This document shows positions 1-64,000 of a stretch of DNA of 64,000 bases, in pieces. Where the stretch lies: the IMG/VR virus record IMGVR_UViG_3300005590_000001, positions 62,001-126,000 of that record. The stretch is one strand, 5' to 3'. The DNA comes from a virus. The translations under genes and the position numbers were made by a program. Under the pieces are notes generated by a model, which made no database searches, was not told the DNA's origin, and saw only the letters and a program-made list of their open reading frames with translations. Numbering within the stretch: position 1 is the stretch's first letter; each line of letters begins with the position of its first letter.

Positions 1-105
1 ATCCTTTATGTCTTCAAGAGTTTCTTGAGCCTTAGATGCCTTGCGTTGAAAATCTAACGCAATGATCATCAGTATAACAAACCAAAACAAAGGAGATTCA
101 AACAT
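1..105 (-). CDS. small membrane protein, 3' end outside window
   Basis: An ATG at 105 opens a frame that runs off the left edge after 35 codons. The first ~18 residues (MFESPLFWFVILMIIALDF) form one hydrophobic helix; the rest is charged and helical (KASKAQETLEDIKD). This is a single-pass membrane anchor of unknown role. It starts 2 nt after the stop of the gene at 107-802, so both are probably on one leftward transcript. Confidence 0.55.
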   Translation of the reverse strand, partial: MFESPLFWFVILMIIALDFQRKASKAQETLEDIKD

Positions 106-106
106 A

Positions 107-802
107 TTATCTGTATCCTAAATTTTGCAGGTGCTTAAATCTGTCGGCAAGATTATACGACGACTTACCGTTAAATGAAACAATCATAGGATGTGCCAAT
201 CCTTTTTCTTTATAAGACAATAACAGCTGAGTCTGCTTTTTTGTCATTATATGCAAACATGTAGCAAAAGCATTTGCGTTTGGATTCTTTGCAAATGCGG
301 CAACATAATATGGCAATATATTATATTTCTGCACATCTTTTACATTACGCGCAGCAACAAAATTAGTTAGAATAACAGCATCTTTGTCGGTAGATCTACT
401 AAAATTTTCGATCCATTCTTGCATACATTGTGACAGATAACTACATGTATCCAAATATGCAAGATCTACCGTTGTTTGTCGTAAATGTGTTAGAGCTACA
501 TTCAAATCAAAAGTGTTGACATCAGTTAACTTTTTGCCGAAAACAAAAACTTTTGTAAAACCCATTGATTCAAGAGTCTTACGTACTTCATCCACCTTAT
601 TCTTATTGTATTCTACAGCAATGATCGCCGTGTCTAAATCTATCAACCCAAATTCAAGTGCTGATTTGATACAAACACATGTGGTGGATGGCAAACAAAA
701 AAAACATTTGAAAACTCTTTGACGATATTGCGTCTTAACCGCCGCAAACAGACCCTGAGTAATTTTTTTCTTAATAGGTCTATCTTTAGTTGTGTCAAAC
801 AT
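107..802 (-). CDS. unknown protein, possibly Rossmann/methyltransferase-like
   Basis: The 231-residue protein is not firmly recognised. The start at 802 is chosen because AGGTGG lies just upstream and overlaps the stop of the preceding gene; an in-frame upstream start would run deep into that gene. An alternating pattern of hydrophobic strands ending in acidic residues (DTAIIAVEYN, then VFVFGKK, then VDLAYLDTCSYL, then DAVILTNFV) resembles a nucleotide- or SAM-binding Rossmann fold, with the acid of IAVE where a methyltransferase binds ribose. That is inference from pattern only; no catalytic motif is clear. Confidence 0.6.
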   Translation of the reverse strand: MFDTTKDRPIKKKITQGLFAAVKTQYRQRVFKCFFCLPSTTCVCIKSALEFGLIDLDTAIIAVEYNKNKVDEVRKTLESMGFTKVFVFGKKLTDVNTFDLNVALTHLRQTTVDLAYLDTCSYLSQCMQEWIENFSRSTDKDAVILTNFVAARNVKDVQKYNILPYYVAAFAKNPNANAFATCLHIMTKKQTQLLLSYKEKGLAHPMIVSFNGKSSYNLADRFKHLQNLGYR

Positions 803-803
803 T

Positions 804-1055
804 CTACCACCTATTAACAGGAACAACCGTGCAAGTACCATCCGCCGTATTCAATTGAAGCTTAATGGTTTCACCATATTTAATGAAATTTTCAGCTACT
901 TTCTTTACAAGTTCTTTCTCATCTTCTGTAAGATGATCAATCGCAGGATCAAGACAATTAGGTGTTTTTACTATAAACTGAATTGAGATTGGTTCTGGAC
1001 ACTCTTGACTTCCCGGTTTACCCGGTGACGGAAATTCTCCAGCTGCATTAAACAT
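804..1055 (-). CDS. hypothetical protein, 83 aa
   Basis: The ATG at 1055 overlaps the TGA of the upstream gene (TGATG), typical of translational coupling. The protein has a Pro/Gly-rich N-terminus, then an amphipathic helix (residues ~40-65, DEKELVKKVAENFIKYGE) and ends in a short beta-rich tail. No family is recognised. Confidence 0.55.
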   Translation of the reverse strand: MFNAAGEFPSPGKPGSQECPEPISIQFIVKTPNCLDPAIDHLTEDEKELVKKVAENFIKYGETIKLQLNTADGTCTVVPVNRW

Positions 1056-1297
1056 CAACAGACTTCCTTGATAATGACATAATCAGTTTCTGTTACGCCA
1101 AAATATTTCTTGTTCACCTCAAACTCAATATCATCGTAACGACCAACAAATTTGAAAGCATATTCACCAGCTTCTTGCAAAGTATCAAAGACATGATTAT
1201 GATAATCACTAAAAGCTTCATCTTCTAAAAATAAGACAGCTGGTTCTTCTGTTGATTCAGAATAATTGTCACCGGAGAAAACTGCATATTGCATCAT
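1055..1297 (-). CDS. hypothetical acidic protein, 80 aa
   Basis: The frame is open further upstream, but that part runs through a tRNA-like sequence. The tandem ATGs at 1297/1294 behind a weak GAGAG are the sensible start. The protein is acidic (STEEPAVLFLEDEAF) with aromatic residues through its second half. It is coupled to the next gene by TGATG. Unknown function. Confidence 0.5.
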   Translation of the reverse strand: MMQYAVFSGDNYSESTEEPAVLFLEDEAFSDYHNHVFDTLQEAGEYAFKFVGRYDDIEFEVNKKYFGVTETDYVIIKEVC

Positions 1298-1312
1298 TAC
1301 TCTCACACAAAA

Positions 1313-1354
1313 CTGGCCCAGCAGGATTCGAACCTGCAACCTAGCGATTTTAAT
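1313..1354 (-). pseudogene. 3' portion of a tRNA gene (T-arm and acceptor strand)
   Basis: Read on the minus strand, the segment has a perfect T-arm (GCAGG, loop TTCGAAT, CCTGC), a variable loop AGGTT, a 3' acceptor strand TGGGCCA and an anticodon-loop-like ATTAAAA in the right place. The matching 5' half is not adjacent; upstream sequence is AT-rich and does not pair. A tRNA-like 5' start (TGGCGTAGCTCAATT, complement of 1778-1764) lies on the other side of the HNH gene. It is probably a disrupted tRNA, not functional as written. Confidence 0.5.
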
Positions 1355-1429
1355 CCCTTTATAAATCGAAATAATGGTAAAATTTTTTATGTTATACCAA
1401 AATTTGTGTAATACATTTAGGAGGAATCT

Positions 1430-1768
1430 ATGAAAAAAAATATCAAAAAACAATGTAAAACACACGGATTAACTGATTTTATTTTAGAAGGACGTGGCTA
1501 TTATCGTTGTAAAAAATGTAGAAGTGCGTCTGTAACAAAATATCGCACAAAAATGAAAATTAAAGCTGTTCAATATAAAGGCGGTAAGTGTGAACGCTGT
1601 GGATATGATCGTAGCATTGCTGCATTAGAATTTCACCATAAAGATCCAACACAAAAAGATTTTGAAATTTCAACAACTGGTTGTACTAGATCATGGGAAA
1701 AAATAAAAGCGGAAGTCAATAAATGTGAATTATTGTGTGCTAACTGCCATCGCGAAATTCATAATTGA
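1430..1768 (+). CDS. HNH endonuclease (free-standing homing type)
   Basis: The 112-residue protein carries two CxxC knuckles (CKKC near residue 27, CERCG near 55) followed by the HNH core: ALEFHHKD near 65-72 and CELLCANCHREIH at the C-terminus. It starts behind a strong TAGGAGG. It is the only rightward gene in the first 17.9 kb and sits between a tRNA 3' fragment and a tRNA-like 5' fragment, as expected of a mobile homing endonuclease. It should nick or cut DNA at a specific site; its target is unknown. Confidence 0.85.
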   Translation: MKKNIKKQCKTHGLTDFILEGRGYYRCKKCRSASVTKYRTKMKIKAVQYKGGKCERCGYDRSIAALEFHHKDPTQKDFEISTTGCTRSWEKIKAEVNKCELLCANCHREIHN

Positions 1769-1785
1769 GCTACGCCATTGATGAA

Positions 1786-2025
1786 TTATAATTCATTATC
1801 AACTGTCAAGATTATTCTATAAGTAACACCATCCACTTCAAACAAAAGTTCTGGCATGCATAAAGTACCTCTACCAACCAAACCAACATTAGCCCCACTT
1901 TTTTCAAGTAAAGGCTTAATAGATGTTTTAAGCAGATTCATAGCCAGCTTATTTCTCTGCTCTCTTTGCTCAGCATGTTTTCTATCACGTTCCCGCTCTG
2001 CCGGTGTTCTATTATCTCCAAACAT
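1786..2025 (-). CDS. hypothetical protein, 79 aa
   Basis: It starts with ATG behind AAGAGGAG. The N-terminal 30 residues are a highly charged helix rich in Arg and Glu (AERERDRKHAEQREQR), followed by a small beta-rich domain (LLFEVDGVTYRIILTVD). No family recognised. Confidence 0.55.
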   Translation of the reverse strand: MFGDNRTPAERERDRKHAEQREQRNKLAMNLLKTSIKPLLEKSGANVGLVGRGTLCMPELLFEVDGVTYRIILTVDNEL

Positions 2026-2053
2026 TATATTCTCCTCTTAACATTCATATCCA

Positions 2054-2533
2054 TCAACCTGCATTTTCTTTACCTTTCATATTCCATTCTGGAGAACCAA
2101 CTGAATACTGTAAAACCAAATAAGCTAATTCATATTTGTCACGACGCTGTCCCGGTTTTAAATCTCTCAAATTATCTCTAAGATCTGCCATTTTTACATA
2201 AAGAGCTATATAACTAGCTCTTAAAAGTAACCTCTGAATGTATGAAGCATACGACATATCTGACTTATTATGTGTCAATAAATGCAGATCCTTCATAATG
2301 CCATCAGTCAAAATTGGACCACAACCGGCCAATACAAAAACGCGTCGAATGTTTTCTTCTGTCTGATCAGTGTCTTCTAAGACATCATGCAGGAATGCAG
2401 TTGCTTTAAAACGCTCATCATTTAATGATGCCGCAACACGTTTTGGATGTGTGATGTATGGATCGCCGTTCCATCTTGTCTGATCCTGATGTGCTTTTGT
2501 AGCAAATTCTTCAATGATTTTCAAGTTGATCAT
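2054..2533 (-). CDS. HD-domain hydrolase of the RelA/SpoT (MESH1-like) type
   Basis: The 159-residue protein is a stand-alone HD domain of the kind that hydrolyses (p)ppGpp or related nucleotides. It shows AHQDQTRWNGDPYITHP (His15, His29), then ATAFLHDVLEDT (HD at 49-50, ED at 53-54) and MADLRDNL (Asp117, Asn121), in the order and spacing of the SpoT/MESH1 metal site. There is no synthetase domain, so it fits a small alarmone hydrolase: the expected reaction is removal of pyrophosphate from the 3' position with Mn2+. Its start overlaps the end of the upstream gene by 23 nt. Such an enzyme could blunt a host stringent response; that role is inference. Confidence 0.82.
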   Translation of the reverse strand: MINLKIIEEFATKAHQDQTRWNGDPYITHPKRVAASLNDERFKATAFLHDVLEDTDQTEENIRRVFVLAGCGPILTDGIMKDLHLLTHNKSDMSYASYIQRLLLRASYIALYVKMADLRDNLRDLKPGQRRDKYELAYLVLQYSVGSPEWNMKGKENAG

Positions 2534-3011
2534 TATGTCTCAGTCTTGTATAGTGAATATTAACCACTTTTCCATCGTCCAAAGTTACTTTAATATTCCC
2601 GAATAATGAACTTTCCCAACCCTCAACAATGCACTGATGTCCTTCATATATTCCACTAGTAATAACCATTTCTTGGTGATACTTAATGGAATTAAAATGT
2701 AATTTATTTTCATATTGTTCATATTTAAAAACAGCCACTGATACAATTATCAGCAATAGACAAATGCTGATAATTATATCAAACATTGATATATTATACT
2801 TCATCAATCTTTTTTCCTCCAATTCTATTTCTTCTCGACAAACCTCTTTATTTACAGAAATAAAACGAACATTCTTATTTTGATCAAGGGCGGCAATGTT
2901 TACACCACATCTGTAAATTACAGTCGGTGAATCTTCAAACAGCACACGACAATATCTACGGCCGTCACCCAATTGAAAATCTTTTCCGACTGGTACGTCA
3001 ACCGCTTTCAT
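2511..3011 (-). CDS. single-pass membrane protein with N-terminal VPVG-type domain
   Basis: The start at 3011 forms TGATG with the stop of the upstream small gene. Residues 1-50 (VDVPVGKDFQLGDGRRYCRV...) are a small beta-rich domain also seen in the protein at 7282-7545. A transmembrane helix follows (~77-95), then a C-terminal KOW/SH3-like stretch (MVITSGIYEGHQCIVEGW ... VTLDDGKVVNI). Function unknown; the layout suggests a membrane-tethered adaptor. Confidence 0.6.
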   Translation of the reverse strand: MKAVDVPVGKDFQLGDGRRYCRVLFEDSPTVIYRCGVNIAALDQNKNVRFISVNKEVCREEIELEEKRLMKYNISMFDIIISICLLLIIVSVAVFKYEQYENKLHFNSIKYHQEMVITSGIYEGHQCIVEGWESSLFGNIKVTLDDGKVVNIHYTRLRHNDQLENH

Positions 3012-3154
3012 CAAAGTGGCCAATCATCAATAGGATCATAACCATAACACTCTTCAATGGGAAGACCACGGTACATATCCCACATATGCCTTATGCAACC
3101 ATACATAAAGAAAATATATAGGATTGTAACAAATGTATCAGAAATCCACAACAT
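3011..3154 (-). CDS. small membrane protein, 47 aa
   Basis: The ATG at 3154 overlaps the TAA of the preceding gene (TAATG) and the TGA at 3013-3011 overlaps the next ATG (TGATG), so it is coupled on both sides. It has a hydrophobic N-terminal helix (FVTILYIFFMYGCI) and an acidic, Tyr/Pro-rich tail (EECYGYDPIDDWPL). The double coupling argues that it is real. Unknown function. Confidence 0.65.
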   Translation of the reverse strand: MLWISDTFVTILYIFFMYGCIRHMWDMYRGLPIEECYGYDPIDDWPL

Positions 3155-3357
3155 TATTCCTCTTTCGTTACTTTAACCCGAACAACTTTATCCAATGGAA
3201 AGAAAATGTTATATGGCGATTGTGCTGTGTTATCACGAATGATCAACAAACCATCTTTAAATTTAATTTGATTTTCGTCACTATCCCTTATTTTAACAAC
3301 CTCTGTTTGAAGCTCATCGTTAACTAAATATTGCACATCGATACTTTTCATAGCCAT
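3154..3357 (-). CDS. hypothetical protein, 67 aa
   Basis: ATG behind AAGGAA. The sequence alternates short beta strands and charged turns (VQYLVNDELQTEVVKIRD, LLIIRDNT, VVRVKVTKEE), suggesting a small all-beta fold. No known family. First gene of a three-gene coupled set downstream of the tRNA at 3387-3458. Confidence 0.55.
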   Translation of the reverse strand: MAMKSIDVQYLVNDELQTEVVKIRDSDENQIKFKDGLLIIRDNTAQSPYNIFFPLDKVVRVKVTKEE

Positions 3358-3386
3358 ATTTCCTTCATCAAAATAAAATTACAAAA

Positions 3387-3458
3387 TGGGACATGAAGGA
3401 TTCGAACCTCTACCTGTAGGGTTACAGCCTAGCATGCTACCAATTACACCGATACCCC
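3387..3458 (-). tRNA. tRNA, anticodon GTA (Tyr)
   Basis: The 72-nt cloverleaf has acceptor GGGGTAT/ATGTCCC (with G-U pairs), D-loop AATTGGTAG, anticodon loop CTGTAAC (U33, GTA, A37) on a stem with one C-C mismatch at its base, and a T-arm with TTCGAAT. CCA is not encoded. The variable loop is only five nt (AGGTA), whereas bacterial tRNA-Tyr normally has a long variable arm, so identity is given by the anticodon alone. Confidence 0.75.
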
Positions 3459-3474
3459 TATTTTTTTTAGTGTT

Positions 3475-3720
3475 CTACATGTCTTCAAGCCGCTTCATAA
3501 TCCGTTCTGCGAGTGCCTCTTTAGTGTCTGAACCATACTTAGTCCAGACAATATCAGAGTTATCAAGAATGGACACTACGGCTTTGATCTTGTCTGACTT
3601 GGTGGGAAGACCAAACATCTGATCTTCCCATTCACGATTATGTTCTTCACATAAATCATTCCAAACAGTTTTTTCTTGACAGATAGAACCGTCATCATTT
3701 TTTACACCACAAATACCCAT
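3475..3720 (-). CDS. small protein with N-terminal zinc-knuckle, 81 aa
   Basis: ATG behind TTTTAGGAG. The first 27 residues place Cys4, Cys14, Cys24 and His27 (MGICGV, GSICQEK, LCEEHN), the spacing seen in short phage proteins whose C-C-C-H cluster binds zinc. The rest is helical. It lies between two tRNA genes on the same strand. Exact function unknown. Confidence 0.6.
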   Translation of the reverse strand: MGICGVKNDDGSICQEKTVWNDLCEEHNREWEDQMFGLPTKSDKIKAVVSILDNSDIVWTKYGSDTKEALAERIMKRLEDM

Positions 3721-3735
3721 ATTTAGCTCCTAAAA

Positions 3736-3808
3736 TAGCGAGTCAAGGAGTCGAACCTTGTGTACCACCTTATAAGGATGGCCCTCAAAACCGTCGAGGA
3801 CACTCGCC
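3736..3808 (-). tRNA. tRNA-Ile, anticodon TAT
   Basis: The 73-nt cloverleaf has acceptor GGCGAGT/ACTCGCT, D-stem CCTC/GAGG with GG in the loop, anticodon stem CCATC/GGTGG with loop CTTATAA, short variable loop, T-arm CAAGG TTCGACT CCTTG and discriminator A. Anticodon TAT would read AUA, a codon likely to be common in this AT-rich phage; that benefit is inferred. Confidence 0.85.
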
Positions 3809-3979
3809 TTATTGTGATACAAGTTCTTTACAAACCTGATGATAAACCTTTAGCCAAAACTTAGGCCAATCATAGTACGGGAATATCCCACGGAAAACAC
3901 GATATTCCTCCTCCAACATTTCTTCGTGATCTGCAATATGCTCAGCACGTTTTGCCGGATCAGTCGTGTGATGTCTCAT
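3809..3979 (-). CDS. hypothetical protein, 56 aa
   Basis: An ATG at 3979 begins a frame ending in TAA at the 5' edge of the tRNA-Ile gene. The N-terminal half is His- and Glu-rich and helical (EHIADHEEMLEEEYR); the C-terminal half has several aromatics (FPYYDWPKFWLKVYHQ). It overlaps the end of the upstream gene by 20 nt. Unknown function. Confidence 0.5.
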   Translation of the reverse strand: MRHHTTDPAKRAEHIADHEEMLEEEYRVFRGIFPYYDWPKFWLKVYHQVCKELVSQ

Positions 3980-4178
3980 TTTCCAAAACTTTTTCCCACC
4001 GTGTGTCTGTAATAAATTCTGTTGGCCGAGTATATTTCACCTCTTGATACCCAGCCTTCAGCATTTTTTCTTTAAACTCAGTAGTGTGCATGCTGCTGTA
4101 TGTACAACTGCCGATCAAAAAACAAAACAGAAAACATACAATTATGAAACACCACACCACCGATGCTTGATCACTCAT
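3960..4178 (-). CDS. membrane-anchored protein, possible lipoprotein, 72 aa
   Basis: The start at 4178 follows AAAGGAAAG and overlaps the preceding gene by 8 nt. Residues 8-24 are a hydrophobic helix ending in LIGSC, which would serve as a lipobox (I-G-S-C); the rest is a soluble tail with a helix and a basic stretch. A phage lipoprotein near membrane genes can be a spanin or exclusion protein, but nothing here decides that. Confidence 0.5.
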   Translation of the reverse strand: MSDQASVVWCFIIVCFLFCFLIGSCTYSSMHTTEFKEKMLKAGYQEVKYTRPTEFITDTRWEKVLENETSHD

Positions 4179-4407
4179 CAAATTCTTTCCTTTCCATTTT
4201 CTTAACTCTGCAACCCGTCTTAATATCAACATACAAAGAACCGTTCTTATTCTTCGCAATATTAGCCTGAACCACCTCCAAATGATGTGTACGTGACATC
4301 ATTTCTGGTTCACCATTTTTCTTTTTACCACCTGTAGGCCATTTTTCAACAACCTGAACACGACCATTCTTTGAATGAGAAATAACTGAAAAGCGTGCGT
4401 CATTCAT
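4171..4407 (-). CDS. hypothetical basic protein, 78 aa
   Basis: Starts with ATG behind AAAAGGATCG. It is strongly basic (many Lys/Arg, GGKKKNGEPE) with beta-like segments at both ends, consistent with nucleic-acid contact but not diagnostic. Confidence 0.5.
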   Translation of the reverse strand: MNDARFSVISHSKNGRVQVVEKWPTGGKKKNGEPEMMSRTHHLEVVQANIAKNKNGSLYVDIKTGCRVKKMERKEFDE

Positions 4408-4493
4408 CGGGATTCGATCCTTTTACTGACTTATAGAAGAAAAGACAATCAACATCTCAATTGTGATGTGTGGGTCGGCGTTGCGGACAATTG

Positions 4494-4721
4494 CTATTTA
4501 CGTGCTTGATAAATACCTGCATCCGCACAACTTTCTGCAAAACGTTCATATAATTCAACGACATTTACTTGCTCCAATACCATCAGAGCCCCAAGCACAG
4601 CTCGCCCAGTTTCCAAAACTCTTCTTGCTTCAGATAACCCAACATCCTCAGAGCCGTCCATATCATCAGACATGTCTCTAAGAGATACATCAAAATCTTT
4701 TATTAACTGTTCTGGAATCAT
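4494..4721 (-). CDS. hypothetical helical protein, 75 aa
   Basis: The ATG at 4721 overlaps the TGA of the tiny upstream gene (ATGA), so this start is preferred to an earlier ATG without a ribosome site. The protein has an acidic stretch (DMSDDMDGSEDVG) followed by long helices (SEARRVLETGRAVLGALMVLE). Unknown function. Confidence 0.5.
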   Translation of the reverse strand: MIPEQLIKDFDVSLRDMSDDMDGSEDVGLSEARRVLETGRAVLGALMVLEQVNVVELYERFAESCADAGIYQARK

Positions 4722-4807
4722 AGAATGCTCCATACCAAAAACAAAAAGAGAATCATTAACATTCCAAAGTACCATCGGTAAATGGATTTTGCAATTTCGC
4801 CGACCAT
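4718..4807 (-). CDS. membrane micropeptide, 29 aa
   Basis: An ATG at 4807 sits 7 nt after AAGGGAA and encodes a short basic, aromatic start (MVGEIAKSIYRWYFG) and a run of hydrophobic residues (MLMILFLFLVWSIL). Its TGA overlaps the next ATG. A leader hairpin overlaps its ribosome site (4813-4833). The good ribosome site, coupling and clear membrane segment argue it is a real small gene. Confidence 0.5.
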   Translation of the reverse strand: MVGEIAKSIYRWYFGMLMILFLFLVWSIL

Positions 4808-4812
4808 ATCAT

Positions 4813-4833
4813 TTTCCCTTATAAATTAGGAAA
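4813..4833 (-). promoter_or_regulatory. leader hairpin over ribosome-binding site
   Basis: On the minus strand TTTCC pairs with GGAAA, enclosing AATTTATA and covering the AAGGGAA ribosome site of the 29-codon gene. A very similar leader (TTTCCTGATTTACAAGG) precedes the gene at 15249-15419, so this may be a shared translational operator. Confidence 0.35.
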
Positions 4834-4842
4834 GACGAGACC

Positions 4843-4881
4843 AAAAAAAATCCCCGTTGACCGGGAGGGCCAACGGGGATT
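4843..4881 (-). terminator. strong intrinsic terminator
   Basis: An 11-bp perfect stem (AATCCCCGTTG with CAACGGGGATT, 4849-4881) is followed on the minus strand by eight T. It ends the gene-free hairpin-rich stretch to its right. Confidence 0.85.
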
Positions 4882-5528
4882 AAAGAACACACTCTTAACT
4901 TCGTGGGGGTCGCTAAGAGGTTGGAACAAAGGTCGGAACTTATGATGCTATTGTTCCATTCACATCATAACTTCTTGCGGAAGCTTACAATAAAATCCTC
5001 AGATTTGCGGTCCTTAAACTTTATGGTAATGTTCCTCAGTAAGTCTAGCTCAATGTCACAAGGATCTATGAACCGTATTGACCCACCTAGCCTTTTGGAT
5101 CGAAGCATGCACTGTGATCATCCCTTTTATTATTGATAATATATAATAAAGGGATAAACCACAGCTTAAGCTGTGTGTCTCTTTTCGCACATTAGGCCGT
5201 TCCCTAAGTGGCTTATTCTTGGGAACTGTTCTAACTCTAATAATATAAAGCGCCGCATACTATTCCAGTTTGCCAAACTGTATTAAAGTATGATCCCGGC
5301 TTACACGGGATAGGGCCTTGCTTCGCACTATTGTGCTTCAGTACCATCACAAGATGGCATTAGAGGCGAAACGACAAGTATTTCAAACACCCGCTACTTA
5401 ACCTACCACACTGCGTGATTATGCTTTACATCCTGATGCTGATAGTCCATCAGAACAACAACATAATCTTTACATCATTTCACAAGTGTTCAAAATACCA
5501 ACTGTTCCCGTCTTTAACGGTCACATCA
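4843..5528 (-). ncRNA. candidate large structured non-coding RNA (~690 nt)
   Basis: No credible gene lies between the stop at 5529 and the terminator at 4843-4881. The stretch is crowded with stems: 4892-4919, TTATGATG/CATCATAA (4940-4970), 5121-5154 (12 pairs), 5160-5175 (CACAGCTTAAGCTGTG), 5199-5226 (GTTCCC/GGGAAC), 5266-5280, 5293-5311, 5344-5357 and 5433-5453. It lies among tRNA genes on the same strand and has its own terminator. Large ornate phage RNAs such as GOLLD and ROOL have this size and setting; I could not match it to a family by eye. It might instead be a long leader or decayed sequence. Confidence 0.5.
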
Positions 5529-5936
5529 CTATGCAGTAGGATCAAAGTCCTTAGGAACTTCCGTATCCTTCACCTCATCCCAATTCAGACCCAACTGCTC
5601 AACAGCTTCACGAGGATTATATGAAACAATCTGAATCAATGGAACAAGTTTCATCAGATTACCGTCCTCGCCAACGGTCTTAGCCCAAGCATGTGCCAAA
5701 CCAACATTACCAAGCTGCTTCTTAGCTTCGGCTTCCAGCCTACGCACTCGACGCAACTCAGAAACACAAGTTTCAACACGAGCCGAACCATCACGTAAAA
5801 CTGAAACAACCCGTTCGGCAGCAGCTTTCGCTTCTTCCTCACGCCGTGCTTCAATTGCCTTGTTGATTGCGTCCGTTGACGTTGCAGTCACCTGATTTTC
5901 CAAAGCAGTCAAGAACACATTCTTATCAAAGTTCAT
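5529..5936 (-). CDS. hypothetical coiled-coil protein, 135 aa
   Basis: ATG behind AAAGG. Residues ~20-75 are Ala/Glu/Arg-rich and predicted helical or coiled coil (AIEARREEEAKAAAERVV, ELRRVRRLEAEAKKQLG); the rest is mixed and ends in an acidic tail. GC content is somewhat higher than in neighbours to the left. No family recognised. It is immediately upstream of the candidate structured RNA and could share its transcript. Confidence 0.6.
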   Translation of the reverse strand: MNFDKNVFLTALENQVTATSTDAINKAIEARREEEAKAAAERVVSVLRDGSARVETCVSELRRVRRLEAEAKKQLGNVGLAHAWAKTVGEDGNLMKLVPLIQIVSYNPREAVEQLGLNWDEVKDTEVPKDFDPTA

Positions 5937-5976
5937 AACACAAACCTTTCAAAAACACTGAAAATGTCCCAAGAAC

Positions 5977-6864
5977 TTACTTGGAACAACGAGCAAGAGC
6001 CTGATCCACATACTTTTCAGCATGATCGTTTTTACCGAAACGGCGGAGTATCTGAGCAACACGCATCATTATCAACCGCTTAGAAGTACCTTTACGGTGT
6101 GCCTTAATCACGTATTGTGATAAAGTCTTCTCACCGTACCAATTGACAGTCTTCTTTGATTTACTAATAGTAGAAGATGATAAGGTCACAATCTTCATCA
6201 TCCTTTCTTTGTTGGAAAAAACAGAAACTCTGTCGGAAGGAAGCACATATGAGTTTGATGGTTTAATTACACCATTGATATCAGCCACAAACTCTTTACC
6301 CCAATCTACCCAAAAGGCAACAGAGAACAAAGTTGCGATGGTTTCATTGTATCGACACTTATATTCGCGGAAATCTCCGTCATTAAACCTGATTGATACA
6401 GTTTCTTTAGATGGCTCTATCGTTTCAAAATGAATATGAGAGCCATGTGGAACCGTAGAATACGGCTTAAACTCAACACCATTTACTTTGATTCTGAGTT
6501 TTTGTTCTGTCCAGCTTTTACCATAAATACGGCTAAACAACATAGCCATATTTTCATTCGGCAACCATTTATGTAAACTACAGACATCGGTGTCATAAGA
6601 CACATAAATGTATTCAGCATTTTCTTTTTGCTCTTTGACATAAAGCGTTCTACTATTGATAGCCCAGACCTTTGCCGGATTAAGCCTTGTTTGCTTCCTC
6701 ACAGTAAAAGTCATTGTGGGGTTAACGTAAATTTCGAAATTTGTACTAAAGAGGTACGGCCTCTTTATTCGAATCAATACTTCGAGAGCCTCAGAACATT
6801 TATCTGAATCAACTTTTACAGTTGACATTTCACCATCAGTTCTGCAATACTTGATTGTCAGCAT
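5977..6864 (-). CDS. tandem beta-grasp (ubiquitin-like/ThiS-like) domain protein
   Basis: The start at 6864 follows TTGGAGAA; the open frame further upstream overlaps tRNA-Lys. The 295-residue protein has at least two repeated modules of the beta-grasp pattern: a strand pair, a helix with the signature ETIATLF or ENMAMLF, then a strand with ING/VNG and a closing VP-G or LPSD turn (residues ~80-150 ending KVNGVEFKPYSTVPHGSHIHF, ~155-225 ending INGVIKPSNSYVLPSDRVSV). The first ~70 residues may be a third, divergent copy. The C-terminus is helical, TPR-like (KNDHAEKYVDQALARCSK). No terminal Gly-Gly is seen, so conjugation is not implied. Confidence 0.6.
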   Translation of the reverse strand: MLTIKYCRTDGEMSTVKVDSDKCSEALEVLIRIKRPYLFSTNFEIYVNPTMTFTVRKQTRLNPAKVWAINSRTLYVKEQKENAEYIYVSYDTDVCSLHKWLPNENMAMLFSRIYGKSWTEQKLRIKVNGVEFKPYSTVPHGSHIHFETIEPSKETVSIRFNDGDFREYKCRYNETIATLFSVAFWVDWGKEFVADINGVIKPSNSYVLPSDRVSVFSNKERMMKIVTLSSSTISKSKKTVNWYGEKTLSQYVIKAHRKGTSKRLIMMRVAQILRRFGKNDHAEKYVDQALARCSK

Positions 6865-6879
6865 TGAAATTCTCCAAAA

Positions 6880-6952
6880 TAGGACCGGCAGGACTTGAAC
6901 CTGCAACCTCCCGGTTAAAAGCCGGGAGCTCTACCAATTGAGCTACGATCCC
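6880..6952 (-). tRNA. tRNA-Lys, anticodon TTT
   Basis: A complete cloverleaf: acceptor GGGATCG/CGGTCCT, D-arm AGCTC AATTGGTA GAGCT, anticodon stem CCCGG/CCGGG with loop CTTTTAA, variable loop AGGTT and T-arm GCAGG TTCAAGT CCTGC, discriminator A. Confidence 0.93.
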
Positions 6953-6958
6953 AAGTTT

Positions 6959-7198
6959 CTACCATCGAATGATTTTACCGTTTTCAATTTGCCAACACTC
7001 AGCACAGTTTGGATCTTCTTCCCGTTGTCGCTCTAATTCCTCTTCTAAAGTTTCCCGTTCCTTGTGTTTGATGTCAAATTCCGCCGTAACCAAAACACCA
7101 ACATCAGTTTGTGTCTTTTGTGGTGAAAGTCCCAGCATTGCCAATTCAATGAATACTTCATCATGCTGACCCTGCTTTGCCATGAACTTAAATATCAT
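6959..7198 (-). CDS. hypothetical protein, 79 aa
   Basis: ATG at 7198 behind GAAAGGATCG. A beta-helix-beta N-terminal half (MIFKFMAKQGQHDEVFIELAM is a plausible strand-helix) is followed by a strand (DVGVLVTAEF) and a very acidic helix (ETLEEELERQREEDPNC) with a terminal NGKIIRW. The start overlaps the end of the small upstream gene. Unknown function. Confidence 0.5.
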   Translation of the reverse strand: MIFKFMAKQGQHDEVFIELAMLGLSPQKTQTDVGVLVTAEFDIKHKERETLEEELERQREEDPNCAECWQIENGKIIRW

Positions 7199-7292
7199 GT
7201 GCTTCGATCCTTTCAAGAACTTTCTTTGCGTGTTCAGGTTCAAGAACCACGTAGGCTTCTGTTATCAGGCCATAACTCTGTTTACTTTCCAC
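7188..7292 (-). CDS. small protein, 34 aa (GTG start)
   Basis: A frame from GTG at 7292 to TAA at 7188 overlaps the end of the gene upstream by 11 nt and the start of the gene downstream by 11 nt, closing an otherwise empty gap. Its sequence looks protein-like (strand GLITEAYVVLEP, helix EHAKKVLERIEAH). There is no strong ribosome site, so translation would depend on coupling. Confidence 0.4.
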   Translation of the reverse strand: MESKQSYGLITEAYVVLEPEHAKKVLERIEAHDI

Positions 7293-7545
7293 GTTCCATT
7301 GCTGGGAACCACCAGTTCACCAATGTATCTGGATACAGAAAATCAGCAATATGTGTTGGTGCAACGTAAGTATCATACGATGTTTCAGTCCACAAACAAT
7401 TGACAACAAATCCAGAATCATCGTTACGCAAGATCATTTCTGGAATCTTAACATAAACGCGATCTGAATCATCATCCTTGATTTCGAAATTTGCACCGAT
7501 TGGAACAGACTCAACTGGGGTAGTGATCGTGTCTCGTTTTGGCAT
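7282..7545 (-). CDS. hypothetical protein with VPIG-type domain, 87 aa
   Basis: ATG at 7545 lies inside the end of the upstream gene. It contains VESVPIGANFEIKDDDSDRVYVK, resembling the N-terminal domain of the membrane protein at 2511-3011 (VDVPVGKDFQLGDGRRYCRV), so the two share a small phage domain of unknown role. The C-terminal half is rich in aromatics (LVNWWFPAMERGK). Confidence 0.5.
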   Translation of the reverse strand: MPKRDTITTPVESVPIGANFEIKDDDSDRVYVKIPEMILRNDDSGFVVNCLWTETSYDTYVAPTHIADFLYPDTLVNWWFPAMERGK

Positions 7546-7693
7546 GGACTTTTTCCCGTTTGTTGTATTGATTGGCGATATTCTGTGCCTGATCACGACT
7601 CAATCCATAATCAGTAAATTTGCCGGTTATGGTATCTTTGACACAGAAGTAAACATGACTTGCTGGTTCAGGAATCGCTTTGTATCGACGCAT
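7511..7693 (-). CDS. hypothetical basic protein, 60 aa
   Basis: ATG at 7693 behind AAGGG. A short protein with a beta hairpin-like start (HVYFCVKDTITGKF) and a basic helix (SRDQAQNIANQYNKREK), reminiscent of small phage DNA-contacting proteins. Overlaps the following gene by 35 nt. Confidence 0.5.
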   Translation of the reverse strand: MRRYKAIPEPASHVYFCVKDTITGKFTDYGLSRDQAQNIANQYNKREKVHAKTRHDHYPS

Positions 7694-7702
7694 AATCACC
7701 CT

Positions 7703-7939
7703 TCATAAGTCCATCTCCGGTAAATCCAAAGTGTTGACACAAACATGCGTGTCAAATTCCGACACAAATATGGCACCACGCTCAGACTGAGACAAATAAT
7801 CTTTATTCGCTCGATGGCACACAAGACAATGACTTGTGTGATGTGACAATTCTGCACCACATGTGCATTGAAATCGCCGACAATCGACACAAGTCGATTC
7901 AAGACTCAATGGTACTCCACACCTTATGCATTCTGGCAC
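7703..7939 (-). CDS. zinc-ribbon protein, 78 aa
   Basis: GTG at 7939 behind AAGGGG. Cys pairs occur at CIRC (4-7), CVDC (17-20), CTC (25-27) and CLVC (38-41), enough for two treble-clef or rubredoxin-like zinc sites in the first 45 residues. The C-terminal part is acidic. Probably a nucleic-acid or protein adaptor; partner unknown. Confidence 0.6.
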   Translation of the reverse strand: MPECIRCGVPLSLESTCVDCRRFQCTCGAELSHHTSHCLVCHRANKDYLSQSERGAIFVSEFDTHVCVNTLDLPEMDL

Positions 7940-8114
7940 GACTATACCCCTTCTTAGCCTCTTCTTCTTTGATCCATTTGATGATCAACTCACACATTTC
8001 CTGCCGAGTTATTTTGCCGTCCATCAAATCCACAAGCGTAGACAATTGGATCGGAATCATTGTCCCACCGAACTTTTCCAGTCCAGCATCTGTTATTTGC
8101 TTGTATGCTGACAC
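7899..8114 (-). CDS. hypothetical protein, 71 aa (GTG start)
   Basis: The GTG at 8114 is chosen because GGGAGA lies 7-8 nt upstream; an earlier GTG has no such site. The protein is helical (SAYKQITDAGLEKFGG, ITRQEMCELIIKWIKEEEAKKG). Overlaps the start of the zinc-ribbon gene by 41 nt. Unknown function. Confidence 0.5.
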   Translation of the reverse strand: MSAYKQITDAGLEKFGGTMIPIQLSTLVDLMDGKITRQEMCELIIKWIKEEEAKKGYSRARMHKVWSTIES

Positions 8115-8183
8115 AATGTTCTCCCTTTGTAAGTCAGGTGACACAACATTCGCCGATAATGTGTCAGTTGAATATCCGCCGAA

Positions 8184-8378
8184 CTACAATCCTATCTGTA
8201 CTTCTTCAGAGACTCGTATAAAGTCCCAGTTTAAGTTCTGACAGGCTTCGTAGGCAGATTGAGGGTTCCAACCGTGCTGAATTAAAACCTCTTCTGCGAC
8301 AATCTGAGGGACCTGAAACGGTCTCCAAACTTTGCAATTTTCAGCCTCATTGAGAGTCAGCAAAAGATAGAGGGTCAT
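8184..8378 (-). CDS. hypothetical protein, 64 aa
   Basis: ATG at 8378 with GGGA upstream. The middle reads like a UBA-type three-helix segment (VAEEVLIQHGWNPQSAYEACQN), which is suggestive only. Overlaps the preceding small gene by 32 nt. Confidence 0.5.
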   Translation of the reverse strand: MTLYLLLTLNEAENCKVWRPFQVPQIVAEEVLIQHGWNPQSAYEACQNLNWDFIRVSEEVQIGL

Positions 8379-8502
8379 TCAGAAATTCCCGTGTTTTATG
8401 CCGTGAGCGACCTTTTGAGCTAGACCAACCATAAGCAATTGTAGTGCTCAAATCAATGAACTCATAAGAGCTAATAAAGCCCTCTATCCATTCATCAAAC
8501 AC
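8347..8502 (-). CDS. hypothetical protein, 51 aa (GTG start)
   Basis: GTG at 8502 has AGGAG 9 nt upstream. The sequence starts with an acidic aromatic helix (FDEWIEGFISSYEFIDL) and ends basic (SSKGRSRHKTREFL). It is the first gene after a 445-nt gene-free stretch, so its transcript probably begins there. Confidence 0.5.
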   Translation of the reverse strand: MFDEWIEGFISSYEFIDLSTTIAYGWSSSKGRSRHKTREFLNDPLSFADSQ

Positions 8503-8947
8503 AACAAGAAACTCCTAAAAGAAAGACATTAAGCACACTCTGTATAGTGTTGTGTTAAGGGGTGGATTTTGCTTTGTTCTGTGAAAAACTCCACACTCAC
8601 ACCAAAAAACCCCCAAAAACAGGCGTTTTTTCGCAACTTTTGCCTCAAACTCAATCACTTTTGCACGATTTTATTTGGTCAAAAGGCGACAAAGGTGCGG
8701 CCACAAAAACACGGGGCTTTTTGACATTTTGTCATTTCGACAAGAAAATTCCCCAAGAGGGTAGTCAAAATTTCCCCGGGGGGTGGTCTCAACTGAAAAT
8801 CAAAAACACGGGAGTTTTGCACGAAAATGTACTTGGCCTCACTTGGCCTCACAACGGTCGGACTTAGAACGTAAAAATTCTTAATCCTACCCTATCCGTT
8901 ATCCCGTTTGCTTTGCGGACTTCTGTTGTTTGCAGAAGCCCCGTCGT
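8503..8947. other. 445-nt gene-free stretch, probable promoter region
   Basis: No gene is supported. Visible items are a perfect inverted repeat TGACA TTT TGTCA (8722-8734), two adjacent copies of acttggcctc (around 8830-8850), two copies of CCCGTGTTTTTG on the minus strand, and a hairpin just past the stop of the gene to the right (8920-8938). No convincing sigma70 promoter could be assigned. Confidence 0.4.
8920..8938 (-). terminator. hairpin after stop codon
   Basis: A 6-bp stem CTTCTG/CAGAAG begins 10 nt past the stop of the gene at 8948-9307. It lacks a T-tract, so it may stabilise or process RNA rather than end transcription. Confidence 0.3.
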
Positions 8948-9307
8948 TCAGATTTCTTCGATCTGCTTTCGCAGTCGTTGGTAACGAGCTTTCGACATCG
9001 GCCGACTTCCCCACCTCGAAATACTTTCGGCAGTCTTACGAAAGAACCGCAGAATTTCTTCTGATCGGATGTATTCGGATTCGAACATTCCCTGAGCAGC
9101 AGACAGGTCCGCCTGAATATCAACATCTTCCATGAAGCGTTCACGCATTTGCCCAATGCGATTCAATTCTCGATTAGCATCCGACTTCCGCCGATAAATC
9201 CTCAAGATCACATCCCCCGGATTCTCACCGAAAACTTCCAGAAAAACACAAGCTTCCTGTTCCGTATCAGATTTCCGGATGATGCTTTCCAGAGTATGCA
9301 ACTGCAT
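8948..9307 (-). CDS. hypothetical helical protein, 119 aa
   Basis: ATG at 9307 with GGAG six nt upstream. The protein is charged and helical throughout, with an Arg-rich centre (ILRIYRRKSDANRELNRIG) and basic C-terminus (KARYQRLRKQIEEI). No family recognised; a DNA-associated role is possible. Confidence 0.6.
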   Translation of the reverse strand: MQLHTLESIIRKSDTEQEACVFLEVFGENPGDVILRIYRRKSDANRELNRIGQMRERFMEDVDIQADLSAAQGMFESEYIRSEEILRFFRKTAESISRWGSRPMSKARYQRLRKQIEEI

Positions 9308-9358
9308 TTGATTCTCCAAAACTGAACGAATGTGAAGTTTAACACGAGCGAATGCGAG

Positions 9359-9430
9359 TCAGCCATGCTGGATTCGAACCAGACCTACCCAATAAACGGT
9401 GGGCAATGCTACCAATTACACCACAGGCTG
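9359..9430 (-). tRNA. tRNA-like gene, identity uncertain
   Basis: The 72-nt segment has acceptor CAGCC/GGCTG with imperfect inner pairs, the D-arm GTGTAATTGGTAGCAT, and a T-arm with TTCGAAT. The anticodon stem CCCA/TGGG encloses eight nt (CCGTTTAT), so the anticodon is ambiguous (GTT is possible). It may be divergent or decaying. Confidence 0.6.
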
Positions 9431-10059
9431 ATTACGGCAGGGAAAAATTCGTCCCAACCACTGCCGTAGAACAAACGGGACTACCCCTGAATTACAGGAG
9501 AAAAGAACAGACGGCGGAAATCCAGAAGTTAGTGTCCACTGAACCCATATATGTTTTTAGATTCCGAGTGGCTATTGTAGGATTTCGGCTATCTTGCCGA
9601 TAGAAACGGCGACTGATCCCAATCAATCAGAACGCGGGAATGTTGGATATCGCTGGACTCACCCGTAGGCTTTTGAGGATTCCCGAATTACTTCGCCGTG
9701 ATACTGTCTAATCAATACTCGGCCGAATATTGACACAGCACAAAAGTCGGCAAATCGCCGACAAACAAAATCGAACCGAGCCATTACCAAATGAGCCATT
9801 ATAGCCGATTCTAGTATAGTCGGAACATTCTCAAACTGATATCAATCTGAGAAGTCCTCTAGAATACTGACTGAGTAGGGAATCGAACCCTCAACTCGGT
9901 TCTTTCCAAAATCGCCGAACAAAAATTCTTGCAGTATTGCCGCAATAGCTTTTATCGGCGAAATCCCAAGGTGCAAGACTATCAGCATCAACCAACAAAA
10001 TGCACCTTATGCCTTACCACTGATCCAAACAGGGATCACTTATCGGCTATCCGCCAATG
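9431..10059 (-). ncRNA. 629-nt hairpin-rich gene-free stretch, possible structured RNA
   Basis: No gene is supported here. Stems include TACGGCAG/CTGCCGTA (9433-9468), CGGGAAT/ATTCCCG (9635-9685), GTCGGC/GCCGAC (9746-9762), TTCTCA/TGAGAA (9828-9853), ACTGAGT/ACTCGGT around a T-arm-like hairpin (9870-9900), TCGCCGA/TCGGCGA (9912-9961) and AAGGTGCA/TGCACCTT (9968-10008). It directly precedes the tRNA at 9359. It could be a second large RNA or an array of decayed tRNAs; no terminator of its own is visible. Confidence 0.35.
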
Positions 10060-10323
10060 TTATGCAACCGGAATGCCAGTCTCAAAATGATGACTGCAAT
10101 TCGGATTGTCGCAAGTGACTTCGCAATTCAAGCACAGTTTGTTTGCTGCACCTAATTGCATCGGTCGCTGAATCGAGTGTAATTCTGCCGATCCAGCCGC
10201 CGATTCTCTGTCAACAACCTCTTGAGCGTCAGTTGAATTATTGAACGGACCCCACAATGTTGCACTACCATTAGCATTAACAACTGTGACGAACCAATCT
10301 CTATTCAAATGACTATCCAACAT
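10060..10323 (-). CDS. hypothetical Cys-containing protein, 87 aa
   Basis: ATG at 10323 behind TGAGGAG. A beta-rich N-terminal half (DWFVTVVNANGSATLWGPF) is followed by a C-terminal cluster CLNCEVTCDNPNCSHH, a likely zinc site. Unknown function. Confidence 0.6.
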   Translation of the reverse strand: MLDSHLNRDWFVTVVNANGSATLWGPFNNSTDAQEVVDRESAAGSAELHSIQRPMQLGAANKLCLNCEVTCDNPNCSHHFETGIPVA

Positions 10324-10385
10324 GAAACACTCCTCAGAAACACAGCTTGCGAATGTCCGCCGATTGTTCTCTTTTCATGTAAATC

Positions 10386-10407
10386 CCGCCCGGCAAATGC
10401 CGGGCGG
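10386..10407 (-). terminator. GC-rich hairpin 16 nt after stop
   Basis: A 9-bp stem CCGCCCGGC/GCCGGGCGG with a 4-nt loop follows the gene at 10423-11058. There is only GGATTT after it on the minus strand, so termination would be weak. Confidence 0.45.
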
Positions 10408-10422
10408 AATCCCAGACAACGC

Positions 10423-11058
10423 CTAGCTGTCGTCTTCGTCTTCGCCGAAATCGCCGAAGTCGAAATCGCCCATGACTTCGCCTGCGAGATTCGGTGCCCG
10501 CTTGCTGCGAAGATTGGTGTACTTCTTGACATTCTGTCGCAAAGCTACGGCAGCCTGTTCGTACAGATCCTCAGTGATATCGGTGAAACCAATATCCCGC
10601 AGACCCTCAACAGGATGAGCCACACGATCTTCGCCATCAAACGAATACTTGATGGAACTGGCGTCCTTTTCCATCGCGTTTCGAACTACCGTGTTCACGC
10701 CGCTTGTTCCGCGACCATCCACGATTCCGCCGAAGAACTTACGGCAGACCCCTTCGTAGATCTGATTCCGAGCGAATTCCAACGCACGATTCCACTGATC
10801 GCGGAAGATGTTACGTGGAATACCACCCAAACGCTTGTCCGGCAGCTTGCCATCCCAGCCGATCATTCGGCAGGCAACTTTCGGATTGGTCTCTCCGTTG
10901 ACCAGACAAAACGACGCAAAGTGCTGAAGCACGTATGCGTTAAACACTGGCGGGTCAACCGTTTCGTAATCACGAACACCCGGCTTTTCCCGCATTGCAG
11001 CAATGGAATTTTCCAAAGCTGCCGCGTACCATTCCTCAGTCTGTTTCGACACAGCCAT
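10423..11058 (-). CDS. hypothetical protein with acidic tail, 211 aa
   Basis: ATG at 11058 behind TGAGGAG. The body is mixed alpha/beta with conserved-looking Gly/Arg loops (IGWDGKLPDKRLGGIPRNIF, GGIVDGRGTSGV). The last 17 residues are a Phe/Asp/Glu tail (GDFDFGDFGEDEDDS), the kind of acidic tail used by phage single-strand-binding and other replication proteins to contact partners. The body is not a recognised OB fold, so this is only a hint. Third positions are GC-richer than in the first 8 kb. Confidence 0.65.
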   Translation of the reverse strand: MAVSKQTEEWYAAALENSIAAMREKPGVRDYETVDPPVFNAYVLQHFASFCLVNGETNPKVACRMIGWDGKLPDKRLGGIPRNIFRDQWNRALEFARNQIYEGVCRKFFGGIVDGRGTSGVNTVVRNAMEKDASSIKYSFDGEDRVAHPVEGLRDIGFTDITEDLYEQAAVALRQNVKKYTNLRSKRAPNLAGEVMGDFDFGDFGEDEDDS

Positions 11059-11101
11059 GAGAAAATCTCCTCAAAATGAGGTGAACAAAACTGTCCGACT
11101 A

Positions 11102-11410
11102 CTACGATTCGCCGAACAAAAATTCAGACAGAATGTCTTCGGTAATCGTACGATCACTCCTGACTTTCCGCCGTTTCTGTTTCCATGACAATCCCATTGA
11201 GGAACCATCAGAAAACCAATCCGTTACTTCGTCACCGAAGAACACTTTTGGAATGACCGTGCCATTCCATGCCGCGAACCGGACACACAAACGACCGTTC
11301 TCACGAAACAGGTCAGCAATCGCACACTTTTCGTGACTTTTGCCGTTAGATTCAACGATTGTGAACCGCCGGTTTTCCGCTTTTCGCGGGATTTTTAACC
11401 GTTTTCGCAC
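11102..11410 (-). CDS. hypothetical protein, 102 aa (GTG start)
   Basis: GTG at 11410 has GGAG six nt upstream (GGAGAAAACGGTG); the open frame beyond it is a low-complexity Asn/Asp stretch and then the repeat-rich leader. The start is very basic (VRKRLKIPRKAENRRF), followed by beta-rich sequence (GRLCVRFAAWNGTVIPKVFFG) and a helical acidic end. Possibly a small DNA-binding protein; unknown. Confidence 0.55.
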   Translation of the reverse strand: MRKRLKIPRKAENRRFTIVESNGKSHEKCAIADLFRENGRLCVRFAAWNGTVIPKVFFGDEVTDWFSDGSSMGLSWKQKRRKVRSDRTITEDILSEFLFGES

Positions 11411-11646
11411 CGTTTTCTCCGTTTTGTTGTCGTTGTCGTTGTTTGTGGTTGTCTCTGTCGCCACCCTATAAGCTATGGAGGGCACGTTGTCCGGTTTTTC
11501 TGGCAGGATTTGACGCTGTAATTTTGAACACTGTACAAACGTTGTGCGGACACTTGAAAGGTGTACAGTGTACAAGCGTAAGGTGTGCAAATGTGAGGTG
11601 TACAGAGGTGGGGTCGACAAGTGTTAAGTGTACAAATGTTCATCTG

Positions 11647-11667
11647 TCGCGGACATTTGTCCCGCGA
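11647..11667. repeat. inverted-repeat leader element, copy 1
   Basis: A GCGGGACAAATGTCCGC core flanked by TCG/CGA. Near-identical copies occur at 13596-13616, 15164-15184 and, degenerate, 15580-15599, each in a long leader of a leftward gene. Confidence 0.75.
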
Positions 11668-11722
11668 CCGCCTGTACAGTGTACAAACGATCAGGAGAAC
11701 AAATGTTCAGTCAAACAAACCG

Positions 11723-11748
11723 CTCCCCTGTACAAGCGTACAGGGGAG
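11723..11748 (-). terminator. hairpin 17 nt after stop, containing TGTACA
   Basis: An 11-bp perfect stem CTCCCCTGTAC/GTACAGGGGAG with loop AAGC follows the 536-codon gene. On the minus strand it is followed by CGGTTTGTTTG, a poor T-tract. Confidence 0.5.
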
Positions 11749-11764
11749 GGTTGCTGTACAGATG

Positions 11765-13375
11765 TCAACTGTCTCTGCGATGGTTCAAACCACCATGCCG
11801 CCGATGACTGGGCACCTGTCCAGTGTATTGGAACATTGTACATTCGTCCATGCAGACGTGGTCCTCCATTTTCTTCTCTAGACTCTTGTACAGGTCCTTC
11901 AGGCGAGCGAAGTACGCTGAACGCTTGATCCGCCTGAACTTATGATCAGCGGCAATTCCGAGATCAGCGTCGCCGTTCTTTCGTAGACAATTGTACAGTG
12001 CCACGCGGCGGAACTTCTGATCGACATTCGGGAACATGCTGGACAGATGATCAGTGTGTTCGATCTGACTCTGCAAAAGAGCCAACTGGTTATCTGTCCA
12101 GTTCAGCGAATCGTCCATCATCATCTCATGAAGTGGAAACTTGTTCAGCTTGCCGTATTCGTCGTGAGTTCGGCGGACTGTATTCATGTACAGGTCCACG
12201 TGCTTCTCACGAGACTGACGATTCAGCATAGTGTACAAAGTTACACCGATGAACTTCAGGTTTCGCAGTGAACGGGTGTACACTACTTCCTGTGGTCTGG
12301 ACGATTGTCCAATTTGAATCCACGTCGGTTTCTGCTGGACAAATGTCCCGAAGATTCCGGTGGATTCTTCGTAACTGATCGGATGTTCAAGCGGACCTTC
12401 GAGCGAGGTCATTTTACTGAACTGACGTATATATGATTCGCTGCGGGACCGAATACTGAACTCGTGTCCAGTTTCCAAACATCTGAATCGAATTTCTTTC
12501 ACCTTGCGATTCTGTACAGTGTTCTTTTGATCAGTACGTCGGCTGACCGTTTCCATATCGACCACGTGGATTTTACTGTCCACACGTTCAACTGTACGTG
12601 CGACCAGATAGGCTTTTCCGCGGTCAGTCGGATCGAACCACCTGCACAGTGTTGAACAATTGTTCATCAAAAACGCTCGCTGGCAGGCGTCCTCAATATC
12701 ATCTCCGCTGAAAATTTGATCAGGGAGTTGCAACCCACTGGACACGCGTCCATCTCGCTGCTGATCCGGATTGAACATCTTTCCGCCCCGACCATGATTC
12801 GCGGTCCCGTCAGTGGAATGATGTACAGTAGTCCGTTCTCGCATCGAATTCAGCTTGGTGGACACGCGTTCACCCCGCTTCCGGTTCTGTGCATTGCAGA
12901 AATCGGCCACAAACGGATCACTGATCGCACGTATAGTGGTCAGAATCTTGATCTGTTCATCTGTATAGTGAATCCCGTTGTCGAGATTCGGTTCAGGTGA
13001 ACAATTGGACAGTGCCACGAACAAGCACCTTGCAGCACGAAGCGGCATTGTACATCTGTACACTGTCGGTCGTGCCATGAATCCGGTGCGTGTCCTGTAC
13101 AGTGTGAACCGAAGCATACGCTGGTCAGTTGTCCACGCGTTGTCCATATTGAGCATATGTTCAGCACAGTACCAATGATCAGTAACGTCATCGACCCACG
13201 CTGGACATTCGCTGTCCATAGACAGATGTTCAGCCATATCGGCGACTGAACCGATGTACACTGGAATTCCGGTATCTTCTGCCGCACGAATTGTGGGGAG
13301 CTGGCGGAATGCCTGCATTGACATTTGTTCACGTGTAACGCCTGTCATGGAAACGCCGGTTGGGAAACTGTTCAT
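11765..13375 (-). CDS. unknown protein, 536 aa, gene saturated with TGTNCA boxes
   Basis: ATG at 13375 is preceded by GAGGAG with 7 nt spacing; the open frame further left of it is leader sequence. I do not recognise the protein. It has a likely mixed fold with a basic central section (ERTTVHHSTDGTANHGRGGK), a C-terminal helical basic part (DHKFRRIKRSAYFARLKDL), several Cys (CRWF, FRCLETGHEF) and a very basic end (SHRRHGGLNHRRDS). The basic content and the array suggest a DNA-binding role, for example a replication initiator with its origin inside the gene, or a regulator of its own operon; both are inference. The boxes lie in more than one frame, often coding Leu-Tyr. Confidence 0.7.
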   Translation of the reverse strand: MNSFPTGVSMTGVTREQMSMQAFRQLPTIRAAEDTGIPVYIGSVADMAEHLSMDSECPAWVDDVTDHWYCAEHMLNMDNAWTTDQRMLRFTLYRTRTGFMARPTVYRCTMPLRAARCLFVALSNCSPEPNLDNGIHYTDEQIKILTTIRAISDPFVADFCNAQNRKRGERVSTKLNSMRERTTVHHSTDGTANHGRGGKMFNPDQQRDGRVSSGLQLPDQIFSGDDIEDACQRAFLMNNCSTLCRWFDPTDRGKAYLVARTVERVDSKIHVVDMETVSRRTDQKNTVQNRKVKEIRFRCLETGHEFSIRSRSESYIRQFSKMTSLEGPLEHPISYEESTGIFGTFVQQKPTWIQIGQSSRPQEVVYTRSLRNLKFIGVTLYTMLNRQSREKHVDLYMNTVRRTHDEYGKLNKFPLHEMMMDDSLNWTDNQLALLQSQIEHTDHLSSMFPNVDQKFRRVALYNCLRKNGDADLGIAADHKFRRIKRSAYFARLKDLYKSLEKKMEDHVCMDECTMFQYTGQVPSHRRHGGLNHRRDS

Positions 13376-13595
13376 CTGTACACTCCTCAAAACAAGAGAG
13401 AAACGGTCGGCTGAACACATGTCCAGCCGCCCGGCAGACTGCCGGGAAACCCATTGTAGCAAGCTGTCCGGCAAAATCCACACAATTCGGGAAAGATTTT
13501 TACTGGAATATTGAACACTGTACAGACTATCAATGTACAAAGTGACACTGTACAAGAGTGGGGTGGACATCTTTGCACTGTACAAATGTTCTCTC

Positions 13596-13616
13596 TCGCG
13601 GACATTTGTCCCGCGA
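13596..13616. repeat. inverted-repeat leader element, copy 2
   Basis: Same core as copy 1 and extended by one further pair; lies ~220 nt upstream of the start of the 536-codon gene. Confidence 0.75.
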
Positions 13617-13636
13617 GCACGTTAGAATCTGTGCCC

Positions 13637-13660
13637 ACGGGCAGCCCGATTGCTGCCCGT
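13637..13660 (-). terminator. GC-rich hairpin 15 nt after stop
   Basis: Stem ACGGGCAG/CTGCCCGT (8 bp) with an 8-nt loop follows the gene at 13676-14116. No T-tract follows on the minus strand. Confidence 0.45.
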
Positions 13661-13675
13661 TCTTACTTTTGAGAA

Positions 13676-14116
13676 TCAGCGTCGTTTGCGGCGTACTATT
13701 CTTTTGCAATCACACTTGCGTGCGGCGGCAAGAGCGGTTTTCTTGTCGATTCCCATTTCTTGCAATTCTTTTGCTTTGTCGAGAATCGACTGCATTCTGT
13801 ATTGGAATTCTTGTCTAGCTGGCGGGATATTCGTGCCATGATAATTAACCTTAATTTCATTTCCCGCTGGATACAACGATGCACCTTCTGGAACTCCCAG
13901 ATATGAGAATTCTCCATTGTGACGGAATGGTCTGTATCGTTGACGATCCTGTGCGAGATTCGGAAAGATTCCGAAAATCGTATATGTGTTTCGCTCATCT
14001 GACAGCAGATCACCAGCGTGAGACGCTGTGTATATTACGCGTTTGACGCCTTCGCGGTCTTTGAAGACGAAAACGAAATCGTACTTATGGTGACGGTAAT
14101 TTGCAGGAAACAACAT
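13676..14116 (-). CDS. hypothetical protein with basic C-terminus, 146 aa
   Basis: ATG at 14116 behind TTTTAGGAG. The first ~95 residues are beta-rich (YDFVFVFKDREGVKRVIYTA, YTIFGIFPN); residues ~105-146 are a helix and a strongly basic tail (ALAAARKCDCKRIVRRKRR). The tail would suit nucleic-acid binding. No family recognised. Confidence 0.6.
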   Translation of the reverse strand: MLFPANYRHHKYDFVFVFKDREGVKRVIYTASHAGDLLSDERNTYTIFGIFPNLAQDRQRYRPFRHNGEFSYLGVPEGASLYPAGNEIKVNYHGTNIPPARQEFQYRMQSILDKAKELQEMGIDKKTALAAARKCDCKRIVRRKRR

Positions 14117-14145
14117 TATTCAAACTCCTAAAACAGAGAAGGGAA

Positions 14146-14171
14146 ACCACCCGCAGGATCCTGCGGGTGGT
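14146..14171 (-). terminator. perfect palindromic hairpin 13 nt after stop
   Basis: A 26-nt perfect palindrome (half-site ACCACCCGCAGGA) follows the gene at 14184-14411. On the minus strand it is followed by TTTCCCTTCTCTGTTTTAGG, which includes the next gene's ribosome site. Confidence 0.55.
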
Positions 14172-14183
14172 GGTCGTCAAGTC

Positions 14184-14411
14184 TTACAATCTTTCGATTG
14201 AGTGTATTACTTCATGCGGATCTGGATTTGATTCTGCCTTTCCGCGACACTGGATACAAACGTCCAGAATAGCATGGTCGAAAACTTTACCATCCTGCTG
14301 ACTGACTCCGGAAAAACAGACCCGGTATTTTTTCGGGCAGAGATTACAAACGTGGCATTTTCCCGGATACATCCGGTCAAGATAATTCAGAATTGCATCG
14401 TTTGATAGCAT
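14184..14411 (-). CDS. small zinc-finger-like protein, 75 aa
   Basis: ATG at 14411 behind GAAGGTGA. Cys residues are arranged as CHVCNLCPKKYRVC and a later CIQC, enough for one or two zinc sites. The end is acidic and helical (DPHEVIHSIERL). The longer open frame upstream is a read-through of a hairpin and the previous gene and is rejected as start. Confidence 0.6.
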   Translation of the reverse strand: MLSNDAILNYLDRMYPGKCHVCNLCPKKYRVCFSGVSQQDGKVFDHAILDVCIQCRGKAESNPDPHEVIHSIERL

Positions 14412-14435
14412 TTCGTCACCTTCAGTTGAATGAAG

Positions 14436-14463
14436 ACCACCCGCGGGACGTCCCGCGGGTGGT
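14436..14463 (-). terminator. perfect palindromic hairpin 13 nt after stop
   Basis: A 28-nt perfect palindrome (half-site ACCACCCGCGGGAC) follows the LexA-like gene. CTTCATTC follows on the minus strand, so the T-tract is weak. Confidence 0.55.
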
Positions 14464-14475
14464 GGTCGCCAGATT

Positions 14476-14952
14476 CTACAGTTTCTCGATTGCGATCTCT
14501 GCCAAATTGGCATACGGATTGCCAATCCACAACTGAATGCCAGCATGCTTCGCTGTCAGCAGAGCCTGTTCATGCGTGAATTCACGCTCTTCGATTCCCC
14601 CGTTTTCCACAATTTGGACCACGATTTTCCCGTTAATGGGAAATACCATAATTCGCCGATTTTCATCGGCGACGATTCCGAAGCGATTGTCCCATCGTGA
14701 AAAGTGGGTGATTGCATACGGCGCAGCCTTGTCTTGATCCCTCAGTTCAAGATATCCCTTGGCGGTGATTTCGTTCAACTTTTCCTTGACACCATTGACA
14801 GCCATCGGACGACCAGTCTTGTCGTTGGGAAAAAATGTTCCCATTGTCCGCATTGCGGGTGGCTTTCCGTTCTCGAAAACGAATTTGCAGTAAACGTCCA
14901 AGAATCGCGCCTGTCGTTCCGTAAGTTTGTTTTCCGTTGCCTTGCGTTTCAT
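14476..14952 (-). CDS. winged-helix regulator with LexA-like DNA-binding domain
   Basis: Residues ~9-75 follow the LexA N-terminal pattern: LTERQARFLDVYCKF, then GKPPAMRTM (LexA G-x-P-P-T-x-R-E-I), a recognition region, and LNEITAKGYLELR (LexA A-L-x-x-K-G-Y-I-x-R). The C-terminal ~80 residues have no Ser-Lys peptidase signature, so self-cleavage as in LexA is not expected. It is preceded by a sigma70-type promoter (15010-15037) and a leader with repeats. A repressor or activator of phage genes is the likely role; its operator is unknown. Confidence 0.7.
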   Translation of the reverse strand: MKRKATENKLTERQARFLDVYCKFVFENGKPPAMRTMGTFFPNDKTGRPMAVNGVKEKLNEITAKGYLELRDQDKAAPYAITHFSRWDNRFGIVADENRRIMVFPINGKIVVQIVENGGIEEREFTHEQALLTAKHAGIQLWIGNPYANLAEIAIEKL

Positions 14953-15009
14953 CGTGTGAACTCCTGAAAAGAGAATGTTTGACGCGGTCGATTGCCGCGT
15001 TCTGCCCCT

Positions 15010-15037
15010 ATTCTAGCGACTGTTCTAGGATCGTCAA
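15010..15037 (-). promoter_or_regulatory. sigma70-type promoter for LexA-like gene
   Basis: TTGACG (15037-15032), 16 nt, TAGAAT (15015-15010). A hairpin ACGCGG/CCGCGT lies in the early leader near 14980-15000. Confidence 0.7.
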
Positions 15038-15079
15038 CAATAAAATTTTACTTTTGTGCAATGGACAAAATCACAGCTT

Positions 15080-15192
15080 GTTCCCATTTATAGGAATCTA
15101 AATTGTCACTATTGAGAATCCCGAAATTGAGAGGACCATTCCTATTTATAAGAATCTCGAAAATCGCGGACATTTGTCCCGCGATCACGCAT
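15080..15192. repeat. repeat module A upstream of promoter
   Basis: The block 15134-15192 (attcctatttataagaat, then the GCGGGACAAATGTCCGC element at 15164-15184, then acgcat) recurs at 15549-15611. A shorter copy of its first part (ttcccatttataggaatct) is at 15080-15099, ~43 nt upstream of the -35. On the minus strand the block has an in-frame 16-codon ATG-TAG frame (15192-15142). Confidence 0.65.
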
Positions 15193-15209
15193 TTCCTTTT
15201 ACAAAGAAA

Positions 15210-15236
15210 AGAGCATCGGCCGATCTCCGATGCTCT
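15210..15236 (-). terminator. intrinsic terminator 13 nt after stop
   Basis: A 10-bp stem AGAGCATCGG/CCGATGCTCT with a 7-nt loop, followed on the minus strand by TTTTCTTTG, ends the 56-codon gene. Confidence 0.75.
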
Positions 15237-15248
15237 TGGTCGTTTCGT

Positions 15249-15419
15249 TCAATCCTGCTTCCGGACCCTCAGGATCGTCGCTTCAGGGTATTCACTCCGA
15301 AACTTGTTCCGGGCATGCTGCTCGGATGACGCCTGAGTGACAAAATAAATTCCGTCAGCATTCTCGACACTGTACCGGGCATAAAGCTCCGGCCGATAAA
15401 CCCGTTCCTTTGTGTTCAT
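15249..15419 (-). CDS. hypothetical basic protein, 56 aa
   Basis: ATG at 15419 behind AAGGAAAG. The sequence starts with beta-like segments (ELYARYSVENADGIYFVTQA) and continues as a basic helix and strand (SEQHARNKFRSEYPEATILR). It has its own promoter, a leader hairpin over the ribosome site and its own terminator, so it is an independent unit. Unknown function. Confidence 0.65.
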   Translation of the reverse strand: MNTKERVYRPELYARYSVENADGIYFVTQASSEQHARNKFRSEYPEATILRVRKQD

Positions 15420-15425
15420 GTTGTC

Positions 15426-15445
15426 TTTCCTTGTAAATCAGGAAA
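15426..15445 (-). promoter_or_regulatory. leader hairpin covering ribosome site
   Basis: TTTCCT pairs with AGGAAA around GATTTACA, burying the AAGGAAAG that serves the 56-codon gene. It closely resembles the leader at 4813-4833. Confidence 0.45.
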
Positions 15446-15453
15446 CAAAGCGA

Positions 15454-15472
15454 ATCACAGCGAAGTGCTGTG
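15454..15472. promoter_or_regulatory. inverted repeat at transcription start
   Basis: TCACAGC-N5-GCTGTGA lies about 10 nt downstream of the -10 at 15483-15488. The same half-site, oppositely arranged, occurs downstream of the promoter at 16978-17005. It could be an operator or a leader hairpin. Confidence 0.4.
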
Positions 15473-15482
15473 AACTGACACC

Positions 15483-15510
15483 ATATTAACGAGTGAATTC
15501 CGGTTGTCAA
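15483..15510 (-). promoter_or_regulatory. sigma70-type promoter
   Basis: TTGACA (15510-15505), 16 nt, TAATAT (15488-15483), driving the 56-codon gene. Confidence 0.75.
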
Positions 15511-15548
15511 CATAGCCTTATAAGAATTTTTTACTCCCAATTTTGGGA

Positions 15549-15611
15549 AGACCATTCCTATTGATAAGAATATATTCGCTCGCGGACATTTGTCTCCGCT
15601 CGAAAACGCAT
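15549..15611. repeat. repeat module B upstream of promoter
   Basis: Second copy of module A: accattcctattgataagaat, then the degenerate inverted-repeat element (15580-15599), then acgcat, ending ~39 nt upstream of the -35. On the minus strand it contains a 17-codon ATG-TAG frame (15611-15558) that aligns with that of module A (both MR-R--TNVR). Confidence 0.65.
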
Positions 15612-15640
15612 AAACGCCCAAGAGATCTTGGACGAGAAAA

Positions 15641-15662
15641 GCCCGCGGGTTTCCCCGCGGGC
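15641..15662 (-). terminator. hairpin with GAAA loop 13 nt after stop
   Basis: Stem GCCCGCGGG/CCCGCGGGC (9 bp), tetraloop GAAA on the minus strand, then TTTTCTC. A second palindrome (CCAAGAGATCTTGG) follows at 15618-15631. Confidence 0.7.
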
Positions 15663-15674
15663 TGGGTTCAGTTC

Positions 15675-16112
15675 TTATTCCAGTGGTCCGAGTTCATTCA
15701 CATCCCGAAAAATTGGCTGACACAATCGGAATTCTTGCTGTGTGCCATTCGGCCAGATTCTAAACTTCGCTCCCTCCTTCTCTCTGCAATCCATGCATAC
15801 GTTCCACATCGAATCGTTAATGTCATCATTATCAATCATCATCCCAACCCACATTCGGGTGCCGGTCAATCTGCTTCGCAGAAAATTGCGGATGATAGCA
15901 CTAGATACTGACGGGCCAGCTTTTGCTACAGGGTTGATATGGAACCACCGTACCCTGAGACCCACCTTGGTGGTTTCATAGGCAAGACACCCCGCCATTG
16001 CTCCATCAGGATACGCCATCACAACATAGTGCATATCCTGCGTCAGGAGTGATGCAGGAGCGCCCATATATTCGGCGACAGTGTCAGCAACTTCGAAATA
16101 TTCAAAAACCAT
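15675..16112 (-). CDS. hypothetical protein, 145 aa
   Basis: ATG at 16112 behind TTTTTTGGAG; the open frame upstream crosses a terminator and is not used. The protein is mixed alpha/beta with strands HYVVMAYPDGAMAGCLAY and RMWVGMMIDND and a Cys-containing helix (SMWNVCMDCREKEGAKF). A GNAT-like fold is conceivable from the strand-helix order but no acetyl-CoA loop is visible. Unknown. Confidence 0.6.
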   Translation of the reverse strand: MVFEYFEVADTVAEYMGAPASLLTQDMHYVVMAYPDGAMAGCLAYETTKVGLRVRWFHINPVAKAGPSVSSAIIRNFLRSRLTGTRMWVGMMIDNDDINDSMWNVCMDCREKEGAKFRIWPNGTQQEFRLCQPIFRDVNELGPLE

Positions 16113-16128
16113 GAGCGTTCTCCAAAAA

Positions 16129-16154
16129 ACACCCGCGGGTTTCCCCGCGGGTGT
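16129..16154 (-). terminator. intrinsic terminator with GAAA loop
   Basis: An 11-bp stem ACACCCGCGGG/CCCGCGGGTGT with GAAA loop and six T on the minus strand, 17 nt after the stop at 16171. The T-tract runs directly into the ribosome site (GGAG) of the next gene, so there is no room for a new promoter. Confidence 0.8.
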
Positions 16155-16170
16155 CGATTCAGACCCAACC

Positions 16171-16461
16171 TTACAATTCAACTTCTGTCCGTGCTACGGT
16201 GTCAGCATTGAAACGGGCATGAATGCGGGCACCACCCGTTGTGCGGTCAACGCTGCATTGCATTGTGTGTGGCAATGCTGACTGAAACGCCGTGATAAAC
16301 GCGTCACAATCAACAACGTGAAACCCGATCACATTCCGGCTGATCCCGTCAGGGAATTGCAATTCCCAGACATCCGAATCCAGCACGGAAGCATATCCAG
16401 CACGGCGCAAAGTAGCGGCAAGCTGAATTTCACTTCGGTCGTCCACAATAGAAACGAGCAT
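16171..16461 (-). CDS. hypothetical protein, 96 aa
   Basis: ATG at 16461 behind TTTTAGGGG. A small alpha/beta protein: strand-helix-strand (MLVSIVDDRSEIQLAATLRR), then FHVVDCDAFITAFQSAL and a final strand pair. No family recognised. Confidence 0.6.
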   Translation of the reverse strand: MLVSIVDDRSEIQLAATLRRAGYASVLDSDVWELQFPDGISRNVIGFHVVDCDAFITAFQSALPHTMQCSVDRTTGGARIHARFNADTVARTEVEL

Positions 16462-16479
16462 ATCAAACCCCTAAAAGAG

Positions 16480-16501
16480 ACCCGCGGGTTTTCCCGCGGG
16501 T
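16480..16501 (-). terminator. hairpin 15 nt after stop
   Basis: Stem ACCCGCGGG/CCCGCGGGT (9 bp), AAAA loop on the minus strand, then CTCTTTTAGG, which includes the next ribosome site. Confidence 0.6.
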
Positions 16502-16515
16502 GGTGTGAAACTGCC

Positions 16516-16653
16516 TCACGCGAGGTAGTCGATAACTTCTTCAATCTTGGTCACTGTCCACTCTGACAACAAAACCAAGCCCCAAATTGGCATCACAAAC
16601 GCCAGCACAACTGACACTCCGATCAGAATCGGCAACTCAAACAAATCACGCAT
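16516..16653 (-). CDS. small membrane protein, 45 aa
   Basis: ATG at 16653 behind CGGGAG, overlapping the stop of the upstream gene by 8 nt. Residues ~7-30 are one long hydrophobic helix (LPILIGVSVVLAFVMPIWG), followed by an acidic amphipathic end. Unknown function. Confidence 0.6.
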   Translation of the reverse strand: MRDLFELPILIGVSVVLAFVMPIWGLVLLSEWTVTKIEEVIDYLA

Positions 16654-16918
16654 CTTTCAACTCCCGTGGCCAGATAATGCTGACCGCATAATCGGCATCC
16701 CAACCGATTCGATTATTGGAAATCACAATTTGCCAGACTGCTTTGCGATTCTTCCGGGCATACCGTCGACGCTCCACGATGAACGTCTGACCCGCAAAGC
16801 TGATCTGCCTAGGTTGTCGGCGGAATTCGCTAAACTTGAAGACGACTGACCGGCCATCTTGGTGCTTCAATCCCCAGTGAGTATCGCTGGGATCCTGCGA
16901 AATATATCGCGTTGCCAT
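16646..16918 (-). CDS. hypothetical basic protein, 90 aa
   Basis: ATG at 16918 behind AAGGGAA, itself inside a leader hairpin. The protein is beta-rich and basic (RSVVFKFSEFRRQPRQISF, FIVERRRYARKNRK), fitting a small SH3- or OB-like fold, but no family is recognised. Confidence 0.6.
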   Translation of the reverse strand: MATRYISQDPSDTHWGLKHQDGRSVVFKFSEFRRQPRQISFAGQTFIVERRRYARKNRKAVWQIVISNNRIGWDADYAVSIIWPRELKDA

Positions 16919-16925
16919 AATGTTG

Positions 16926-16966
16926 TTCCCTTTTGGGAAAGTATTGTTCGCTGTGACCGTCACAGC
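16926..16966 (-). promoter_or_regulatory. leader with hairpin on ribosome site and inverted repeat
   Basis: TTCCC AAAA GGGAA (16939-16926 on the minus strand) buries the ribosome site. GCTGTGAC-C-GTCACAGC (16950-16966), an 8-bp perfect inverted repeat, lies just downstream of the promoter and could be an operator or leader stem. Confidence 0.5.
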
Positions 16967-16977
16967 ACTGAGCACCA

Positions 16978-17005
16978 ATTATAACATCGGCAGGAACAAT
17001 CGCAA
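16978..17005 (-). promoter_or_regulatory. sigma70-type promoter
   Basis: TTGCGA (17005-17000), 16 nt, TATAAT (16983-16978), driving the genes at 16646-16918 and 16516-16653. Confidence 0.75.
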
Positions 17006-17177
17006 GGCTTTAGTTTTATTTTCTCGTTTGTGTCGTAAGTAGTTGGGACATAACGGCTTAGGGCGGGGTTTTTCATTCTCAAAAATGGTTTTGTGGGGAG
17101 GGCCGGAATCGCCGGGGCCTCAACACACGAACTTCAGCACTTTCCCCACAACATCCGCGGACATCTGCGGGCAACCC
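17006..17177. other. gene-free stretch
   Basis: No gene or clear signal between the promoter and the terminator of the gene to the right, apart from a small stem CCGC/GCGG around 17153-17168. Confidence 0.4.
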
Positions 17178-17213
17178 CAATAAAAAAGGCCATGTCACCT
17201 TATGATGACACAG
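17178..17213 (-). terminator. intrinsic terminator
   Basis: A 10-bp stem with G-U pairs (GGCTGTGTCA with TGACATGGCC) is followed by six T on the minus strand, downstream of the stop at 17246. Confidence 0.75.
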
Positions 17214-17245
17214 CCCTATCATTGTTCAACATCCTCTAAATTTTT

Positions 17246-17440
17246 TTACTCGTTTTGGTCCAAAGTCCTAAAAACAACTGATGATGTTTCATTATGTACA
17301 TACACAATGTCGCCACAGCCCCAACTTCCAGCCTTGATGACTTTGGACTCTTTGTATCCATCTTTTCCAATATAAGAAGTAACTTTGAGATCCTTTTTCA
17401 ACTCTTTCTTCGGAAATCTAGGTATTTTACGCATTTGCAT
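17246..17440 (-). CDS. hypothetical basic protein, 64 aa
   Basis: ATG at 17440 behind AAGGGGAAG, overlapping the stop of the upstream gene. The first 20 residues are very basic (MQMRKIPRFPKKELKKDLK); the rest is beta-like (VTSYIGKDGYKESKVIKAG, DIVYVHNETSSVVFRT). Unknown function. Confidence 0.6.
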   Translation of the reverse strand: MQMRKIPRFPKKELKKDLKVTSYIGKDGYKESKVIKAGSWGCGDIVYVHNETSSVVFRTLDQNE

Positions 17441-17864
17441 CGGTCGCTTCCCCTTCCCCAACGTTCATTGGGCTGCTATCGAGATCATATCCCGGAGAAT
17501 TACCGTCCCAATGAACGTTGTACCACTCATTTTTAGACATAATCTTCTCAGCCTGTGACTTTGATATGTTGTAACGTGCCATTAAGTCAGACACCTCACT
17601 GCCTCTAGCAGCAGAACGCCGTACTTTCTGGGCCTTACAAAACATAGAATAGCGATACTCTGCCTTCTCGGCCCGTGCTTTCGCGCGGACCTTCGAATCT
17701 GAAGTCCGCGCGCCTTTAATTACTGGTGTAGTCAAAGCTCTTTCACCAAGCCATCCACGTTTTGCACGCTTCACAAGTATATCTCTCGTGAGTTCAGGGT
17801 GAATTCGAGAATCTTCGAGCCAGTCCTCTATAGCCTTATCTGCACCAAATGCTTGCAAGTTCAT
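17427..17864 (-). CDS. DNA-binding protein with homing-type recognition segment
   Basis: ATG at 17864 behind TTAGGAG. Residues ~12-50 read IEDWLEDSRIHPELTRDIL...KRGWLGERALTTP, a segment typical of the DNA-recognition part of phage HNH/AP2-type proteins (the G-W-x-x-E-x-A-L-x-x-P signature). A helix-turn-helix-like stretch follows (VSDLMARYNISKSQAEKIM, ~90-110). No nuclease core is present, so it may be a derivative kept as a regulator. It is the first leftward gene at the divergent junction. Confidence 0.6.
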   Translation of the reverse strand: MNLQAFGADKAIEDWLEDSRIHPELTRDILVKRAKRGWLGERALTTPVIKGARTSDSKVRAKARAEKAEYRYSMFCKAQKVRRSAARGSEVSDLMARYNISKSQAEKIMSKNEWYNVHWDGNSPGYDLDSSPMNVGEGEATDANA

Positions 17865-18009
17865 CTTTTCTCCTAATTATTTTATAAAAATTTACCGAAA
17901 GTAAGAAAATCGTAAATATTTTAAAAATTTCGGGTAATAATAAGTGTACGGCGATTCGGACATCTGCCGACTACAAATAATTACGCAAATTTTCAGGAGA
18001 ATATTAAAA
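17865..18009. promoter_or_regulatory. divergent junction between leftward and rightward operons
   Basis: The 145-nt AT-rich stretch holds the ribosome sites of both first genes (TTAGGAG left, CAGGAG right). TATAAA on the minus strand (~17880-17890) and ACTACAAAT on the plus strand (~17970) are possible -10 elements, but no clear -35 is seen. Confidence 0.45.
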
Positions 18010-18162
18010 ATGTCCGCAAAAATTATTTATGGTAACGTTGAACTGGTTATACAGGAAACCCCAGAACTAGAGCGAAGCGTAGCTTCGGACTTACAGAGAG
18101 AAGATGAAAGAAGTGATGATGAACGAGAACGAGCTATTACGTCTAACACAGTACGTAGCTGA
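18010..18162 (+). CDS. small acidic protein, 50 aa
   Basis: ATG behind CAGGAG. A beta hairpin-like start (MSAKIIYGNVELVIQET) is followed by a highly charged helix (DLQREDERSDDERER). It is the first gene of the rightward operon and overlaps the sigma-like gene by 59 nt. Unknown function. Confidence 0.55.
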   Translation: MSAKIIYGNVELVIQETPELERSVASDLQREDERSDDERERAITSNTVRS

Positions 18163-18580
18163 ACAACTTAAGCATACCTTTACATTTGATATTTACGATA
18201 GTGATGATATTGAGCAAGAAGTATACTTTCTTATATTGGAAGCAGCACGAAAATATGATTCGGCGAAATCCACCCCGGAACAATTCTTTTATCACTTTGT
18301 ACGCAATAGATTGATAACATTGAAAAGAGATCGTTACTTCAATGAGCAAAGCGCTGAGAACAAGAAACGGCTGATGACCGCCGGGAGTCTTTCTATTGAT
18401 GTAGAGGATGAGCATAAATTGTTCGCCGATACTAATTTCTTAAATATTGTAGATGAGAAAATAGTGGCAAATTTACGCGAAGATTTTTTAAGAATGAAAG
18501 ACGGCGTTTCTATTCCACATCATTCACGGCAAAAGGTACTAGCTGCTATGAGAGTAATCGCTGAATCGGAGGAAGTGTAG
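18104..18580 (+). CDS. sigma70 region-2-like transcription factor
   Basis: The 158-residue protein contains a sigma region 2 pattern: DSDDIEQEVYFLILEAARKYD (here split as DDIEQEV and AARKYD, ~33-55) followed by FFYHFVRNRLITLKRDRYF, matching the core-binding and -10-recognising helices of sigma factors (D-D-x-x-Q-E ... Y-x-x-x-x-I/V-R-N). No clear region 4 is seen; a basic C-terminal helix (HHSRQKVLAAMRV) may substitute. By analogy with other phages it would direct host RNA polymerase to late promoters. It lies directly before the terminase genes. Confidence 0.7.
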   Translation: MKEVMMNENELLRLTQYVAEQLKHTFTFDIYDSDDIEQEVYFLILEAARKYDSAKSTPEQFFYHFVRNRLITLKRDRYFNEQSAENKKRLMTAGSLSIDVEDEHKLFADTNFLNIVDEKIVANLREDFLRMKDGVSIPHHSRQKVLAAMRVIAESEEV

Positions 18581-19440
18581 TGTCAATTAAAAAAGGGCGA
18601 ATGACGGATGAGGAAAAACGGCAGATAGAAAAATTGATTCCATATCACACATATGAAGAAGTCGGAGTTAAATTAAACCGTAGTCCTAATACTGTTCGCC
18701 GATACTGTCAACGTAATGGGATCACGCGGGACAAAGTTTCTAACGAAAAGAATATTGAAACGAAGATTAAAGAATCGGCACAATTTGCTCCTTTAGCTAA
18801 ACAAATGGGTTCCGCCGAAATAGATGCCGTCATTAATATTTATGAACAAATGATGCGGCAATTTGGATCAGATGTTACTTTCTCAGAAGAGCAGCAGATT
18901 TTAGACTATGCTAAGGCCGCTTGTCTTTTAGATAGAGCTATGACGCGCGAATTAGTATTACTGCAAGATATAGAGAAAATGACCAAAGAGGTACAATCCC
19001 TTGAAGCTTCCTTATCTAAGTTAAAACAAGGAACGCGCGATGATGATTTCGACGAACAAGAAGATTTATTGATGGAAAAGATTGATAGCGCTAACATTGA
19101 GAAAGCAACTGCTCAAGATGAATTAAAAACTATTCGTGCTAATCAAAATACTTTTTTCAAAATTAAACAAGATCTCTTAGATAAGATGAATTCTACTCGT
19201 AAAGCAAGGGCAAGCGAGTTGACAAAGGCTAATGAGTCCCTAGCTGATCAATTAGCATACATGCAAAAGAATCCGGCGTACCGCCGGGAATTAGGATTAA
19301 AGATGGAAAAGAATAGGCTGGGTATGAAAGAAGAATATATACGATTGTCTGAATTATATAAGTATCCTGATGGTATGGAAGACCGGCCGGTATTGAATTC
19401 AGAAATAGTTGAAGAATTAAAGAAAGAAGGCAAATTATGA
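18580..19440 (+). CDS. terS: terminase small subunit (probable)
   Basis: GTG start overlaps the stop of the sigma-like gene. Residues ~8-50 form a helix-turn-helix (EEKRQIEKLIPYHTYEEVG, then LNRSPNTVRRYCQRNGI), which would recognise the packaging site. Residues ~100-270 are long charged helices suited to ring oligomerisation (EMTKEVQSLEASLSKL-like, SADQLAYMQ-like). Position, size (286 aa) and domain order fit a small terminase; the large subunit is five genes downstream, an unusually wide separation. Confidence 0.65.
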   Translation: MSIKKGRMTDEEKRQIEKLIPYHTYEEVGVKLNRSPNTVRRYCQRNGITRDKVSNEKNIETKIKESAQFAPLAKQMGSAEIDAVINIYEQMMRQFGSDVTFSEEQQILDYAKAACLLDRAMTRELVLLQDIEKMTKEVQSLEASLSKLKQGTRDDDFDEQEDLLMEKIDSANIEKATAQDELKTIRANQNTFFKIKQDLLDKMNSTRKARASELTKANESLADQLAYMQKNPAYRRELGLKMEKNRLGMKEEYIRLSELYKYPDGMEDRPVLNSEIVEELKKEGKL

Positions 19441-20465
19441 AAATTTTAATTACCGGCGTTACAGGTCAAGTCGGTGCTTTGGCAGCTAAAAGATATTTAG
19501 ATAATAAACATACCGTTGTAGGTTTACATAGACGCTCATCTAATATGTGGCGTTTAAAGGAATTAGGAATTTCGCCGATTTTAGAATCGGGTGATATCAC
19601 CGATGCTACCTCTATGTTTAATATTATCAATAATCACCGGCCGACTGTAATTTTTAATACGGCCGCCGCTTCTCATGTCGGCGAATCTTTCAAAACTCCC
19701 GATGTAGCATTACAGCACACAGGAGCCGCCGTTCTCAATCTATTGGAAAGTGTACGCAAGGTCGGTGATTGGTATCGGCCGATAATAGTTCATTGCAGTT
19801 CTTCCGAGATGTTTGGTTCTAACTTTTCCTTTGTAAATCAGGAAGGTAAACTTGAGCATTCCAATTTAGATTTGCTAGCCAACAAACAACTGCCGAATGG
19901 TGCTTTTCAAGATGAAAATACACCTTTAGCTGCTAACTCTCCATATGCAGCTGCAAAAATTTATGCTCACAATATATGTGATTTATATAGGCGTTCATAT
20001 GGGATGCATATTATCACACCAATCTTTTTTAATATGGAATCATCTTTAAGAACAGAGGATTTTGTTACCCGTAAAATTACTTCTTATATCGGTAAATTAG
20101 AAGCTGGGTTAACAAACAATTTTTTATTCTTAGGAAATCTTGATGCTAGGAGAGACTGGTCTCATGTTAATGACAGTCTAACCGCTGTAGATTTAATGAT
20201 AGAAAAACAAAAATTTGAAGATTTTGTTGTTTGTTCTGAAAAAACACATACCATTAAAGAATTTTGTAATCAAGCATTTGGGCTTGTCAATAAAAATTAT
20301 ATGGATTATGTCAGAGTTAGTGAAAAGTTTTTCCGTCCGTGTGAAGTTCCGTATTTATTAGGATCTTCTAAAAAGTTAAAAAGTTTAGGATGGACTCAAG
20401 AAAATACTTTTGATGATTTAGTTCAAGAAATGGTACAAACTGATGTACGAAGAAGTGGGAAATAA
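19437..20465 (+). CDS. GDP-mannose 4,6-dehydratase-like SDR enzyme
   Basis: The 342-residue protein is an extended short-chain dehydrogenase: nucleotide loop GVTGQVG (7-13), FNTAAASHV (74-82), SSSEMFG (121-127), catalytic YAAAK (Tyr170, Lys174) and the substrate-binding LGNLDARRDW (near 240). The SSSEMFG/YxxxK pair and N-L-D-x-R-R-D-W are typical of GDP-mannose dehydratases, which make GDP-4-keto-6-deoxymannose, precursor of fucose- and rhamnose-type sugars. It may feed glycosylation of virion or host surface. It overlaps the small-terminase stop (ATGA). Confidence 0.85.
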   Translation: MKILITGVTGQVGALAAKRYLDNKHTVVGLHRRSSNMWRLKELGISPILESGDITDATSMFNIINNHRPTVIFNTAAASHVGESFKTPDVALQHTGAAVLNLLESVRKVGDWYRPIIVHCSSSEMFGSNFSFVNQEGKLEHSNLDLLANKQLPNGAFQDENTPLAANSPYAAAKIYAHNICDLYRRSYGMHIITPIFFNMESSLRTEDFVTRKITSYIGKLEAGLTNNFLFLGNLDARRDWSHVNDSLTAVDLMIEKQKFEDFVVCSEKTHTIKEFCNQAFGLVNKNYMDYVRVSEKFFRPCEVPYLLGSSKKLKSLGWTQENTFDDLVQEMVQTDVRRSGK

Positions 20466-20466
20466 A

Positions 20467-20637
20467 ATGAACAGCAATATGCATATATTTAAGGGGACAA
20501 TTGACTTGTGCCTCAAGATGATTCAAGAATTGCAATCATCTAAGCAAGCTCGCTTAGTTGGTTTGGTAGAAGATTGCTCTTCTGGTAATAATTATGTTTT
20601 AATGTATCGAAACCCAAAAGAAATTCATGTGAAATAG
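20467..20637 (+). CDS. hypothetical protein, 56 aa
   Basis: ATG at 20467 behind TGGGAA. The protein is a short helix (HIFKGTIDLCLKMIQELQSS) and a strand pair (ARLVGLVEDCSSGNNYVLMY). Unknown function. Confidence 0.5.
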   Translation: MNSNMHIFKGTIDLCLKMIQELQSSKQARLVGLVEDCSSGNNYVLMYRNPKEIHVK

Positions 20638-20642
20638 AAAGA

Positions 20643-21371
20643 ATGGATTGGCTAGATTTTAGTATAAATCAAAATAATATTGGTATTCTTATTGGTACTT
20701 TGGGCTCTGCTTGGGCCGCATGGTTAACTTTTAAGAATAAACAAGGTGTTAACGTAGTTAACAAATTTGAATTATTATTAGAATCGGAGTCTAAATTAAT
20801 TGCCACTTTATGTAGTGAGATGGAAAACTTAAAAAAAGAACTTTTCGAATCACAAAAAGAAATTAATGGTTTAAATATTTTATTACTAACCGAACGTGAA
20901 AAATTAATACATTTGAATCATTTGGTAAATTCACAATTTAATTCTATTAAGGCACTACAAAAATTTTGTGAATATATTCCAACTCCAACTTGGTTAAAAA
21001 AGCCACCTAATTTAGAGGCGGGTGAAGAATATTCACGTATGTTGTTTATTAATCAAGCTTATGAAGAACAGTGGCATATTTCTAAACAATCTTATATAAA
21101 TAAAACGGATATTGAGCTCTGGCCAAAAGTAGTAGCGGATTTGTTTGCCGTAAATGATTTGGAGGTTGCGAATAAATGTATAAGTATTATCACTAAAGAG
21201 CTTGTTCCGCTTAAACCATTTGAAAAGTCTAACAACTCTGAAATGAAAGAGTGGTTAATATGGAAATTTCCTGTAATGATAGACGATACAATAACTGTTG
21301 GAGGCATAGCAATTGACCTTGAAAACAAAAACTTTAAACAGAACTATATTCTTCCACCAAGAGGAGAATGA
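20643..21371 (+). CDS. membrane-anchored PAS-domain protein
   Basis: Residues ~10-30 are a transmembrane helix (IGILIGTLGSAWAAWLTF), ~35-95 a coiled coil, and ~100-240 a PAS fold of the kind that begins with a proline-rich W-x-K strand (YIPTPTWLKKPP), continues with MLFINQAYEEQW and a TDIELWPK...VNDLEV segment, and closes with KFPVMIDDTITVGGIAIDL. PAS domains sense small ligands or mediate dimer contacts; here no kinase or cyclase output follows. It lies beside a ClpP-like protease whose start it overlaps by 59 nt. Confidence 0.7.
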   Translation: MDWLDFSINQNNIGILIGTLGSAWAAWLTFKNKQGVNVVNKFELLLESESKLIATLCSEMENLKKELFESQKEINGLNILLLTEREKLIHLNHLVNSQFNSIKALQKFCEYIPTPTWLKKPPNLEAGEEYSRMLFINQAYEEQWHISKQSYINKTDIELWPKVVADLFAVNDLEVANKCISIITKELVPLKPFEKSNNSEMKEWLIWKFPVMIDDTITVGGIAIDLENKNFKQNYILPPRGE

Positions 21372-21888
21372 CGGTTGCTCGGTTGATTATAAAACCGTTT
21401 CAAATTTTATTAAAGATTTATATGAGCTTAATTTAGAAAATTCTAAACCTATTGACATATATTTGATTAATGTTGATGGTGGTGATTGGGGTTTTGGCAT
21501 GAGCATGTATTCTGATATACGTAATAGTGATTCCCCAATTACTATTTATGGTTCTGGCCTAATAGGAAGTATGGGTACAATTATTATGCAAGCTGCTGGT
21601 TTAAGATTTTTATGTAAGGATACATTTTATCTAGTACATACCGGTAGTTTTTCTTTTGACGGAGAAGCTAAGTGTGGTATAGCTTGGGCGGAATTAAATA
21701 AATTGATGTATAAAAAAATGATTGAAATATATGCAGCACGATGCATAAATGGAGAATATTTTAAAGAACGTAGTTCATCTTTGAGTAAAGTTAAAAGTTA
21801 TTTAGATCAAAAAATTAAAACAAAGACAGATTGGTATATGACAGCTGAGGAAGCTGTGTATATGGGATTTGCTGACGGAATTTACTAA
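21313..21888 (+). CDS. ClpP-like serine protease
   Basis: A TTG start is chosen because GGAGG lies 8 nt upstream. The 191-residue protein follows the ClpP fold: DIYLINVDGGDWGFGMSMY (ClpP I-N-S-P-G-G region), SGLIGSMGTIIMQAAG with nucleophile Ser86, YLVHTGS with His109, and KTDWYMTAEEAVYMGFAD with a likely acidic residue Asp173. In many phages a ClpP-like enzyme is the prohead protease; here a separate head protease is encoded at 28117, so its substrate is open. Confidence 0.8.
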   Translation: MTLKTKTLNRTIFFHQEENDGCSVDYKTVSNFIKDLYELNLENSKPIDIYLINVDGGDWGFGMSMYSDIRNSDSPITIYGSGLIGSMGTIIMQAAGLRFLCKDTFYLVHTGSFSFDGEAKCGIAWAELNKLMYKKMIEIYAARCINGEYFKERSSSLSKVKSYLDQKIKTKTDWYMTAEEAVYMGFADGIY

Positions 21889-22850
21889 TGGCGAAAAAAC
21901 GGCGCGGACGTAGGCGTAAATTATACAAACCTTCAACTCTTAAAGAATTGAAGTTGAATAGCAATAAGCGGCGTTATAATAAACGTTATCTTATGACCCG
22001 TAATAAGGTTTTGGCCCGAGATAACTTTACATGCCAACTTTGTGGACTGAAGGGTGTTAAGCTTGAGGTTCACCATATTCAATTGTATTCAAAGCACGTT
22101 TCTCTTCGCCGTAATCGCCGTAATCTTATATCTTTGTGTAAACAATGTCACGATGATATTAAAAATAAGGAAACATACTACAAGCCTATATTTCAAGCTA
22201 AGGTTGCCCGTAATACACGCCTTTATCGTCAGCGGAAAATTACACATGAAGAGCGAATGAAAGAATTAAGAAAGCACCAAGAACTCCCAAATAGTTTCGC
22301 CGAATACGAATATTTAGATCCTAATAAAGTTACTAAACAAAAGTATGAAGAACATTATTTACGCAAAACATGGCGTGGAATGAAATATCGAACCATGAAT
22401 AAGAATAGTAAATCATATGAGAGATATGGCGGTAGGGGCATTAAGATCTTCAAAGCTTGGTTAGATTTTGATACTTTCCGTCAATATGTCGAAACCCACT
22501 TGGGTGATCGGCCGAATGGATATTCTATTGATAGAATTGATAATGACGGCGATTACAGACCCGGAAATATTCGGTGGGGTACAAATGAAGTACAGGGTCA
22601 AAATAGAGACACTACAGTTTTAGATGAAGCAATGGCGTCCGCCATCTTCATTTTATATCATAAATATCATTTAAAACAAGTAAGAATTGCTGAAAAGATG
22701 GGGTTAAATAGTCCTACTATTATTTCGAATGTCACACGATTTAAAACTTGGCAAAATGTAACTCATAAATACATTTCAATTGTTAAGAAAAAATCGTTGA
22801 AAGAACAAATAGCAATTTACAAACAAGAAATAAAACATCAAATATCATGA
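21888..22850 (+). CDS. HNH endonuclease with AP2-like DNA-binding segment
   Basis: Starts at TAATG with the preceding stop. The N-terminal ~100 residues are basic and hold an HNH module (FTCQLCG, LEVHHIQL, NLISLCKQCHDD). Residues ~155-240 hold a second, AP2-associated HNH-like segment (TWRGMKYRTMN, SYERYGGRGI, SIDRIDNDGDYRPGNIRW) and the C-terminus has a helix-turn-helix (VRIAEKMGLNSPTIISNV). A homing endonuclease. Its insertion splits the packaging cluster. Confidence 0.85.
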   Translation: MAKKRRGRRRKLYKPSTLKELKLNSNKRRYNKRYLMTRNKVLARDNFTCQLCGLKGVKLEVHHIQLYSKHVSLRRNRRNLISLCKQCHDDIKNKETYYKPIFQAKVARNTRLYRQRKITHEERMKELRKHQELPNSFAEYEYLDPNKVTKQKYEEHYLRKTWRGMKYRTMNKNSKSYERYGGRGIKIFKAWLDFDTFRQYVETHLGDRPNGYSIDRIDNDGDYRPGNIRWGTNEVQGQNRDTTVLDEAMASAIFILYHKYHLKQVRIAEKMGLNSPTIISNVTRFKTWQNVTHKYISIVKKKSLKEQIAIYKQEIKHQIS

Positions 22851-23527
22851 AGTTAGAAAATCAAAACTTTGGTAAACTTACTGTTATATCAAAAGATCCT
22901 AACAATAAAAATAATTGGATTTGTTTGTGCGCGTGTGGGAAACAAAAATCTATATATCAGGGGTCTTTGACCAGAAAAAGAGGTAATGTTACTTCGTGCG
23001 GATGTAATCCCAGTAGGAAACACAAGGATTTAACAGGTCGTACTTTTCATTATTGGACAGTAATCAATATACAAACTAAACGTAGAAACAGAATGATCTA
23101 CTGGAATTGTCGCTGTAAGTGTGGTGTGGAAAGATCCGTAAGAGCTGGTGATTTATTAAATAATACATCTAAATCTTGCGGATGTTGGAATCTTGAAGCA
23201 GCTTCGAAAAAATGGAGTAAAGAAAAAAATCCATCATGGAATCCCGATCTATCTAATGAAGAACGTTTACAGAAAAGAAATATTAATGAATTTAGAAATT
23301 GGCGGAAAGCTATTTATCATAGGGACAATTACACTTGTCAAAAATGTTTTCAACAAGGTGGATCTTTAAATGCTCATCATCTTGATGGTTGGCATTGGTG
23401 CGTAGATCGTAGATTTGATATTGATAATGGTGTTACTCTTTGTCGTTTGTGTCATTTAAAATTTCATAAACGTTTCGGTCGCAAAAACAACACCAAAGAA
23501 CAATTTAATAGGTTTATTAATGTTTAA
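22847..23527 (+). CDS. HNH endonuclease with two Cys-rich DNA-binding repeats
   Basis: Overlaps the previous stop by 4 nt. Residues 1-55 and ~60-115 are two copies of a homing-enzyme domain (WICLCACGKQK ... TSCGC and WNCRCKCGVER ... KSCGC). The C-terminal ~90 residues are the HNH core (YTCQKCFQQGG, LNAHHLDGW, GVTLCRLCHLKFHK). Probably a homing endonuclease. Confidence 0.85.
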   Translation: MKLENQNFGKLTVISKDPNNKNNWICLCACGKQKSIYQGSLTRKRGNVTSCGCNPSRKHKDLTGRTFHYWTVINIQTKRRNRMIYWNCRCKCGVERSVRAGDLLNNTSKSCGCWNLEAASKKWSKEKNPSWNPDLSNEERLQKRNINEFRNWRKAIYHRDNYTCQKCFQQGGSLNAHHLDGWHWCVDRRFDIDNGVTLCRLCHLKFHKRFGRKNNTKEQFNRFINV

Positions 23528-23984
23528 ATTAATCGTAGATACTAGGGAAAAAAAGCCGTTTGATTTTATCGGCATACATAATAGAACTATTTCCCGTAAA
23601 CTAGATACCGGCGATTATTCTATTGAGGGATACGAAGATAAGATAACTATCGACCGTAAAGCTACAAGCGCCGAATTAGCAATTTGTTTAGGATCTGCTA
23701 AAGTTAGATTCTATAAGGAATTAGAAAGGATGAGAAGTTTTGACGAAGCTTATATTGTCTGCGCTTTTCCACTTTCTCACATTCATTGCTTTCCTACGCA
23801 TTCAGGAATCCCTCGCAAATTCCAACGCAGAGTTAGGATTAAACCTGCTTTTCTACTTAAAAGTATTAGAGAGATTGAAGAAGAATACGGCGTCGAGTTT
23901 ATCTTTTGTGAAGATAGAGATATGGCCGAATACGAAACTTACAGTATATTAAAAAACTATTATGAGAATAACCAAAGACGTTAA
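23520..23984 (+). CDS. ERCC4/XPF-type nuclease
   Basis: The 154-residue protein shows the family motif set: IVDTREKKPF (Asp7, Arg9-Glu-Lys), TGDYSIEGYEDKITIDRKA (Asp and Lys of the metal site) and RFYKELERM. XPF-type domains cut branched or flapped DNA. Here it sits directly before the large terminase and could trim replication intermediates before packaging. No helix-hairpin-helix dimer domain is fused. Confidence 0.8.
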   Translation: MFKLIVDTREKKPFDFIGIHNRTISRKLDTGDYSIEGYEDKITIDRKATSAELAICLGSAKVRFYKELERMRSFDEAYIVCAFPLSHIHCFPTHSGIPRKFQRRVRIKPAFLLKSIREIEEEYGVEFIFCEDRDMAEYETYSILKNYYENNQRR

Positions 23985-26025
23985 AAGTAAACTAAAAGGA
24001 ACATTCCTCTATAACAAGACTAGTAATGAAATTATAGAGAAGATTAAAGGTGATGCTAGGTGGAACATTCTCGCCGATGACGATTCCTTGTATAATCCTC
24101 TCTTTAATTTACCGGATGAGGGTATGGAAGATTTTGCGAGGTATGTATCGTATTTAATGTCTCACCCGGATTATTTTTATTTAATGATTCGTTTATTATT
24201 TAATATGGATTCATATCCATTTCAATGTATGATTATTCGAGAAATGTACAATCACCGTTTCCCGATGTTAATCGGTTCTCGTGGTATGGCTAAAACAAGC
24301 ACGCTGGCTTTATATACCATTATTAGAATGATTACAATTCCCGGCACAAAAGGCGTTGTTACTGGTGCTGGTTTCAGACAAGCAAAACTGGTCTTTGAGT
24401 ATATTGAAAATGTCTGGAATAGATCGGCAGCTCTAAGATCAATTTATAAAGGTGGTAAAAATGGACCGGTACACGGGGCAGACGCTTGGTCTTTTCGTCT
24501 TGGTGAGTCTATTGTGTGGGCTTTACCTGTTGGCCATGACGGTAGTAAAATTCGTGGGTATCGTGCTAACTTCCTTATCAGTGACGAATTTGCGTCGATG
24601 AATAAAACGGTCTTCGAAGAAGTTATCTCTCCGTTCCTTTCCGTATCTTCAGACCCAATCGGACAAATGGACCATGAAAAGAGTCTTAAGGTGTTTAAAC
24701 ATCTTGGTGCAGATATCAGTGAAAAGGATCTCGTGAATGATATTTTACAGAACCAATTAATTCTTAGTGGTACGGCATATTATAAGTTTAATCACTTTTA
24801 TGAATATTTTGCTAAATGGCACCGAATTTTAATGACCGGCGGAGATCCTGAGAAACTCGAAGAAATATTTGGAGATGATGCATCTGCTAGTCATAATTGG
24901 AAAGATTATTCCTTACTCCGTATTCCTGTTGGTCTTGTTCCAGAAGGTTTCTTAGATAAGTCTCAGATTCAGCGTATTAGAACTCATACGGCAAAAGATG
25001 TTTTCCTTAGAGAGTATGGAGCTTGTTTTGTAGATGATAGTGATGGATTTTATAGACAAAGTCTTATTCAGAATTGCACCGTTACTCCTGACAAAAAAAT
25101 AGAGATTGATGGAGCCGAAGTTAAATTCTCACCCATGTTATACGGCGATCCTCAAAAACGTTATGTCTTTGGTATTGATCCCGCATACGAGGGTGATAAT
25201 TTTGCCATTGTTGTTCTTGAAGTTGAAGAACACTACCGCAAGATAGTACATGTATGGACTACACAAAGCAAAGATCATAGACAAAGACTTAAGGATGGTG
25301 TGATTACCGAAGTTGATTATTTCTATTATTGTGTTAGAAAAATCCGTGATTTGATGTCACGTTTTCCTTGTGCTTATATCGCTATGGATACATTTGGTGG
25401 TGGTAAAGCAATTATGGAAGCTTTCCGCGATACCAGCAGAGCTAAAGAAGGTGAGCGCGCTATCCTGCCAGTGAAAGATCTTGATAATAAACCTGTGGAA
25501 ACAGACTTTATTGTCGGCGACCATATTCTTCATATGATTACTCCTACCTCAGAATGGAACGAGACGGCTTATCATGATCTTAAGAAAGATATGGAAGCCA
25601 GAACTATTCTATTTCCTTATGATGATAACTTAAATGCAGGTTTGGCCGAATACTATGATGAGTCTTTAGGAGAGGCTAAAACACTTTATGATACTTTGGG
25701 TGATTGTGTTTATGAAATAGAAGAGCTTAAAAAAGAATTAACTACGATTATGATTGTAGAAACTCCAGCTGGACGCACAAAGTTTGTTATCGCTGGTGAT
25801 CAGCTTAGCACAGGAACTAAAAAAACAGACTTACATAAAGACCGTGTTTCGGCTTTAATTATGGCTAATTATGTTGCGCGCAATTTTTCTTCTTCGTCTG
25901 CCCGTCCAATTAACCCTGACGTGGGTACGATGCATGGGTTTCTACAACGCTCGGACAAGGGTACCATGTATTACGGCAGACCTGAAATCGCCGAAAAATT
26001 GAGCAACCTCTATAGAAATGTGTAA
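23962..26025 (+). CDS. terL: terminase large subunit
   Basis: The 687-residue packaging motor has the ATPase Walker A GSRGMAKT (105-112), Walker B NFLISDE (203-209), and the C-terminal RNase-H-like nuclease with YVFGIDPAYEGDNF (Asp near 405) and AYIAMDTFGGG. ATP hydrolysis drives DNA into the prohead and the nuclease cuts headful or site-specific ends. The start overlaps the previous gene by 23 nt. Confidence 0.95.
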   Translation: MRITKDVKSKLKGTFLYNKTSNEIIEKIKGDARWNILADDDSLYNPLFNLPDEGMEDFARYVSYLMSHPDYFYLMIRLLFNMDSYPFQCMIIREMYNHRFPMLIGSRGMAKTSTLALYTIIRMITIPGTKGVVTGAGFRQAKLVFEYIENVWNRSAALRSIYKGGKNGPVHGADAWSFRLGESIVWALPVGHDGSKIRGYRANFLISDEFASMNKTVFEEVISPFLSVSSDPIGQMDHEKSLKVFKHLGADISEKDLVNDILQNQLILSGTAYYKFNHFYEYFAKWHRILMTGGDPEKLEEIFGDDASASHNWKDYSLLRIPVGLVPEGFLDKSQIQRIRTHTAKDVFLREYGACFVDDSDGFYRQSLIQNCTVTPDKKIEIDGAEVKFSPMLYGDPQKRYVFGIDPAYEGDNFAIVVLEVEEHYRKIVHVWTTQSKDHRQRLKDGVITEVDYFYYCVRKIRDLMSRFPCAYIAMDTFGGGKAIMEAFRDTSRAKEGERAILPVKDLDNKPVETDFIVGDHILHMITPTSEWNETAYHDLKKDMEARTILFPYDDNLNAGLAEYYDESLGEAKTLYDTLGDCVYEIEELKKELTTIMIVETPAGRTKFVIAGDQLSTGTKKTDLHKDRVSALIMANYVARNFSSSSARPINPDVGTMHGFLQRSDKGTMYYGRPEIAEKLSNLYRNV

Positions 26026-26026
26026 T
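26019..26026 (+). promoter_or_regulatory. TGTGTAAT motif upstream of portal gene
   Basis: TGTGTAATAGTTATTA lies 33 nt before the portal start. The same octamer recurs upstream of the head protease (28091) and tail tube (43940) genes. Possible late promoter -10 element. Confidence 0.35.
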
Positions 26027-26058
26027 AGTTATTAACACGTACTTTAATGAGGATTACA

Positions 26059-28074
26059 ATGAGCAATGAAATTAGTCGTATAACTGCAGCGTGCAATAAG
26101 GCTGCTTTAGAAGGTGCCGGAGCGCAGAATACTGTTACATCAGCTATAGGCTCTTCTTTCTTAACTGGAAATGTTCAGGTACGATCAAATGAATATAAAC
26201 GGAGTGATTATACATATTGGAGACCTTCAGAACGCATTCCTCAGCCATCAGATCATAATGAGGTTGTTAGAGCTTGTTCTGATGTTTATAACAATATTGG
26301 GATTGTCCGTAACATTGTAGATTTAATGGCTGATTTTGCCATTAAGGGTTTTGATTGGACGCATACTAATAGATCGGTAGAACTTTTCTATAAGAACTGG
26401 TTTAAGTATATTGACGGTCCTAATTTCATTGAACGATTCTGTGTCTCATTATTACGAGATGGTTCAGCTCCTGTATATAGAGAACTAAGCAAAATTCCTA
26501 CTGATATTGCTAGAGACTGGAAGCGTGCTAGAAGTGCGGAGTTTCAAAGCTTTGAATCTAATAAGTTGACTTTGCCTAAAAGTTATACTATTATTAGTCC
26601 GATGTTCCTATTTGATCATGATCCTACCAGTAATACTTTTGCGAAAAAGCCAGTCTTAAGAGTACAACCACCAAGGGGTCCGCTTGTTTTGGGTGATAAT
26701 TCTAATCATGAGCAGATCTTAAGAACTACAAATCCCGGCGCCTTCCGTGCTTATAAGAGTATACCCGCTGATTTACGAGAAAAGAAGATAGTGCAGGATG
26801 GTAAGGATATTGATATTTATCATTACCGGAAAAATGACTGGGAATTATGGTCATTACCTGTAATTTACTCTATCTTAGAGCCACTAATTATGCTGCAGAA
26901 AATGCACCTGTGTGACTCTTCTGCTTTAGATGGTGCTATTTCGAGTGTTAGATTGTGGCGTGCTGGTTACATTGATCAGAATAACGCCTTGAATTCTATT
27001 ATTCCGTCGCCGGAAGTTTTAAAGAAAATTCGAGATATTGTTCTAAATAATATTCACGGCGGTGTCCTAGATATATTTTGGGGTCCGGATTTGGACTTTA
27101 AAGAATCTAGCACTAATGTACACGACTTCTTAAAGCCTGATAAATATACTCATATTATGAATATGATCTATGACGGCATGGGCATCCCTCCAGCTTTGAT
27201 TGGTGGAGGAGCCGCTAGTTCCACTACAGGATTTACTAATAACTTCATTTCTATGAAAATCTTTGTTGAAAGATTAAATTATATTCGTATGAAGTTAAAA
27301 GAATTCTTAATGACTGAATCTAAAGTTGTTCAGTCGGCGATGGGATTTAGTACTCCGGCCGTCCCAGTATTTGAAGATGCGATTGTTTCCGACGAAAACA
27401 ACTATCATTCTGTACTTATTGAACTTTATGACCGTGACGTTATTTCTTTAGAAACTATGCGAGAAGAGTTTAATAAGTTAAATCATATTGAACAATCTCG
27501 TGTTCGGAAAGAATATAAACGGCGAGATAAGGAACTCTTACCGCCGAAGACCGGCCGGTATTATCAAGCTATTGATCAAGATCCTGAACCGGAAGTGGTT
27601 CCATCAGCACCTAAAAAGAATAGTGAAGCACCACCCGATAAAGGTGGTAGACCAAATAATTCCAATGACACAAAAAAAAGAAAGCCGAAAGTTGTTAACC
27701 CAACCTCAGCCGCCGATATGCTTCAAGCTCAATCTTGGGCAAGAGAAGCTTTAGATAAAATTGGCGATATTGTGTCACCCATTTACTTACAACTTAAGAA
27801 AAAGACTAGCGCTCGGCAACTTACAGATAAAGAATCTGCCGAATTAGAAGATTTAAAATTAGGTGTTTTGTTATATTTCTCTCCTTGTAAGTCGTTTTCT
27901 ACCAAATGTGTCAGTGAAGCTTTAAATAATATTCCTAATATAGATCAAGCTAAATCCTTACGGGATAACCTTTTAAAAGAGGTTCCTGCTAAATTTAATA
28001 GGGAAATTAATAAAGATGACACAAGAAAAGCTGCTGCAGCGGCCTATGTTATGACAAAAATGACACAAAATTAG
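26059..28074 (+). CDS. portal protein
   Basis: ATG at 26059 is preceded by GAGG; an ATG four codons earlier has no ribosome site. The 671-residue protein directly follows the large terminase and has the expected mix: a conserved N-terminal segment (EVVRACSDVYNNIGIVRNIVDLM), a long beta/alpha core, and GMGIPPALIGGGAASSTTGFTNN, typical of portal wings. The C-terminal third is polar (PKKNSEAPPDKGGRPNNSNDTKKRK). It forms the 12-subunit gate for DNA. Confidence 0.85.
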   Translation: MSNEISRITAACNKAALEGAGAQNTVTSAIGSSFLTGNVQVRSNEYKRSDYTYWRPSERIPQPSDHNEVVRACSDVYNNIGIVRNIVDLMADFAIKGFDWTHTNRSVELFYKNWFKYIDGPNFIERFCVSLLRDGSAPVYRELSKIPTDIARDWKRARSAEFQSFESNKLTLPKSYTIISPMFLFDHDPTSNTFAKKPVLRVQPPRGPLVLGDNSNHEQILRTTNPGAFRAYKSIPADLREKKIVQDGKDIDIYHYRKNDWELWSLPVIYSILEPLIMLQKMHLCDSSALDGAISSVRLWRAGYIDQNNALNSIIPSPEVLKKIRDIVLNNIHGGVLDIFWGPDLDFKESSTNVHDFLKPDKYTHIMNMIYDGMGIPPALIGGGAASSTTGFTNNFISMKIFVERLNYIRMKLKEFLMTESKVVQSAMGFSTPAVPVFEDAIVSDENNYHSVLIELYDRDVISLETMREEFNKLNHIEQSRVRKEYKRRDKELLPPKTGRYYQAIDQDPEPEVVPSAPKKNSEAPPDKGGRPNNSNDTKKRKPKVVNPTSAADMLQAQSWAREALDKIGDIVSPIYLQLKKKTSARQLTDKESAELEDLKLGVLLYFSPCKSFSTKCVSEALNNIPNIDQAKSLRDNLLKEVPAKFNREINKDDTRKAAAAAYVMTKMTQN

Positions 28075-28090
28075 TCTTTTATAAAAAAAT

Positions 28091-28098
28091 TGTGTAAT
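28091..28098 (+). promoter_or_regulatory. TGTGTAAT motif upstream of head protease gene
   Basis: TGTGTAATTATTTAC lies 19 nt before the start; see the copy at 26019. Confidence 0.35.
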
Positions 28099-28116
28099 TA
28101 TTTACAGAGGTAAATT

Positions 28117-29445
28117 ATGAAAATTTTCAAGGCTGAAGCTGAGATTGCAGATCTCATAAAAAATAATTCAACGGCGGTTTATGCCCCGATTATCTCATTA
28201 CAAAATAAAGATGAGCTTTCTGCTGACCGTAAAAAAGTTCTTGCGGCTTTTAGCCTTGATAAAAATTTTGATGTTTATTTCATTAATAGCATTTTAGCTA
28301 GTGTTGGTGTTAACAAGAATGATGATGTATTCTTAGCTTCTGAATTATGGGCAGCTAAAGATACTCCGGTATACAAACAATTCAATTATATGCACAATGA
28401 AAAAGATATCATTGGGTGTATCATTAAAAGTGCTGCTGTAGATTCTAATGGCCAACCTATCGTAGATGCTTCTAAAGCTAACGAAATAAACGATGTAATA
28501 ACACAAGCAGTCATTTGGACTTATTGGGATGATCCTCAGCTTTCAAAAAGAATGTCTGAGATTATTCAACGAATAGAGGCTAACGAACTATTTGTATCAA
28601 TGGAATGTTTATTCCATGAGTTTGATTACCAATTAACTAATGCATCTGAAACTAAAATTGTAAATCGTAATAACGATACCGCCTTTTTAAGTAAACACTT
28701 GAAAGTTTATGGTGGTTCTGGTCAATATGACGGTTATGAAGTTTCAAGAGTATTAAGAAATTATGTATTTAGCGGCAAGGGTCTTGTTGACAATCCTGCC
28801 AATCCTAGAAGTGTAATCGATTTTACCGTAACCAAAGCATCTAATCAGGAGAATATAATGACCTTAGATGAATTGCAGGCCGAGCTTGATCGAACAAAGG
28901 CAGAATTGAAAAATGTTAATGATGAATTTGCCGCGTTCAAAACAGCGCAAGCCAGTGATGCTGATCACAAAGCTGAAGTTGATGGCTTAAATAAGCAAAT
29001 CGCAGAACTTAAGCGAGTAATTGATGAGTATCAAGATAAATTTGACACTGCTAAAGCAGAAGCAACCTCAAAGGTTGACGAAGTGGTTAAGCTGTATGAA
29101 GCAGCTAAAGCAGAAAATGTTGAATTAAAAACAGAAGCTGTTAAGGCAGCTCGAATTGCTAAACTTGTCGCTGTGAAAGTCAGCGAAGATCGAGCATCGG
29201 AAATTTGTGCAACGTTTGCCGGTGTTAGTGATGAACAGTTTGATGAATTAGTGAAAACTTACGCCGCTCTTTCAAAACAGTCTGCTGCTCCTAACTTTGA
29301 TAAAGTTGAAGCTGAACAGGATGAATCATCTGAAGCTGAGTCTAAAAAAGACGATAAAGAGATGGAAGAATCTGAAGCTGAGACTAAATGTAAGTCAATT
29401 GCAGCTGAAATTGGCGAAATTCTTTCTTTGAATACTAAGGAGTAA
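28117..29445 (+). CDS. head maturation protease fused to scaffold
   Basis: The 442-residue protein has two parts. Residues 1-240 are a prohead-protease-like domain: YMHNEKDIIG with His93 and ELFVSMECLF with Ser161, the His-Ser order of the phage core proteases. Residues 248-442 are a charged coiled coil (LQAELDRTKAELKNVNDEF; acidic end SKKDDKEMEESEAETK), as expected of an internal scaffold. A nested in-frame start with its own ribosome site is present at 28858. The scaffold shapes the prohead; the protease then cleaves it. Confidence 0.75.
   Translation: MKIFKAEAEIADLIKNNSTAVYAPIISLQNKDELSADRKKVLAAFSLDKNFDVYFINSILASVGVNKNDDVFLASELWAAKDTPVYKQFNYMHNEKDIIGCIIKSAAVDSNGQPIVDASKANEINDVITQAVIWTYWDDPQLSKRMSEIIQRIEANELFVSMECLFHEFDYQLTNASETKIVNRNNDTAFLSKHLKVYGGSGQYDGYEVSRVLRNYVFSGKGLVDNPANPRSVIDFTVTKASNQENIMTLDELQAELDRTKAELKNVNDEFAAFKTAQASDADHKAEVDGLNKQIAELKRVIDEYQDKFDTAKAEATSKVDEVVKLYEAAKAENVELKTEAVKAARIAKLVAVKVSEDRASEICATFAGVSDEQFDELVKTYAALSKQSAAPNFDKVEAEQDESSEAESKKDDKEMEESEAETKCKSIAAEIGEILSLNTKE
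28858..29445 (+). CDS. nested scaffold product (internal start)
   Basis: An in-frame ATG is preceded by CAGGAGAATATA, a strong ribosome site inside the protease gene. Translation from it would give the 195-residue coiled-coil scaffold alone, as lambda C/Nu3 does. Confidence 0.55.
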   Translation: MTLDELQAELDRTKAELKNVNDEFAAFKTAQASDADHKAEVDGLNKQIAELKRVIDEYQDKFDTAKAEATSKVDEVVKLYEAAKAENVELKTEAVKAARIAKLVAVKVSEDRASEICATFAGVSDEQFDELVKTYAALSKQSAAPNFDKVEAEQDESSEAESKKDDKEMEESEAETKCKSIAAEIGEILSLNTKE

Positions 29446-29448
29446 ATA

Positions 29449-29916
29449 ATGGCTCTTAAGCACCAGATTCAAGTTCTTGAATATGATTTAAGCCGATACA
29501 TGCAGACTGCCGGAACTCGCGGTGGAGTTGTGTGCTTGGCTAATACTGGTACGTTCACTCCGGACATGGATCATCAGGACAATGTTGTGTCCTATGCAGC
29601 TGATCCTTCTGGTAAAGAACCCGTTGGACTGTTAATGCATACAGTTCGTTCCTACGATGTAACTGAAGTTGGTCAGAACTTCCAGAATCTGGATGTTGTT
29701 CCTCTGAACTCTAAAGTTACTCTTATGCGAAAAGGTACCTGTTCTACAGACATGGTTGATCCTTCTCGTTTATCTAGCATTGTTCCCGGTCCTGCGTATT
29801 TGACCGGTTCAGGTTTCTTATCTGATGAAGTTAGCGCGATGAACCCACAGGTCGGACGGTTTATGTCCTCTGCTGATTCTGATGGCTTCGTTAAAGTTTC
29901 TGTTCACCTTGACTAA
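29449..29916 (+). CDS. capsid decoration protein (probable)
   Basis: The 155-residue protein lies between the scaffold and the major capsid gene, where small head-stabilising proteins sit. It is beta-rich with Gly/Ser turns and no charged helices (GGVVCLANTGTFTPDMD, VVPLNSKVTLMRKG). It probably caps or trims the shell surface; this rests on position and size. Confidence 0.65.
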   Translation: MALKHQIQVLEYDLSRYMQTAGTRGGVVCLANTGTFTPDMDHQDNVVSYAADPSGKEPVGLLMHTVRSYDVTEVGQNFQNLDVVPLNSKVTLMRKGTCSTDMVDPSRLSSIVPGPAYLTGSGFLSDEVSAMNPQVGRFMSSADSDGFVKVSVHLD

Positions 29917-29933
29917 ATTGGAGAATTGACATA

Positions 29934-30944
29934 ATGTCGAAATTATTTAGTGAAATTTCTGAAGAAACTAAAGAAGTTTTGAAGTCTACGGCTTCACGCG
30001 ATGAAGCAGTGCGCGCCAAAGCTATCACTCAGTTTCTTGAAGCTGTCGAACTCCCGATTCGACAGGGTGTGATGGATGGTGAGAATACCGGTGGTATTTT
30101 CAATGTCACACAAATCCCTGCTGGAACAACCCCTGAATTCCCGATTGACTTTGTCGAGCCGGGTACTGAAGGACAATTCTTAGCGTGGACAAATCCGGGT
30201 AAAGGTTATATTCCTGCGATCGCAATCAACGGTTCGAAAATCGTTGGTCAGATCATCGGATCTACCTTTGCTGTTGAATACGATCTGGAATACGCACGTA
30301 ATGCACGATGGGATATTCTGGCTCGTCTTTCTGAAGTCTTCATGGCGTCTTTCGTCAAGAAGCGTAACGATGATGGTTGGCATACGCTTTTAGCTGCTGC
30401 TGCCGGTCGTGGTATGTTGGTTTATGATCCGGCTGCTTCAGCTGGTTCGTTCTCGAAGAAGCTTTTCTCTCTGCTACGATGCTCAATGGCTCGTAACGGT
30501 GGTGGAAATCAGACTTCCTTGAAGAAATCCCGAGCCACCGATGTATATATTTCTTGTGAGGGTGTCGAAGAAATCCTGAACTGGGACCTGTCTCAAGTTC
30601 CTGATTCTGTTCGAGCACAGCTTTATAATATGAGCAATGGTCAAGATACTGTTGTGGATATTTTAAAGACTCGCGTTCATGAAATGTATGAACTTGGTGT
30701 TGGCCAAGAATATCAGACTTACTACTCTACCAATCTTGGTGGATCTCTAGAAAGTTCCGATACTGAACTTGGTATTGCTCTAGACCTTGCAAATCGTGAC
30801 TCTTTTATCTTTGCCTTTACTCAGCCTCTAGAGGTTTACGAAGATCCTGCTCTGCATAGATCTCAAATGGGTGGATGGTATGGATGGGAACGTTACAGCG
30901 TTTTAGTTCTTGACAATCGACGAATTCTTCCTATCAGCTTCTAA
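29934..30944 (+). CDS. major capsid protein
   Basis: The 336-residue protein follows protease/scaffold and decoration genes and precedes a terminator, the usual place of the major head protein. It starts with a helical N-arm (SEETKEVLKSTASRDEAVRAK), then an HK97-like mix (QGVMDGENTGGIFNVTQIP, VEYDLEYARNARWDIL) and a C-terminal strand pair (GWYGWERYSVLVLDNRRI). Codons and the ribosome site (TTGGAG) suit high expression. Confidence 0.85.
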   Translation: MSKLFSEISEETKEVLKSTASRDEAVRAKAITQFLEAVELPIRQGVMDGENTGGIFNVTQIPAGTTPEFPIDFVEPGTEGQFLAWTNPGKGYIPAIAINGSKIVGQIIGSTFAVEYDLEYARNARWDILARLSEVFMASFVKKRNDDGWHTLLAAAAGRGMLVYDPAASAGSFSKKLFSLLRCSMARNGGGNQTSLKKSRATDVYISCEGVEEILNWDLSQVPDSVRAQLYNMSNGQDTVVDILKTRVHEMYELGVGQEYQTYYSTNLGGSLESSDTELGIALDLANRDSFIFAFTQPLEVYEDPALHRSQMGGWYGWERYSVLVLDNRRILPISF

Positions 30945-30972
30945 GAAAGCTGGGGAAAATTAATAAAAGATT

Positions 30973-31015
30973 TGGGCCTACGCAACTCTGATGGGGTGTG
31001 ATAGGCCCATTTTTA
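30973..31015 (+). terminator. intrinsic terminator after major capsid gene
   Basis: Stem TGGGCCTA/TAGGCCCA (8 bp) with a 21-nt loop is followed by TTTTTAT. Confidence 0.75.
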
Positions 31016-31044
31016 TATCATTAATTATAAGGTATTATTGAATT

Positions 31045-31107
31045 ATGAACTCGAATATCATTCAAAGACTCGGGAACTTCCGAGAGAAACTGTGGGGGTG
31101 GAAATAG
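31045..31107 (+). CDS. possible 20-codon leader frame
   Basis: A short frame (MNSNIIQRLGNFREKLWGWK) ends one nt before the ATG of the fibre gene at 31108 and might couple its translation. It also contains that gene's ribosome site (GGGGGTGG). Low confidence. Confidence 0.3.
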   Translation: MNSNIIQRLGNFREKLWGWK

Positions 31108-32232
31108 ATGACGACATACTACGCGACACACAATGCAGCGGGCGGCGGTGCCGGCACATCTGTCGGTGACCCGTTCACTTTGCAGGAACTGTTCGACACT
31201 GTCACCAATTCCGATCTAGGGTTGATCTGCAACACCGGCACGTATACCCCATCGGCTCAGATTGATGTGGATAACGGTGCAAATGTTGGCACGGTTTCTG
31301 CGCGAACCCAAATCCGCGGTGCCGCATCGGATGGCACCGACGATGGGACAATTGCGACGATCAGTGGAAGCAGTCTCGGAGCATCCACCGATCTGATCAG
31401 TATTGACATCAACTACTATTACATCGCAAATCTAAGGATCACTGGAGCGACGCGATACAACGTCTACAGCGATTCGGATGGCAGCATCTGGGAAAACTGC
31501 CGGCTGGACAACGCGACCAGTCATGGATTCTGGCAGCAGACGAATCTTGACACCACCATCTTCAAGGTATGCGAAATCGACAACAACGGCGGTGCAGGAT
31601 ACACCGGCGGCTTCGACTCGCGAGGCTGTGGGATATGGGAGTCGTGCAGTATTCACGACAATGGCAGCTTTGGACTGAAACTCACTCCCGTCGGGAGAAT
31701 GATCGACACGATTGTCTTCAAGAACGGCGGCGATGGCGTGCGGATAGATATGAATTCGCACAGTACTGAAAACGGTGCGATCATTAACTGCACAATTGAT
31801 GGCAACACTGGAGACGGCATTGAAAGTGTGAACTCCACAATCGCGTCTGATTCGATGTCGATCGCCGATACGATCATCAGTAACAACGGAGGGTATGGGA
31901 TCAACCTCAACAGTACTCCACTGACGGGGTTCCAACTCAGGTTGCTGTGTGTCCCGACCAGCACAGGTGCAAATTCATTGGGGCAAATTGATGCTGGAAG
32001 CCTGCCTGCGGACACGGTGACAGATAACCCGGACTTTGTGGACAGAACAACGGGCGGCAGCGAGGACTACACGCCACAAGGCACAGGGCTGAAAGTGACG
32101 CGGTCTCCAATCAGTGGTGTCGGCGGCGACAGCTATAAGTGGGTTGGGGCAATTCAACCAGATACAGCATCGAGCGGTGGTGGCCTATTGGGGGTGACTG
32201 CTGCGTCTATGTCGGGAGGCATGAGAGCATGA
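31108..32232 (+). CDS. right-handed beta-helix tail protein
   Basis: The 374-residue protein has the pattern of parallel beta-helix rungs: repeats ending in Asn/Asp/Gly turns (NCRLDNATSHGFWQQ, CEIDNNGGAG, CSIHDNGSFGLKL, CTIDGNTGDGI). Such proteins form tail fibres or spikes that bind or cut host glycans. The gene is distinctly GC-rich, in contrast to the head genes before it. The N-terminus (TTYYATHNAAGGGAGTSVG) looks like a virion-attachment tail. Confidence 0.75.
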   Translation: MTTYYATHNAAGGGAGTSVGDPFTLQELFDTVTNSDLGLICNTGTYTPSAQIDVDNGANVGTVSARTQIRGAASDGTDDGTIATISGSSLGASTDLISIDINYYYIANLRITGATRYNVYSDSDGSIWENCRLDNATSHGFWQQTNLDTTIFKVCEIDNNGGAGYTGGFDSRGCGIWESCSIHDNGSFGLKLTPVGRMIDTIVFKNGGDGVRIDMNSHSTENGAIINCTIDGNTGDGIESVNSTIASDSMSIADTIISNNGGYGINLNSTPLTGFQLRLLCVPTSTGANSLGQIDAGSLPADTVTDNPDFVDRTTGGSEDYTPQGTGLKVTRSPISGVGGDSYKWVGAIQPDTASSGGGLLGVTAASMSGGMRA

Positions 32233-32660
32233 CAGCAATTCTTGCAGGATCAACTGACCAATCAGTCGACGTGTTCATCGCGGACTCGTCGTCATCAGTC
32301 GGGGCGGGCCTCACGGGGCTTGTCTACAACACATCGGGCCTCACGTGCTACTACCGCAAGGGGGCCACAGGGACTATGACCGCGTTGTCGCTGGCAACAC
32401 AGACGGTTGGTGGTGCCCATTCGGACGGGGGGTTTGTCGAGATCGACGCCACAAATGCTCCGGGTCTCTATCGTCTGGATCTCAGCGACACAATTGTTGC
32501 GGCTGAAGGACGGGCCAGTCTATACCTGCACGGTGCGGCGAACATGGCACCATGCGTTGATCGAATTGACTGTGTGCCGATCCCGTCCAACGTCAAGCAG
32601 ATCAATGACGTGGCAATCACGGGCGATGGTTCTTCCGGTGACAAGTTCGGGGTTGACTGA
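32229..32660 (+). CDS. tail structural protein, beta-sandwich-like, 143 aa
   Basis: ATG overlaps the previous TGA (ATGA) and the stop overlaps the next ATG (TGATG). The central region (SGLTCYYRKG, FVEIDATNAPGLYRLDL) resembles that of the proteins at 40483 and 41252, a domain marked by a G-L-Y-x-x-D/T-L strand. Role likely structural in the fibre base. GC-rich. Confidence 0.65.
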   Translation: MTAILAGSTDQSVDVFIADSSSSVGAGLTGLVYNTSGLTCYYRKGATGTMTALSLATQTVGGAHSDGGFVEIDATNAPGLYRLDLSDTIVAAEGRASLYLHGAANMAPCVDRIDCVPIPSNVKQINDVAITGDGSSGDKFGVD

Positions 32661-34930
32661 TGGCGAACGACGTTCTTGAACCAATCTTCGGCGATGTGTG
32701 GGGCGACGTGTGGGAGCAGGATGCTCGCCCCGCGTCATGGCCGGATTACATGGCCAACCGGAAGATCACCGGCCTGACGACGATCACACCAAAGATCAAG
32801 TGCCAACTTGTCAGCGGCACGATGCCATTTGCGGTGCAGGTGTCTGCCGAGCAGACCACGTATGACGCATCCGGAAACCCCTATTTCGATTTGCACTACG
32901 AGTGGGACTTTGGCGACCCGTCCTCCACGGAAATCTTCTACTCGAAGATGACAGGGCAGTACCTCAATTCCAACAGTGATCAGATTACGCCTGACGCGAC
33001 GCACCTTTATCGCAGTGACGGCAGCTACACAATCACGCTGACGGTCAAGGGAATCAACGAGTACGGGCAGACGGTTTCCGCCAGTACAACGAGCATCCTG
33101 ACGCTCGGCGACTACGAGATATTCATGGGCGGTGCGACAGGCGGCACGTTCACGCTCACGGTCGATGGACAGACAACCTCGGCGATCGCTTATGACGCTA
33201 CGATGGCAACCATCGTCACCAATCTGGAAGGCCTGAGTACGGTCGGCAGCGGCAACGCAAGAGACACAGGGCGAGGGACGTTTGAGCTGTGCGGTGACTT
33301 GGCTGGCGACACGCTGACGGTCTCGGCGAATTTCGGCAGTCTGACAGGTGTTGGAACTGGCGACTCTGCACCTCAGTTGATTGAGCGGGCAACAAGTGCG
33401 ACGGCATCGAGTATCACGGTTGCGGATCTAACGGGGTGGACACAACGCTGGTTCGATCCAAGTGCTGGAACGAATGGCGATGGGTTGTCGTCTGCTAGTC
33501 CGTGGAATGACGCCAGTGAGGCGTTCGATCATTTGAGTTCCAGCGTCAACTCATCGGACAAGGCGTGGCTGTGGCTGGCAACCGATTCGACGTGGGAGAT
33601 CGAAGCAAACCGGATACCGATGGAGAGTGTCAGTGGGAGAGTCATTGCCGCGTACGGTTCTGGGGCGAAACCGATCATCAAGAATGAAACAGGAAGTTTC
33701 ACGTTCAATGTTGAGTTGTTCTACTTCGCTCTACCGTACTCGTCAGGCGGAAACCTGACGGAATCAGAATTTAAGATCATCGGGTGCGACCTTCGCGGGA
33801 CACGAACAAGTGCCATTGCGTGTGTGCAAATTACACAGACAAACAATGGCACCAGCACAACACCTCGCACATGGTTTCGTGATGGTTTGATCGCTGATTG
33901 CGACTTCACCCGAACTGCTGGAAGTGGTCAGCTTTATCGCACGGATGGTACAGAGACTGTTCACAATGTTGTGAGTTGGGACACCGACTATGACGGGGGT
34001 GCATTTGAAGCATTAGCGACGTTAAATCTGAATATGGCAGACTGGGTCTCATGTGTTGGCGGTTCATTCAAAGGAATCGACGGCGATGACGTTTTTCATC
34101 ATCACGTCTATCCGAAGGTTCACAACCATTGGCTCTGTGAGTGGGTCACATTCAAAGAGGTGATATCTGCAAATTATTGTGTAAACACAAACACTCAAGG
34201 CGATGGTGCCTGTCGATGGTTTGTGTTTTCAGATTGCGATATCACCGGCACGAAGAATGGCATCGACGCCAGTAACTTGCAAAACAGTTACGACGAAGGC
34301 GACACGTCCTGGATTCAGGACATGATTGTTCAGGGGTGCGAGTTTCATGATCTGACGGAATCTGGAATTGCGGCATGGAACGTGAAGTCAGTGGATATTA
34401 GGCATTGCGTTTTCGCGAACAATGCCTCGCTGAATATCACCATCTCCCGCGTGGCTCTTTGTGATGACCTCCGTGTCCATAATAGCCGATTCTACGGCGA
34501 GTTGTGTGCCATTCGGATGTGGCAAGACAACGGGACATTTTTCGGAAACAAAGTACACAATACGGGGTCAACGATCCAGACGGCGATTCAGCACGAATCG
34601 GATGAAATGGATATCACGACTTGGGATGCGGATCAAAATACGCTGTGGGCACCGAACAATACTGAAATACTCTACGGACGCGACGGCGAGGGTTACGAGT
34701 CATTCGAAGACTGGCAGGCGTATGGCCATGACGCCAACGGGCAAGAGGCGGACCCGTCGTTCGACGATCCCGCGAATGGCGTGCTGGAGTACAACTGGGC
34801 AATACCTAGTTATGATAGTTTGCCAGAAGTTTCTGGAGATACGGATGTTGGTTCCATCACTAGATTAGTCGGCTATGATATAGCCGGTAACGTCGCTTTT
34901 GATATTAGTTCAACAAATTTATGGTCTTAA
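32660..34930 (+). CDS. tail fibre/spike with PKD-like and beta-helix domains
   Basis: The 756-residue protein has an N-terminal ~50 residues, then a PKD-type immunoglobulin-like domain (LHYEWDFGDPSS ... HLYRSDGSYTITLTVKG, ~80-150) and then a long Ser/Thr/Asn-rich stretch consistent with parallel beta-helix. Codon composition changes near 34800: before it is GC-rich, after it the last ~40 codons are AT-rich like the phage backbone, so the gene is a junction between two sources. Confidence 0.75.
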   Translation: MANDVLEPIFGDVWGDVWEQDARPASWPDYMANRKITGLTTITPKIKCQLVSGTMPFAVQVSAEQTTYDASGNPYFDLHYEWDFGDPSSTEIFYSKMTGQYLNSNSDQITPDATHLYRSDGSYTITLTVKGINEYGQTVSASTTSILTLGDYEIFMGGATGGTFTLTVDGQTTSAIAYDATMATIVTNLEGLSTVGSGNARDTGRGTFELCGDLAGDTLTVSANFGSLTGVGTGDSAPQLIERATSATASSITVADLTGWTQRWFDPSAGTNGDGLSSASPWNDASEAFDHLSSSVNSSDKAWLWLATDSTWEIEANRIPMESVSGRVIAAYGSGAKPIIKNETGSFTFNVELFYFALPYSSGGNLTESEFKIIGCDLRGTRTSAIACVQITQTNNGTSTTPRTWFRDGLIADCDFTRTAGSGQLYRTDGTETVHNVVSWDTDYDGGAFEALATLNLNMADWVSCVGGSFKGIDGDDVFHHHVYPKVHNHWLCEWVTFKEVISANYCVNTNTQGDGACRWFVFSDCDITGTKNGIDASNLQNSYDEGDTSWIQDMIVQGCEFHDLTESGIAAWNVKSVDIRHCVFANNASLNITISRVALCDDLRVHNSRFYGELCAIRMWQDNGTFFGNKVHNTGSTIQTAIQHESDEMDITTWDADQNTLWAPNNTEILYGRDGEGYESFEDWQAYGHDANGQEADPSFDDPANGVLEYNWAIPSYDSLPEVSGDTDVGSITRLVGYDIAGNVAFDISSTNLWS

Positions 34931-34942
34931 TTGGAGAAAATA

Positions 34943-35236
34943 ATGGATCTTTTAGATAGTAACGCAACTGGAGCAATTACTGGCTCGTGGATTACAAATC
35001 CATACAAAAAATGTGTATTTTATATAGAGGGAACACCCGGCGGGGCAACATATATTCTACGCTGGAGACCTTCAGATTCTACTGGTAATGGTAATCCAGT
35101 AGTGGTTTATAGTTCTTTTGACACAGATGCAACAACTATTAAGGCTGTGCAAGTAACTGGTGGTTGGTTTCAAGTTGAAGTTTCCGGGGGTTCCGGGGTC
35201 AATGCTATGCCACAAGTTCATCAAAGTGAAGTGTAA
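34943..35236 (+). CDS. hypothetical structural protein, 97 aa
   Basis: ATG behind TTGGAG. The small protein is beta-rich (YKKCVFYIEGTPGGATYILRW, GGWFQVEVSGGSG) and reads like a jelly-roll or head-stabilising accessory. AT-rich like the backbone. Unknown exact role. Confidence 0.55.
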   Translation: MDLLDSNATGAITGSWITNPYKKCVFYIEGTPGGATYILRWRPSDSTGNGNPVVVYSSFDTDATTIKAVQVTGGWFQVEVSGGSGVNAMPQVHQSEV

Positions 35237-35239
35237 GAT

Positions 35240-35695
35240 ATGTCTACAACCTTCCTAAGTGAAACTATACCGATGTTAAGAGCAAATATCGACGATATGA
35301 ATTCGTGCGATTATGAATATACAGATGAGCGCTTAGCTCAACTATTATTTATATCGGCCGATTACGTAAATATCGATATGTGTTGGTCTTATGACATTTG
35401 TGTATCGGCCCAAACAATATCGCCGAATCCAACTACACCAAATAAAGATGGGAAATTTTTACATTTGGTTGTTTTAAAAGCTTCGCATATTTTCTATAAA
35501 AGTCTGCAAAGTAGTTATTCTGTCGGCGGATTTAAATTGTCAGATGGACCAACTTCTATTGACTTAGGGAGTAACGCTACAAATATTAGGATGGTGGGCG
35601 ATGATTATCTAACACAGTATAATCGGCTGAAACACTCGATAATGTTCTGTAGTGGCGGATACGGCATTATAACTCCATATGGAGGCATTACTTAA
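35240..35695 (+). CDS. head-tail adaptor-like protein, 151 aa
   Basis: The N-terminal helix pattern ([19 protein letters not shown], then [18 protein letters not shown]) resembles the head-completion adaptors that bind the portal, which begin with LR-x-x-I-x-D and a D-x-x-L-x-x-L-L-x-x-A helix. The rest is mixed. Ends in TAATG with the fibre gene. Confidence 0.55.
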
Positions 35696-37722
35696 TGAAT
35701 AATATTTCAATAGTAGCACCCCGAAGCGTATTCTTATCGGACGGTAATAAAGTATTTATGCCTGATTCGCTAGGAACAGCCGGACAAATTATGGTTTTAT
35801 CATCTGATGGAACCAAATTTGAATTTAGTTCAGGCTCCGGTACAGCTTGGGGTGGAATCACCGGCACACTTTCGAATCAGTCTGATTTACAGACGGAGTT
35901 AGATGGAAAACAGGATGCAGACGCAGACTTAACTGCTCTTGCGGCTTTATCTGGAACAGACACAATTTATTATCGGTCCGGAGCAAATACATGGTCTGCT
36001 GTTACTATTGGATCTGGATTAGATTTTTCTTCTGGTGAGTTGACGGCGACTTTTACGGGCGGGATTACAGACGGCGATACTCTATCTATTGGATTAACAC
36101 TGCCGAATTCCGGCTTACATTTATTGGACACTAATGGGAGTCACGATTTAATTATTTCGCCGGGATCCGACTTAACCGCTGATCGAACACTCTCTATTAT
36201 CACTGGTGATTCTAATCGTAATTTAACACTGACGGGGGATGCAAGCATTTCTGGTACGAATACTGGAGATCAAACTAATGTCAGTGGAAATGCTGGAACT
36301 GTTACACATAATGATTATTCAGGATCAATGTCGACACTATCAATTGTGTTAACTAATGGTTCTGTGGTTGGTACTACTTTATCAGGTCCGACATGGAATG
36401 ATGATTCTGAAGTTTTTGCAATTGTTGGTGATATAACCGTCACTGGCACAGTAGACGGTCGAGATATAGCATCTGATGGAAGTAAATTAGACGGTATAGA
36501 ATCTGGAGCTGACGTAACGGATACAACCAATGTAACTGCTGCTGGGGCCTTAATGGACTCAGAAGTTGACGCCGATATTAAAACTTTAAGTTTACCGGCA
36601 AATACTACAATTTCTACATTTGGTGCAACTTTAATAGATGATGCAGATGCCGCAACTGCAAGATCTACATTAGGTGTAGACGCAGCAGGAACGGATAATA
36701 GCACAGATGTAACTTTAGCTGGAAGTTTAGATTATATAACGATTGCTGGACAAGTCATTACTCGTAATGCTATTGATTTGTCAACTGATGTGACTGGTGA
36801 TTTGCCAGTTACAAATTTGAATGGTGGTACTTCTGCTTCTTCGAGCACATTCTGGAGAGGCGATGGTACTTGGGCAACACCCGGTGGCGGAGGAAACGTA
36901 AGCAATACTGGAACGCCCGTTGATAATCAAATACCTGTTTGGACTTCCTCTACTGTTATTGAAGGTACTGCCGATCTTACTTATGATGGTTCCACATTAG
37001 CTGTCAGTGGAGATATTATATTAAGTGGAACTGTTGATGGGAGAGATATAGCTAGCGACGGCAGCAAACTCGATGGAATTGAAGCTGGTGCTGATATAAC
37101 AGATACAACTAATGTGACTGCAGCTGGCGCTTTAATGGATTCAGAAGTAGATGCTAATATTAAAACATTATCACTTCCGGCGTCTACAACAATTTCTTCT
37201 TTTGGCGCATCTCTTGTGGATGATGCAAATGCCACGGCAGCAAGAACCACCTTGGGTGTCGACGCAGCAGGAACCGATAATTCTACAGATGTCACCCTAG
37301 CGGGCACGCCGGACTACATTACTATTGCTGGACAGGTCATAACTAGGAATCAAATAAATCTTACTGATGATATTACCGGCGCATTTTCGGTGCCGTCAGA
37401 AGTGCACCATGTTAATACTAGCCAAACTCCATCCGGTACTACTGTTACTATCAATTGGACGACCAGTACATTTCAAACTTTAAATTTAGGAAGTGCTAGT
37501 GGTGATGTTACAATTTCATTTACTGATCCGTCAGGTCCTGCTCGCTTATCTATTAAATTAGTACAAGGGGCGACTGCACGAGATTTGACATGGCCCGCAG
37601 CTGTTAAGTGGGATGACGATGGTGAGATAACATGGAATTCTGACACTAGTAAGACTCGTATTTTATCATTCTTATTTGATGGAACTAATTATTTTGGCAT
37701 TCCATCTTCAACTTTTACATAA
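35695..37722 (+). CDS. tail fibre with duplicated repeat modules
   Basis: The 675-residue protein begins with a virion-attachment-like domain ([20 protein letters not shown]) and then repeats. A module of about 110 residues starting [17 protein letters not shown] and ending [12 protein letters not shown] occurs twice (36451-36780 and 37032-37361) with only modest change. The rest has many short Asp/Gly/Thr-rich repeats typical of trimeric fibres. It ends in a beta-rich C-terminal domain ([19 protein letters not shown]). Confidence 0.75.
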
Positions 37723-37736
37723 TATAGGAAACTTAA

Positions 37737-38357
37737 ATGGCTATTACAAGTCCAGAAGCAATAAAATTTTCAAATGAACAATTCCGCCCAGCCGCCGATA
37801 GATTGGCGCGTTGCTATTTTAAGGGCGTCGAATTAAGATCACATTGGTTGGCACTTGGTGGTACCAATGATGAAAAATATGCATTACTTCAAGATAAAGT
37901 AGAGCGCGTTGCAACATTATTTTCAGTAACTCGTGAGTTTATTTTCCGTGCTGATCGTATATGGAATTCTGACGCAATGCAGACTCTCATTCCAAATGAT
38001 GCAAATGAAGAATTGTGGGATGATCCAAGTGGTGGTCAACAAGATCCATATCGCCCACCTGTAAATGGTCAGGATTTACGACGCCTCAAGGCAAGGATGG
38101 AAGAGTTTAACAATTGGTTAGATCGTGGTACAGATGCAGATAAGCATTTTGTTAATGACGCATCTGCTATATTGCCAATTACTTATGGATATCTTGATGA
38201 CGTGTTCCGCGTTTCTCAATTTACTTCCAATAACGCTAATGGTAATCAAGCGGGTCGCTTTGCTTCGTTACGATGTGGAGATTTTGAGACTGAATTCACC
38301 GGGGCAAAACTCAATCATGTTCTTACTGTTGCTGTAAATCCTGAAAGGGCTAGATAA
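37737..38357 (+). CDS. hypothetical structural protein, 206 aa
   Basis: The protein is helical with an N-terminal amphipathic helix (AADRLARCYFKGVELRSHWL) and several Asp/Asn/Gly loops. Its neighbours are fibre genes. No family is recognised; a fibre-chaperone or neck protein is possible. Confidence 0.5.
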   Translation: MAITSPEAIKFSNEQFRPAADRLARCYFKGVELRSHWLALGGTNDEKYALLQDKVERVATLFSVTREFIFRADRIWNSDAMQTLIPNDANEELWDDPSGGQQDPYRPPVNGQDLRRLKARMEEFNNWLDRGTDADKHFVNDASAILPITYGYLDDVFRVSQFTSNNANGNQAGRFASLRCGDFETEFTGAKLNHVLTVAVNPERAR

Positions 38358-38359
38358 TT

Positions 38360-40474
38360 ATGGCCAATCCTGTCATTATTTATAATGCTAGTAGTGGAAG
38401 TGACACTGCCGCTTCAGGTGCCGGTCCAGCCACTGCCATAACTGGAAGCGGTGCTGCACACACTAATGGAACTTCTAGTACTACCATTACATTAACAAAT
38501 TCTCCTGACTTATCAGGAGTTGCTGCGGATGACATTCTCTGGCTGAACACGTCCAGCGGTTCTCGGCACCTCACAAAGATCACTGCTGTGGACGACGGAG
38601 CAGACACCGTCACAGTTGAAGATAGCTTCAACATCGGTTCCGGTTCTGCCGTCGACTATGCCATCGGTGGTAAGCGTCAGACGATTCAGAACGACGGATC
38701 AAACCCTGACCTCGAAGACGCGAAAGCAGGGTGGATCTTTGAACTGGAAGCTGGCACGTACAACATCTCGCAAGAGACGGACATATCAGCCGGTGACGAC
38801 ACGACTGGTCCTGTGGTTGTTCGTAATGCAGATGGAGCGGAGCCACTACTTAGAGCAAGCGGCACAACTGACTTACTGAATATCACTGGTGTTGTTGTTC
38901 TTCAGGGTCTTGACATAAAGGGGTCGGCATGGCGGCACGGGGTTGAGTTCAGTTCTGGAAGTGTAGGCAGAATCTATAAGTGCAAATTTCGATGTGCAGG
39001 GAGCCTGAACTTTCCGCTTAAAAACGCTGGCACCAATGCCTCGATGCTGATTGAAGACTGTTACTTCATCGACGAAGGTAGTGGTGCTGCAAGCTCTGGT
39101 TTGTTTGCGTCATCAGCAGCTAGAACAGACTTGGTCTTCCGTCGTTGCTATTTTGAAGATGGACTGTACGCAATTGACGCGGGTGGGGGGACAACTGACA
39201 GGAACTCACTTGTCATTGACCGTTGCATCTTTAACAACCAGACGACTGCCGCTATCAACGCAGATGCAACGTCGTTGTATCTTTGCTCCATCACAAACAA
39301 TGTGTTCTACAGTTCTGCCGCACAGGCTGTCATTCTGACTGGAGCCACGAATGCTGAGCAGTTCATAAATATCTTCGGAAACATCTTCAGTGAAATTGGT
39401 ACATACGGGGTTGACTATACTCCGGGTGCAGACGTTGCTGACGGGACAATCTATAACGACTGGAATGCTTTCTACAATATGACTTCCGGTAACTATACGG
39501 GAGTCAATGCTGGCGACAATGATATCTCTCTGACTACTGATCCCTTTGAGAGTTCAGGTGGTGGAGATTTTCGCCTAAATAATAATGCTGGTGGAGGATT
39601 GTTATGCCGTGGTGTTCTACCTGATGGTCCGCAAACTGGAATAGGTAGTCCCGGAACTCATGGCGACTTGGGTATATATCAACATCAACAAGATTTATTA
39701 GAAGGTGCCGACGTCACTGATAATTTAGTGGGACATTGGGAACCATCGATCGATGACGCTGGCAATGGTACTACAACATTAACTGATGAAACGGGATCAA
39801 ATAATGGTACGCTCACAAATATGGATGCTGGTGCCGATTGGGTCACAGATACTGGAGTTGGTGGTGTTCGGGCGATTGATTTCAACGAGACTGATAGTTT
39901 AGTTGAAATTGGAGATGCTGACGCATTTACTTTCGGAGATGGATCATCAGATAATCCCTTTTCTATCTCTATGTGGGTATATGCCCGTAGTACAACATCA
40001 GGATATCTAATTTCAAAATGGGACAGTACAAACGGAAGAGAATACTTTGTCGGTTTTTCAAGCGGACAATTACTTTTCCGTATTTATGATCACAGTAATG
40101 GAAAGTTTATTGGACGTGGATATGCAAGTTTTCCATCAGATGTTTGGGTTCATGTTTGCGCGTGTTATACCGGAAGTGGATCTGAGGCTGGTGTAGCTAT
40201 TTATATCAACGGGATTGCGGGATCTAATAGTTCGTCTGATGCAGCAAGTTATGTTGCTATGGAAAATGGTACCGCTACACTTTGTATTGGTAACCGAGAA
40301 AATGAAGGAGCGCCATTAGATGGTCTTGTTGATTCGGTTCGTTTATATTCGACAGCTTTATCTGCAGATGAAAGATTTATTTTAGGAGCGTCGAGACCCG
40401 GGAGAGAGTCTCCTACGGTCACAACAACAACATCATTACTACTTCCATATGGTTCTAGGATGAGTATTTTATAG
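38360..40474 (+). CDS. tail spike: beta-helix with LamG-like C-terminal domain
   Basis: Residues 1-55 are a Ser/Thr/Ala/Gly-rich attachment region. Residues ~90-400 form beta-helix rungs (RRCYFEDGLYAID, RCIFNNQTTAAIN, ITNNVFYSSAAQAVI). Residues ~500-690 are a concanavalin/LamG fold (NPFSISMWVYARS, GREYFVGFSSGQLLFRIYD, VHVCACYTGSG, DSVRLYSTALSADE). Such a protein binds and may cleave host polysaccharide. GC content jumps in the middle (~38520-39550) and is AT-rich at both ends, so the beta-helix was probably swapped in. Confidence 0.8.
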   Translation: MANPVIIYNASSGSDTAASGAGPATAITGSGAAHTNGTSSTTITLTNSPDLSGVAADDILWLNTSSGSRHLTKITAVDDGADTVTVEDSFNIGSGSAVDYAIGGKRQTIQNDGSNPDLEDAKAGWIFELEAGTYNISQETDISAGDDTTGPVVVRNADGAEPLLRASGTTDLLNITGVVVLQGLDIKGSAWRHGVEFSSGSVGRIYKCKFRCAGSLNFPLKNAGTNASMLIEDCYFIDEGSGAASSGLFASSAARTDLVFRRCYFEDGLYAIDAGGGTTDRNSLVIDRCIFNNQTTAAINADATSLYLCSITNNVFYSSAAQAVILTGATNAEQFINIFGNIFSEIGTYGVDYTPGADVADGTIYNDWNAFYNMTSGNYTGVNAGDNDISLTTDPFESSGGGDFRLNNNAGGGLLCRGVLPDGPQTGIGSPGTHGDLGIYQHQQDLLEGADVTDNLVGHWEPSIDDAGNGTTTLTDETGSNNGTLTNMDAGADWVTDTGVGGVRAIDFNETDSLVEIGDADAFTFGDGSSDNPFSISMWVYARSTTSGYLISKWDSTNGREYFVGFSSGQLLFRIYDHSNGKFIGRGYASFPSDVWVHVCACYTGSGSEAGVAIYINGIAGSNSSSDAASYVAMENGTATLCIGNRENEGAPLDGLVDSVRLYSTALSADERFILGASRPGRESPTVTTTTSLLLPYGSRMSIL

Positions 40475-40482
40475 GATTACAA

Positions 40483-41112
40483 ATGGCAATTTACAAAAAT
40501 CAATCAAGTCAAAAACTACCGGTTTATGCTTACAATATAGCGTCTACTGGTGCTGAATCTGGAGACGCTTCGAACATTACAGCGCAAATTAGTATTGACG
40601 GCGGATCTTCTTCTGCTACAAATGATACAAATCCGACTGAGTTGGATGCGGCAAATCATAAAGGCATTTATATTTTTGATTTAACACAAGCAGAAACCAA
40701 CGGCGATTTACTTATCGTTAACGCCAGTTCGAGCACGGCAAATGTAGTTATTGAACCGGTAAGTGTATTTACTGCACCCGGAAGCAATTCTGGATATGAT
40801 GCAAATGTTGTAAGTATCAATGATAATACGGCAGCAGCTGTACGACTGGCTTTATCAGCTGGACAAATTATACCGGGTACTGTTACTGATGTTGGATTCA
40901 CTACTACAACAACTGAGTTTGAAGCTGAAGATATTTCTGAAGCAACTAATGATCATTATAATAATCGTACTGTATTATTCACCACTGGCTCATTGACTGG
41001 TCAAGTTGCTTCCATTAATGATTATTCTTTAGAGGGTGGTTATGGTCATTTTACAACCTCTGCAGTAATGACAGATGTCCCAGCAAGTGGCGATACCTTT
41101 CTATTAATATAA
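40483..41112 (+). CDS. tail structural protein, 209 aa
   Basis: Shares the strand pattern PTELDAANHKGIYIFDL with the proteins at 32229 (DATNAPGLYRLDL) and 41252. The C-terminal half is beta-rich. AT-rich. Ends in TAATG with the next small gene. Confidence 0.6.
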   Translation: MAIYKNQSSQKLPVYAYNIASTGAESGDASNITAQISIDGGSSSATNDTNPTELDAANHKGIYIFDLTQAETNGDLLIVNASSSTANVVIEPVSVFTAPGSNSGYDANVVSINDNTAAAVRLALSAGQIIPGTVTDVGFTTTTTEFEAEDISEATNDHYNNRTVLFTTGSLTGQVASINDYSLEGGYGHFTTSAVMTDVPASGDTFLLI

Positions 41113-41252
41113 TGTCTATTACACGTCTAGGTTTAACAGGAACTCCAACTACAGCATACCCTGCTGAAACACCAGCATTGGGTAGGCGTAAAATTATGCT
41201 ATATGCTTTTGAATTCCTTATCGGATTTATTTTTTATTCAGGATTACTATAA
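41112..41252 (+). CDS. small membrane protein, 46 aa
   Basis: The frame is coupled on both sides by TAATG. The C-terminal ~18 residues are hydrophobic (LYAFEFLIGFIFYSGLL) after a Thr/Pro-rich head and a basic pair (GRRK). A lone membrane peptide in the tail operon might act in lysis or membrane contact. Unknown. Confidence 0.6.
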   Translation: MSITRLGLTGTPTTAYPAETPALGRRKIMLYAFEFLIGFIFYSGLL

Positions 41253-41980
41253 TGTCACTATTTATAAGCGCAGCATTAGATGAAGGTTTAAATTCACCAG
41301 AAGTAAAAGTTTATAACTTCGGCGGCTTGTCTGTGCTTGAAACAACAACTCTTACAGAATACGTTAGCCGTTCTGGATACTATCATGGATCTCTTTCTGG
41401 AGATTATTCTGGATACTATGAAGTCACTATTTGTCTTAGCGGTTCTGTGTATGCTAACAGTTATATTGACGCATATACTGACGCTACCGGAGTTGTTATC
41501 GGCGATCCACGAATTTATGATGATGACATCGCACTAATTAATGGTAGACTTGATGGTGTCCCCACAACTACCACTGTGATTAGCGGATCAGACGTTGCCA
41601 TTACTGGTTTTCCAACATGTTTCATTAAAGGAAACTCATATGTTGATGAACTCAACACGAATATTCAACAGTATGTCTATAGCAATCTTGGTGTAGCAAT
41701 GTCTGGTTTTGGCGTATATTCTTTTGCCACAGCAGATTTAAGTTTTACAGGCACTTCCCAGTCAAACGATTCCGTAGACTTTATGGTACGTTATGTTGAT
41801 CCATCTGGTGCAGATCCTTACTTTAATATAGAATTACCAGCGGCGAGTTCAAGTGATGTGATTATGGGTCTTGAATATAAAGGTGCGTTAGGATTGAGTT
41901 GGAATTCTGGAGATATTTATAAGAAGTTACCAACTGTAGAATTTTACTTTGATGAGGATTGTGTTTGTAATGCAAATTAA
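41252..41980 (+). CDS. tail structural protein, 242 aa
   Basis: The N-terminal ~60 residues (FGGLSVLETTTLTEYV, YYHGSLSGDYSGYYEVTI) match the domain shared with 32229 and 40483. The rest is beta-rich with an acidic aromatic end (FYFDEDCVCNAN). The 5' end of the next gene overlaps it. Likely a fibre or baseplate component. Confidence 0.55.
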   Translation: MSLFISAALDEGLNSPEVKVYNFGGLSVLETTTLTEYVSRSGYYHGSLSGDYSGYYEVTICLSGSVYANSYIDAYTDATGVVIGDPRIYDDDIALINGRLDGVPTTTTVISGSDVAITGFPTCFIKGNSYVDELNTNIQQYVYSNLGVAMSGFGVYSFATADLSFTGTSQSNDSVDFMVRYVDPSGADPYFNIELPAASSSDVIMGLEYKGALGLSWNSGDIYKKLPTVEFYFDEDCVCNAN

Positions 41981-42458
41981 TTTTGATAAAATAATAGAGC
42001 GTTATAATAATATTGCTGATCAGTTTTTAGATTCAGATGTTATCGGCGTCGATGCTACGTTGTATTATCCGCCAACTTTTGAAGCTTGCGAAAACTGCGA
42101 TGGATCACAATACGGCAATCATTATAAAAGTGGTGGCCCAATACCGTTTAATCATGGTAGTTGCCCAATGTGTGGTGGAACGTGTCAAAAAGAAATAGAG
42201 TTTACAGAAATTATACGTGTACGCGCGTACTCGCCGAATACTACAGATTTTAGTTCTAGATCTTTTAAAAAAATTGGTATTAGTATTGATGTCCCAAATG
42301 CAGAATTATTTACTATTTTCTATTTAGCGGATTCTGACAAAATTAAACTTTGTAACTATGCTAAAATAATGGGTCAGAGATATTCTCCAATTACTTTACC
42401 ACAACCGCATGGATTTGGCAAAGCGAGATATGCTTTTTGTTTTTGGAAGATGGTTTAA
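41970..42458 (+). CDS. neck/tail protein with a zinc-finger-like insert, 162 aa
   Basis: ATG at 41970; it overlaps the previous gene. CENCDG near 30 and CPMCGGTC near 54 make a four-Cys zinc loop, and the rest is mixed alpha/beta (EFTEIIRVRAYSPN, GKARYAFCFWKM). Its place between fibre genes and a tail-completion gene suggests a connector protein. Confidence 0.5.
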   Translation: MQINFDKIIERYNNIADQFLDSDVIGVDATLYYPPTFEACENCDGSQYGNHYKSGGPIPFNHGSCPMCGGTCQKEIEFTEIIRVRAYSPNTTDFSSRSFKKIGISIDVPNAELFTIFYLADSDKIKLCNYAKIMGQRYSPITLPQPHGFGKARYAFCFWKMV

Positions 42459-43075
42459 TGAAACTTATCAAAATAAAAGATAGCGCGCCGAGTATTCAAA
42501 GTAAATTAGAAAATGCTTTTATAAAGAAATATAAAACATCTTTAGGAAAGAATTTTGAAAAACGAGCGGGCGAAATATTAAATAGATTACATGATTTTTT
42601 AGCTGAAAAGTTTCGTGAAACAGATACTTATCGTAGCTTAATTTCTGGTAAGTTAAGAGCCGATTTTGGTTTTAGTGATGAATATTTATCTAGTATAGAT
42701 GAAGCAATTGATTACATGTTGGAATTAGGTATCGAATTTGAAATTAAAAATAAAAAGATAATTCTATTGGTAAACTTTTTACCAAATACAGACAATATTC
42801 ATTATTATAATAGTAACGGAAATAGAATTGATTGGTTAGATTGGTTGCTTTACTCCGGTACGGACGAGGTCGTCTCAAATTACAGAGTAAGCTACAGAGA
42901 GAACAAAGGGCGAAGTCACATGGCAATTATGATAGGCCCAAATGATGAATTTAGTTTCCAAGTTGATCCTGATTTTGCCGGAGTAGAAAATGATAATTGG
43001 ATCAGCAAAACATTAAAAAATAACATTGAACCCATTAAACGTTTCTTAATAAAGGAATTACATAATGTCGCTTAA
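42458..43075 (+). CDS. tail-completion-like protein, 205 aa
   Basis: ATG overlaps the previous stop (TAATG). Helical N-terminal half (LENAFIKKYKTSLGKNFEKR) and a strand-rich C-terminal half (IILLVNFLPN). Sits in the order neck, completion, tube. Family not recognised. Confidence 0.5.
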   Translation: MKLIKIKDSAPSIQSKLENAFIKKYKTSLGKNFEKRAGEILNRLHDFLAEKFRETDTYRSLISGKLRADFGFSDEYLSSIDEAIDYMLELGIEFEIKNKKIILLVNFLPNTDNIHYYNSNGNRIDWLDWLLYSGTDEVVSNYRVSYRENKGRSHMAIMIGPNDEFSFQVDPDFAGVENDNWISKTLKNNIEPIKRFLIKELHNVA

Positions 43076-43937
43076 TAAAGTTAATCAACTCAGTAAAATG
43101 ATGCCCTCTGAGAAATTAAAAATTAATCTTATTTCTCTATTAGATTGGGGTTTCGTTGATAAAGGCGGCTATAATAACGTTGATTTAAACGCCACTGGCT
43201 GTTATGTAGACAATCGATCCGTCTTACATAAAGTTGTAGATCGCGGAAATACTTACTGGCAAGGAATTGAAAATTGGGTTTATGAAAGCGGAATGGAATA
43301 CGGCCCCAGTAATTCGCCGCCGTTAATCTACGTGAATGACACGCTAGATCCAACTGCCACGGTGAACTATAGAGACGGCCGAGTATCTGTTTCTTCTGTA
43401 AGTTCCCCGAGTAGCGTTAAAGCACAATATTCGTATAAGTGGGTCAATTTTACCGCTTCAAGAAATCAGCATAATAGACGTATGGTAGAGTACCGGAAGC
43501 ATTTACAGGAAGATTCTAAATTGAATCCAGAAGTGAGACTCCCTTTACCAACAGTGGCTTTTGATGTGCCGTCCATTAAATTGTCTAAACCATATGGTTT
43601 GGGCTATATGGCCCCGTCGTTTCATTATCATGATATTACGGCCCATGTTTTTGGAGAATCGGCAGAAGAAGTCGTGCGTATCCAAGATATTATAGCTAAA
43701 CAAAAAGGCTTTATTTTTGATACTTTTGATCCACAGCTCGTTAGTGATTCTGGAGATTATCCTCTAAATATGAATGGTACCTTAAATTCGGGTAAAAATC
43801 ATTCTGAATTAGCAGCTTTATATCCGTGGTCACAGATTCAGTTTGAAGAAATTGAGTGTGTTTTTGGGGATTATATCCACCAACATATTTATGAAGGTCG
43901 GATAAAAATACGCACAAAAATTGTAGTTTGTTTCTAA
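43065..43937 (+). CDS. structural protein, 290 aa, probable tail terminator or neck
   Basis: The start overlaps the previous gene by 11 nt. The protein has a Tyr/Asn-rich N-terminus, a Ser/Val-rich stretch (RVSVSSVSSPSSVKAQY), and a C-terminal end (YIHQHIYEGRIKIRTKIVVCF) like other virion proteins. It is followed by a late-promoter-like motif and the tail-tube gene, so a role in tail joining is inferred from position. Confidence 0.5.
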   Translation: MSLNKVNQLSKMMPSEKLKINLISLLDWGFVDKGGYNNVDLNATGCYVDNRSVLHKVVDRGNTYWQGIENWVYESGMEYGPSNSPPLIYVNDTLDPTATVNYRDGRVSVSSVSSPSSVKAQYSYKWVNFTASRNQHNRRMVEYRKHLQEDSKLNPEVRLPLPTVAFDVPSIKLSKPYGLGYMAPSFHYHDITAHVFGESAEEVVRIQDIIAKQKGFIFDTFDPQLVSDSGDYPLNMNGTLNSGKNHSELAALYPWSQIQFEEIECVFGDYIHQHIYEGRIKIRTKIVVCF

Positions 43938-43939
43938 AA

Positions 43940-43947
43940 TGTGTAAT
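43940..43947 (+). promoter_or_regulatory. TGTGTAAT motif upstream of tail tube gene
   Basis: TGTGTAATATAATTAG lies 39 nt before the start; see the copies at 26019 and 28091. Confidence 0.4.
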
Positions 43948-43985
43948 ATAATTAGAAGATTCTTTATATAAAGAGGTAAATCAAT

Positions 43986-45062
43986 ATGACTACTAATGTT
44001 AGATTGCATTATCCATCTCAAGCTGCTTACATCAAAGAAGATGGAGCTTCTGGTGCATACACCTATATTCACGGTATGCAATCGGGTAGTGATAATGCTG
44101 ATATTCCAACGGAAAATATTAATACTTGGGGACAGTCTAGCCCTTACGAAATTATTGAAGATACTCCAGAAGTGAGTATTGATTTTGAACGAGTTTTAGA
44201 CGGATGTGCGCCTATTTATCTTTTGGCTAGCCAAGGAGCTGCTTCAGCTACTATTTCTGGTCGAGAAGGTGTTAAATCTGTTGTTGCAATCGGTATGTAT
44301 AACTCCGCAAATAGTTATGCAAATGGATCTACACTGAGAACTGTTGAATTCTCCGGAGTTCAAATTTCTTCTGTGGGTTACACCTTTAATGTTGACGGTG
44401 CATTTACTGAAAACGTTTCTTTTGTTGGAAACGAACGAAGTTTTGCTGAGGGCGGATCAGAACTTTACGGTTCTATTCCTTCCGATCCAACATCTGGTGG
44501 AGCTGATGAACCATGTGCATTAACTGGATGTAGCGGTGGTGTTCAGCTTAAAGAAAATCTGAAATATAATGGTACGTATCCAACTTTACTACCAACAGTA
44601 ATTCCCGGAGTTTCTTCTAGCGGTACGGTAGCAATTGCTGCTGATAACATTCCAACTGTGCCAGTTCAGAGTATTTCGATTTCTGCAGACTTCGGTCGAG
44701 AAACGATCTCTATTCTTGGTGCACGTGGTGCTTATGCTAGAACAGCTACATTCCCGATTGAAGTAACATGTGATATTGAAATTCTGTCTCAAAGTGGAGA
44801 CGGTATTAATATTACAGAACTTGGCGTGTTCGATGGTTGTGACTATGCAAACGCTCCATATCAACGAATTAGAGTTGCCACTGACGGCGGTTTAATCATT
44901 GATCTTGGTAATCGTAATAAACTGACAAGTATTGCTCAGACTCACGGTGATACCGGTGGTGGGAATGCTACTTATACTCTTTCCTTTGTTGGTCAGAGTG
45001 TGATGTCGGTCTTCCATCAACAGGACCCAAGCGCGATTGTGTATTCCGGCTTCTGGCAATAA
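43986..45062 (+). CDS. major tail tube protein
   Basis: The 358-residue protein is beta-rich with a ring-forming look (SISISADFGRETISIL, TYTLSFVGQSVMSV) and has its own terminator and a promoter-like motif upstream. It is followed, after two small genes and a helical gene, by the tape measure, which fixes its role as tail tube by synteny. A Cys-containing loop (CALTGCSGG) may bind zinc or form disulfides. Confidence 0.75.
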   Translation: MTTNVRLHYPSQAAYIKEDGASGAYTYIHGMQSGSDNADIPTENINTWGQSSPYEIIEDTPEVSIDFERVLDGCAPIYLLASQGAASATISGREGVKSVVAIGMYNSANSYANGSTLRTVEFSGVQISSVGYTFNVDGAFTENVSFVGNERSFAEGGSELYGSIPSDPTSGGADEPCALTGCSGGVQLKENLKYNGTYPTLLPTVIPGVSSSGTVAIAADNIPTVPVQSISISADFGRETISILGARGAYARTATFPIEVTCDIEILSQSGDGINITELGVFDGCDYANAPYQRIRVATDGGLIIDLGNRNKLTSIAQTHGDTGGGNATYTLSFVGQSVMSVFHQQDPSAIVYSGFWQ

Positions 45063-45087
45063 TAATCGTCAATTTAGGATTCTTAGG

Positions 45088-45127
45088 AATGCATCGTGGC
45101 TGCTTTATGTGGTCACGATGTATTTTT
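45088..45127 (+). terminator. intrinsic terminator after tail tube gene
   Basis: An 11-bp stem AATGCATCGTG/CACGATGTATT with one G-U pair, followed by TTTTTG. Confidence 0.75.
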
Positions 45128-45135
45128 GTAAAAAG

Positions 45136-45999
45136 ATGCAGGATTTTTTATTATTTAGGATATTATTAGGGAAATTAGAATATAGGAAAACATTTATTAA
45201 AGATCCAACTTTTGAAATTAAGTATAAAGGTAGTCGTAGATACGATAAAGTTTTTAATAAATGTCAAACTCAAGATTTAATCAGCGATCAAGATGTTTAC
45301 ATCCTTTTATGCAAGGATGGTAAGTGGTCTTTGAAGGACCAAAAAGAATTAGATGACTTACCACGAAAAATTGAAAATCAAAAGATAGAATACTTTAATA
45401 GTTATTATAACCCAACATTACGCCGCAATAGTAAATACAAATTAGAAACTTATTATCGGCGTTATGAAGAGTTGAGTTTGATTAGAAATAAATTCTATTA
45501 TATGACGGCCGAGGGTATTGCCAACGGCGCTATGTGGATGGAAATGATCCAATTGATGTATAAGGGTAGCGATATTTATCCTGCTTTAAACTTTTATAGA
45601 GAGCATAATATTTCCGATAAACAAATCCGTGATATAGCTCTATCGGATAATTGGAGTTCTTATACAGCTGCTGGTAAAAATATTTTAGGCAAACCAACCG
45701 TTAAAATGACTGATTATCAAAGATCTTTATTATCTTGGAGTGCAGTATATCGTAACTGCCGTAACAATCCAGATTGTCCACCGGATAATATCTTTCGTGA
45801 TCATGATGCATTTGACGGATGGTTAATTTTAGAATCTAGAAAGAGTAAAGCAGAACGTAGAATGGCTCCATCAAGCAAAGGTATCCGAAGTGATGCTAAA
45901 AATGTTTATACGTTTGTGCAGACTAAAGAAGATGCGGAAGACGTATTGGCACTTAACAGTGGCAATAATTATCATAAAGTTAAACAGATATGCGGATAA
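45136..45999 (+). CDS. probable tail assembly protein, 287 aa
   Basis: ATG at 45136 lies after the terminator; earlier starts would be inside it. The ribosome site is poor, so the start is uncertain. The protein is basic and helical with many Tyr (LETYYRRYEELSLIRNKFYYM), no membrane segment. Its place between tube and tape measure suits the tail-assembly chaperone slot, but a frameshift signal is not obvious. Confidence 0.5.
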   Translation: MQDFLLFRILLGKLEYRKTFIKDPTFEIKYKGSRRYDKVFNKCQTQDLISDQDVYILLCKDGKWSLKDQKELDDLPRKIENQKIEYFNSYYNPTLRRNSKYKLETYYRRYEELSLIRNKFYYMTAEGIANGAMWMEMIQLMYKGSDIYPALNFYREHNISDKQIRDIALSDNWSSYTAAGKNILGKPTVKMTDYQRSLLSWSAVYRNCRNNPDCPPDNIFRDHDAFDGWLILESRKSKAERRMAPSSKGIRSDAKNVYTFVQTKEDAEDVLALNSGNNYHKVKQICG

Positions 46000-46220
46000 A
46001 TTTTGTAGATGCGGAGAAAGCTATTAAAACAACTATGGTTGGAGCTTTAACGTTTATTGAAGAACAATTAGGTGATTTATGGGGTCATAAGAAATCTGAA
46101 GATTTTACCCCAGAAGAAGAAGCAAATTATGATAAATTTATGTCAGCGAGAGACAAAATTTTAAACTTAGGTCATGATCAAATTGAAAGATTAAAGTACA
46201 AAGGAAGAAATAAAAGATGA
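45990..46220 (+). CDS. hypothetical tail protein, 76 aa
   Basis: Start overlaps the previous stop by 10 nt and its stop overlaps the next ATG (ATGA). Mostly helical (DAEKAIKTTMVGALTFIEEQ, basic end RLKYKGRNKR). Probably in the assembly-chaperone slot. Confidence 0.5.
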   Translation: MRINFVDAEKAIKTTMVGALTFIEEQLGDLWGHKKSEDFTPEEEANYDKFMSARDKILNLGHDQIERLKYKGRNKR

Positions 46221-46939
46221 AAGAATTTACTATTGAGGGAAAGACATACTTTCTTAAGAACCCAACTAACAATTCAGTGTTGGAGTCCGAAGCTAATATG
46301 TATTCCGCGCGCGTATTCGCTAAGTTAGTGAAAGCAAAAGATGATGACGGCGAGCATATGTATATTATGCGATCACAATTAGAAGACTTTTTAAAGTCAG
46401 TTGGTGTTTATAGTCAGGATGAATTAAACTCTATCATGGAGATTAATAAGGAAATTGGCGAACTTGAGGCAAAGATTAAGAACGGCGGTGATCTTAAAGA
46501 AGGAACTGAAGCGGCTATTAAACTTAAAAATCTGCGACTATCTCTTTTGATTCTTTTAACTCGTAAATTCGAATATGATAAATATACGGTAGAGCACAAT
46601 GTTGAGAATGCCAAATTTGATTTTCTCATTACAAAGTGTATTTTAAATGAAGAGAAAAAACCGGTCTTTGAGAGTGTAGACGACTACAAAGAGAATGAAG
46701 AATTGCGAGTTGACATGCGGCCAATGATTGAAGCTTTGGCTGAAATGACAAGTTCATTTGATAGTCAATTTGAAGAAAAGTTGCCGGAAAATCAATTCTT
46801 GAAAAAATATAAATTGTGTGATGACCAATTTAATGTTTTGGAAGAAGATAAAACTGAACAGGCTGAAAATCCTGAATCACCAGTCGGTGAATTTACAGAA
46901 AAGAAAAAACCTGTTAGAAAGCGTACGACTAAAAAGTAG
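46217..46939 (+). CDS. probable tail assembly chaperone, 240 aa
   Basis: An N-terminal beta hairpin (EFTIEGKTYFLKNP) is followed by helices and a charged linker (NKEIGELEAKIKNGGDLKEG), ending with a basic tail (KKKPVRKRTTKK). Position directly before the tape measure is the usual place of chaperones that coat it. Confidence 0.55.
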   Translation: MKEFTIEGKTYFLKNPTNNSVLESEANMYSARVFAKLVKAKDDDGEHMYIMRSQLEDFLKSVGVYSQDELNSIMEINKEIGELEAKIKNGGDLKEGTEAAIKLKNLRLSLLILLTRKFEYDKYTVEHNVENAKFDFLITKCILNEEKKPVFESVDDYKENEELRVDMRPMIEALAEMTSSFDSQFEEKLPENQFLKKYKLCDDQFNVLEEDKTEQAENPESPVGEFTEKKKPVRKRTTKK

Positions 46940-46949
46940 GTAAGTAATT

Positions 46950-49900
46950 ATGGCTGCCGATTTTAACCTGCAGGGTGAAATTCAGATTCAACTAGCTAAG
47001 AATGCTGGTAATAAACTCAAACAAGAAATTCAGGGTTTAGAAGCTGAAATTAATTTGGGCGATAAAAGTATTGACTCACTGGTCAAGAAAATTAAAGCAA
47101 TTAAAAAAGTACCGGTGTCTTTACGGGTTTCGAACCAAGCGACATATGATAAGAATTTTGCACCTAAAACGGTTAAGGTTAAATTAGAACTCTTAAATTC
47201 TGAATTAGTTAGTAGTAAGGCAATTAAAGCCGCCGTTTCTAAAAATGCAAAATCGGTAGCCAAAACAACTTCTGATATTCTCAGGGAGAATGGTAAGGGC
47301 GCTGCAGCAGCGTTACGTCAGGATCTTGAAAGAGAATATCCTAGAATGCGTAAATTGTTGGAGCGTATTTTTGATTTAGGATCACAACCTGAAAGTAAGT
47401 TCTTTAAAACTATTCAAAATCAAGTTTTGGACTTACAAAAAACACTTGGTAAAGATGCTGGAATCGGAGATCTTGTCGATAGTTTAGTAAATCGATTTAA
47501 GGGCTTTGATTCTCGTTCTACCAGTAATCTCGTCAAAGGGTTAGAATCTGTTTATCGCGCTTTTGGTCAACTAGATCGATTGGAAAAAGACTTTCAGGGT
47601 CTCAATCTTGTAAATCCTGAAATAGATAAGGCCCGCGAGCAGATTTTCAATTTATTAAATTCTGTGGATGCTGGTAATCTAACTGCTTTAGAAACAAATG
47701 TTAAAAATGCGATAAAACCATTACGCGACGGACTTACTCAAGCTGTTCGCGATGCTAGAAGCTTTGATACTTTATTGAGTGGTTTAAAGCAACGTCGTAC
47801 AAATCTCATTGTTGCTGGTCAAGGCGCCAATTCTTCAGCCATCAGTCAAATTGATCAACAGATCAAAACCGTCCAAAAATTACAAACGGCTGGTAAAACT
47901 TTTGGTCAAGCTAGAGACAGCGATAGTTTCCGCGAAGCTTTTGCAAATGCCAAAGAAGCTCAAAGAGTTACTGATGAGGGTCGTAGAGCGTTAGAGGCTT
48001 TACGTAAATATGAAATTGATTTTAAATCATCTGATTTGATTGATTCAGAAGCGGCGCAAATCTTGCAAGCTGGTTCTCGTATTACAAAAGCTTTTGCTCG
48101 TAGTGAAAAAGCGATTGCAGATGCTAAAAAGAATTTTGCAGGCGCCAATGTTACTGAGCTACGTCAAAAGGGTGCGGCAGAATTACGGCAGATTCCTCAA
48201 TCTGTAGAGAAGTTACAAGGTGTTTTAGATACTATTGATATTTTAGGTAACGACCTAATTCAAAAGGGTATTGACCCAGCTATTATCGGCGTAGATGAAT
48301 TTCGTGCTAAGCTTGTAAATCTAGCTAAGTCTGATGCTCCATTAAATAAGATTACTAAAGAACTAAGCTTTATGCAAAATGAGCTTAAGGCTAGCGAACG
48401 TAGCTTTCGTAATATGGAAAGCTTACTAATCAATATTGACCGTATTGGTGAAACTGCTTTTCAAAGCTTTGCTGGCGGTAAAGACTTTTCTGGAGTTGTT
48501 CCGGCGCTAGAAGCTGCTAAAAAGAATATTCAATCTGGACTTAATAAAAGCGAAAGAGAGCTTAAGGCTCAATTTAACAAAGATGTCATTAATGTTCGAG
48601 ATAGAGAAAAGCTTAACACGTTAATCAATAACAATATATTTGGATTTCAAGATGCGGCAGCTGGTGGACGTCCAGATCAAAGAGGTGCTTTTGAACGAGT
48701 AGAGCGTGATTTTCGTTCTTTTGTAGATCAGGTTGTTTCTGGTGGTGAGCCAGTACGCCGACAATATACTAAGATTAAAGATGCGTTAAAACAGTTCAAT
48801 GCTGAAGCTGTAATTCTTAAAGAAGGTGGCTTTCTTAATGCTTTCGCAAAATCTACTGGTATTGCCGTTAAACGGTTAAGCGCCTTCTTAGTTTTTGGTC
48901 CAGCTCTATATTCTTTGCAATCTGGTTTATTGAGAACATTTAGTGCAGCTTTATCACTTGAAACACAATTTGCCAAAGTTGAACAAATTCTCAGTAAGAA
49001 TGTTTCTTTGACCGGTTCTGCTAGTTCAGAAACAGCAAGATTAACAGATTTTGTTTTCAACTTATCAAAATCATATGGCGTTGCTTCATCAGAAATTGCA
49101 CAAACTACTAAACTTATTGCACAAACTGGTAAGAGTGGTAGGGAATTAGAGCAAATTCTTACTGCCTTGACTAAGAGTGCATTAGGTCCTACTTTTGCCG
49201 ATATTAATCAAACCGGTGAAGCGGCTATCGCAATTCTGAATCAGTTCAGTATTAAAGGTGAAAAATTAGAAGAGGTACTCGGTGGCATTGCACGAGTCTC
49301 TGGATCTTTTGCTGTTGAAGCAGAAGGTATTGCTACTGCTGTACGTAAAGCTGGTGGTGCTTTTTCTGCAGCGTCACCCGGCGATGGCACTGGAGTCTTT
49401 GGTGAATTTGTTTCGGCGTTTACGGTTATTAAAGAGCAAACACGAGAAGCTGACGAGGCGATTGCTACTGGTCTTCGTAATATTTCTATTAGATTACAAC
49501 GTGGTAGCATTCAAAAATTCTTAAAAAAGGAACTCAATGTTGATCTGGTAAAAGGTGGTCAATTTATTGGTATTGATGCTTCAATTAAAGCTATTGGTGA
49601 ATCCTTACGTAAATTAAATATTGAGGCGGGCAGTCCAGTCTTTTCTAATATCATTGAAAAAATTGCTGGTGCAAGACAGTTTGCTAGATTGCAACCGTTG
49701 ATTTTAGGTTATGAACGGCTTGATGAAGTACAAAGGGTGTATGCTGAGGGAGCTAAGGGTGAATTAGATAAAGATGTTGGAATTGCTCTGGAAACAACCG
49801 CTTCCAAACTAACGCGGCTTTCTGAAACTTTTCAAGAATTTGCCAATTCTGTAATTAACACAACGGCATTCAAAATTCTAGTAGATGGATTTACTGGCGT

Positions 49901-52900
49901 AGCAAAAATATTAACTAATATTATCAGCCTTGTCAATAGTTTACCCGGACAAGTTCTTACTGGTATATTAGCCCTTAAAGCTTTATCTTCTCAACGCACA
50001 AAGATTCTTAGTGACATCTTTTTACGCGGTCTTGGGAGTCCTAGAGAAGGATCTTTTGCTATTCCGGGTAGAAATAGTGGGGGAATCATTCCCGGTGGTG
50101 GTCCAGATAAAGATAGTGTACTGACATATCTTACAAAGGGTGAATATGTTATTCCTCGTAAGTCGGTAAAGAAATATGGTGTTGATTTTCTTGATGCTTT
50201 AAGGCGTGGAGTTATCCCATCATATAATGTTGGTGGTGAAGTCGGCAAACAAGCGGTTCAATCTAGTTTCCAGCGACCAAATACTGGAATCGTTGGTGAT
50301 ATTAAAGCTCTACGCAGTATTTTACGTACGTTCCTTAGTTCTTTTAAAGACTTACCGCCAGAAGTTGCTGAAATGGTCAAGGCTGTACGTGTTAGAACCA
50401 TTTCTGAAAAACAACAATTTAAAATTAAAACTGGTGATAATAGAACAGTAACACGGTCTGGATCTCAATTAGCTGGTGTTGCATCTAAAACTGGTAAAAC
50501 TGTATATTTAAATCCTAAAACAGCTACTGGATTTACACCTTTACACGAAGGTGGACATATTATTGATCGTGCTTTAGGTGCTTCAACCGGTCGATCTGGA
50601 ACAGCTAGCTCGCAAAAAGATACTTTTCAACATAAAGTCGCAACAGAAATTCGTAAATCTTATATTGCGGCAGGTAAAACTTCCAAGTATAGATTGACTC
50701 AAGAAGAAATTTTTGCAGATGTTTTGGCAAAAACAACAGATGAAGCTAAACAAATTCTTACTAATACTACAGATGTAAAAACTGGATCCGCCCAACTTGC
50801 TGAATTATTCACAAAGTTAGGTGATGGGCCTATTACTGGGTTAGCTGATTTGAATGCTAGTAATTTTGGCGGAGGAGCAAAACCACCAAGTAAACCACCA
50901 ACTGGGGGAGGTCCACCATCATTCCCTAATGATCCAAATGATCCTAATAATCGTAGATCTAATGCAATTGCAAGAGCGAATGCTCGAAGACAAAGACAGG
51001 CAGCGGGAGGAGGAGGTTTGCCTCCATCTCCTCCTAATAATAAATTATTAGGAACTGGACAAAAGTTATCAAATGTATTTAGTAAATTAACACAGACTGG
51101 ATATGGTAGAATAGCAGTGGGCGGCGCCCTTATTGCCTCAATGGGTGCTCTTGCATCTACCTCAGATGATACCAAAGATTCATTTTATAAAATGACTTCA
51201 ATTATAACTGAAACTTTGGGAGCTATTGCATTAGTTAATTTTCTTTTAAAAACTGAATTTGTCAAAGGCGCATTAGCAAAAGTTGCTGGTCCAAAATTAG
51301 CAAAATCTATACCACTATTGGCAACCGGTGCTATTATAGCTTATCAGGGTTTAAAATTAGTTAGTGAAATTGCAAAACAAAGAGCAGAAGCAGATTTGAA
51401 AGCTGCTACATCCGCGGGAGAGTTTGCGAATGCTTTAGCAAGGATACAGACTTATGATCTTGGAAATGTTACTAGTGGGTTTGGTGATGCTATATTGTCT
51501 ACTTTTCAGAAAAAAGGATTTTTTGGTGGTTTCGGTAGTTTACTCAAAACACCATTCGGCGACTCTGATATTGATAAACAATTTAGAAAAAATCTCATTC
51601 CGCCCGGAACTGGATTACGCGCTGTTGGCGATTTTAATATTAGAGAAGTAGAGCGTATTTTAGAACAAAGACAAGCTGCCGGAGTTACTGGCGGTATAGG
51701 TGTCGGTGTTGAATCAAAAGTTTTCGGTACTATTGCTACTCTTCCAGAATTAATTAAAGATTTAAGAGCTTCTGGTAATCTAGATGCTAATCGAGAAGGT
51801 TTTAGGGATCAAGCTAATCAATTAAGTGCTATTCTTAAAAAACTAAGTGCAGAAGATTTTGATAGAATTAGTACTAATTTAAAAAACATTGGATTTGACT
51901 CTGCCACTATTTTTAAAGAACTTGGTATAGATATTTTAAAAGAAGCAAATATCGCTCGTGCGTTTGATAGTGTTGGAGCTTTTCTTGATAATTTAGAAAA
52001 GGTAGCCCAAGGAGCCAATGCTCGTTTGACTGGTCTAGATGCAAACCTTCAACAAATTTTAAATGCGAATGAAGGCAAGGCTTCAGTTGCTGCTGGATTC
52101 TTTGATAATGCCAAAAGAGGTTTTGGAGCAAGTCCAGAAGTTGTGCAATCTTTACGAGACGTTGCGACAGTTGATCCAAATTTAGCAAAAGCTGCACAAG
52201 CAGAAATTCAAAATGCTTTCTCAGCCAGAACTCTTTCTAGACAAGTTTCCTCTAACCAAATTAATGTTAACGAAGCGAAAGATATTGATACGTTGATTGA
52301 AGGTTTGCGGCAACGTTTTGGTAATTTGGGAGGATCTGGAGAAGTCTTTGAAACTTTCTTACGTAGTCAGCAAACTCAATTAGAAGAGGCGTTGGTTGGG
52401 GGTAGTTTTGACCCTAAGAAAATTAATGATGTAATTGAATCATTCATAAATGATTTGGATAAAGGTAACACTGATGCCGTAGCTAAATGGAAGTCTACGC
52501 AACAAAGTTATCTTGACAGTTTAACAGATTTAACCAATCAAAGATTAGAACTTGAACAAAAAATAATTGGTAGATTAAATAAAGGTGTAGACTTACAACA
52601 ACAATCTTTAGAATTTAGAAGACGGGCTAGAGGTCAGACTGGTCCATTAAGTGCTCAGCAAGCTGCTGGTTTTCAAAATCAACAATTGAATAATCTTTTG
52701 TTAGGCACCGGTATCCAAGATACCAGTGTTGCAGGATTGAGTAAGTCTTTACGTTCTACAGATGAAAGTATTGCAGGATTGCGTGGCGTGCGCAATAGTC
52801 AAAATGATATTGCTAAGCAACAAGGTATTCGTGAGAAAATAGTTAGTGCTTTAGAATATATTGCTGACGGTGGAACAACCTTTGAAAGTGCTATGGAAAG

Positions 52901-53600
52901 ATTTAATAAGGCGGCAGAAAAAGCAGCAGCTTCATCTGATAGATTGACCAATGCTATGACTGGCACTGATGCCCAATTTATTGAAACAATTAAAGCACAA
53001 GCGGCATTTAATCAAGTTACGTCTGCTAGTTCACCAGAACAAGCTAGAGCTTTACTGCTTGGATTTGGCGACGAGGTTCGTGCTGGAGTCGGTCAAATAG
53101 CCGGATCTTCCACAGAGAATAAAGAACTTTTACAATCTTCTCTTGGAACTTCTCCACTTGCGGCTGCTTCTCCTGAAGCTAAGGCTGTACAAGAAGAATT
53201 TAAGAAACGGCAAGAAGCTAATAATGTTCTCATTGGATCTCAAGCAAGTTTGATTGAGTCAAATAATAAGTTGTCAAATACTATTGAACGATCCTATCAA
53301 CTACAAACGAATATGGTGAATCAATTTGCTCAAGCTGCAGATAAAGCAGCTCAAGCTTTCGCGAATATCCCGAATGAAGTCAATCATAATTTTAATGTTG
53401 GTCCGATCGTAATGCGTTTTGAGGGAGCCGCTGCTCTCAACAATCTGAACGAAGCCGTTGGAACTCTTGTTGAGGGGCAAATTAATGAAGCGATCAATAA
53501 CTTTGGGAATGATTTACAAAGACAAAATAAAGGTATCAAAGTTTCTGCGGCTCAACAAAAACAACGTGGTGCTAATGCGGGTAAATTTGGACAAGCATAA
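46950..53600 (+). CDS. tape measure protein with zincin-like and tail core domains
   Basis: At 2216 residues it is the longest gene. The first ~650 residues are helical and charged; ~650-1000 hold the phage tail-core domain (LRTFSAALSLETQFAKVEQIL, AQTTKLIAQTGKSG). A Gly-rich linker with GGIIPGGGPDKDSVLTYLTK follows. A metallopeptidase-like motif HEGGH is at 1199-1203 with a helix containing EEIFADVLA downstream, as in zincins. The C-terminal half has further coiled coils. With roughly 0.15 nm per residue a tail near 330 nm would be expected, if not processed. Confidence 0.9.
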   Translation: MAADFNLQGEIQIQLAKNAGNKLKQEIQGLEAEINLGDKSIDSLVKKIKAIKKVPVSLRVSNQATYDKNFAPKTVKVKLELLNSELVSSKAIKAAVSKNAKSVAKTTSDILRENGKGAAAALRQDLEREYPRMRKLLERIFDLGSQPESKFFKTIQNQVLDLQKTLGKDAGIGDLVDSLVNRFKGFDSRSTSNLVKGLESVYRAFGQLDRLEKDFQGLNLVNPEIDKAREQIFNLLNSVDAGNLTALETNVKNAIKPLRDGLTQAVRDARSFDTLLSGLKQRRTNLIVAGQGANSSAISQIDQQIKTVQKLQTAGKTFGQARDSDSFREAFANAKEAQRVTDEGRRALEALRKYEIDFKSSDLIDSEAAQILQAGSRITKAFARSEKAIADAKKNFAGANVTELRQKGAAELRQIPQSVEKLQGVLDTIDILGNDLIQKGIDPAIIGVDEFRAKLVNLAKSDAPLNKITKELSFMQNELKASERSFRNMESLLINIDRIGETAFQSFAGGKDFSGVVPALEAAKKNIQSGLNKSERELKAQFNKDVINVRDREKLNTLINNNIFGFQDAAAGGRPDQRGAFERVERDFRSFVDQVVSGGEPVRRQYTKIKDALKQFNAEAVILKEGGFLNAFAKSTGIAVKRLSAFLVFGPALYSLQSGLLRTFSAALSLETQFAKVEQILSKNVSLTGSASSETARLTDFVFNLSKSYGVASSEIAQTTKLIAQTGKSGRELEQILTALTKSALGPTFADINQTGEAAIAILNQFSIKGEKLEEVLGGIARVSGSFAVEAEGIATAVRKAGGAFSAASPGDGTGVFGEFVSAFTVIKEQTREADEAIATGLRNISIRLQRGSIQKFLKKELNVDLVKGGQFIGIDASIKAIGESLRKLNIEAGSPVFSNIIEKIAGARQFARLQPLILGYERLDEVQRVYAEGAKGELDKDVGIALETTASKLTRLSETFQEFANSVINTTAFKILVDGFTGVAKILTNIISLVNSLPGQVLTGILALKALSSQRTKILSDIFLRGLGSPREGSFAIPGRNSGGIIPGGGPDKDSVLTYLTKGEYVIPRKSVKKYGVDFLDALRRGVIPSYNVGGEVGKQAVQSSFQRPNTGIVGDIKALRSILRTFLSSFKDLPPEVAEMVKAVRVRTISEKQQFKIKTGDNRTVTRSGSQLAGVASKTGKTVYLNPKTATGFTPLHEGGHIIDRALGASTGRSGTASSQKDTFQHKVATEIRKSYIAAGKTSKYRLTQEEIFADVLAKTTDEAKQILTNTTDVKTGSAQLAELFTKLGDGPITGLADLNASNFGGGAKPPSKPPTGGGPPSFPNDPNDPNNRRSNAIARANARRQRQAAGGGGLPPSPPNNKLLGTGQKLSNVFSKLTQTGYGRIAVGGALIASMGALASTSDDTKDSFYKMTSIITETLGAIALVNFLLKTEFVKGALAKVAGPKLAKSIPLLATGAIIAYQGLKLVSEIAKQRAEADLKAATSAGEFANALARIQTYDLGNVTSGFGDAILSTFQKKGFFGGFGSLLKTPFGDSDIDKQFRKNLIPPGTGLRAVGDFNIREVERILEQRQAAGVTGGIGVGVESKVFGTIATLPELIKDLRASGNLDANREGFRDQANQLSAILKKLSAEDFDRISTNLKNIGFDSATIFKELGIDILKEANIARAFDSVGAFLDNLEKVAQGANARLTGLDANLQQILNANEGKASVAAGFFDNAKRGFGASPEVVQSLRDVATVDPNLAKAAQAEIQNAFSARTLSRQVSSNQINVNEAKDIDTLIEGLRQRFGNLGGSGEVFETFLRSQQTQLEEALVGGSFDPKKINDVIESFINDLDKGNTDAVAKWKSTQQSYLDSLTDLTNQRLELEQKIIGRLNKGVDLQQQSLEFRRRARGQTGPLSAQQAAGFQNQQLNNLLLGTGIQDTSVAGLSKSLRSTDESIAGLRGVRNSQNDIAKQQGIREKIVSALEYIADGGTTFESAMERFNKAAEKAAASSDRLTNAMTGTDAQFIETIKAQAAFNQVTSASSPEQARALLLGFGDEVRAGVGQIAGSSTENKELLQSSLGTSPLAAASPEAKAVQEEFKKRQEANNVLIGSQASLIESNNKLSNTIERSYQLQTNMVNQFAQAADKAAQAFANIPNEVNHNFNVGPIVMRFEGAAALNNLNEAVGTLVEGQINEAINNFGNDLQRQNKGIKVSAAQQKQRGANAGKFGQA

Positions 53601-55057
53601 TGTCAAGCAAAGTAACTTACAATAATAAATATTTAGAACCTGTTCAATCAGTTGCTATCAGCGTAGATCCATCGAGAACCGATGCTGGTGTGCGGTATAA
53701 TAGTCGTTATAATATAACGATTAGTGGTACCATTTTGGCATATAAAGGATCGCCTACTACCAGCGGAACATTTGGTGCGTTTGGCCCAGATGTTTGCGAA
53801 ACTATCGGCGAAAATGAATATGCCGATGCCATTATGGCAAAAAGATGTGCTATTGAATCTTTGTTTAATGAAGACAACAAACAGCTGTATCTTGGAACAG
53901 AAACTGGCGGAAACCCGCTAACCTGTTATCCAAGACTAATTAATTTTACACTTGCAGATTCTACCAATCCTGTTTATGCTCCTTATACTATTGAGTTAGA
54001 AGCAGACACTGTCTATTGTGGCAATTCTTCTATTGATCCAACTGGAGATAGCTGTGTAAGAAGTTACAGCGAAACTTGGGATATTGAATTTGACGATTCT
54101 TTAAAACTTAATTATTATGGTGATAATCGAGTTTTCAGAATAACTCATACCGTGAGTGCTGAGGGTGGCGTAGTTGCTGATAGCGGCGGGAATATTCTAG
54201 ATCCGCTTGATTGTGCGCGAAACTTCGTGTGTAATCGTATCGCCGATAACGCTTTGGTCCCCGATAATTGCATGCCGGATTTTACTGGATGTCCGACCAA
54301 ATTAAACTACGTGGACGTTCACAATATAGATGCGATCGCCGGATCGTATTCAGTTACTGAATCTTGGGTTTGTTCTTCCTCAAATTATGTAGATAATTAC
54401 ACGGTTGAACTTACACAAGATAATAAAGCATCCTGTCCGACTGTTTCCGTTAACGGCGAAGTGACAGGATTTGATACAAGAGTGAGCGGCGTAGTAGCGT
54501 CTGGAGACAGTGCTTATTCCCGTGCCGTCACCTATTTTAATAGTATTGATTCATCTGGAATTCTAAGTCGTGCCGAAGCATATACTAATTTAGATCTGGA
54601 TGACAATTATGTTTCTCGTTCTGTAAGTCTCAATCCATTTGTTGGCACTGTGGGCTACCAATACACATTTAAGAGACGTCCGATCAAACGTATTCCGAGT
54701 GCTACTTGGGAAAATATTACTCTGACTAATAATTGGGGTGAGGAAACACACTCTATTGCTAATATTTTAGGACAAGGTGAAATTATTCAAAAACTTGGTT
54801 CCGTAAAAGTATTAAAACGTAGTTTAAACATTGAAGCAACGTTCCCATGCGGAACTGGATTTCCAATTGATGGACCAAGATTTCACTCTACATATGCTAC
54901 AGATTTACAGAATGTGGTGGACTTGTATGATCCTTATAATAGATCTGGCTATGATGTTGTAGCGGTTGAATCTCAAAATGAGAATTGGGCTGAAGCAGAC
55001 GGTAGTTATACATATAGTGTTTCTTGGGTTATGCAACCTACAGGGATTTGCGTATAA
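53600..55057 (+). CDS. distal tail/tip protein, Cys-rich, 485 aa
   Basis: ATG overlaps the tape-measure stop (TAATG). It begins with a domain YNNKYLEPVQSVAISVDPS and has many Cys (CRNFV-type, CMPDFTGCP, WVCSS). It lies directly after the tape measure, where distal tail proteins that join tube to hub are encoded. The Cys content suggests disulfides or metal. Confidence 0.6.
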   Translation: MSSKVTYNNKYLEPVQSVAISVDPSRTDAGVRYNSRYNITISGTILAYKGSPTTSGTFGAFGPDVCETIGENEYADAIMAKRCAIESLFNEDNKQLYLGTETGGNPLTCYPRLINFTLADSTNPVYAPYTIELEADTVYCGNSSIDPTGDSCVRSYSETWDIEFDDSLKLNYYGDNRVFRITHTVSAEGGVVADSGGNILDPLDCARNFVCNRIADNALVPDNCMPDFTGCPTKLNYVDVHNIDAIAGSYSVTESWVCSSSNYVDNYTVELTQDNKASCPTVSVNGEVTGFDTRVSGVVASGDSAYSRAVTYFNSIDSSGILSRAEAYTNLDLDDNYVSRSVSLNPFVGTVGYQYTFKRRPIKRIPSATWENITLTNNWGEETHSIANILGQGEIIQKLGSVKVLKRSLNIEATFPCGTGFPIDGPRFHSTYATDLQNVVDLYDPYNRSGYDVVAVESQNENWAEADGSYTYSVSWVMQPTGICV

Positions 55058-58000
55058 TGGCTACATATTTAGGATCTCATATTGAATCTTTTGATTGCAA
55101 CATGGGTTGGGGCAACGCTGAAAGTTCTGTTGATGTTACATTAGTAGACTGTGTTGGTGATGGATTATCATTTTCGGCAGGTACTATTGGCGGGCCAACA
55201 AGATTTATTTATGGTAGCTTTGATTACTTTGGTATTTTAGAAAAGTATAATACTGAAGAAAATAGTGGTGCTTACGCCAAACATAGTGCAAATATTAGTA
55301 ATGGTCTTGATATTATCAATGGTGTTGAAATCATTATTAATGATTATTATGGTAGTGTCAATAGTGTACCTAATTTACTTAATGTCTTTGGATACTTAGA
55401 AGATAGTGGTGGTTTTGGCGGTAGTGAAATTAATGATGCTGGTATGCCTTGGAAAGCCATTAGAGCTGGCGTAGAAGGAATTGTAAACAGTCCAGCTACT
55501 GGTAATTTTGGAAATGGAATTACTTATAAGGGATATAGATACAAGATTGATCTTAATGACCTGCCATCGGCTCTTCCATCATATTACAGATTTAACGGCG
55601 ACAGTATTACTCTTACTGACTTCATTGATGAGTGTTGTCTTGCTGGCGGTGCAGATTACTTTATCAGTATGGAACCAGCTACTGTTGCAGATTCTGGTAA
55701 TTTTGTTGGAATTTTTAAAGTCAATACTGTTGATAGAACTACAGAAGCCACAACTGGAAACATCGCAAGTTATATCGGCAGTAATTGTATTTCTGAACGA
55801 GAGTATGGTTTGGAAATGCGCAAAGCAACTAATGGTAAATTTGTTGTTGGGCCTCCGGTCGATCGTGTGTGGTTTGTGCTTCCAACTACCAGTGGTAATA
55901 ATGATCCCACCGGAGGAATTACACAGAGTGAATATAGTAATGATACTGTGTTGCCATACTTTGGATTAGACGGTGATGGTAACTATATTGTTGGTTACGG
56001 CCCATCTGGGGATACGAATGAATATTACTTCGATATAGATATTAAAGATGCTGGATATCCGCAGGTTACTTCTTATACTACGTGCTTGGGTGAATTACGC
56101 GCTGCTAAAAAGGGCCGACTTTCTTGGGAGGGTTACTTAGCAAAACGTAATATGAATCGTTATATTATTAATCCGACTGGTCTACAGACTGAATTTTTTG
56201 AATCTCATGCTGGACCGTCTGGCTTTGCCTTCTCAAGCTATAATGGCGTAGATACTTTTGCAATTCCTAAATATGGTTATGAACAAGCCTTTCACCAAAA
56301 GGGTAGAGCTTACGCCCACACGCACTATCCAACTAGTTCTGGTAGAGTACTAACTTATAATCATGACGGAGTACCCAATCCCTACTTTCTTAGAGCAACA
56401 GCTCTAGGATTACCAGATGCTTTTGGAATCGCAGCGGCTAGAATGCTTGAGGGTGATCTTTACACTAAAGCCTCTACTTCTTCATTTTTTGCTAAAGTAT
56501 ATACTGAATTTAAAAATACACTTGGCGTCGGAAATGAGTTTTTACAGCAAGCTTTAAGACCTAGTGATGCTAGGAATGCTAGTAAATTTGAAGATTTCAC
56601 TAATGGTAATATCGGCGATAAAACTTTAATTATTTATCGTAAGATTAAAGATTTGGCCGATAATTATTATAATCGACGATTTATGGTTTCTGCACCATTT
56701 ACCGTTGGTGCCGTTCAACCAGAATCTTATAATATCCGAACAAGTAATGAACCTACAGATCTAGGATATATAGATGAGTCTCAATGGTCTTCTGCTTATA
56801 GCAATGGTTTAATCCCTGATATCTCTGGAATTGCCACGATTACTTCTGCCGATAATAGATTTCATCCATATGTCAAATATGAAAATGCACTAATAGTTAG
56901 TACTGGAACTGGTATTGTATCCGGCCCATATGACTTTTCTGATATAAGTAGTGAAAGTAAAATCGCTAGTGTGCCAGTTACAGCATCTGGATTTATATAC
57001 TACGATATATTCATTCGATGCAGTACTTTCCCGAATATGGTTTATCAAGACACAACAACATTATTAAACCCGCGGGTAGTCATTGAAATGCCGGGCGCAG
57101 TCAAACCTATTGAGAATGTTCAATCTTATGCTAAATCCTTCTTTAATTTAATGGATGAACGCGGGAATGGAGTCGGTGGTGCTTTTGAAAATGATGCTAG
57201 CGTGAACAACGAATTCATTCAAAAAAGATTAGATAAGGTTGGTGCTGATAAAATCCAGTTTCATGATGGTGAAGAGTTCCATTATGCCGATCTTTATGCT
57301 GTACCCCTCCGCAGTAATTTATTGAGTTACGGCCCTTGGTACGCGGTTGGTGCAGATGGCGGTGTACGTTATGAGAAAAACGCAGAATTAACACCGTGGA
57401 ATTATGGTGGTTACACTGCATTGAATACTGCTGGTAATGCGAGAGCTTCTCAAGAAGTGACAAATCAAACCTTTGAAGAGGCTGGATCTGTTACTATAAT
57501 GGGTTCTCCGTTACTGAAACCGGGTGACCAATTAATAGTTAATGGACCCTATATAACAGATATGAGTGTTCGCACGTCTGATGATGGAATTCAAACTACT
57601 TACAGGATGCAATCTTGGTCTGCGCATAGAGCAATTGACAAATTACGAAGTCATAATAATCGGCGGTTACAAAGATTCATCCGTCAATCTTATCAATCTC
57701 AAAGAATTTACAGAGAAGGATTGAAAAGTGGAAGATTCTCCAATGCGGTAGATTTTATTAGCGGCTTAGCTAACAAGTTTACTAGTTTAGATGAGTACGG
57801 ACAAAGGAACAAACCTAGCACTTCTCATAACTTAATTGGCGGACAATTTAATGGTATGAAATCTGAAGTTGCCATACAACCCTTTTATAATGTTTCTGCT
57901 CAATTAAGTAGTGATTATTTTGACAAAGCATTTATGACTCTTGATGGATTATATCGTCCAGTTTCTACCGTTGAACATACTGGAATGAATTATTTTCAAA

Positions 58001-58605
58001 TTCCACCTTCTGGTATAAATGGATTGACTGGTATGGATTTAAATCCGTGGCAGAGTGGTCATGATCTTGGATTTATTACCAGAGGAACTGGATTAGATGA
58101 TACTTATGAAGAGGTAGTAAATACTGGATGGTATGATGAATTCCGTGGTGTTGGTTTTAAATATCCATCTATAGGAGTTGGTTGGGGCCGTGATCAGCAC
58201 GGACGCCCATATCCACCCAGTTCTAGTAATCCAGAAAATTATGAAGAGAATTACATAGGCGATAGTACGCTGTGGGCGGCAGCTCCAGTTGATATGAGAT
58301 TTGATACTGATTATAAATTATGGCAAGCCCCGCCCATTCAAATGGGAATAGCTTATAATGAATTTCCGGCATCAAGTGGTATTACTTCACCGTCTCAGGG
58401 AATAGTGCTTAGATACGATCCAACTTATTTAGGTGGTTCTGGGATATTATTATCTAGCGGCGATGCGTATTGTTTTGATTCTACTATGGGAATTATTGAA
58501 TCAGGAACGATTGTTTATTATTATAATATTGCCGGAAAAAATCATATTCTTTATGCGGCTTGTAACCCAGATTCTGAAGCTTTACAAATAATTGCATCAT
58601 ATTAG
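55057..58605 (+). CDS. tail tip/hub protein, 1182 aa
   Basis: ATG overlaps the previous stop. The protein has an N-terminal segment with Cys (SFDCNMGWGNAESS, VDCVGDG), Tyr/Gly/Ser-rich regions, and a C-terminal part with Pro/Gly (GRPYPPSSSNP). Its length and position after the distal tail gene fit a tail-associated hub or fibre-bearing protein. No enzyme motif is clear. Confidence 0.6.
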   Translation: MATYLGSHIESFDCNMGWGNAESSVDVTLVDCVGDGLSFSAGTIGGPTRFIYGSFDYFGILEKYNTEENSGAYAKHSANISNGLDIINGVEIIINDYYGSVNSVPNLLNVFGYLEDSGGFGGSEINDAGMPWKAIRAGVEGIVNSPATGNFGNGITYKGYRYKIDLNDLPSALPSYYRFNGDSITLTDFIDECCLAGGADYFISMEPATVADSGNFVGIFKVNTVDRTTEATTGNIASYIGSNCISEREYGLEMRKATNGKFVVGPPVDRVWFVLPTTSGNNDPTGGITQSEYSNDTVLPYFGLDGDGNYIVGYGPSGDTNEYYFDIDIKDAGYPQVTSYTTCLGELRAAKKGRLSWEGYLAKRNMNRYIINPTGLQTEFFESHAGPSGFAFSSYNGVDTFAIPKYGYEQAFHQKGRAYAHTHYPTSSGRVLTYNHDGVPNPYFLRATALGLPDAFGIAAARMLEGDLYTKASTSSFFAKVYTEFKNTLGVGNEFLQQALRPSDARNASKFEDFTNGNIGDKTLIIYRKIKDLADNYYNRRFMVSAPFTVGAVQPESYNIRTSNEPTDLGYIDESQWSSAYSNGLIPDISGIATITSADNRFHPYVKYENALIVSTGTGIVSGPYDFSDISSESKIASVPVTASGFIYYDIFIRCSTFPNMVYQDTTTLLNPRVVIEMPGAVKPIENVQSYAKSFFNLMDERGNGVGGAFENDASVNNEFIQKRLDKVGADKIQFHDGEEFHYADLYAVPLRSNLLSYGPWYAVGADGGVRYEKNAELTPWNYGGYTALNTAGNARASQEVTNQTFEEAGSVTIMGSPLLKPGDQLIVNGPYITDMSVRTSDDGIQTTYRMQSWSAHRAIDKLRSHNNRRLQRFIRQSYQSQRIYREGLKSGRFSNAVDFISGLANKFTSLDEYGQRNKPSTSHNLIGGQFNGMKSEVAIQPFYNVSAQLSSDYFDKAFMTLDGLYRPVSTVEHTGMNYFQIPPSGINGLTGMDLNPWQSGHDLGFITRGTGLDDTYEEVVNTGWYDEFRGVGFKYPSIGVGWGRDQHGRPYPPSSSNPENYEENYIGDSTLWAAAPVDMRFDTDYKLWQAPPIQMGIAYNEFPASSGITSPSQGIVLRYDPTYLGGSGILLSSGDAYCFDSTMGIIESGTIVYYYNIAGKNHILYAACNPDSEALQIIASY

Positions 58606-58614
58606 GATTAAGAA

Positions 58615-61491
58615 ATGAGACGCGGCAGACCTTGTGCTTGTGGCTGTGTGGAATGTGTTGGATATACTTGTACGAATCCATACACTAGCGACGGATGCTT
58701 AACACGAGTATTACAACATTTTTATGATGATTTCGAAGAACCGTATAGCAATCCGGGTTGGGAAAATGGAGACCGCTTCATTGCAACTGGTGGTTATGGT
58801 GTACCAGTAGAAAGTGGATTTGTTTCTGATACTGTTCCGGGATCATCTCTACCATCACCAGTAGATTGTTTAAGTTATATTGGCGCTTGTACTTGGTGTT
58901 ATGATTTAGCTTGTGATGGATCTGGTGTTGGCGGCAGTATAGAAATAGAAAACGGTCCAAAGATTACTGTTTGTCATGACAGCGTTGTTTTTTATCCACC
59001 TGATGGATCTGGTGTAGAAATAGCAACAAATTTTCAAAGTTGTGATAATATTGTGATGTATTTTCGTCACTATGCCATTCCGCCAGTAGGAAACTATAAT
59101 CAATCTATTCAAATTATACACAGAAGAAATGGCACCATAAGCGGATGTAATAATTATAATGGTTTAGCCGTTACACCTGCTGATACTGGAGACTGTGATT
59201 TTACAAGTTGCTCAATTTATTCAAATGATTTTGTAGAATCTACTGGACAGTATACTATTAGTTCTTCATTAGATACTGTTATTGGTGCTAATGCAACGCG
59301 AGATTGGAAAATTGATCAAGTTTGTATCACGCAGAATGAAGTTAAGAAGAATCCGGGTTGGTATGATTGTTATGACAATGGAGATTGTGGTAGATATATC
59401 AAGCCAAATTATTTTAATTGGAGCGATACATTTTGTAATTATGCCGAAGAATCTGGTAACTATATTAATTTAATTTGGGGTTTCGATATAGATGAATTGT
59501 TCTATGAAGATTGCGATTGGGAACCGCCTGTTGGATCTTCAGCTCAGGGTCTTTTTGTTACACCATTATCACAAATTACTATTGACTGGCATGATACTGG
59601 TATTTTGAATGTCGTTCCAATTATGGCCGTACAAGATGTCAATACTATTGTTTGTGACACCGGCAACACTTATGGGCGTATGGTTGCTTTTAGTGGTGAT
59701 GGTTGCGGGTGTTATGGTGATTTACCCATATTATCTTTTAATGATCCAACCAAGATGGGTATCTATGGCAGTACTTCTGCTCAAGCAGAACAGGGTAACA
59801 TGACTATAATGGGTACTACAAATCCATTTCCAAATCTTGGTCGATCTGTTTCTTGGCCCACTGATACCATTACAACTAATTGTGACTTACCAAATCATAG
59901 TAGTGATGCTAATTTATCAAATGTAAGTTTATTAACCATTCCGCGCGAAGACAATCGTTACTCTGTAAATCGCTATTATGAGCTAGAGGGTTTTTACTCT
60001 AACGATGAATTTCTTTTCGATTACACATTGGATCCGCAGTGGATTTGTTCCTATAATTGTTACAAACTCTCATTTAACACATCTTACAATTGGTGGGAAG
60101 GAACATATTGGGCAATAGAAGGTTCTGGTACTTCCTCACACCCTTTACCAAGTGGTGGACGTATTACTGGTGGTGGTGTGAATGCTTATTCAGATTTTGA
60201 TGGTATTGACTTTGATTCTATTTATGAAAGTGATCAGTGTTGTTCATCATATGATATGTATATTTATTCACCTTGTGGTGGGGGAACAACATTTTATACT
60301 GAATTACATGAAGTAAGTGGTGATCTGGCTGCCTCTACATTAACAATGAATGTAGGAGCTTCTATTTTTAATTCATTTATGTCCGCTGGCAACTTTCAAG
60401 CTGTTTATGATACTGATACTTCAATAAATTCTTGGTGTGCTGGTTTTGATTTTCAACAAAGTACTTGTTGTTTGTTTGATTGGGAATCAGATATTGCTAA
60501 TAGTACTGATTATAACATTGTTTCATATCCAATAAATACAGGATGTTTTCACCCCGTTTATCAAGGACTTGGTCAAGCTGATCTTAAGGCTATATGGGGT
60601 CCTCCAGCAGGTAATGGTTTACCGTTTTGTATGCTAGATCCTTTTGGATTTCCTGTTTATAATTCAGTAGATGAGCCGCAATCTAATAGAACTATTGATC
60701 AAGCAAATTCAAGACAAAGTCCTAAATTTGGTAAAGTATTTAATAGAACAGGAGCATCTGGAATATGCTTAGTTAGTACTGATGAAATTAAAATTTATGA
60801 TGCGACATTAGGATTCGGCACTTTTGCGGTTCCGGTAGATCAATGGGATGTGGCAAACGGCACCGCAGATTGCAGTTATAATAATGTATCAATTTTAAAC
60901 GGCGAAGTCAGAGCAGAATATTATTTCTATGCTGGCAGTGGAATTTCTGAATATGGTAATTATTCAGGGACGATTACTGATTTACCAGATATTGGCCATA
61001 ATTCTTTTGCGCCAAGTGGATATCCATTCTTGACTAGCGATTGGACTTATTCACACACGGTTCCTACCGCTCCTGCACATTGTTGGGTGTGGTATGATTC
61101 TGTAGATTCAGAAATTAAAGCAGCTCTAAAAGGACCACAATCTGCTTGTGCTACCTTGGATGGATTATTTGAAATTATGAGTAGATATTTTACTAGTGGT
61201 TTTCAAGGAGAATTGCTTACTGATTGGATGCAATCTGAGACAGACCTAAAAGATGGCAGATATTTAGCCGAAGTTAATGTATTGAGCGCTAGTGGTGAAC
61301 CACTTAAGTTAGAAATATTACAACCATTTAAGTCTCATATAAAATTTCCAATTGAAAATGGCGCTAATAATGGAGAAGAGCCAGACTGTCCTTCTGTGAG
61401 TGGTTTGGAAGAAATTTATTTCCGACACATTCCAAGACTTTGTAGGGTTGTGTTAACAGAAACAAGTGAAAATAGACTATGTTCATTCTAA
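58615..61491 (+). CDS. Cys-rich tail tip or fibre protein, 958 aa
   Basis: ATG behind TTAGGATT. The first 30 residues (RPCACGCVECVGYTCTN) have seven Cys; more Cys occur throughout, of the order of fifty. The rest is Tyr/Ser/Gly/Asn-rich and probably beta. Such density suggests many metal or disulfide cross-links in a long-lived virion part. Unknown family. Confidence 0.6.
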   Translation: MRRGRPCACGCVECVGYTCTNPYTSDGCLTRVLQHFYDDFEEPYSNPGWENGDRFIATGGYGVPVESGFVSDTVPGSSLPSPVDCLSYIGACTWCYDLACDGSGVGGSIEIENGPKITVCHDSVVFYPPDGSGVEIATNFQSCDNIVMYFRHYAIPPVGNYNQSIQIIHRRNGTISGCNNYNGLAVTPADTGDCDFTSCSIYSNDFVESTGQYTISSSLDTVIGANATRDWKIDQVCITQNEVKKNPGWYDCYDNGDCGRYIKPNYFNWSDTFCNYAEESGNYINLIWGFDIDELFYEDCDWEPPVGSSAQGLFVTPLSQITIDWHDTGILNVVPIMAVQDVNTIVCDTGNTYGRMVAFSGDGCGCYGDLPILSFNDPTKMGIYGSTSAQAEQGNMTIMGTTNPFPNLGRSVSWPTDTITTNCDLPNHSSDANLSNVSLLTIPREDNRYSVNRYYELEGFYSNDEFLFDYTLDPQWICSYNCYKLSFNTSYNWWEGTYWAIEGSGTSSHPLPSGGRITGGGVNAYSDFDGIDFDSIYESDQCCSSYDMYIYSPCGGGTTFYTELHEVSGDLAASTLTMNVGASIFNSFMSAGNFQAVYDTDTSINSWCAGFDFQQSTCCLFDWESDIANSTDYNIVSYPINTGCFHPVYQGLGQADLKAIWGPPAGNGLPFCMLDPFGFPVYNSVDEPQSNRTIDQANSRQSPKFGKVFNRTGASGICLVSTDEIKIYDATLGFGTFAVPVDQWDVANGTADCSYNNVSILNGEVRAEYYFYAGSGISEYGNYSGTITDLPDIGHNSFAPSGYPFLTSDWTYSHTVPTAPAHCWVWYDSVDSEIKAALKGPQSACATLDGLFEIMSRYFTSGFQGELLTDWMQSETDLKDGRYLAEVNVLSASGEPLKLEILQPFKSHIKFPIENGANNGEEPDCPSVSGLEEIYFRHIPRLCRVVLTETSENRLCSF

Positions 61492-62108
61492 AATCTGAAG
61501 ATGAAATTAAAAATATTCCTCATTACACGAAGTATATATTTACATACGTTCCATTGCATGAATTTACAATGAAAGGGGCTCATGTTATACATGTACTAGA
61601 TGACCCGATGAAAATGAACCGTCCGGGATTATCATCTTATGTAATTACCCGTGGATTTGATAAGGCCGGATTAATGCGGTGGGATGAGCCATTGGAAGAT
61701 TTCATTAAAGTTTTTGAAGCAAAACAAATCATTATTTCAAATCAATCTAAAAGATATATGACATTAGGAGATGTTTCAATGGTTAGTAATACTAAAAAAG
61801 TAATTAATTTCGCCGGAGCTTTAGTTAAGCATATAGCTAATGGTTTAAAAAATGTCAGCGACGAAGAACAACAACGACGATTGGAAATTTGCAATTCTTG
61901 CCCGTTATTATTAAACGGCGAATGTTCACTGTGCGGTTGTCCAGTAGAAGAAAAGACTAAGTGGGAATCAGAAGATTGCCCAGATGATCCATCTCGTTGG
62001 ACTGGTGAAGCAAAGAAAAAGCAGGCGTTGCCGCCTGCTCCTCAAACTCAACCCGCTCCTATGAGCCAACCTAGAAAGAAAAAGGGCGGCTGTGGATGCG
62101 GTGGCTAA
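61479..62108 (+). CDS. zinc-ribbon tail-associated protein, 209 aa
   Basis: The start overlaps the previous stop by 13 nt. The first ~115 residues are alpha/beta; ~130-170 form a zinc ribbon (ICNSCPLLLNGECSLCGC, then DCPDD). The end is Pro/Gln-rich and closes with KKKGGCGCGG. Last gene of the rightward operon. Confidence 0.65.
   Translation: MFILKSEDEIKNIPHYTKYIFTYVPLHEFTMKGAHVIHVLDDPMKMNRPGLSSYVITRGFDKAGLMRWDEPLEDFIKVFEAKQIIISNQSKRYMTLGDVSMVSNTKKVINFAGALVKHIANGLKNVSDEEQQRRLEICNSCPLLLNGECSLCGCPVEEKTKWESEDCPDDPSRWTGEAKKKQALPPAPQTQPAPMSQPRKKKGGCGCGG
62013..62038 (-). terminator. intrinsic terminator inside the opposite gene
   Basis: GCAGGCG/CGCCTGC with GCAA loop and TTTTTCTTT on the minus strand, ~70 nt past the stop at 62105; it lies within the coding sequence of the gene at 61479-62108. 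Confidence 0.75.
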
Positions 62109-62848
62109 TTTTTTTGTTGATGCTTCTGAATGTAATTAAAGAATGCATGTCCTTGTTCTAAACTAAAATCATCTAGATTTGCCGGACCTTTAAATTCTCT
62201 TAGACATTCTTCAAGACTAATTCCAAGAGCCACTAATTTCTTATGAATTAAGTTTTTAACTCTTTCAGTAATTTTCTGAACATCAGCTGATGGTGCCGGT
62301 TCAAAGGCATCCTCTGTATAACCAGAAACCATTTCTTCAGCTGAAGTTACCTGTAGGCCGAGTGCTTTTTTGAGTGCTCGGCTTTCTGCTTTAGTCTCTG
62401 CAGTAGCTGCCGGATGTTGAGCAAATTTATTATTCTTTGTCTCTACACAATCTGCTAATCCACGAAATGTACGCACTGGATACGACACATCAATATTGCC
62501 GTAGTCAATTGGTAAAGACATTTTCCAATAAATTTGTAACTCATACAATACTGTAACCACACGACTATCTTCCGTTGGGCTTACATCAAAATTTACCGGC
62601 CCAGCAAATTTAAAATCGCCCAAATATTTTTGAGCTAATCGCCGAAGACCAATACATCTTGGATATCTTTCTTCATATTTCTCTTCTTCTGTAAGTTCAG
62701 ACATGAGCATCTCTTGCCATGCATCACTGCCATACGCAAGATTTTGTTCGTCTAGAGCCTCTTCTACTGTGGTTGGTTGTTGAGGTTCTTCAAATGCAAT
62801 TTTAAAATCATCATTTGATTCTTCATCAACTACTTTACGCTTAGCCAC
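62105..62848 (-). CDS. possible single-strand annealing/recombination protein, 247 aa
   Basis: GTG at 62848 behind AAGGGG. The stretch ADCVETKNNKFAQHPAATAE followed by TKAESRALKKALGLQ resembles the helix found in phage Rad52/Sak-like and related DNA-annealing proteins, where A-T-x-E/T-R-A-x-x-R-A-L-x-x-A-L recurs. The first 70 residues are acidic. Exact family uncertain; a role in recombination or replication is inferred. Confidence 0.5.
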   Translation of the reverse strand: MAKRKVVDEESNDDFKIAFEEPQQPTTVEEALDEQNLAYGSDAWQEMLMSELTEEEKYEERYPRCIGLRRLAQKYLGDFKFAGPVNFDVSPTEDSRVVTVLYELQIYWKMSLPIDYGNIDVSYPVRTFRGLADCVETKNNKFAQHPAATAETKAESRALKKALGLQVTSAEEMVSGYTEDAFEPAPSADVQKITERVKNLIHKKLVALGISLEECLREFKGPANLDDFSLEQGHAFFNYIQKHQQKN

Positions 62849-63173
62849 TATTTAATACCCCTTGTAAATTTTGAAAAGTTAAGTCGCAAACTGTTGGTCT
62901 ACGACCACAATATTGTTCAATTTTGTCTGCATGATCCACACATCGGCACAATAAATAATCTGCTGATCGGAATAATTCAATATTCTTTTCATACGAAATA
63001 CCATTATTGTGCCAATCTAAATCATATACATAATAAATGCGCTTACTATTAGTTGGAATTCTTTCCGCTATTAAGGCTTCTTCACCTTGCGTATATATTA
63101 AAATGTTATCCCATAAACTATATACATTTAAAATTGGTAAACAAGAAATATCATCATGAGCAACCGACGCCAT
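62841..63173 (-). CDS. glycosyltransferase-like protein, 110 aa
   Basis: ATG at 63173 overlaps the previous gene by 20 nt; an earlier ATG at 63230 is possible. The sequence reads NSKRIYYVYDLDWHNNGISY, then KNIELFRSADYLLCRCVDHADKIEQYCGRRPTVC, resembling the middle of phage GT-B glycosyltransferases. It is short for a full enzyme and may be a subdomain. Neighbouring proteins also look like sugar or methyl transferases. Confidence 0.5.
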   Translation of the reverse strand: MASVAHDDISCLPILNVYSLWDNILIYTQGEEALIAERIPTNSKRIYYVYDLDWHNNGISYEKNIELFRSADYLLCRCVDHADKIEQYCGRRPTVCDLTFQNLQGVLNSG

Positions 63174-63678
63174 AGTGAACAGTGCCGCCTGAGACGGCTG
63201 GTTCTGTATTATATTTTTTATCTGCAGCATCCTTTGACTCTTCTTGTTCGACTTTAGCAGGAAGCACATCAAGTTCTTTTTGTACGGTAACAATTCGTTT
63301 TTCCTTTAAATCAATAATTTTTTTACCTAAATGACTAAACCAATCTGGTAAACCATGACGAATAATAACATAATCAAAGTATTGGAAATCAATCTTTAAA
63401 TCATTATAATTCATATTGAGAATAGCAGCTTTACTATTGGGGAAAAGTCCAGATCTATATCTATTAACTAATCCGTCCTCTTCTAAGACAACAACATCGT
63501 GTCCCTTCTCTGCTAGATATTCTCCCTCTGGAGACAAACCTCCATCAAGATCTAAAATCTTTTGTCGACCTTTAACTTTATTTAAAAGTTTTTTATCGTC
63601 TTTGTCTACTGGATCTCCACCAGCATCCAAAATTCCTTTTAATTGCATTCTTTGTGTAGTTAGTGATATTTTTTTCAT
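63154..63678 (-). CDS. Rossmann/methyltransferase-like protein, 174 aa
   Basis: After a ~30-residue helical start, KILDLDGGLSPEGEYLAEKG (G-x-G-like loop) is followed by DVVVLEEDGLVNRY (acid after the second strand) and FDYVIIRHGLPDW (fourth strand), in the order of class I methyltransferases. The C-terminal end is basic/acidic and short. Substrate unknown. Confidence 0.55.
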   Translation of the reverse strand: MKKISLTTQRMQLKGILDAGGDPVDKDDKKLLNKVKGRQKILDLDGGLSPEGEYLAEKGHDVVVLEEDGLVNRYRSGLFPNSKAAILNMNYNDLKIDFQYFDYVIIRHGLPDWFSHLGKKIIDLKEKRIVTVQKELDVLPAKVEQEESKDAADKKYNTEPAVSGGTVHYGVGCS

Positions 63679-64000
63679 ATTATTCCAAATGCCTTATTAT
63701 TAGTTGTTGTGATGATTCCGGTACGTCCGGTGATTTTTTCCAACTCATCAAAAATTTTCTTTTCATCTTCTCTATGAACATCATCTACAATCATTGTAAC
63801 ATCTGTATTGAATAAATCAATATTTTTTATAAATCCATACCGCCCAATAATACCCGGTGGACCATCAATTAAAATACATGAGTATTCTTTTGGTAATGAT
63901 TTTAATGCATATGCGTCATACCAACTATCTTTAATTGGCGCGTAAATATACTTTATATTTGCGGAACTATGCATACCAATAAATTTGTAATCATGTTCAA
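63675..64000 (-). CDS. class I methyltransferase-like protein, 5' end outside window
   Basis: The frame continues past the right edge. It shows EYSCILIDGPPGIIGRYG and DVTMIVDDVHREDEKKIFDEL, the I-D-G-P-P-G and D-D-x-x-R-E signatures of the Methyltransf_24-like sugar or lipid modifiers. It overlaps the next gene by 4 nt. Likely works with the transferase-like neighbours on a glycan. Confidence 0.6.
   Translation of the reverse strand, partial: EHDYKFIGMHSSANIKYIYAPIKDSWYDAYALKSLPKEYSCILIDGPPGIIGRYGFIKNIDLFNTDVTMIVDDVHREDEKKIFDELEKITGRTGIITTTNNKAFGII

Follow-up and report, generated by a model that had tools for sequence, protein, structure and literature searches.

A phage gene tiled from end to end with 18-bp palindromes is a candidate multi-site operator for a LexA-like protein

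In the genome of a large tailed phage, an uncultured bacterial virus, a 536-codon gene and both of its flanks are filled with copies of an 18-bp palindrome, and the codon choice of the gene is bent towards these sites. The array is real, strong and unusual. Multi-site phage operators are a known kind of element; it is unusual for an entire coding sequence to serve as the platform for binding. We tentatively favor, with somewhat less than even confidence, the explanation that the region is a multi-site operator bound by a small dimeric winged-helix protein, most likely a LexA-type protein of 158 aa encoded nearby, which would silence the gene together with its flanks. Positions given below refer to the window, i.e., the whole stretch of 64,000 nucleotides that was analyzed, which covers bases 62001-126000 of a virus record 171,987 bases long.

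The phage record has few database relatives. It encodes DNA polymerase III alpha, a DnaB-type helicase, SSB, ligase, ribonucleotide reductase and ThyX, in addition to terminase and portal. The box region is part of a stretch of small leftward genes with a GC content of 0.47-0.50, compared to ~0.36 genome-wide, and the rightward late operon starts at a distance of 4.5 kb from it. This operon is opened by a sigma-factor-like gene (18104..18580, plus strand), whose homologue in the distant relative L054 is found directly downstream of an array. Gene order is common to both phages at this place (window 18104-19440 and L054 3388-4789), the sigma-factor-like gene being followed by an HTH and coiled-coil protein that is possibly the terminase small subunit. 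The segment from 8000 to 18000 is GC-rich and consists of small leftward genes, many of them with perfect GC-rich hairpins in between (e.g., CCACCCGCGGGACGTCCCGCGGGTGG at ~14437-14462). Compared to L001, the only close relative of the phage (96% protein identity), this segment is a mosaic in which blocks of up to 98% identity alternate with non-homologous blocks, resembling a cassette-shuffling early region. Two intein splicing domains were also seen in phage proteins (L002 634-2583 and another protein of alignment A5).

Between positions 11521 and 13597 (2.08 kb), 26 copies of TGTACA were counted, the outermost at 11532 and 13584. A Markov model trained on the rest of the genome predicts 0.40-0.63 copies for the same length, and training on the GC-rich neighbors, which themselves hold 1 TGTACA in 7.8 kb, predicts 0.29-0.43. 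The other 170 kb of the record contain 35 copies, about chance density, and none of these are clustered. A preliminary description of this DNA had reported 26 hexamers in about 2.1 kb with about 0.5 expected, sporadic copies elsewhere, and an excess of the variants TGTCCA/TGGACA and TGTTCA/TGAACA, and our counts agree on each of these points. TGATCA, which it had not listed, is over-represented as well; TGCACA, TGACCA, TGAGCA and TGCCCA show no over-representation in the box-class counts. One correction concerns the functional unit, which is not the lone hexamer but two hexamers at a distance of 8 bp that together form the 18-bp dyad.

The orphan gene encoding the 536-aa protein (11765..13375, minus strand; ATG at 13375, RBS GAGGAG) carries 44 hexamer boxes forming ~37 dyads, one per ~43-50 bp. 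Synonymous codons were shuffled within the gene with the protein and the codon usage held fixed. The gene contains 12 TGTACA in comparison to 3.5 ± 1.4 after shuffling, and 39 TGTNCA/TGNACA boxes in comparison to 13.2 ± 2.8; none of 5000 shuffles reached either of the observed counts. Intragenic binding sites are usually few, and here codon choice is visibly subordinate to DNA binding, with 44 boxes including TGATCA against 14.7 in the shuffles (z 9.0; next-highest of 259 ORFs, z 2.5). Enrichment in the gene is confined to TGTACA, TGGACA/TGTCCA, TGAACA/TGTTCA and TGATCA among the TGnnCA classes. Such box-driven codon bias is measurable without experiments, and other genomes can be screened for it.

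The boxes in the gene are distributed over its three reading frames as 20, 17 and 7, and the asymmetric boxes are found in both orientations (TGTCCA 8, TGGACA 6, TGTTCA 8 and TGAACA 3), so that the constraint acts on duplex DNA. This sharpens the previous proposal, drawn from boxes in more than one frame, of a constraint on nucleic acid. The presence of both orientations rules out an RNA-level explanation. A repeat protein is ruled out as well, given boxes in three frames and a 536-aa protein without repeats; the 15-bp periodicity of the DNA thus does not come from one-frame boxes encoding a pentapeptide repeat.

The refined unit is the palindrome ACTGnACAnnTGTnCAGT, present in ~50 to 70 copies over the gene and the two flanks (~70 when weak to strong sites are counted). 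A dyad model trained on the box region, whose in-window counts are for this reason not independent and for which other phages serve as a partly independent check, places 40 of its 44 genome matches of at least 12 bits in this region, and 27 of the 28 of at least 14 bits, with 1 in the other 170 kb. Within the gene, the spacing of hexamer pairs has its sharpest peak at 8 bp between centres (47 vs 24, 54 vs 22 and 100 vs 46 for three arrangements). The dyads there are evenly spaced; merging close ones leaves 32 sites with a mean distance of 50 bp and a coefficient of variation of 0.34, compared to 0.56 for random placement (P ~0.0008). Helical phasing (10.5 bp) of the in-gene sites was looked for and not seen. 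The two best-scoring dyads are found at the start of the gene: GCTGAACACATGTCCAGC (13410..13427, 19.1 bits) lies just upstream, and ACTGTTCATCTGTACACT (13367..13384, 19.0 bits) overlaps the start codon and the stretch between start codon and RBS.

In the flanks, hexamers follow a 7.5-bp period and form exact 15-bp ladders. The left array cassette (11515..11667) is a 15-bp ladder of dyads in TGTACAnnnGTnnGG units with the hairpin TCGCGGACATTTGTCCCGCGA at its end, 5' of a minus-strand gene at 11102-11410. The right array cassette (13502..13616), 5' of the 536-aa gene, has hexamers at 13519, 13534, 13549, 13564 and 13579 and the same hairpin. Both cassettes begin with TTGAACACTGTACA, finish with the hairpin and lie 5' of a leftward gene; they are diverged direct repeats. 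A third hairpin copy, CGCGGACATTTGTCCCGC, is located upstream of the LexA-like gene (15165..15182), and a terminator-like hairpin whose stem is a box dyad, TGTACAAGCGTACA, follows the 536-aa gene (11723..11748, minus strand).

The array is conserved in L001, which keeps all 26 TGTACA. No substitution falls on TGTACA bases between the two phages, where 5.3 are expected, and all boxes together have 4 substitutions vs 13.4 expected (P ~0.006, circular shift). The left flank of L001 has one additional 15-bp unit. Equal box density elsewhere and loss from relatives had been named beforehand as outcomes that would speak against a functional array; what we found is a cluster that is unique in the genome and retained in the relative. 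The 536-aa gene itself differs from L001 by 34 synonymous and 19 non-synonymous codon changes, which points to a real protein under purifying selection.

This protein is basic (pI 8.8) and free of internal repeats, and its predicted structure is unreliable (pLDDT 30). It has no Pfam or significant PHROG match, and no initiator, transposase, nuclease, HTH or other domain was recognized. Residues 135-180 and 424-470 look Myb/SANT-like by eye; Pfam lends this no support, and we do not claim it. Searches of annotated phages, plasmids and viral contigs returned no homologue apart from the near-identical L001 copy, and none was found in L063 or among the loci picked up by the first pattern scan of viral contigs.

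Arrays of the same motif appear in at least three other phages, one of them distantly related to this phage and the other two apparently not. In L054, the distant relative (~37% identical terminase), a dense dyad array is located just upstream of the sigma-like gene. Dense arrays are also found in L018, a different phage, and in L063, whose 130-kb record gives no tblastx match to this phage at 1e-5; short ones occur in L055 and L023. These loci were found by TGTACA-pattern scans, so the hexamer and partly the spacing are ascertained, and the outer AC...GT and the number of sites are not. Recurrence of the 18-bp motif in several otherwise unlike phages suggests a general regulator or a host factor that is still to be identified. 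In L063 (record G018), positions 14489-20800 hold 24 of the 50 TGTACA of the record within a GC-richer region of ~6.3 kb of small genes, with the dense array at 20664-20800 and more dyads across neighboring genes. The array is absent from terminase relatives at ~40% identity with enough upstream sequence, and is therefore not general to this phage group.

A scan of viral contigs for 15-bp ladders returned mostly pentapeptide-repeat-like coding arrays or short tandem repeats among the loci inspected, which were set aside. The ladders in L010, L014, L028, L022 and similar contigs look like arrays coding for pentapeptide-repeat proteins, and are a trap for ladder searches. L019 carries a different TGTACA array at 12984-13110 (TGTTCAacgaaaTGTACAcaccaTGTACAtttgctTGAACA, 11-12 bp spacing, three near copies, located in an AT-rich stretch). 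In bacterial and archaeal genomes, a strict scan for triplets at 7/8 bp gave one locus (L136), a single triplet with no further boxes.

The leading candidate for the protein binding the array is the product of a gene located 0.9 kb from it (14476..14952, minus strand), since the dyads contain the core of a LexA box, the gene is adjacent, and a box pair lies at its own promoter. This 158-aa protein matches the LexA N-terminal winged-helix domain (Pfam PF01726, 7.6e-7, above the cut-off), with the match confined to residues 8-73. It is not LexA proper: the full-length model TIGR00498 scores 23.1 bits vs a cut-off of 110.95, and no autoprotease half (S24 domain) was recognized. The protein is 93% identical in L001 and adjoins the array in both phages. 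Its predicted structure has a pLDDT of 51, too weak for a meaningful fold search. The box pair, TGTGCAaTGGACA (TGTACAaTGGACA in L001), is found at 15055..15067, immediately ahead of the gene's promoter-like -35. It is one of only four pairs with 7/8-bp spacing outside the cluster in 170 kb, is improved to TGTACA in L001, and is apparently autoregulatory.

Regarding the site itself, the refined motif TGnACAnnTGTnCA contains GNAC-N4-GTNC and in this way agrees with the LexA pattern GAAC/GTAC-N4-GTTC/GTAC. Published LexA boxes, such as CGAACN4GTTCG in B. subtilis and AGTACWNWTGTACT in cyanobacteria (PMC3091678), fix base 2 of the half-site, whereas this base is nearly free in the dyad (T, A or G). 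No LexA-type domain was recognized in four records that have the same motif, namely L063 (130 kb) and the short contigs L018, L054 and L055, so that the binder there differs or is encoded by the host. Among the families listed for the phage, no YefM/Phd, ribbon-helix-helix or ParB protein was recognized as another binder.

Taken together, we infer a mechanism in which the LexA-like protein would bind the 18-bp dyads as a dimer, cooperatively along the 15-bp ladders of the two promoter-side cassettes. The evenly spaced dyads would extend binding through the whole 536-codon gene, turning the gene and its flanks into one nucleoprotein stretch. This stretch would block both initiation and elongation until relieved, so that the cassette may be silenced or timed. 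Coating and blocking are favored because the tiling is even, the sites are co-terminous with the gene and its flanks, the strongest sites are at the start codon, and the box pair at the LexA-like promoter is apparently autoregulatory. More far-reaching, and in our view possible but rather doubtful, is the idea that evolution has bent the synonymous codons, and probably also some of the amino acids, of the entire gene towards evenly tiled palindromes, with LexA-type coating from end to end as a regulatory state. Should coating be confirmed, it would give a phage an economical means of silencing or timing a single gene, and would add a new kind of strong selective pressure to those acting on synonymous sites.

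The preliminary description had proposed a multisite DNA-binding system and offered three readings of it. The nucleic-acid constraint is supported, as is a multisite binding system, which the one close relative keeps, and of the three a spreading or multi-site repressor fits best. A replication origin embedded in its initiator gene, in which the 536-aa protein would bind the dyads as iterons and load the phage DnaB-type helicase, is possible but unsupported, and we consider it unlikely. The iteron-like 15-bp direct repeats of the flanks, whose unit number differs between relatives, would suit an origin, as would the phage's own Pol III alpha, DnaB and SSB, the position of the array near the divergent early/late gene junction, and the distance of only ~1.6 kb between the L018 array and a primase-helicase gene. 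However, AT content in or beside the array reaches at most 0.60-0.62 vs 0.64 for the genome, leaving no AT-rich unwinding segment, and the sites tile the whole gene without clustering. The 536-aa protein shows no homology to initiators, and no homologue of it was seen near the arrays of L018 and L055, nor in L054, where the contig ends 0.25 kb past the array. The GC-skew check that had been suggested places the cumulative extremes elsewhere. The partition-like reading is disfavored. A centromere or packaging site, with dyads nucleating a partition or terminase small-subunit complex, agrees with the examined array loci, which adjoin packaging or late genes throughout; this nearness carries little weight, as short viral contigs are recognized by such genes. 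Dozens of sites through a gene are unexpected for a pac site, the phage has its own replisome, and no ParA, ParB or integrase was recognized among the families listed (25 of 48), most late genes and five split ORFs lying outside the scan. We regard this option as highly improbable.

Two further explanations change the binder. A host-encoded protein, perhaps the host's own LexA or some other regulator that recognizes this palindrome, could be recruited to or titrated by the array, which would then act as a sponge derepressing host genes. One motif is shared by the arrays of this phage, L054, L018 and L063, which have no common recognized regulator, and LexA boxes of several phyla have the same core as the dyad. 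We nevertheless think a host factor quite unlikely: a sponge needs neither coding sequence nor even tiling nor placement on the start of one gene, and base 2 of the half-site differs from the LexA consensus, which may not be that of this phage's host. Alternatively, the 536-aa protein might bind its own gene, marking it as a selfish or mobile cassette between diverged direct repeats. Sites co-terminous with the gene and its flanks, the direct repeats themselves, and a basic protein under purifying selection speak for this, but no transposase, nuclease or HTH domain was recognized in the protein, other arrays occur without it, no empty site was seen, and both relatives carry the cassette. Self-binding is decidedly improbable.

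Several known systems share features with this array. The lambda origin lies within gene O, where a short linker next to an AT-rich segment carries four iterons; as here, repeated binding sites fall within coding sequence, whereas in our case the tiling covers the entire gene and no AT-rich segment is present. MetJ and omega are ribbon-helix-helix proteins with operator arrays of short boxes repeated at 7-8 bp. Boxes at this spacing are found here, too, but no ribbon-helix-helix protein was recognized in the phage, and pairing at 8 bp is the only spacing that is conspicuous in the gene, as would be expected of an 18-bp dyad with two-fold symmetry. The operators of YefM/Axe antitoxins have an identical TGTACA core with 12 bp from centre to centre (PMC7730913), in contrast to 7/8 and 15 bp here, and no antitoxin of this family is among the phage families listed.

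LexA/SOS boxes of Gram-positives and cyanobacteria (PMC3091678) have the same palindromic GNAC-N4-GTNC core, and here the array has a LexA-type gene as its neighbor, with a box pair at the promoter of that gene. The present system departs from them in the nearly free base 2, the added outer AC...GT, the concentration of dozens of sites in a single gene, and a phage protein in which no protease domain was recognized. In cluster A mycobacteriophages, a monomer binds the stoperators, which are asymmetric 13-mers spread over the genome in promoters and in the short spaces between genes (PMC9283540). The sites described here are instead symmetric 18-mers inside a gene, gathered in one 2-kb place, and their binder is one that we infer. 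Both systems place many repressor sites in one phage genome, and stoperators have been proposed to stop elongation as well as initiation (PMC9283540).
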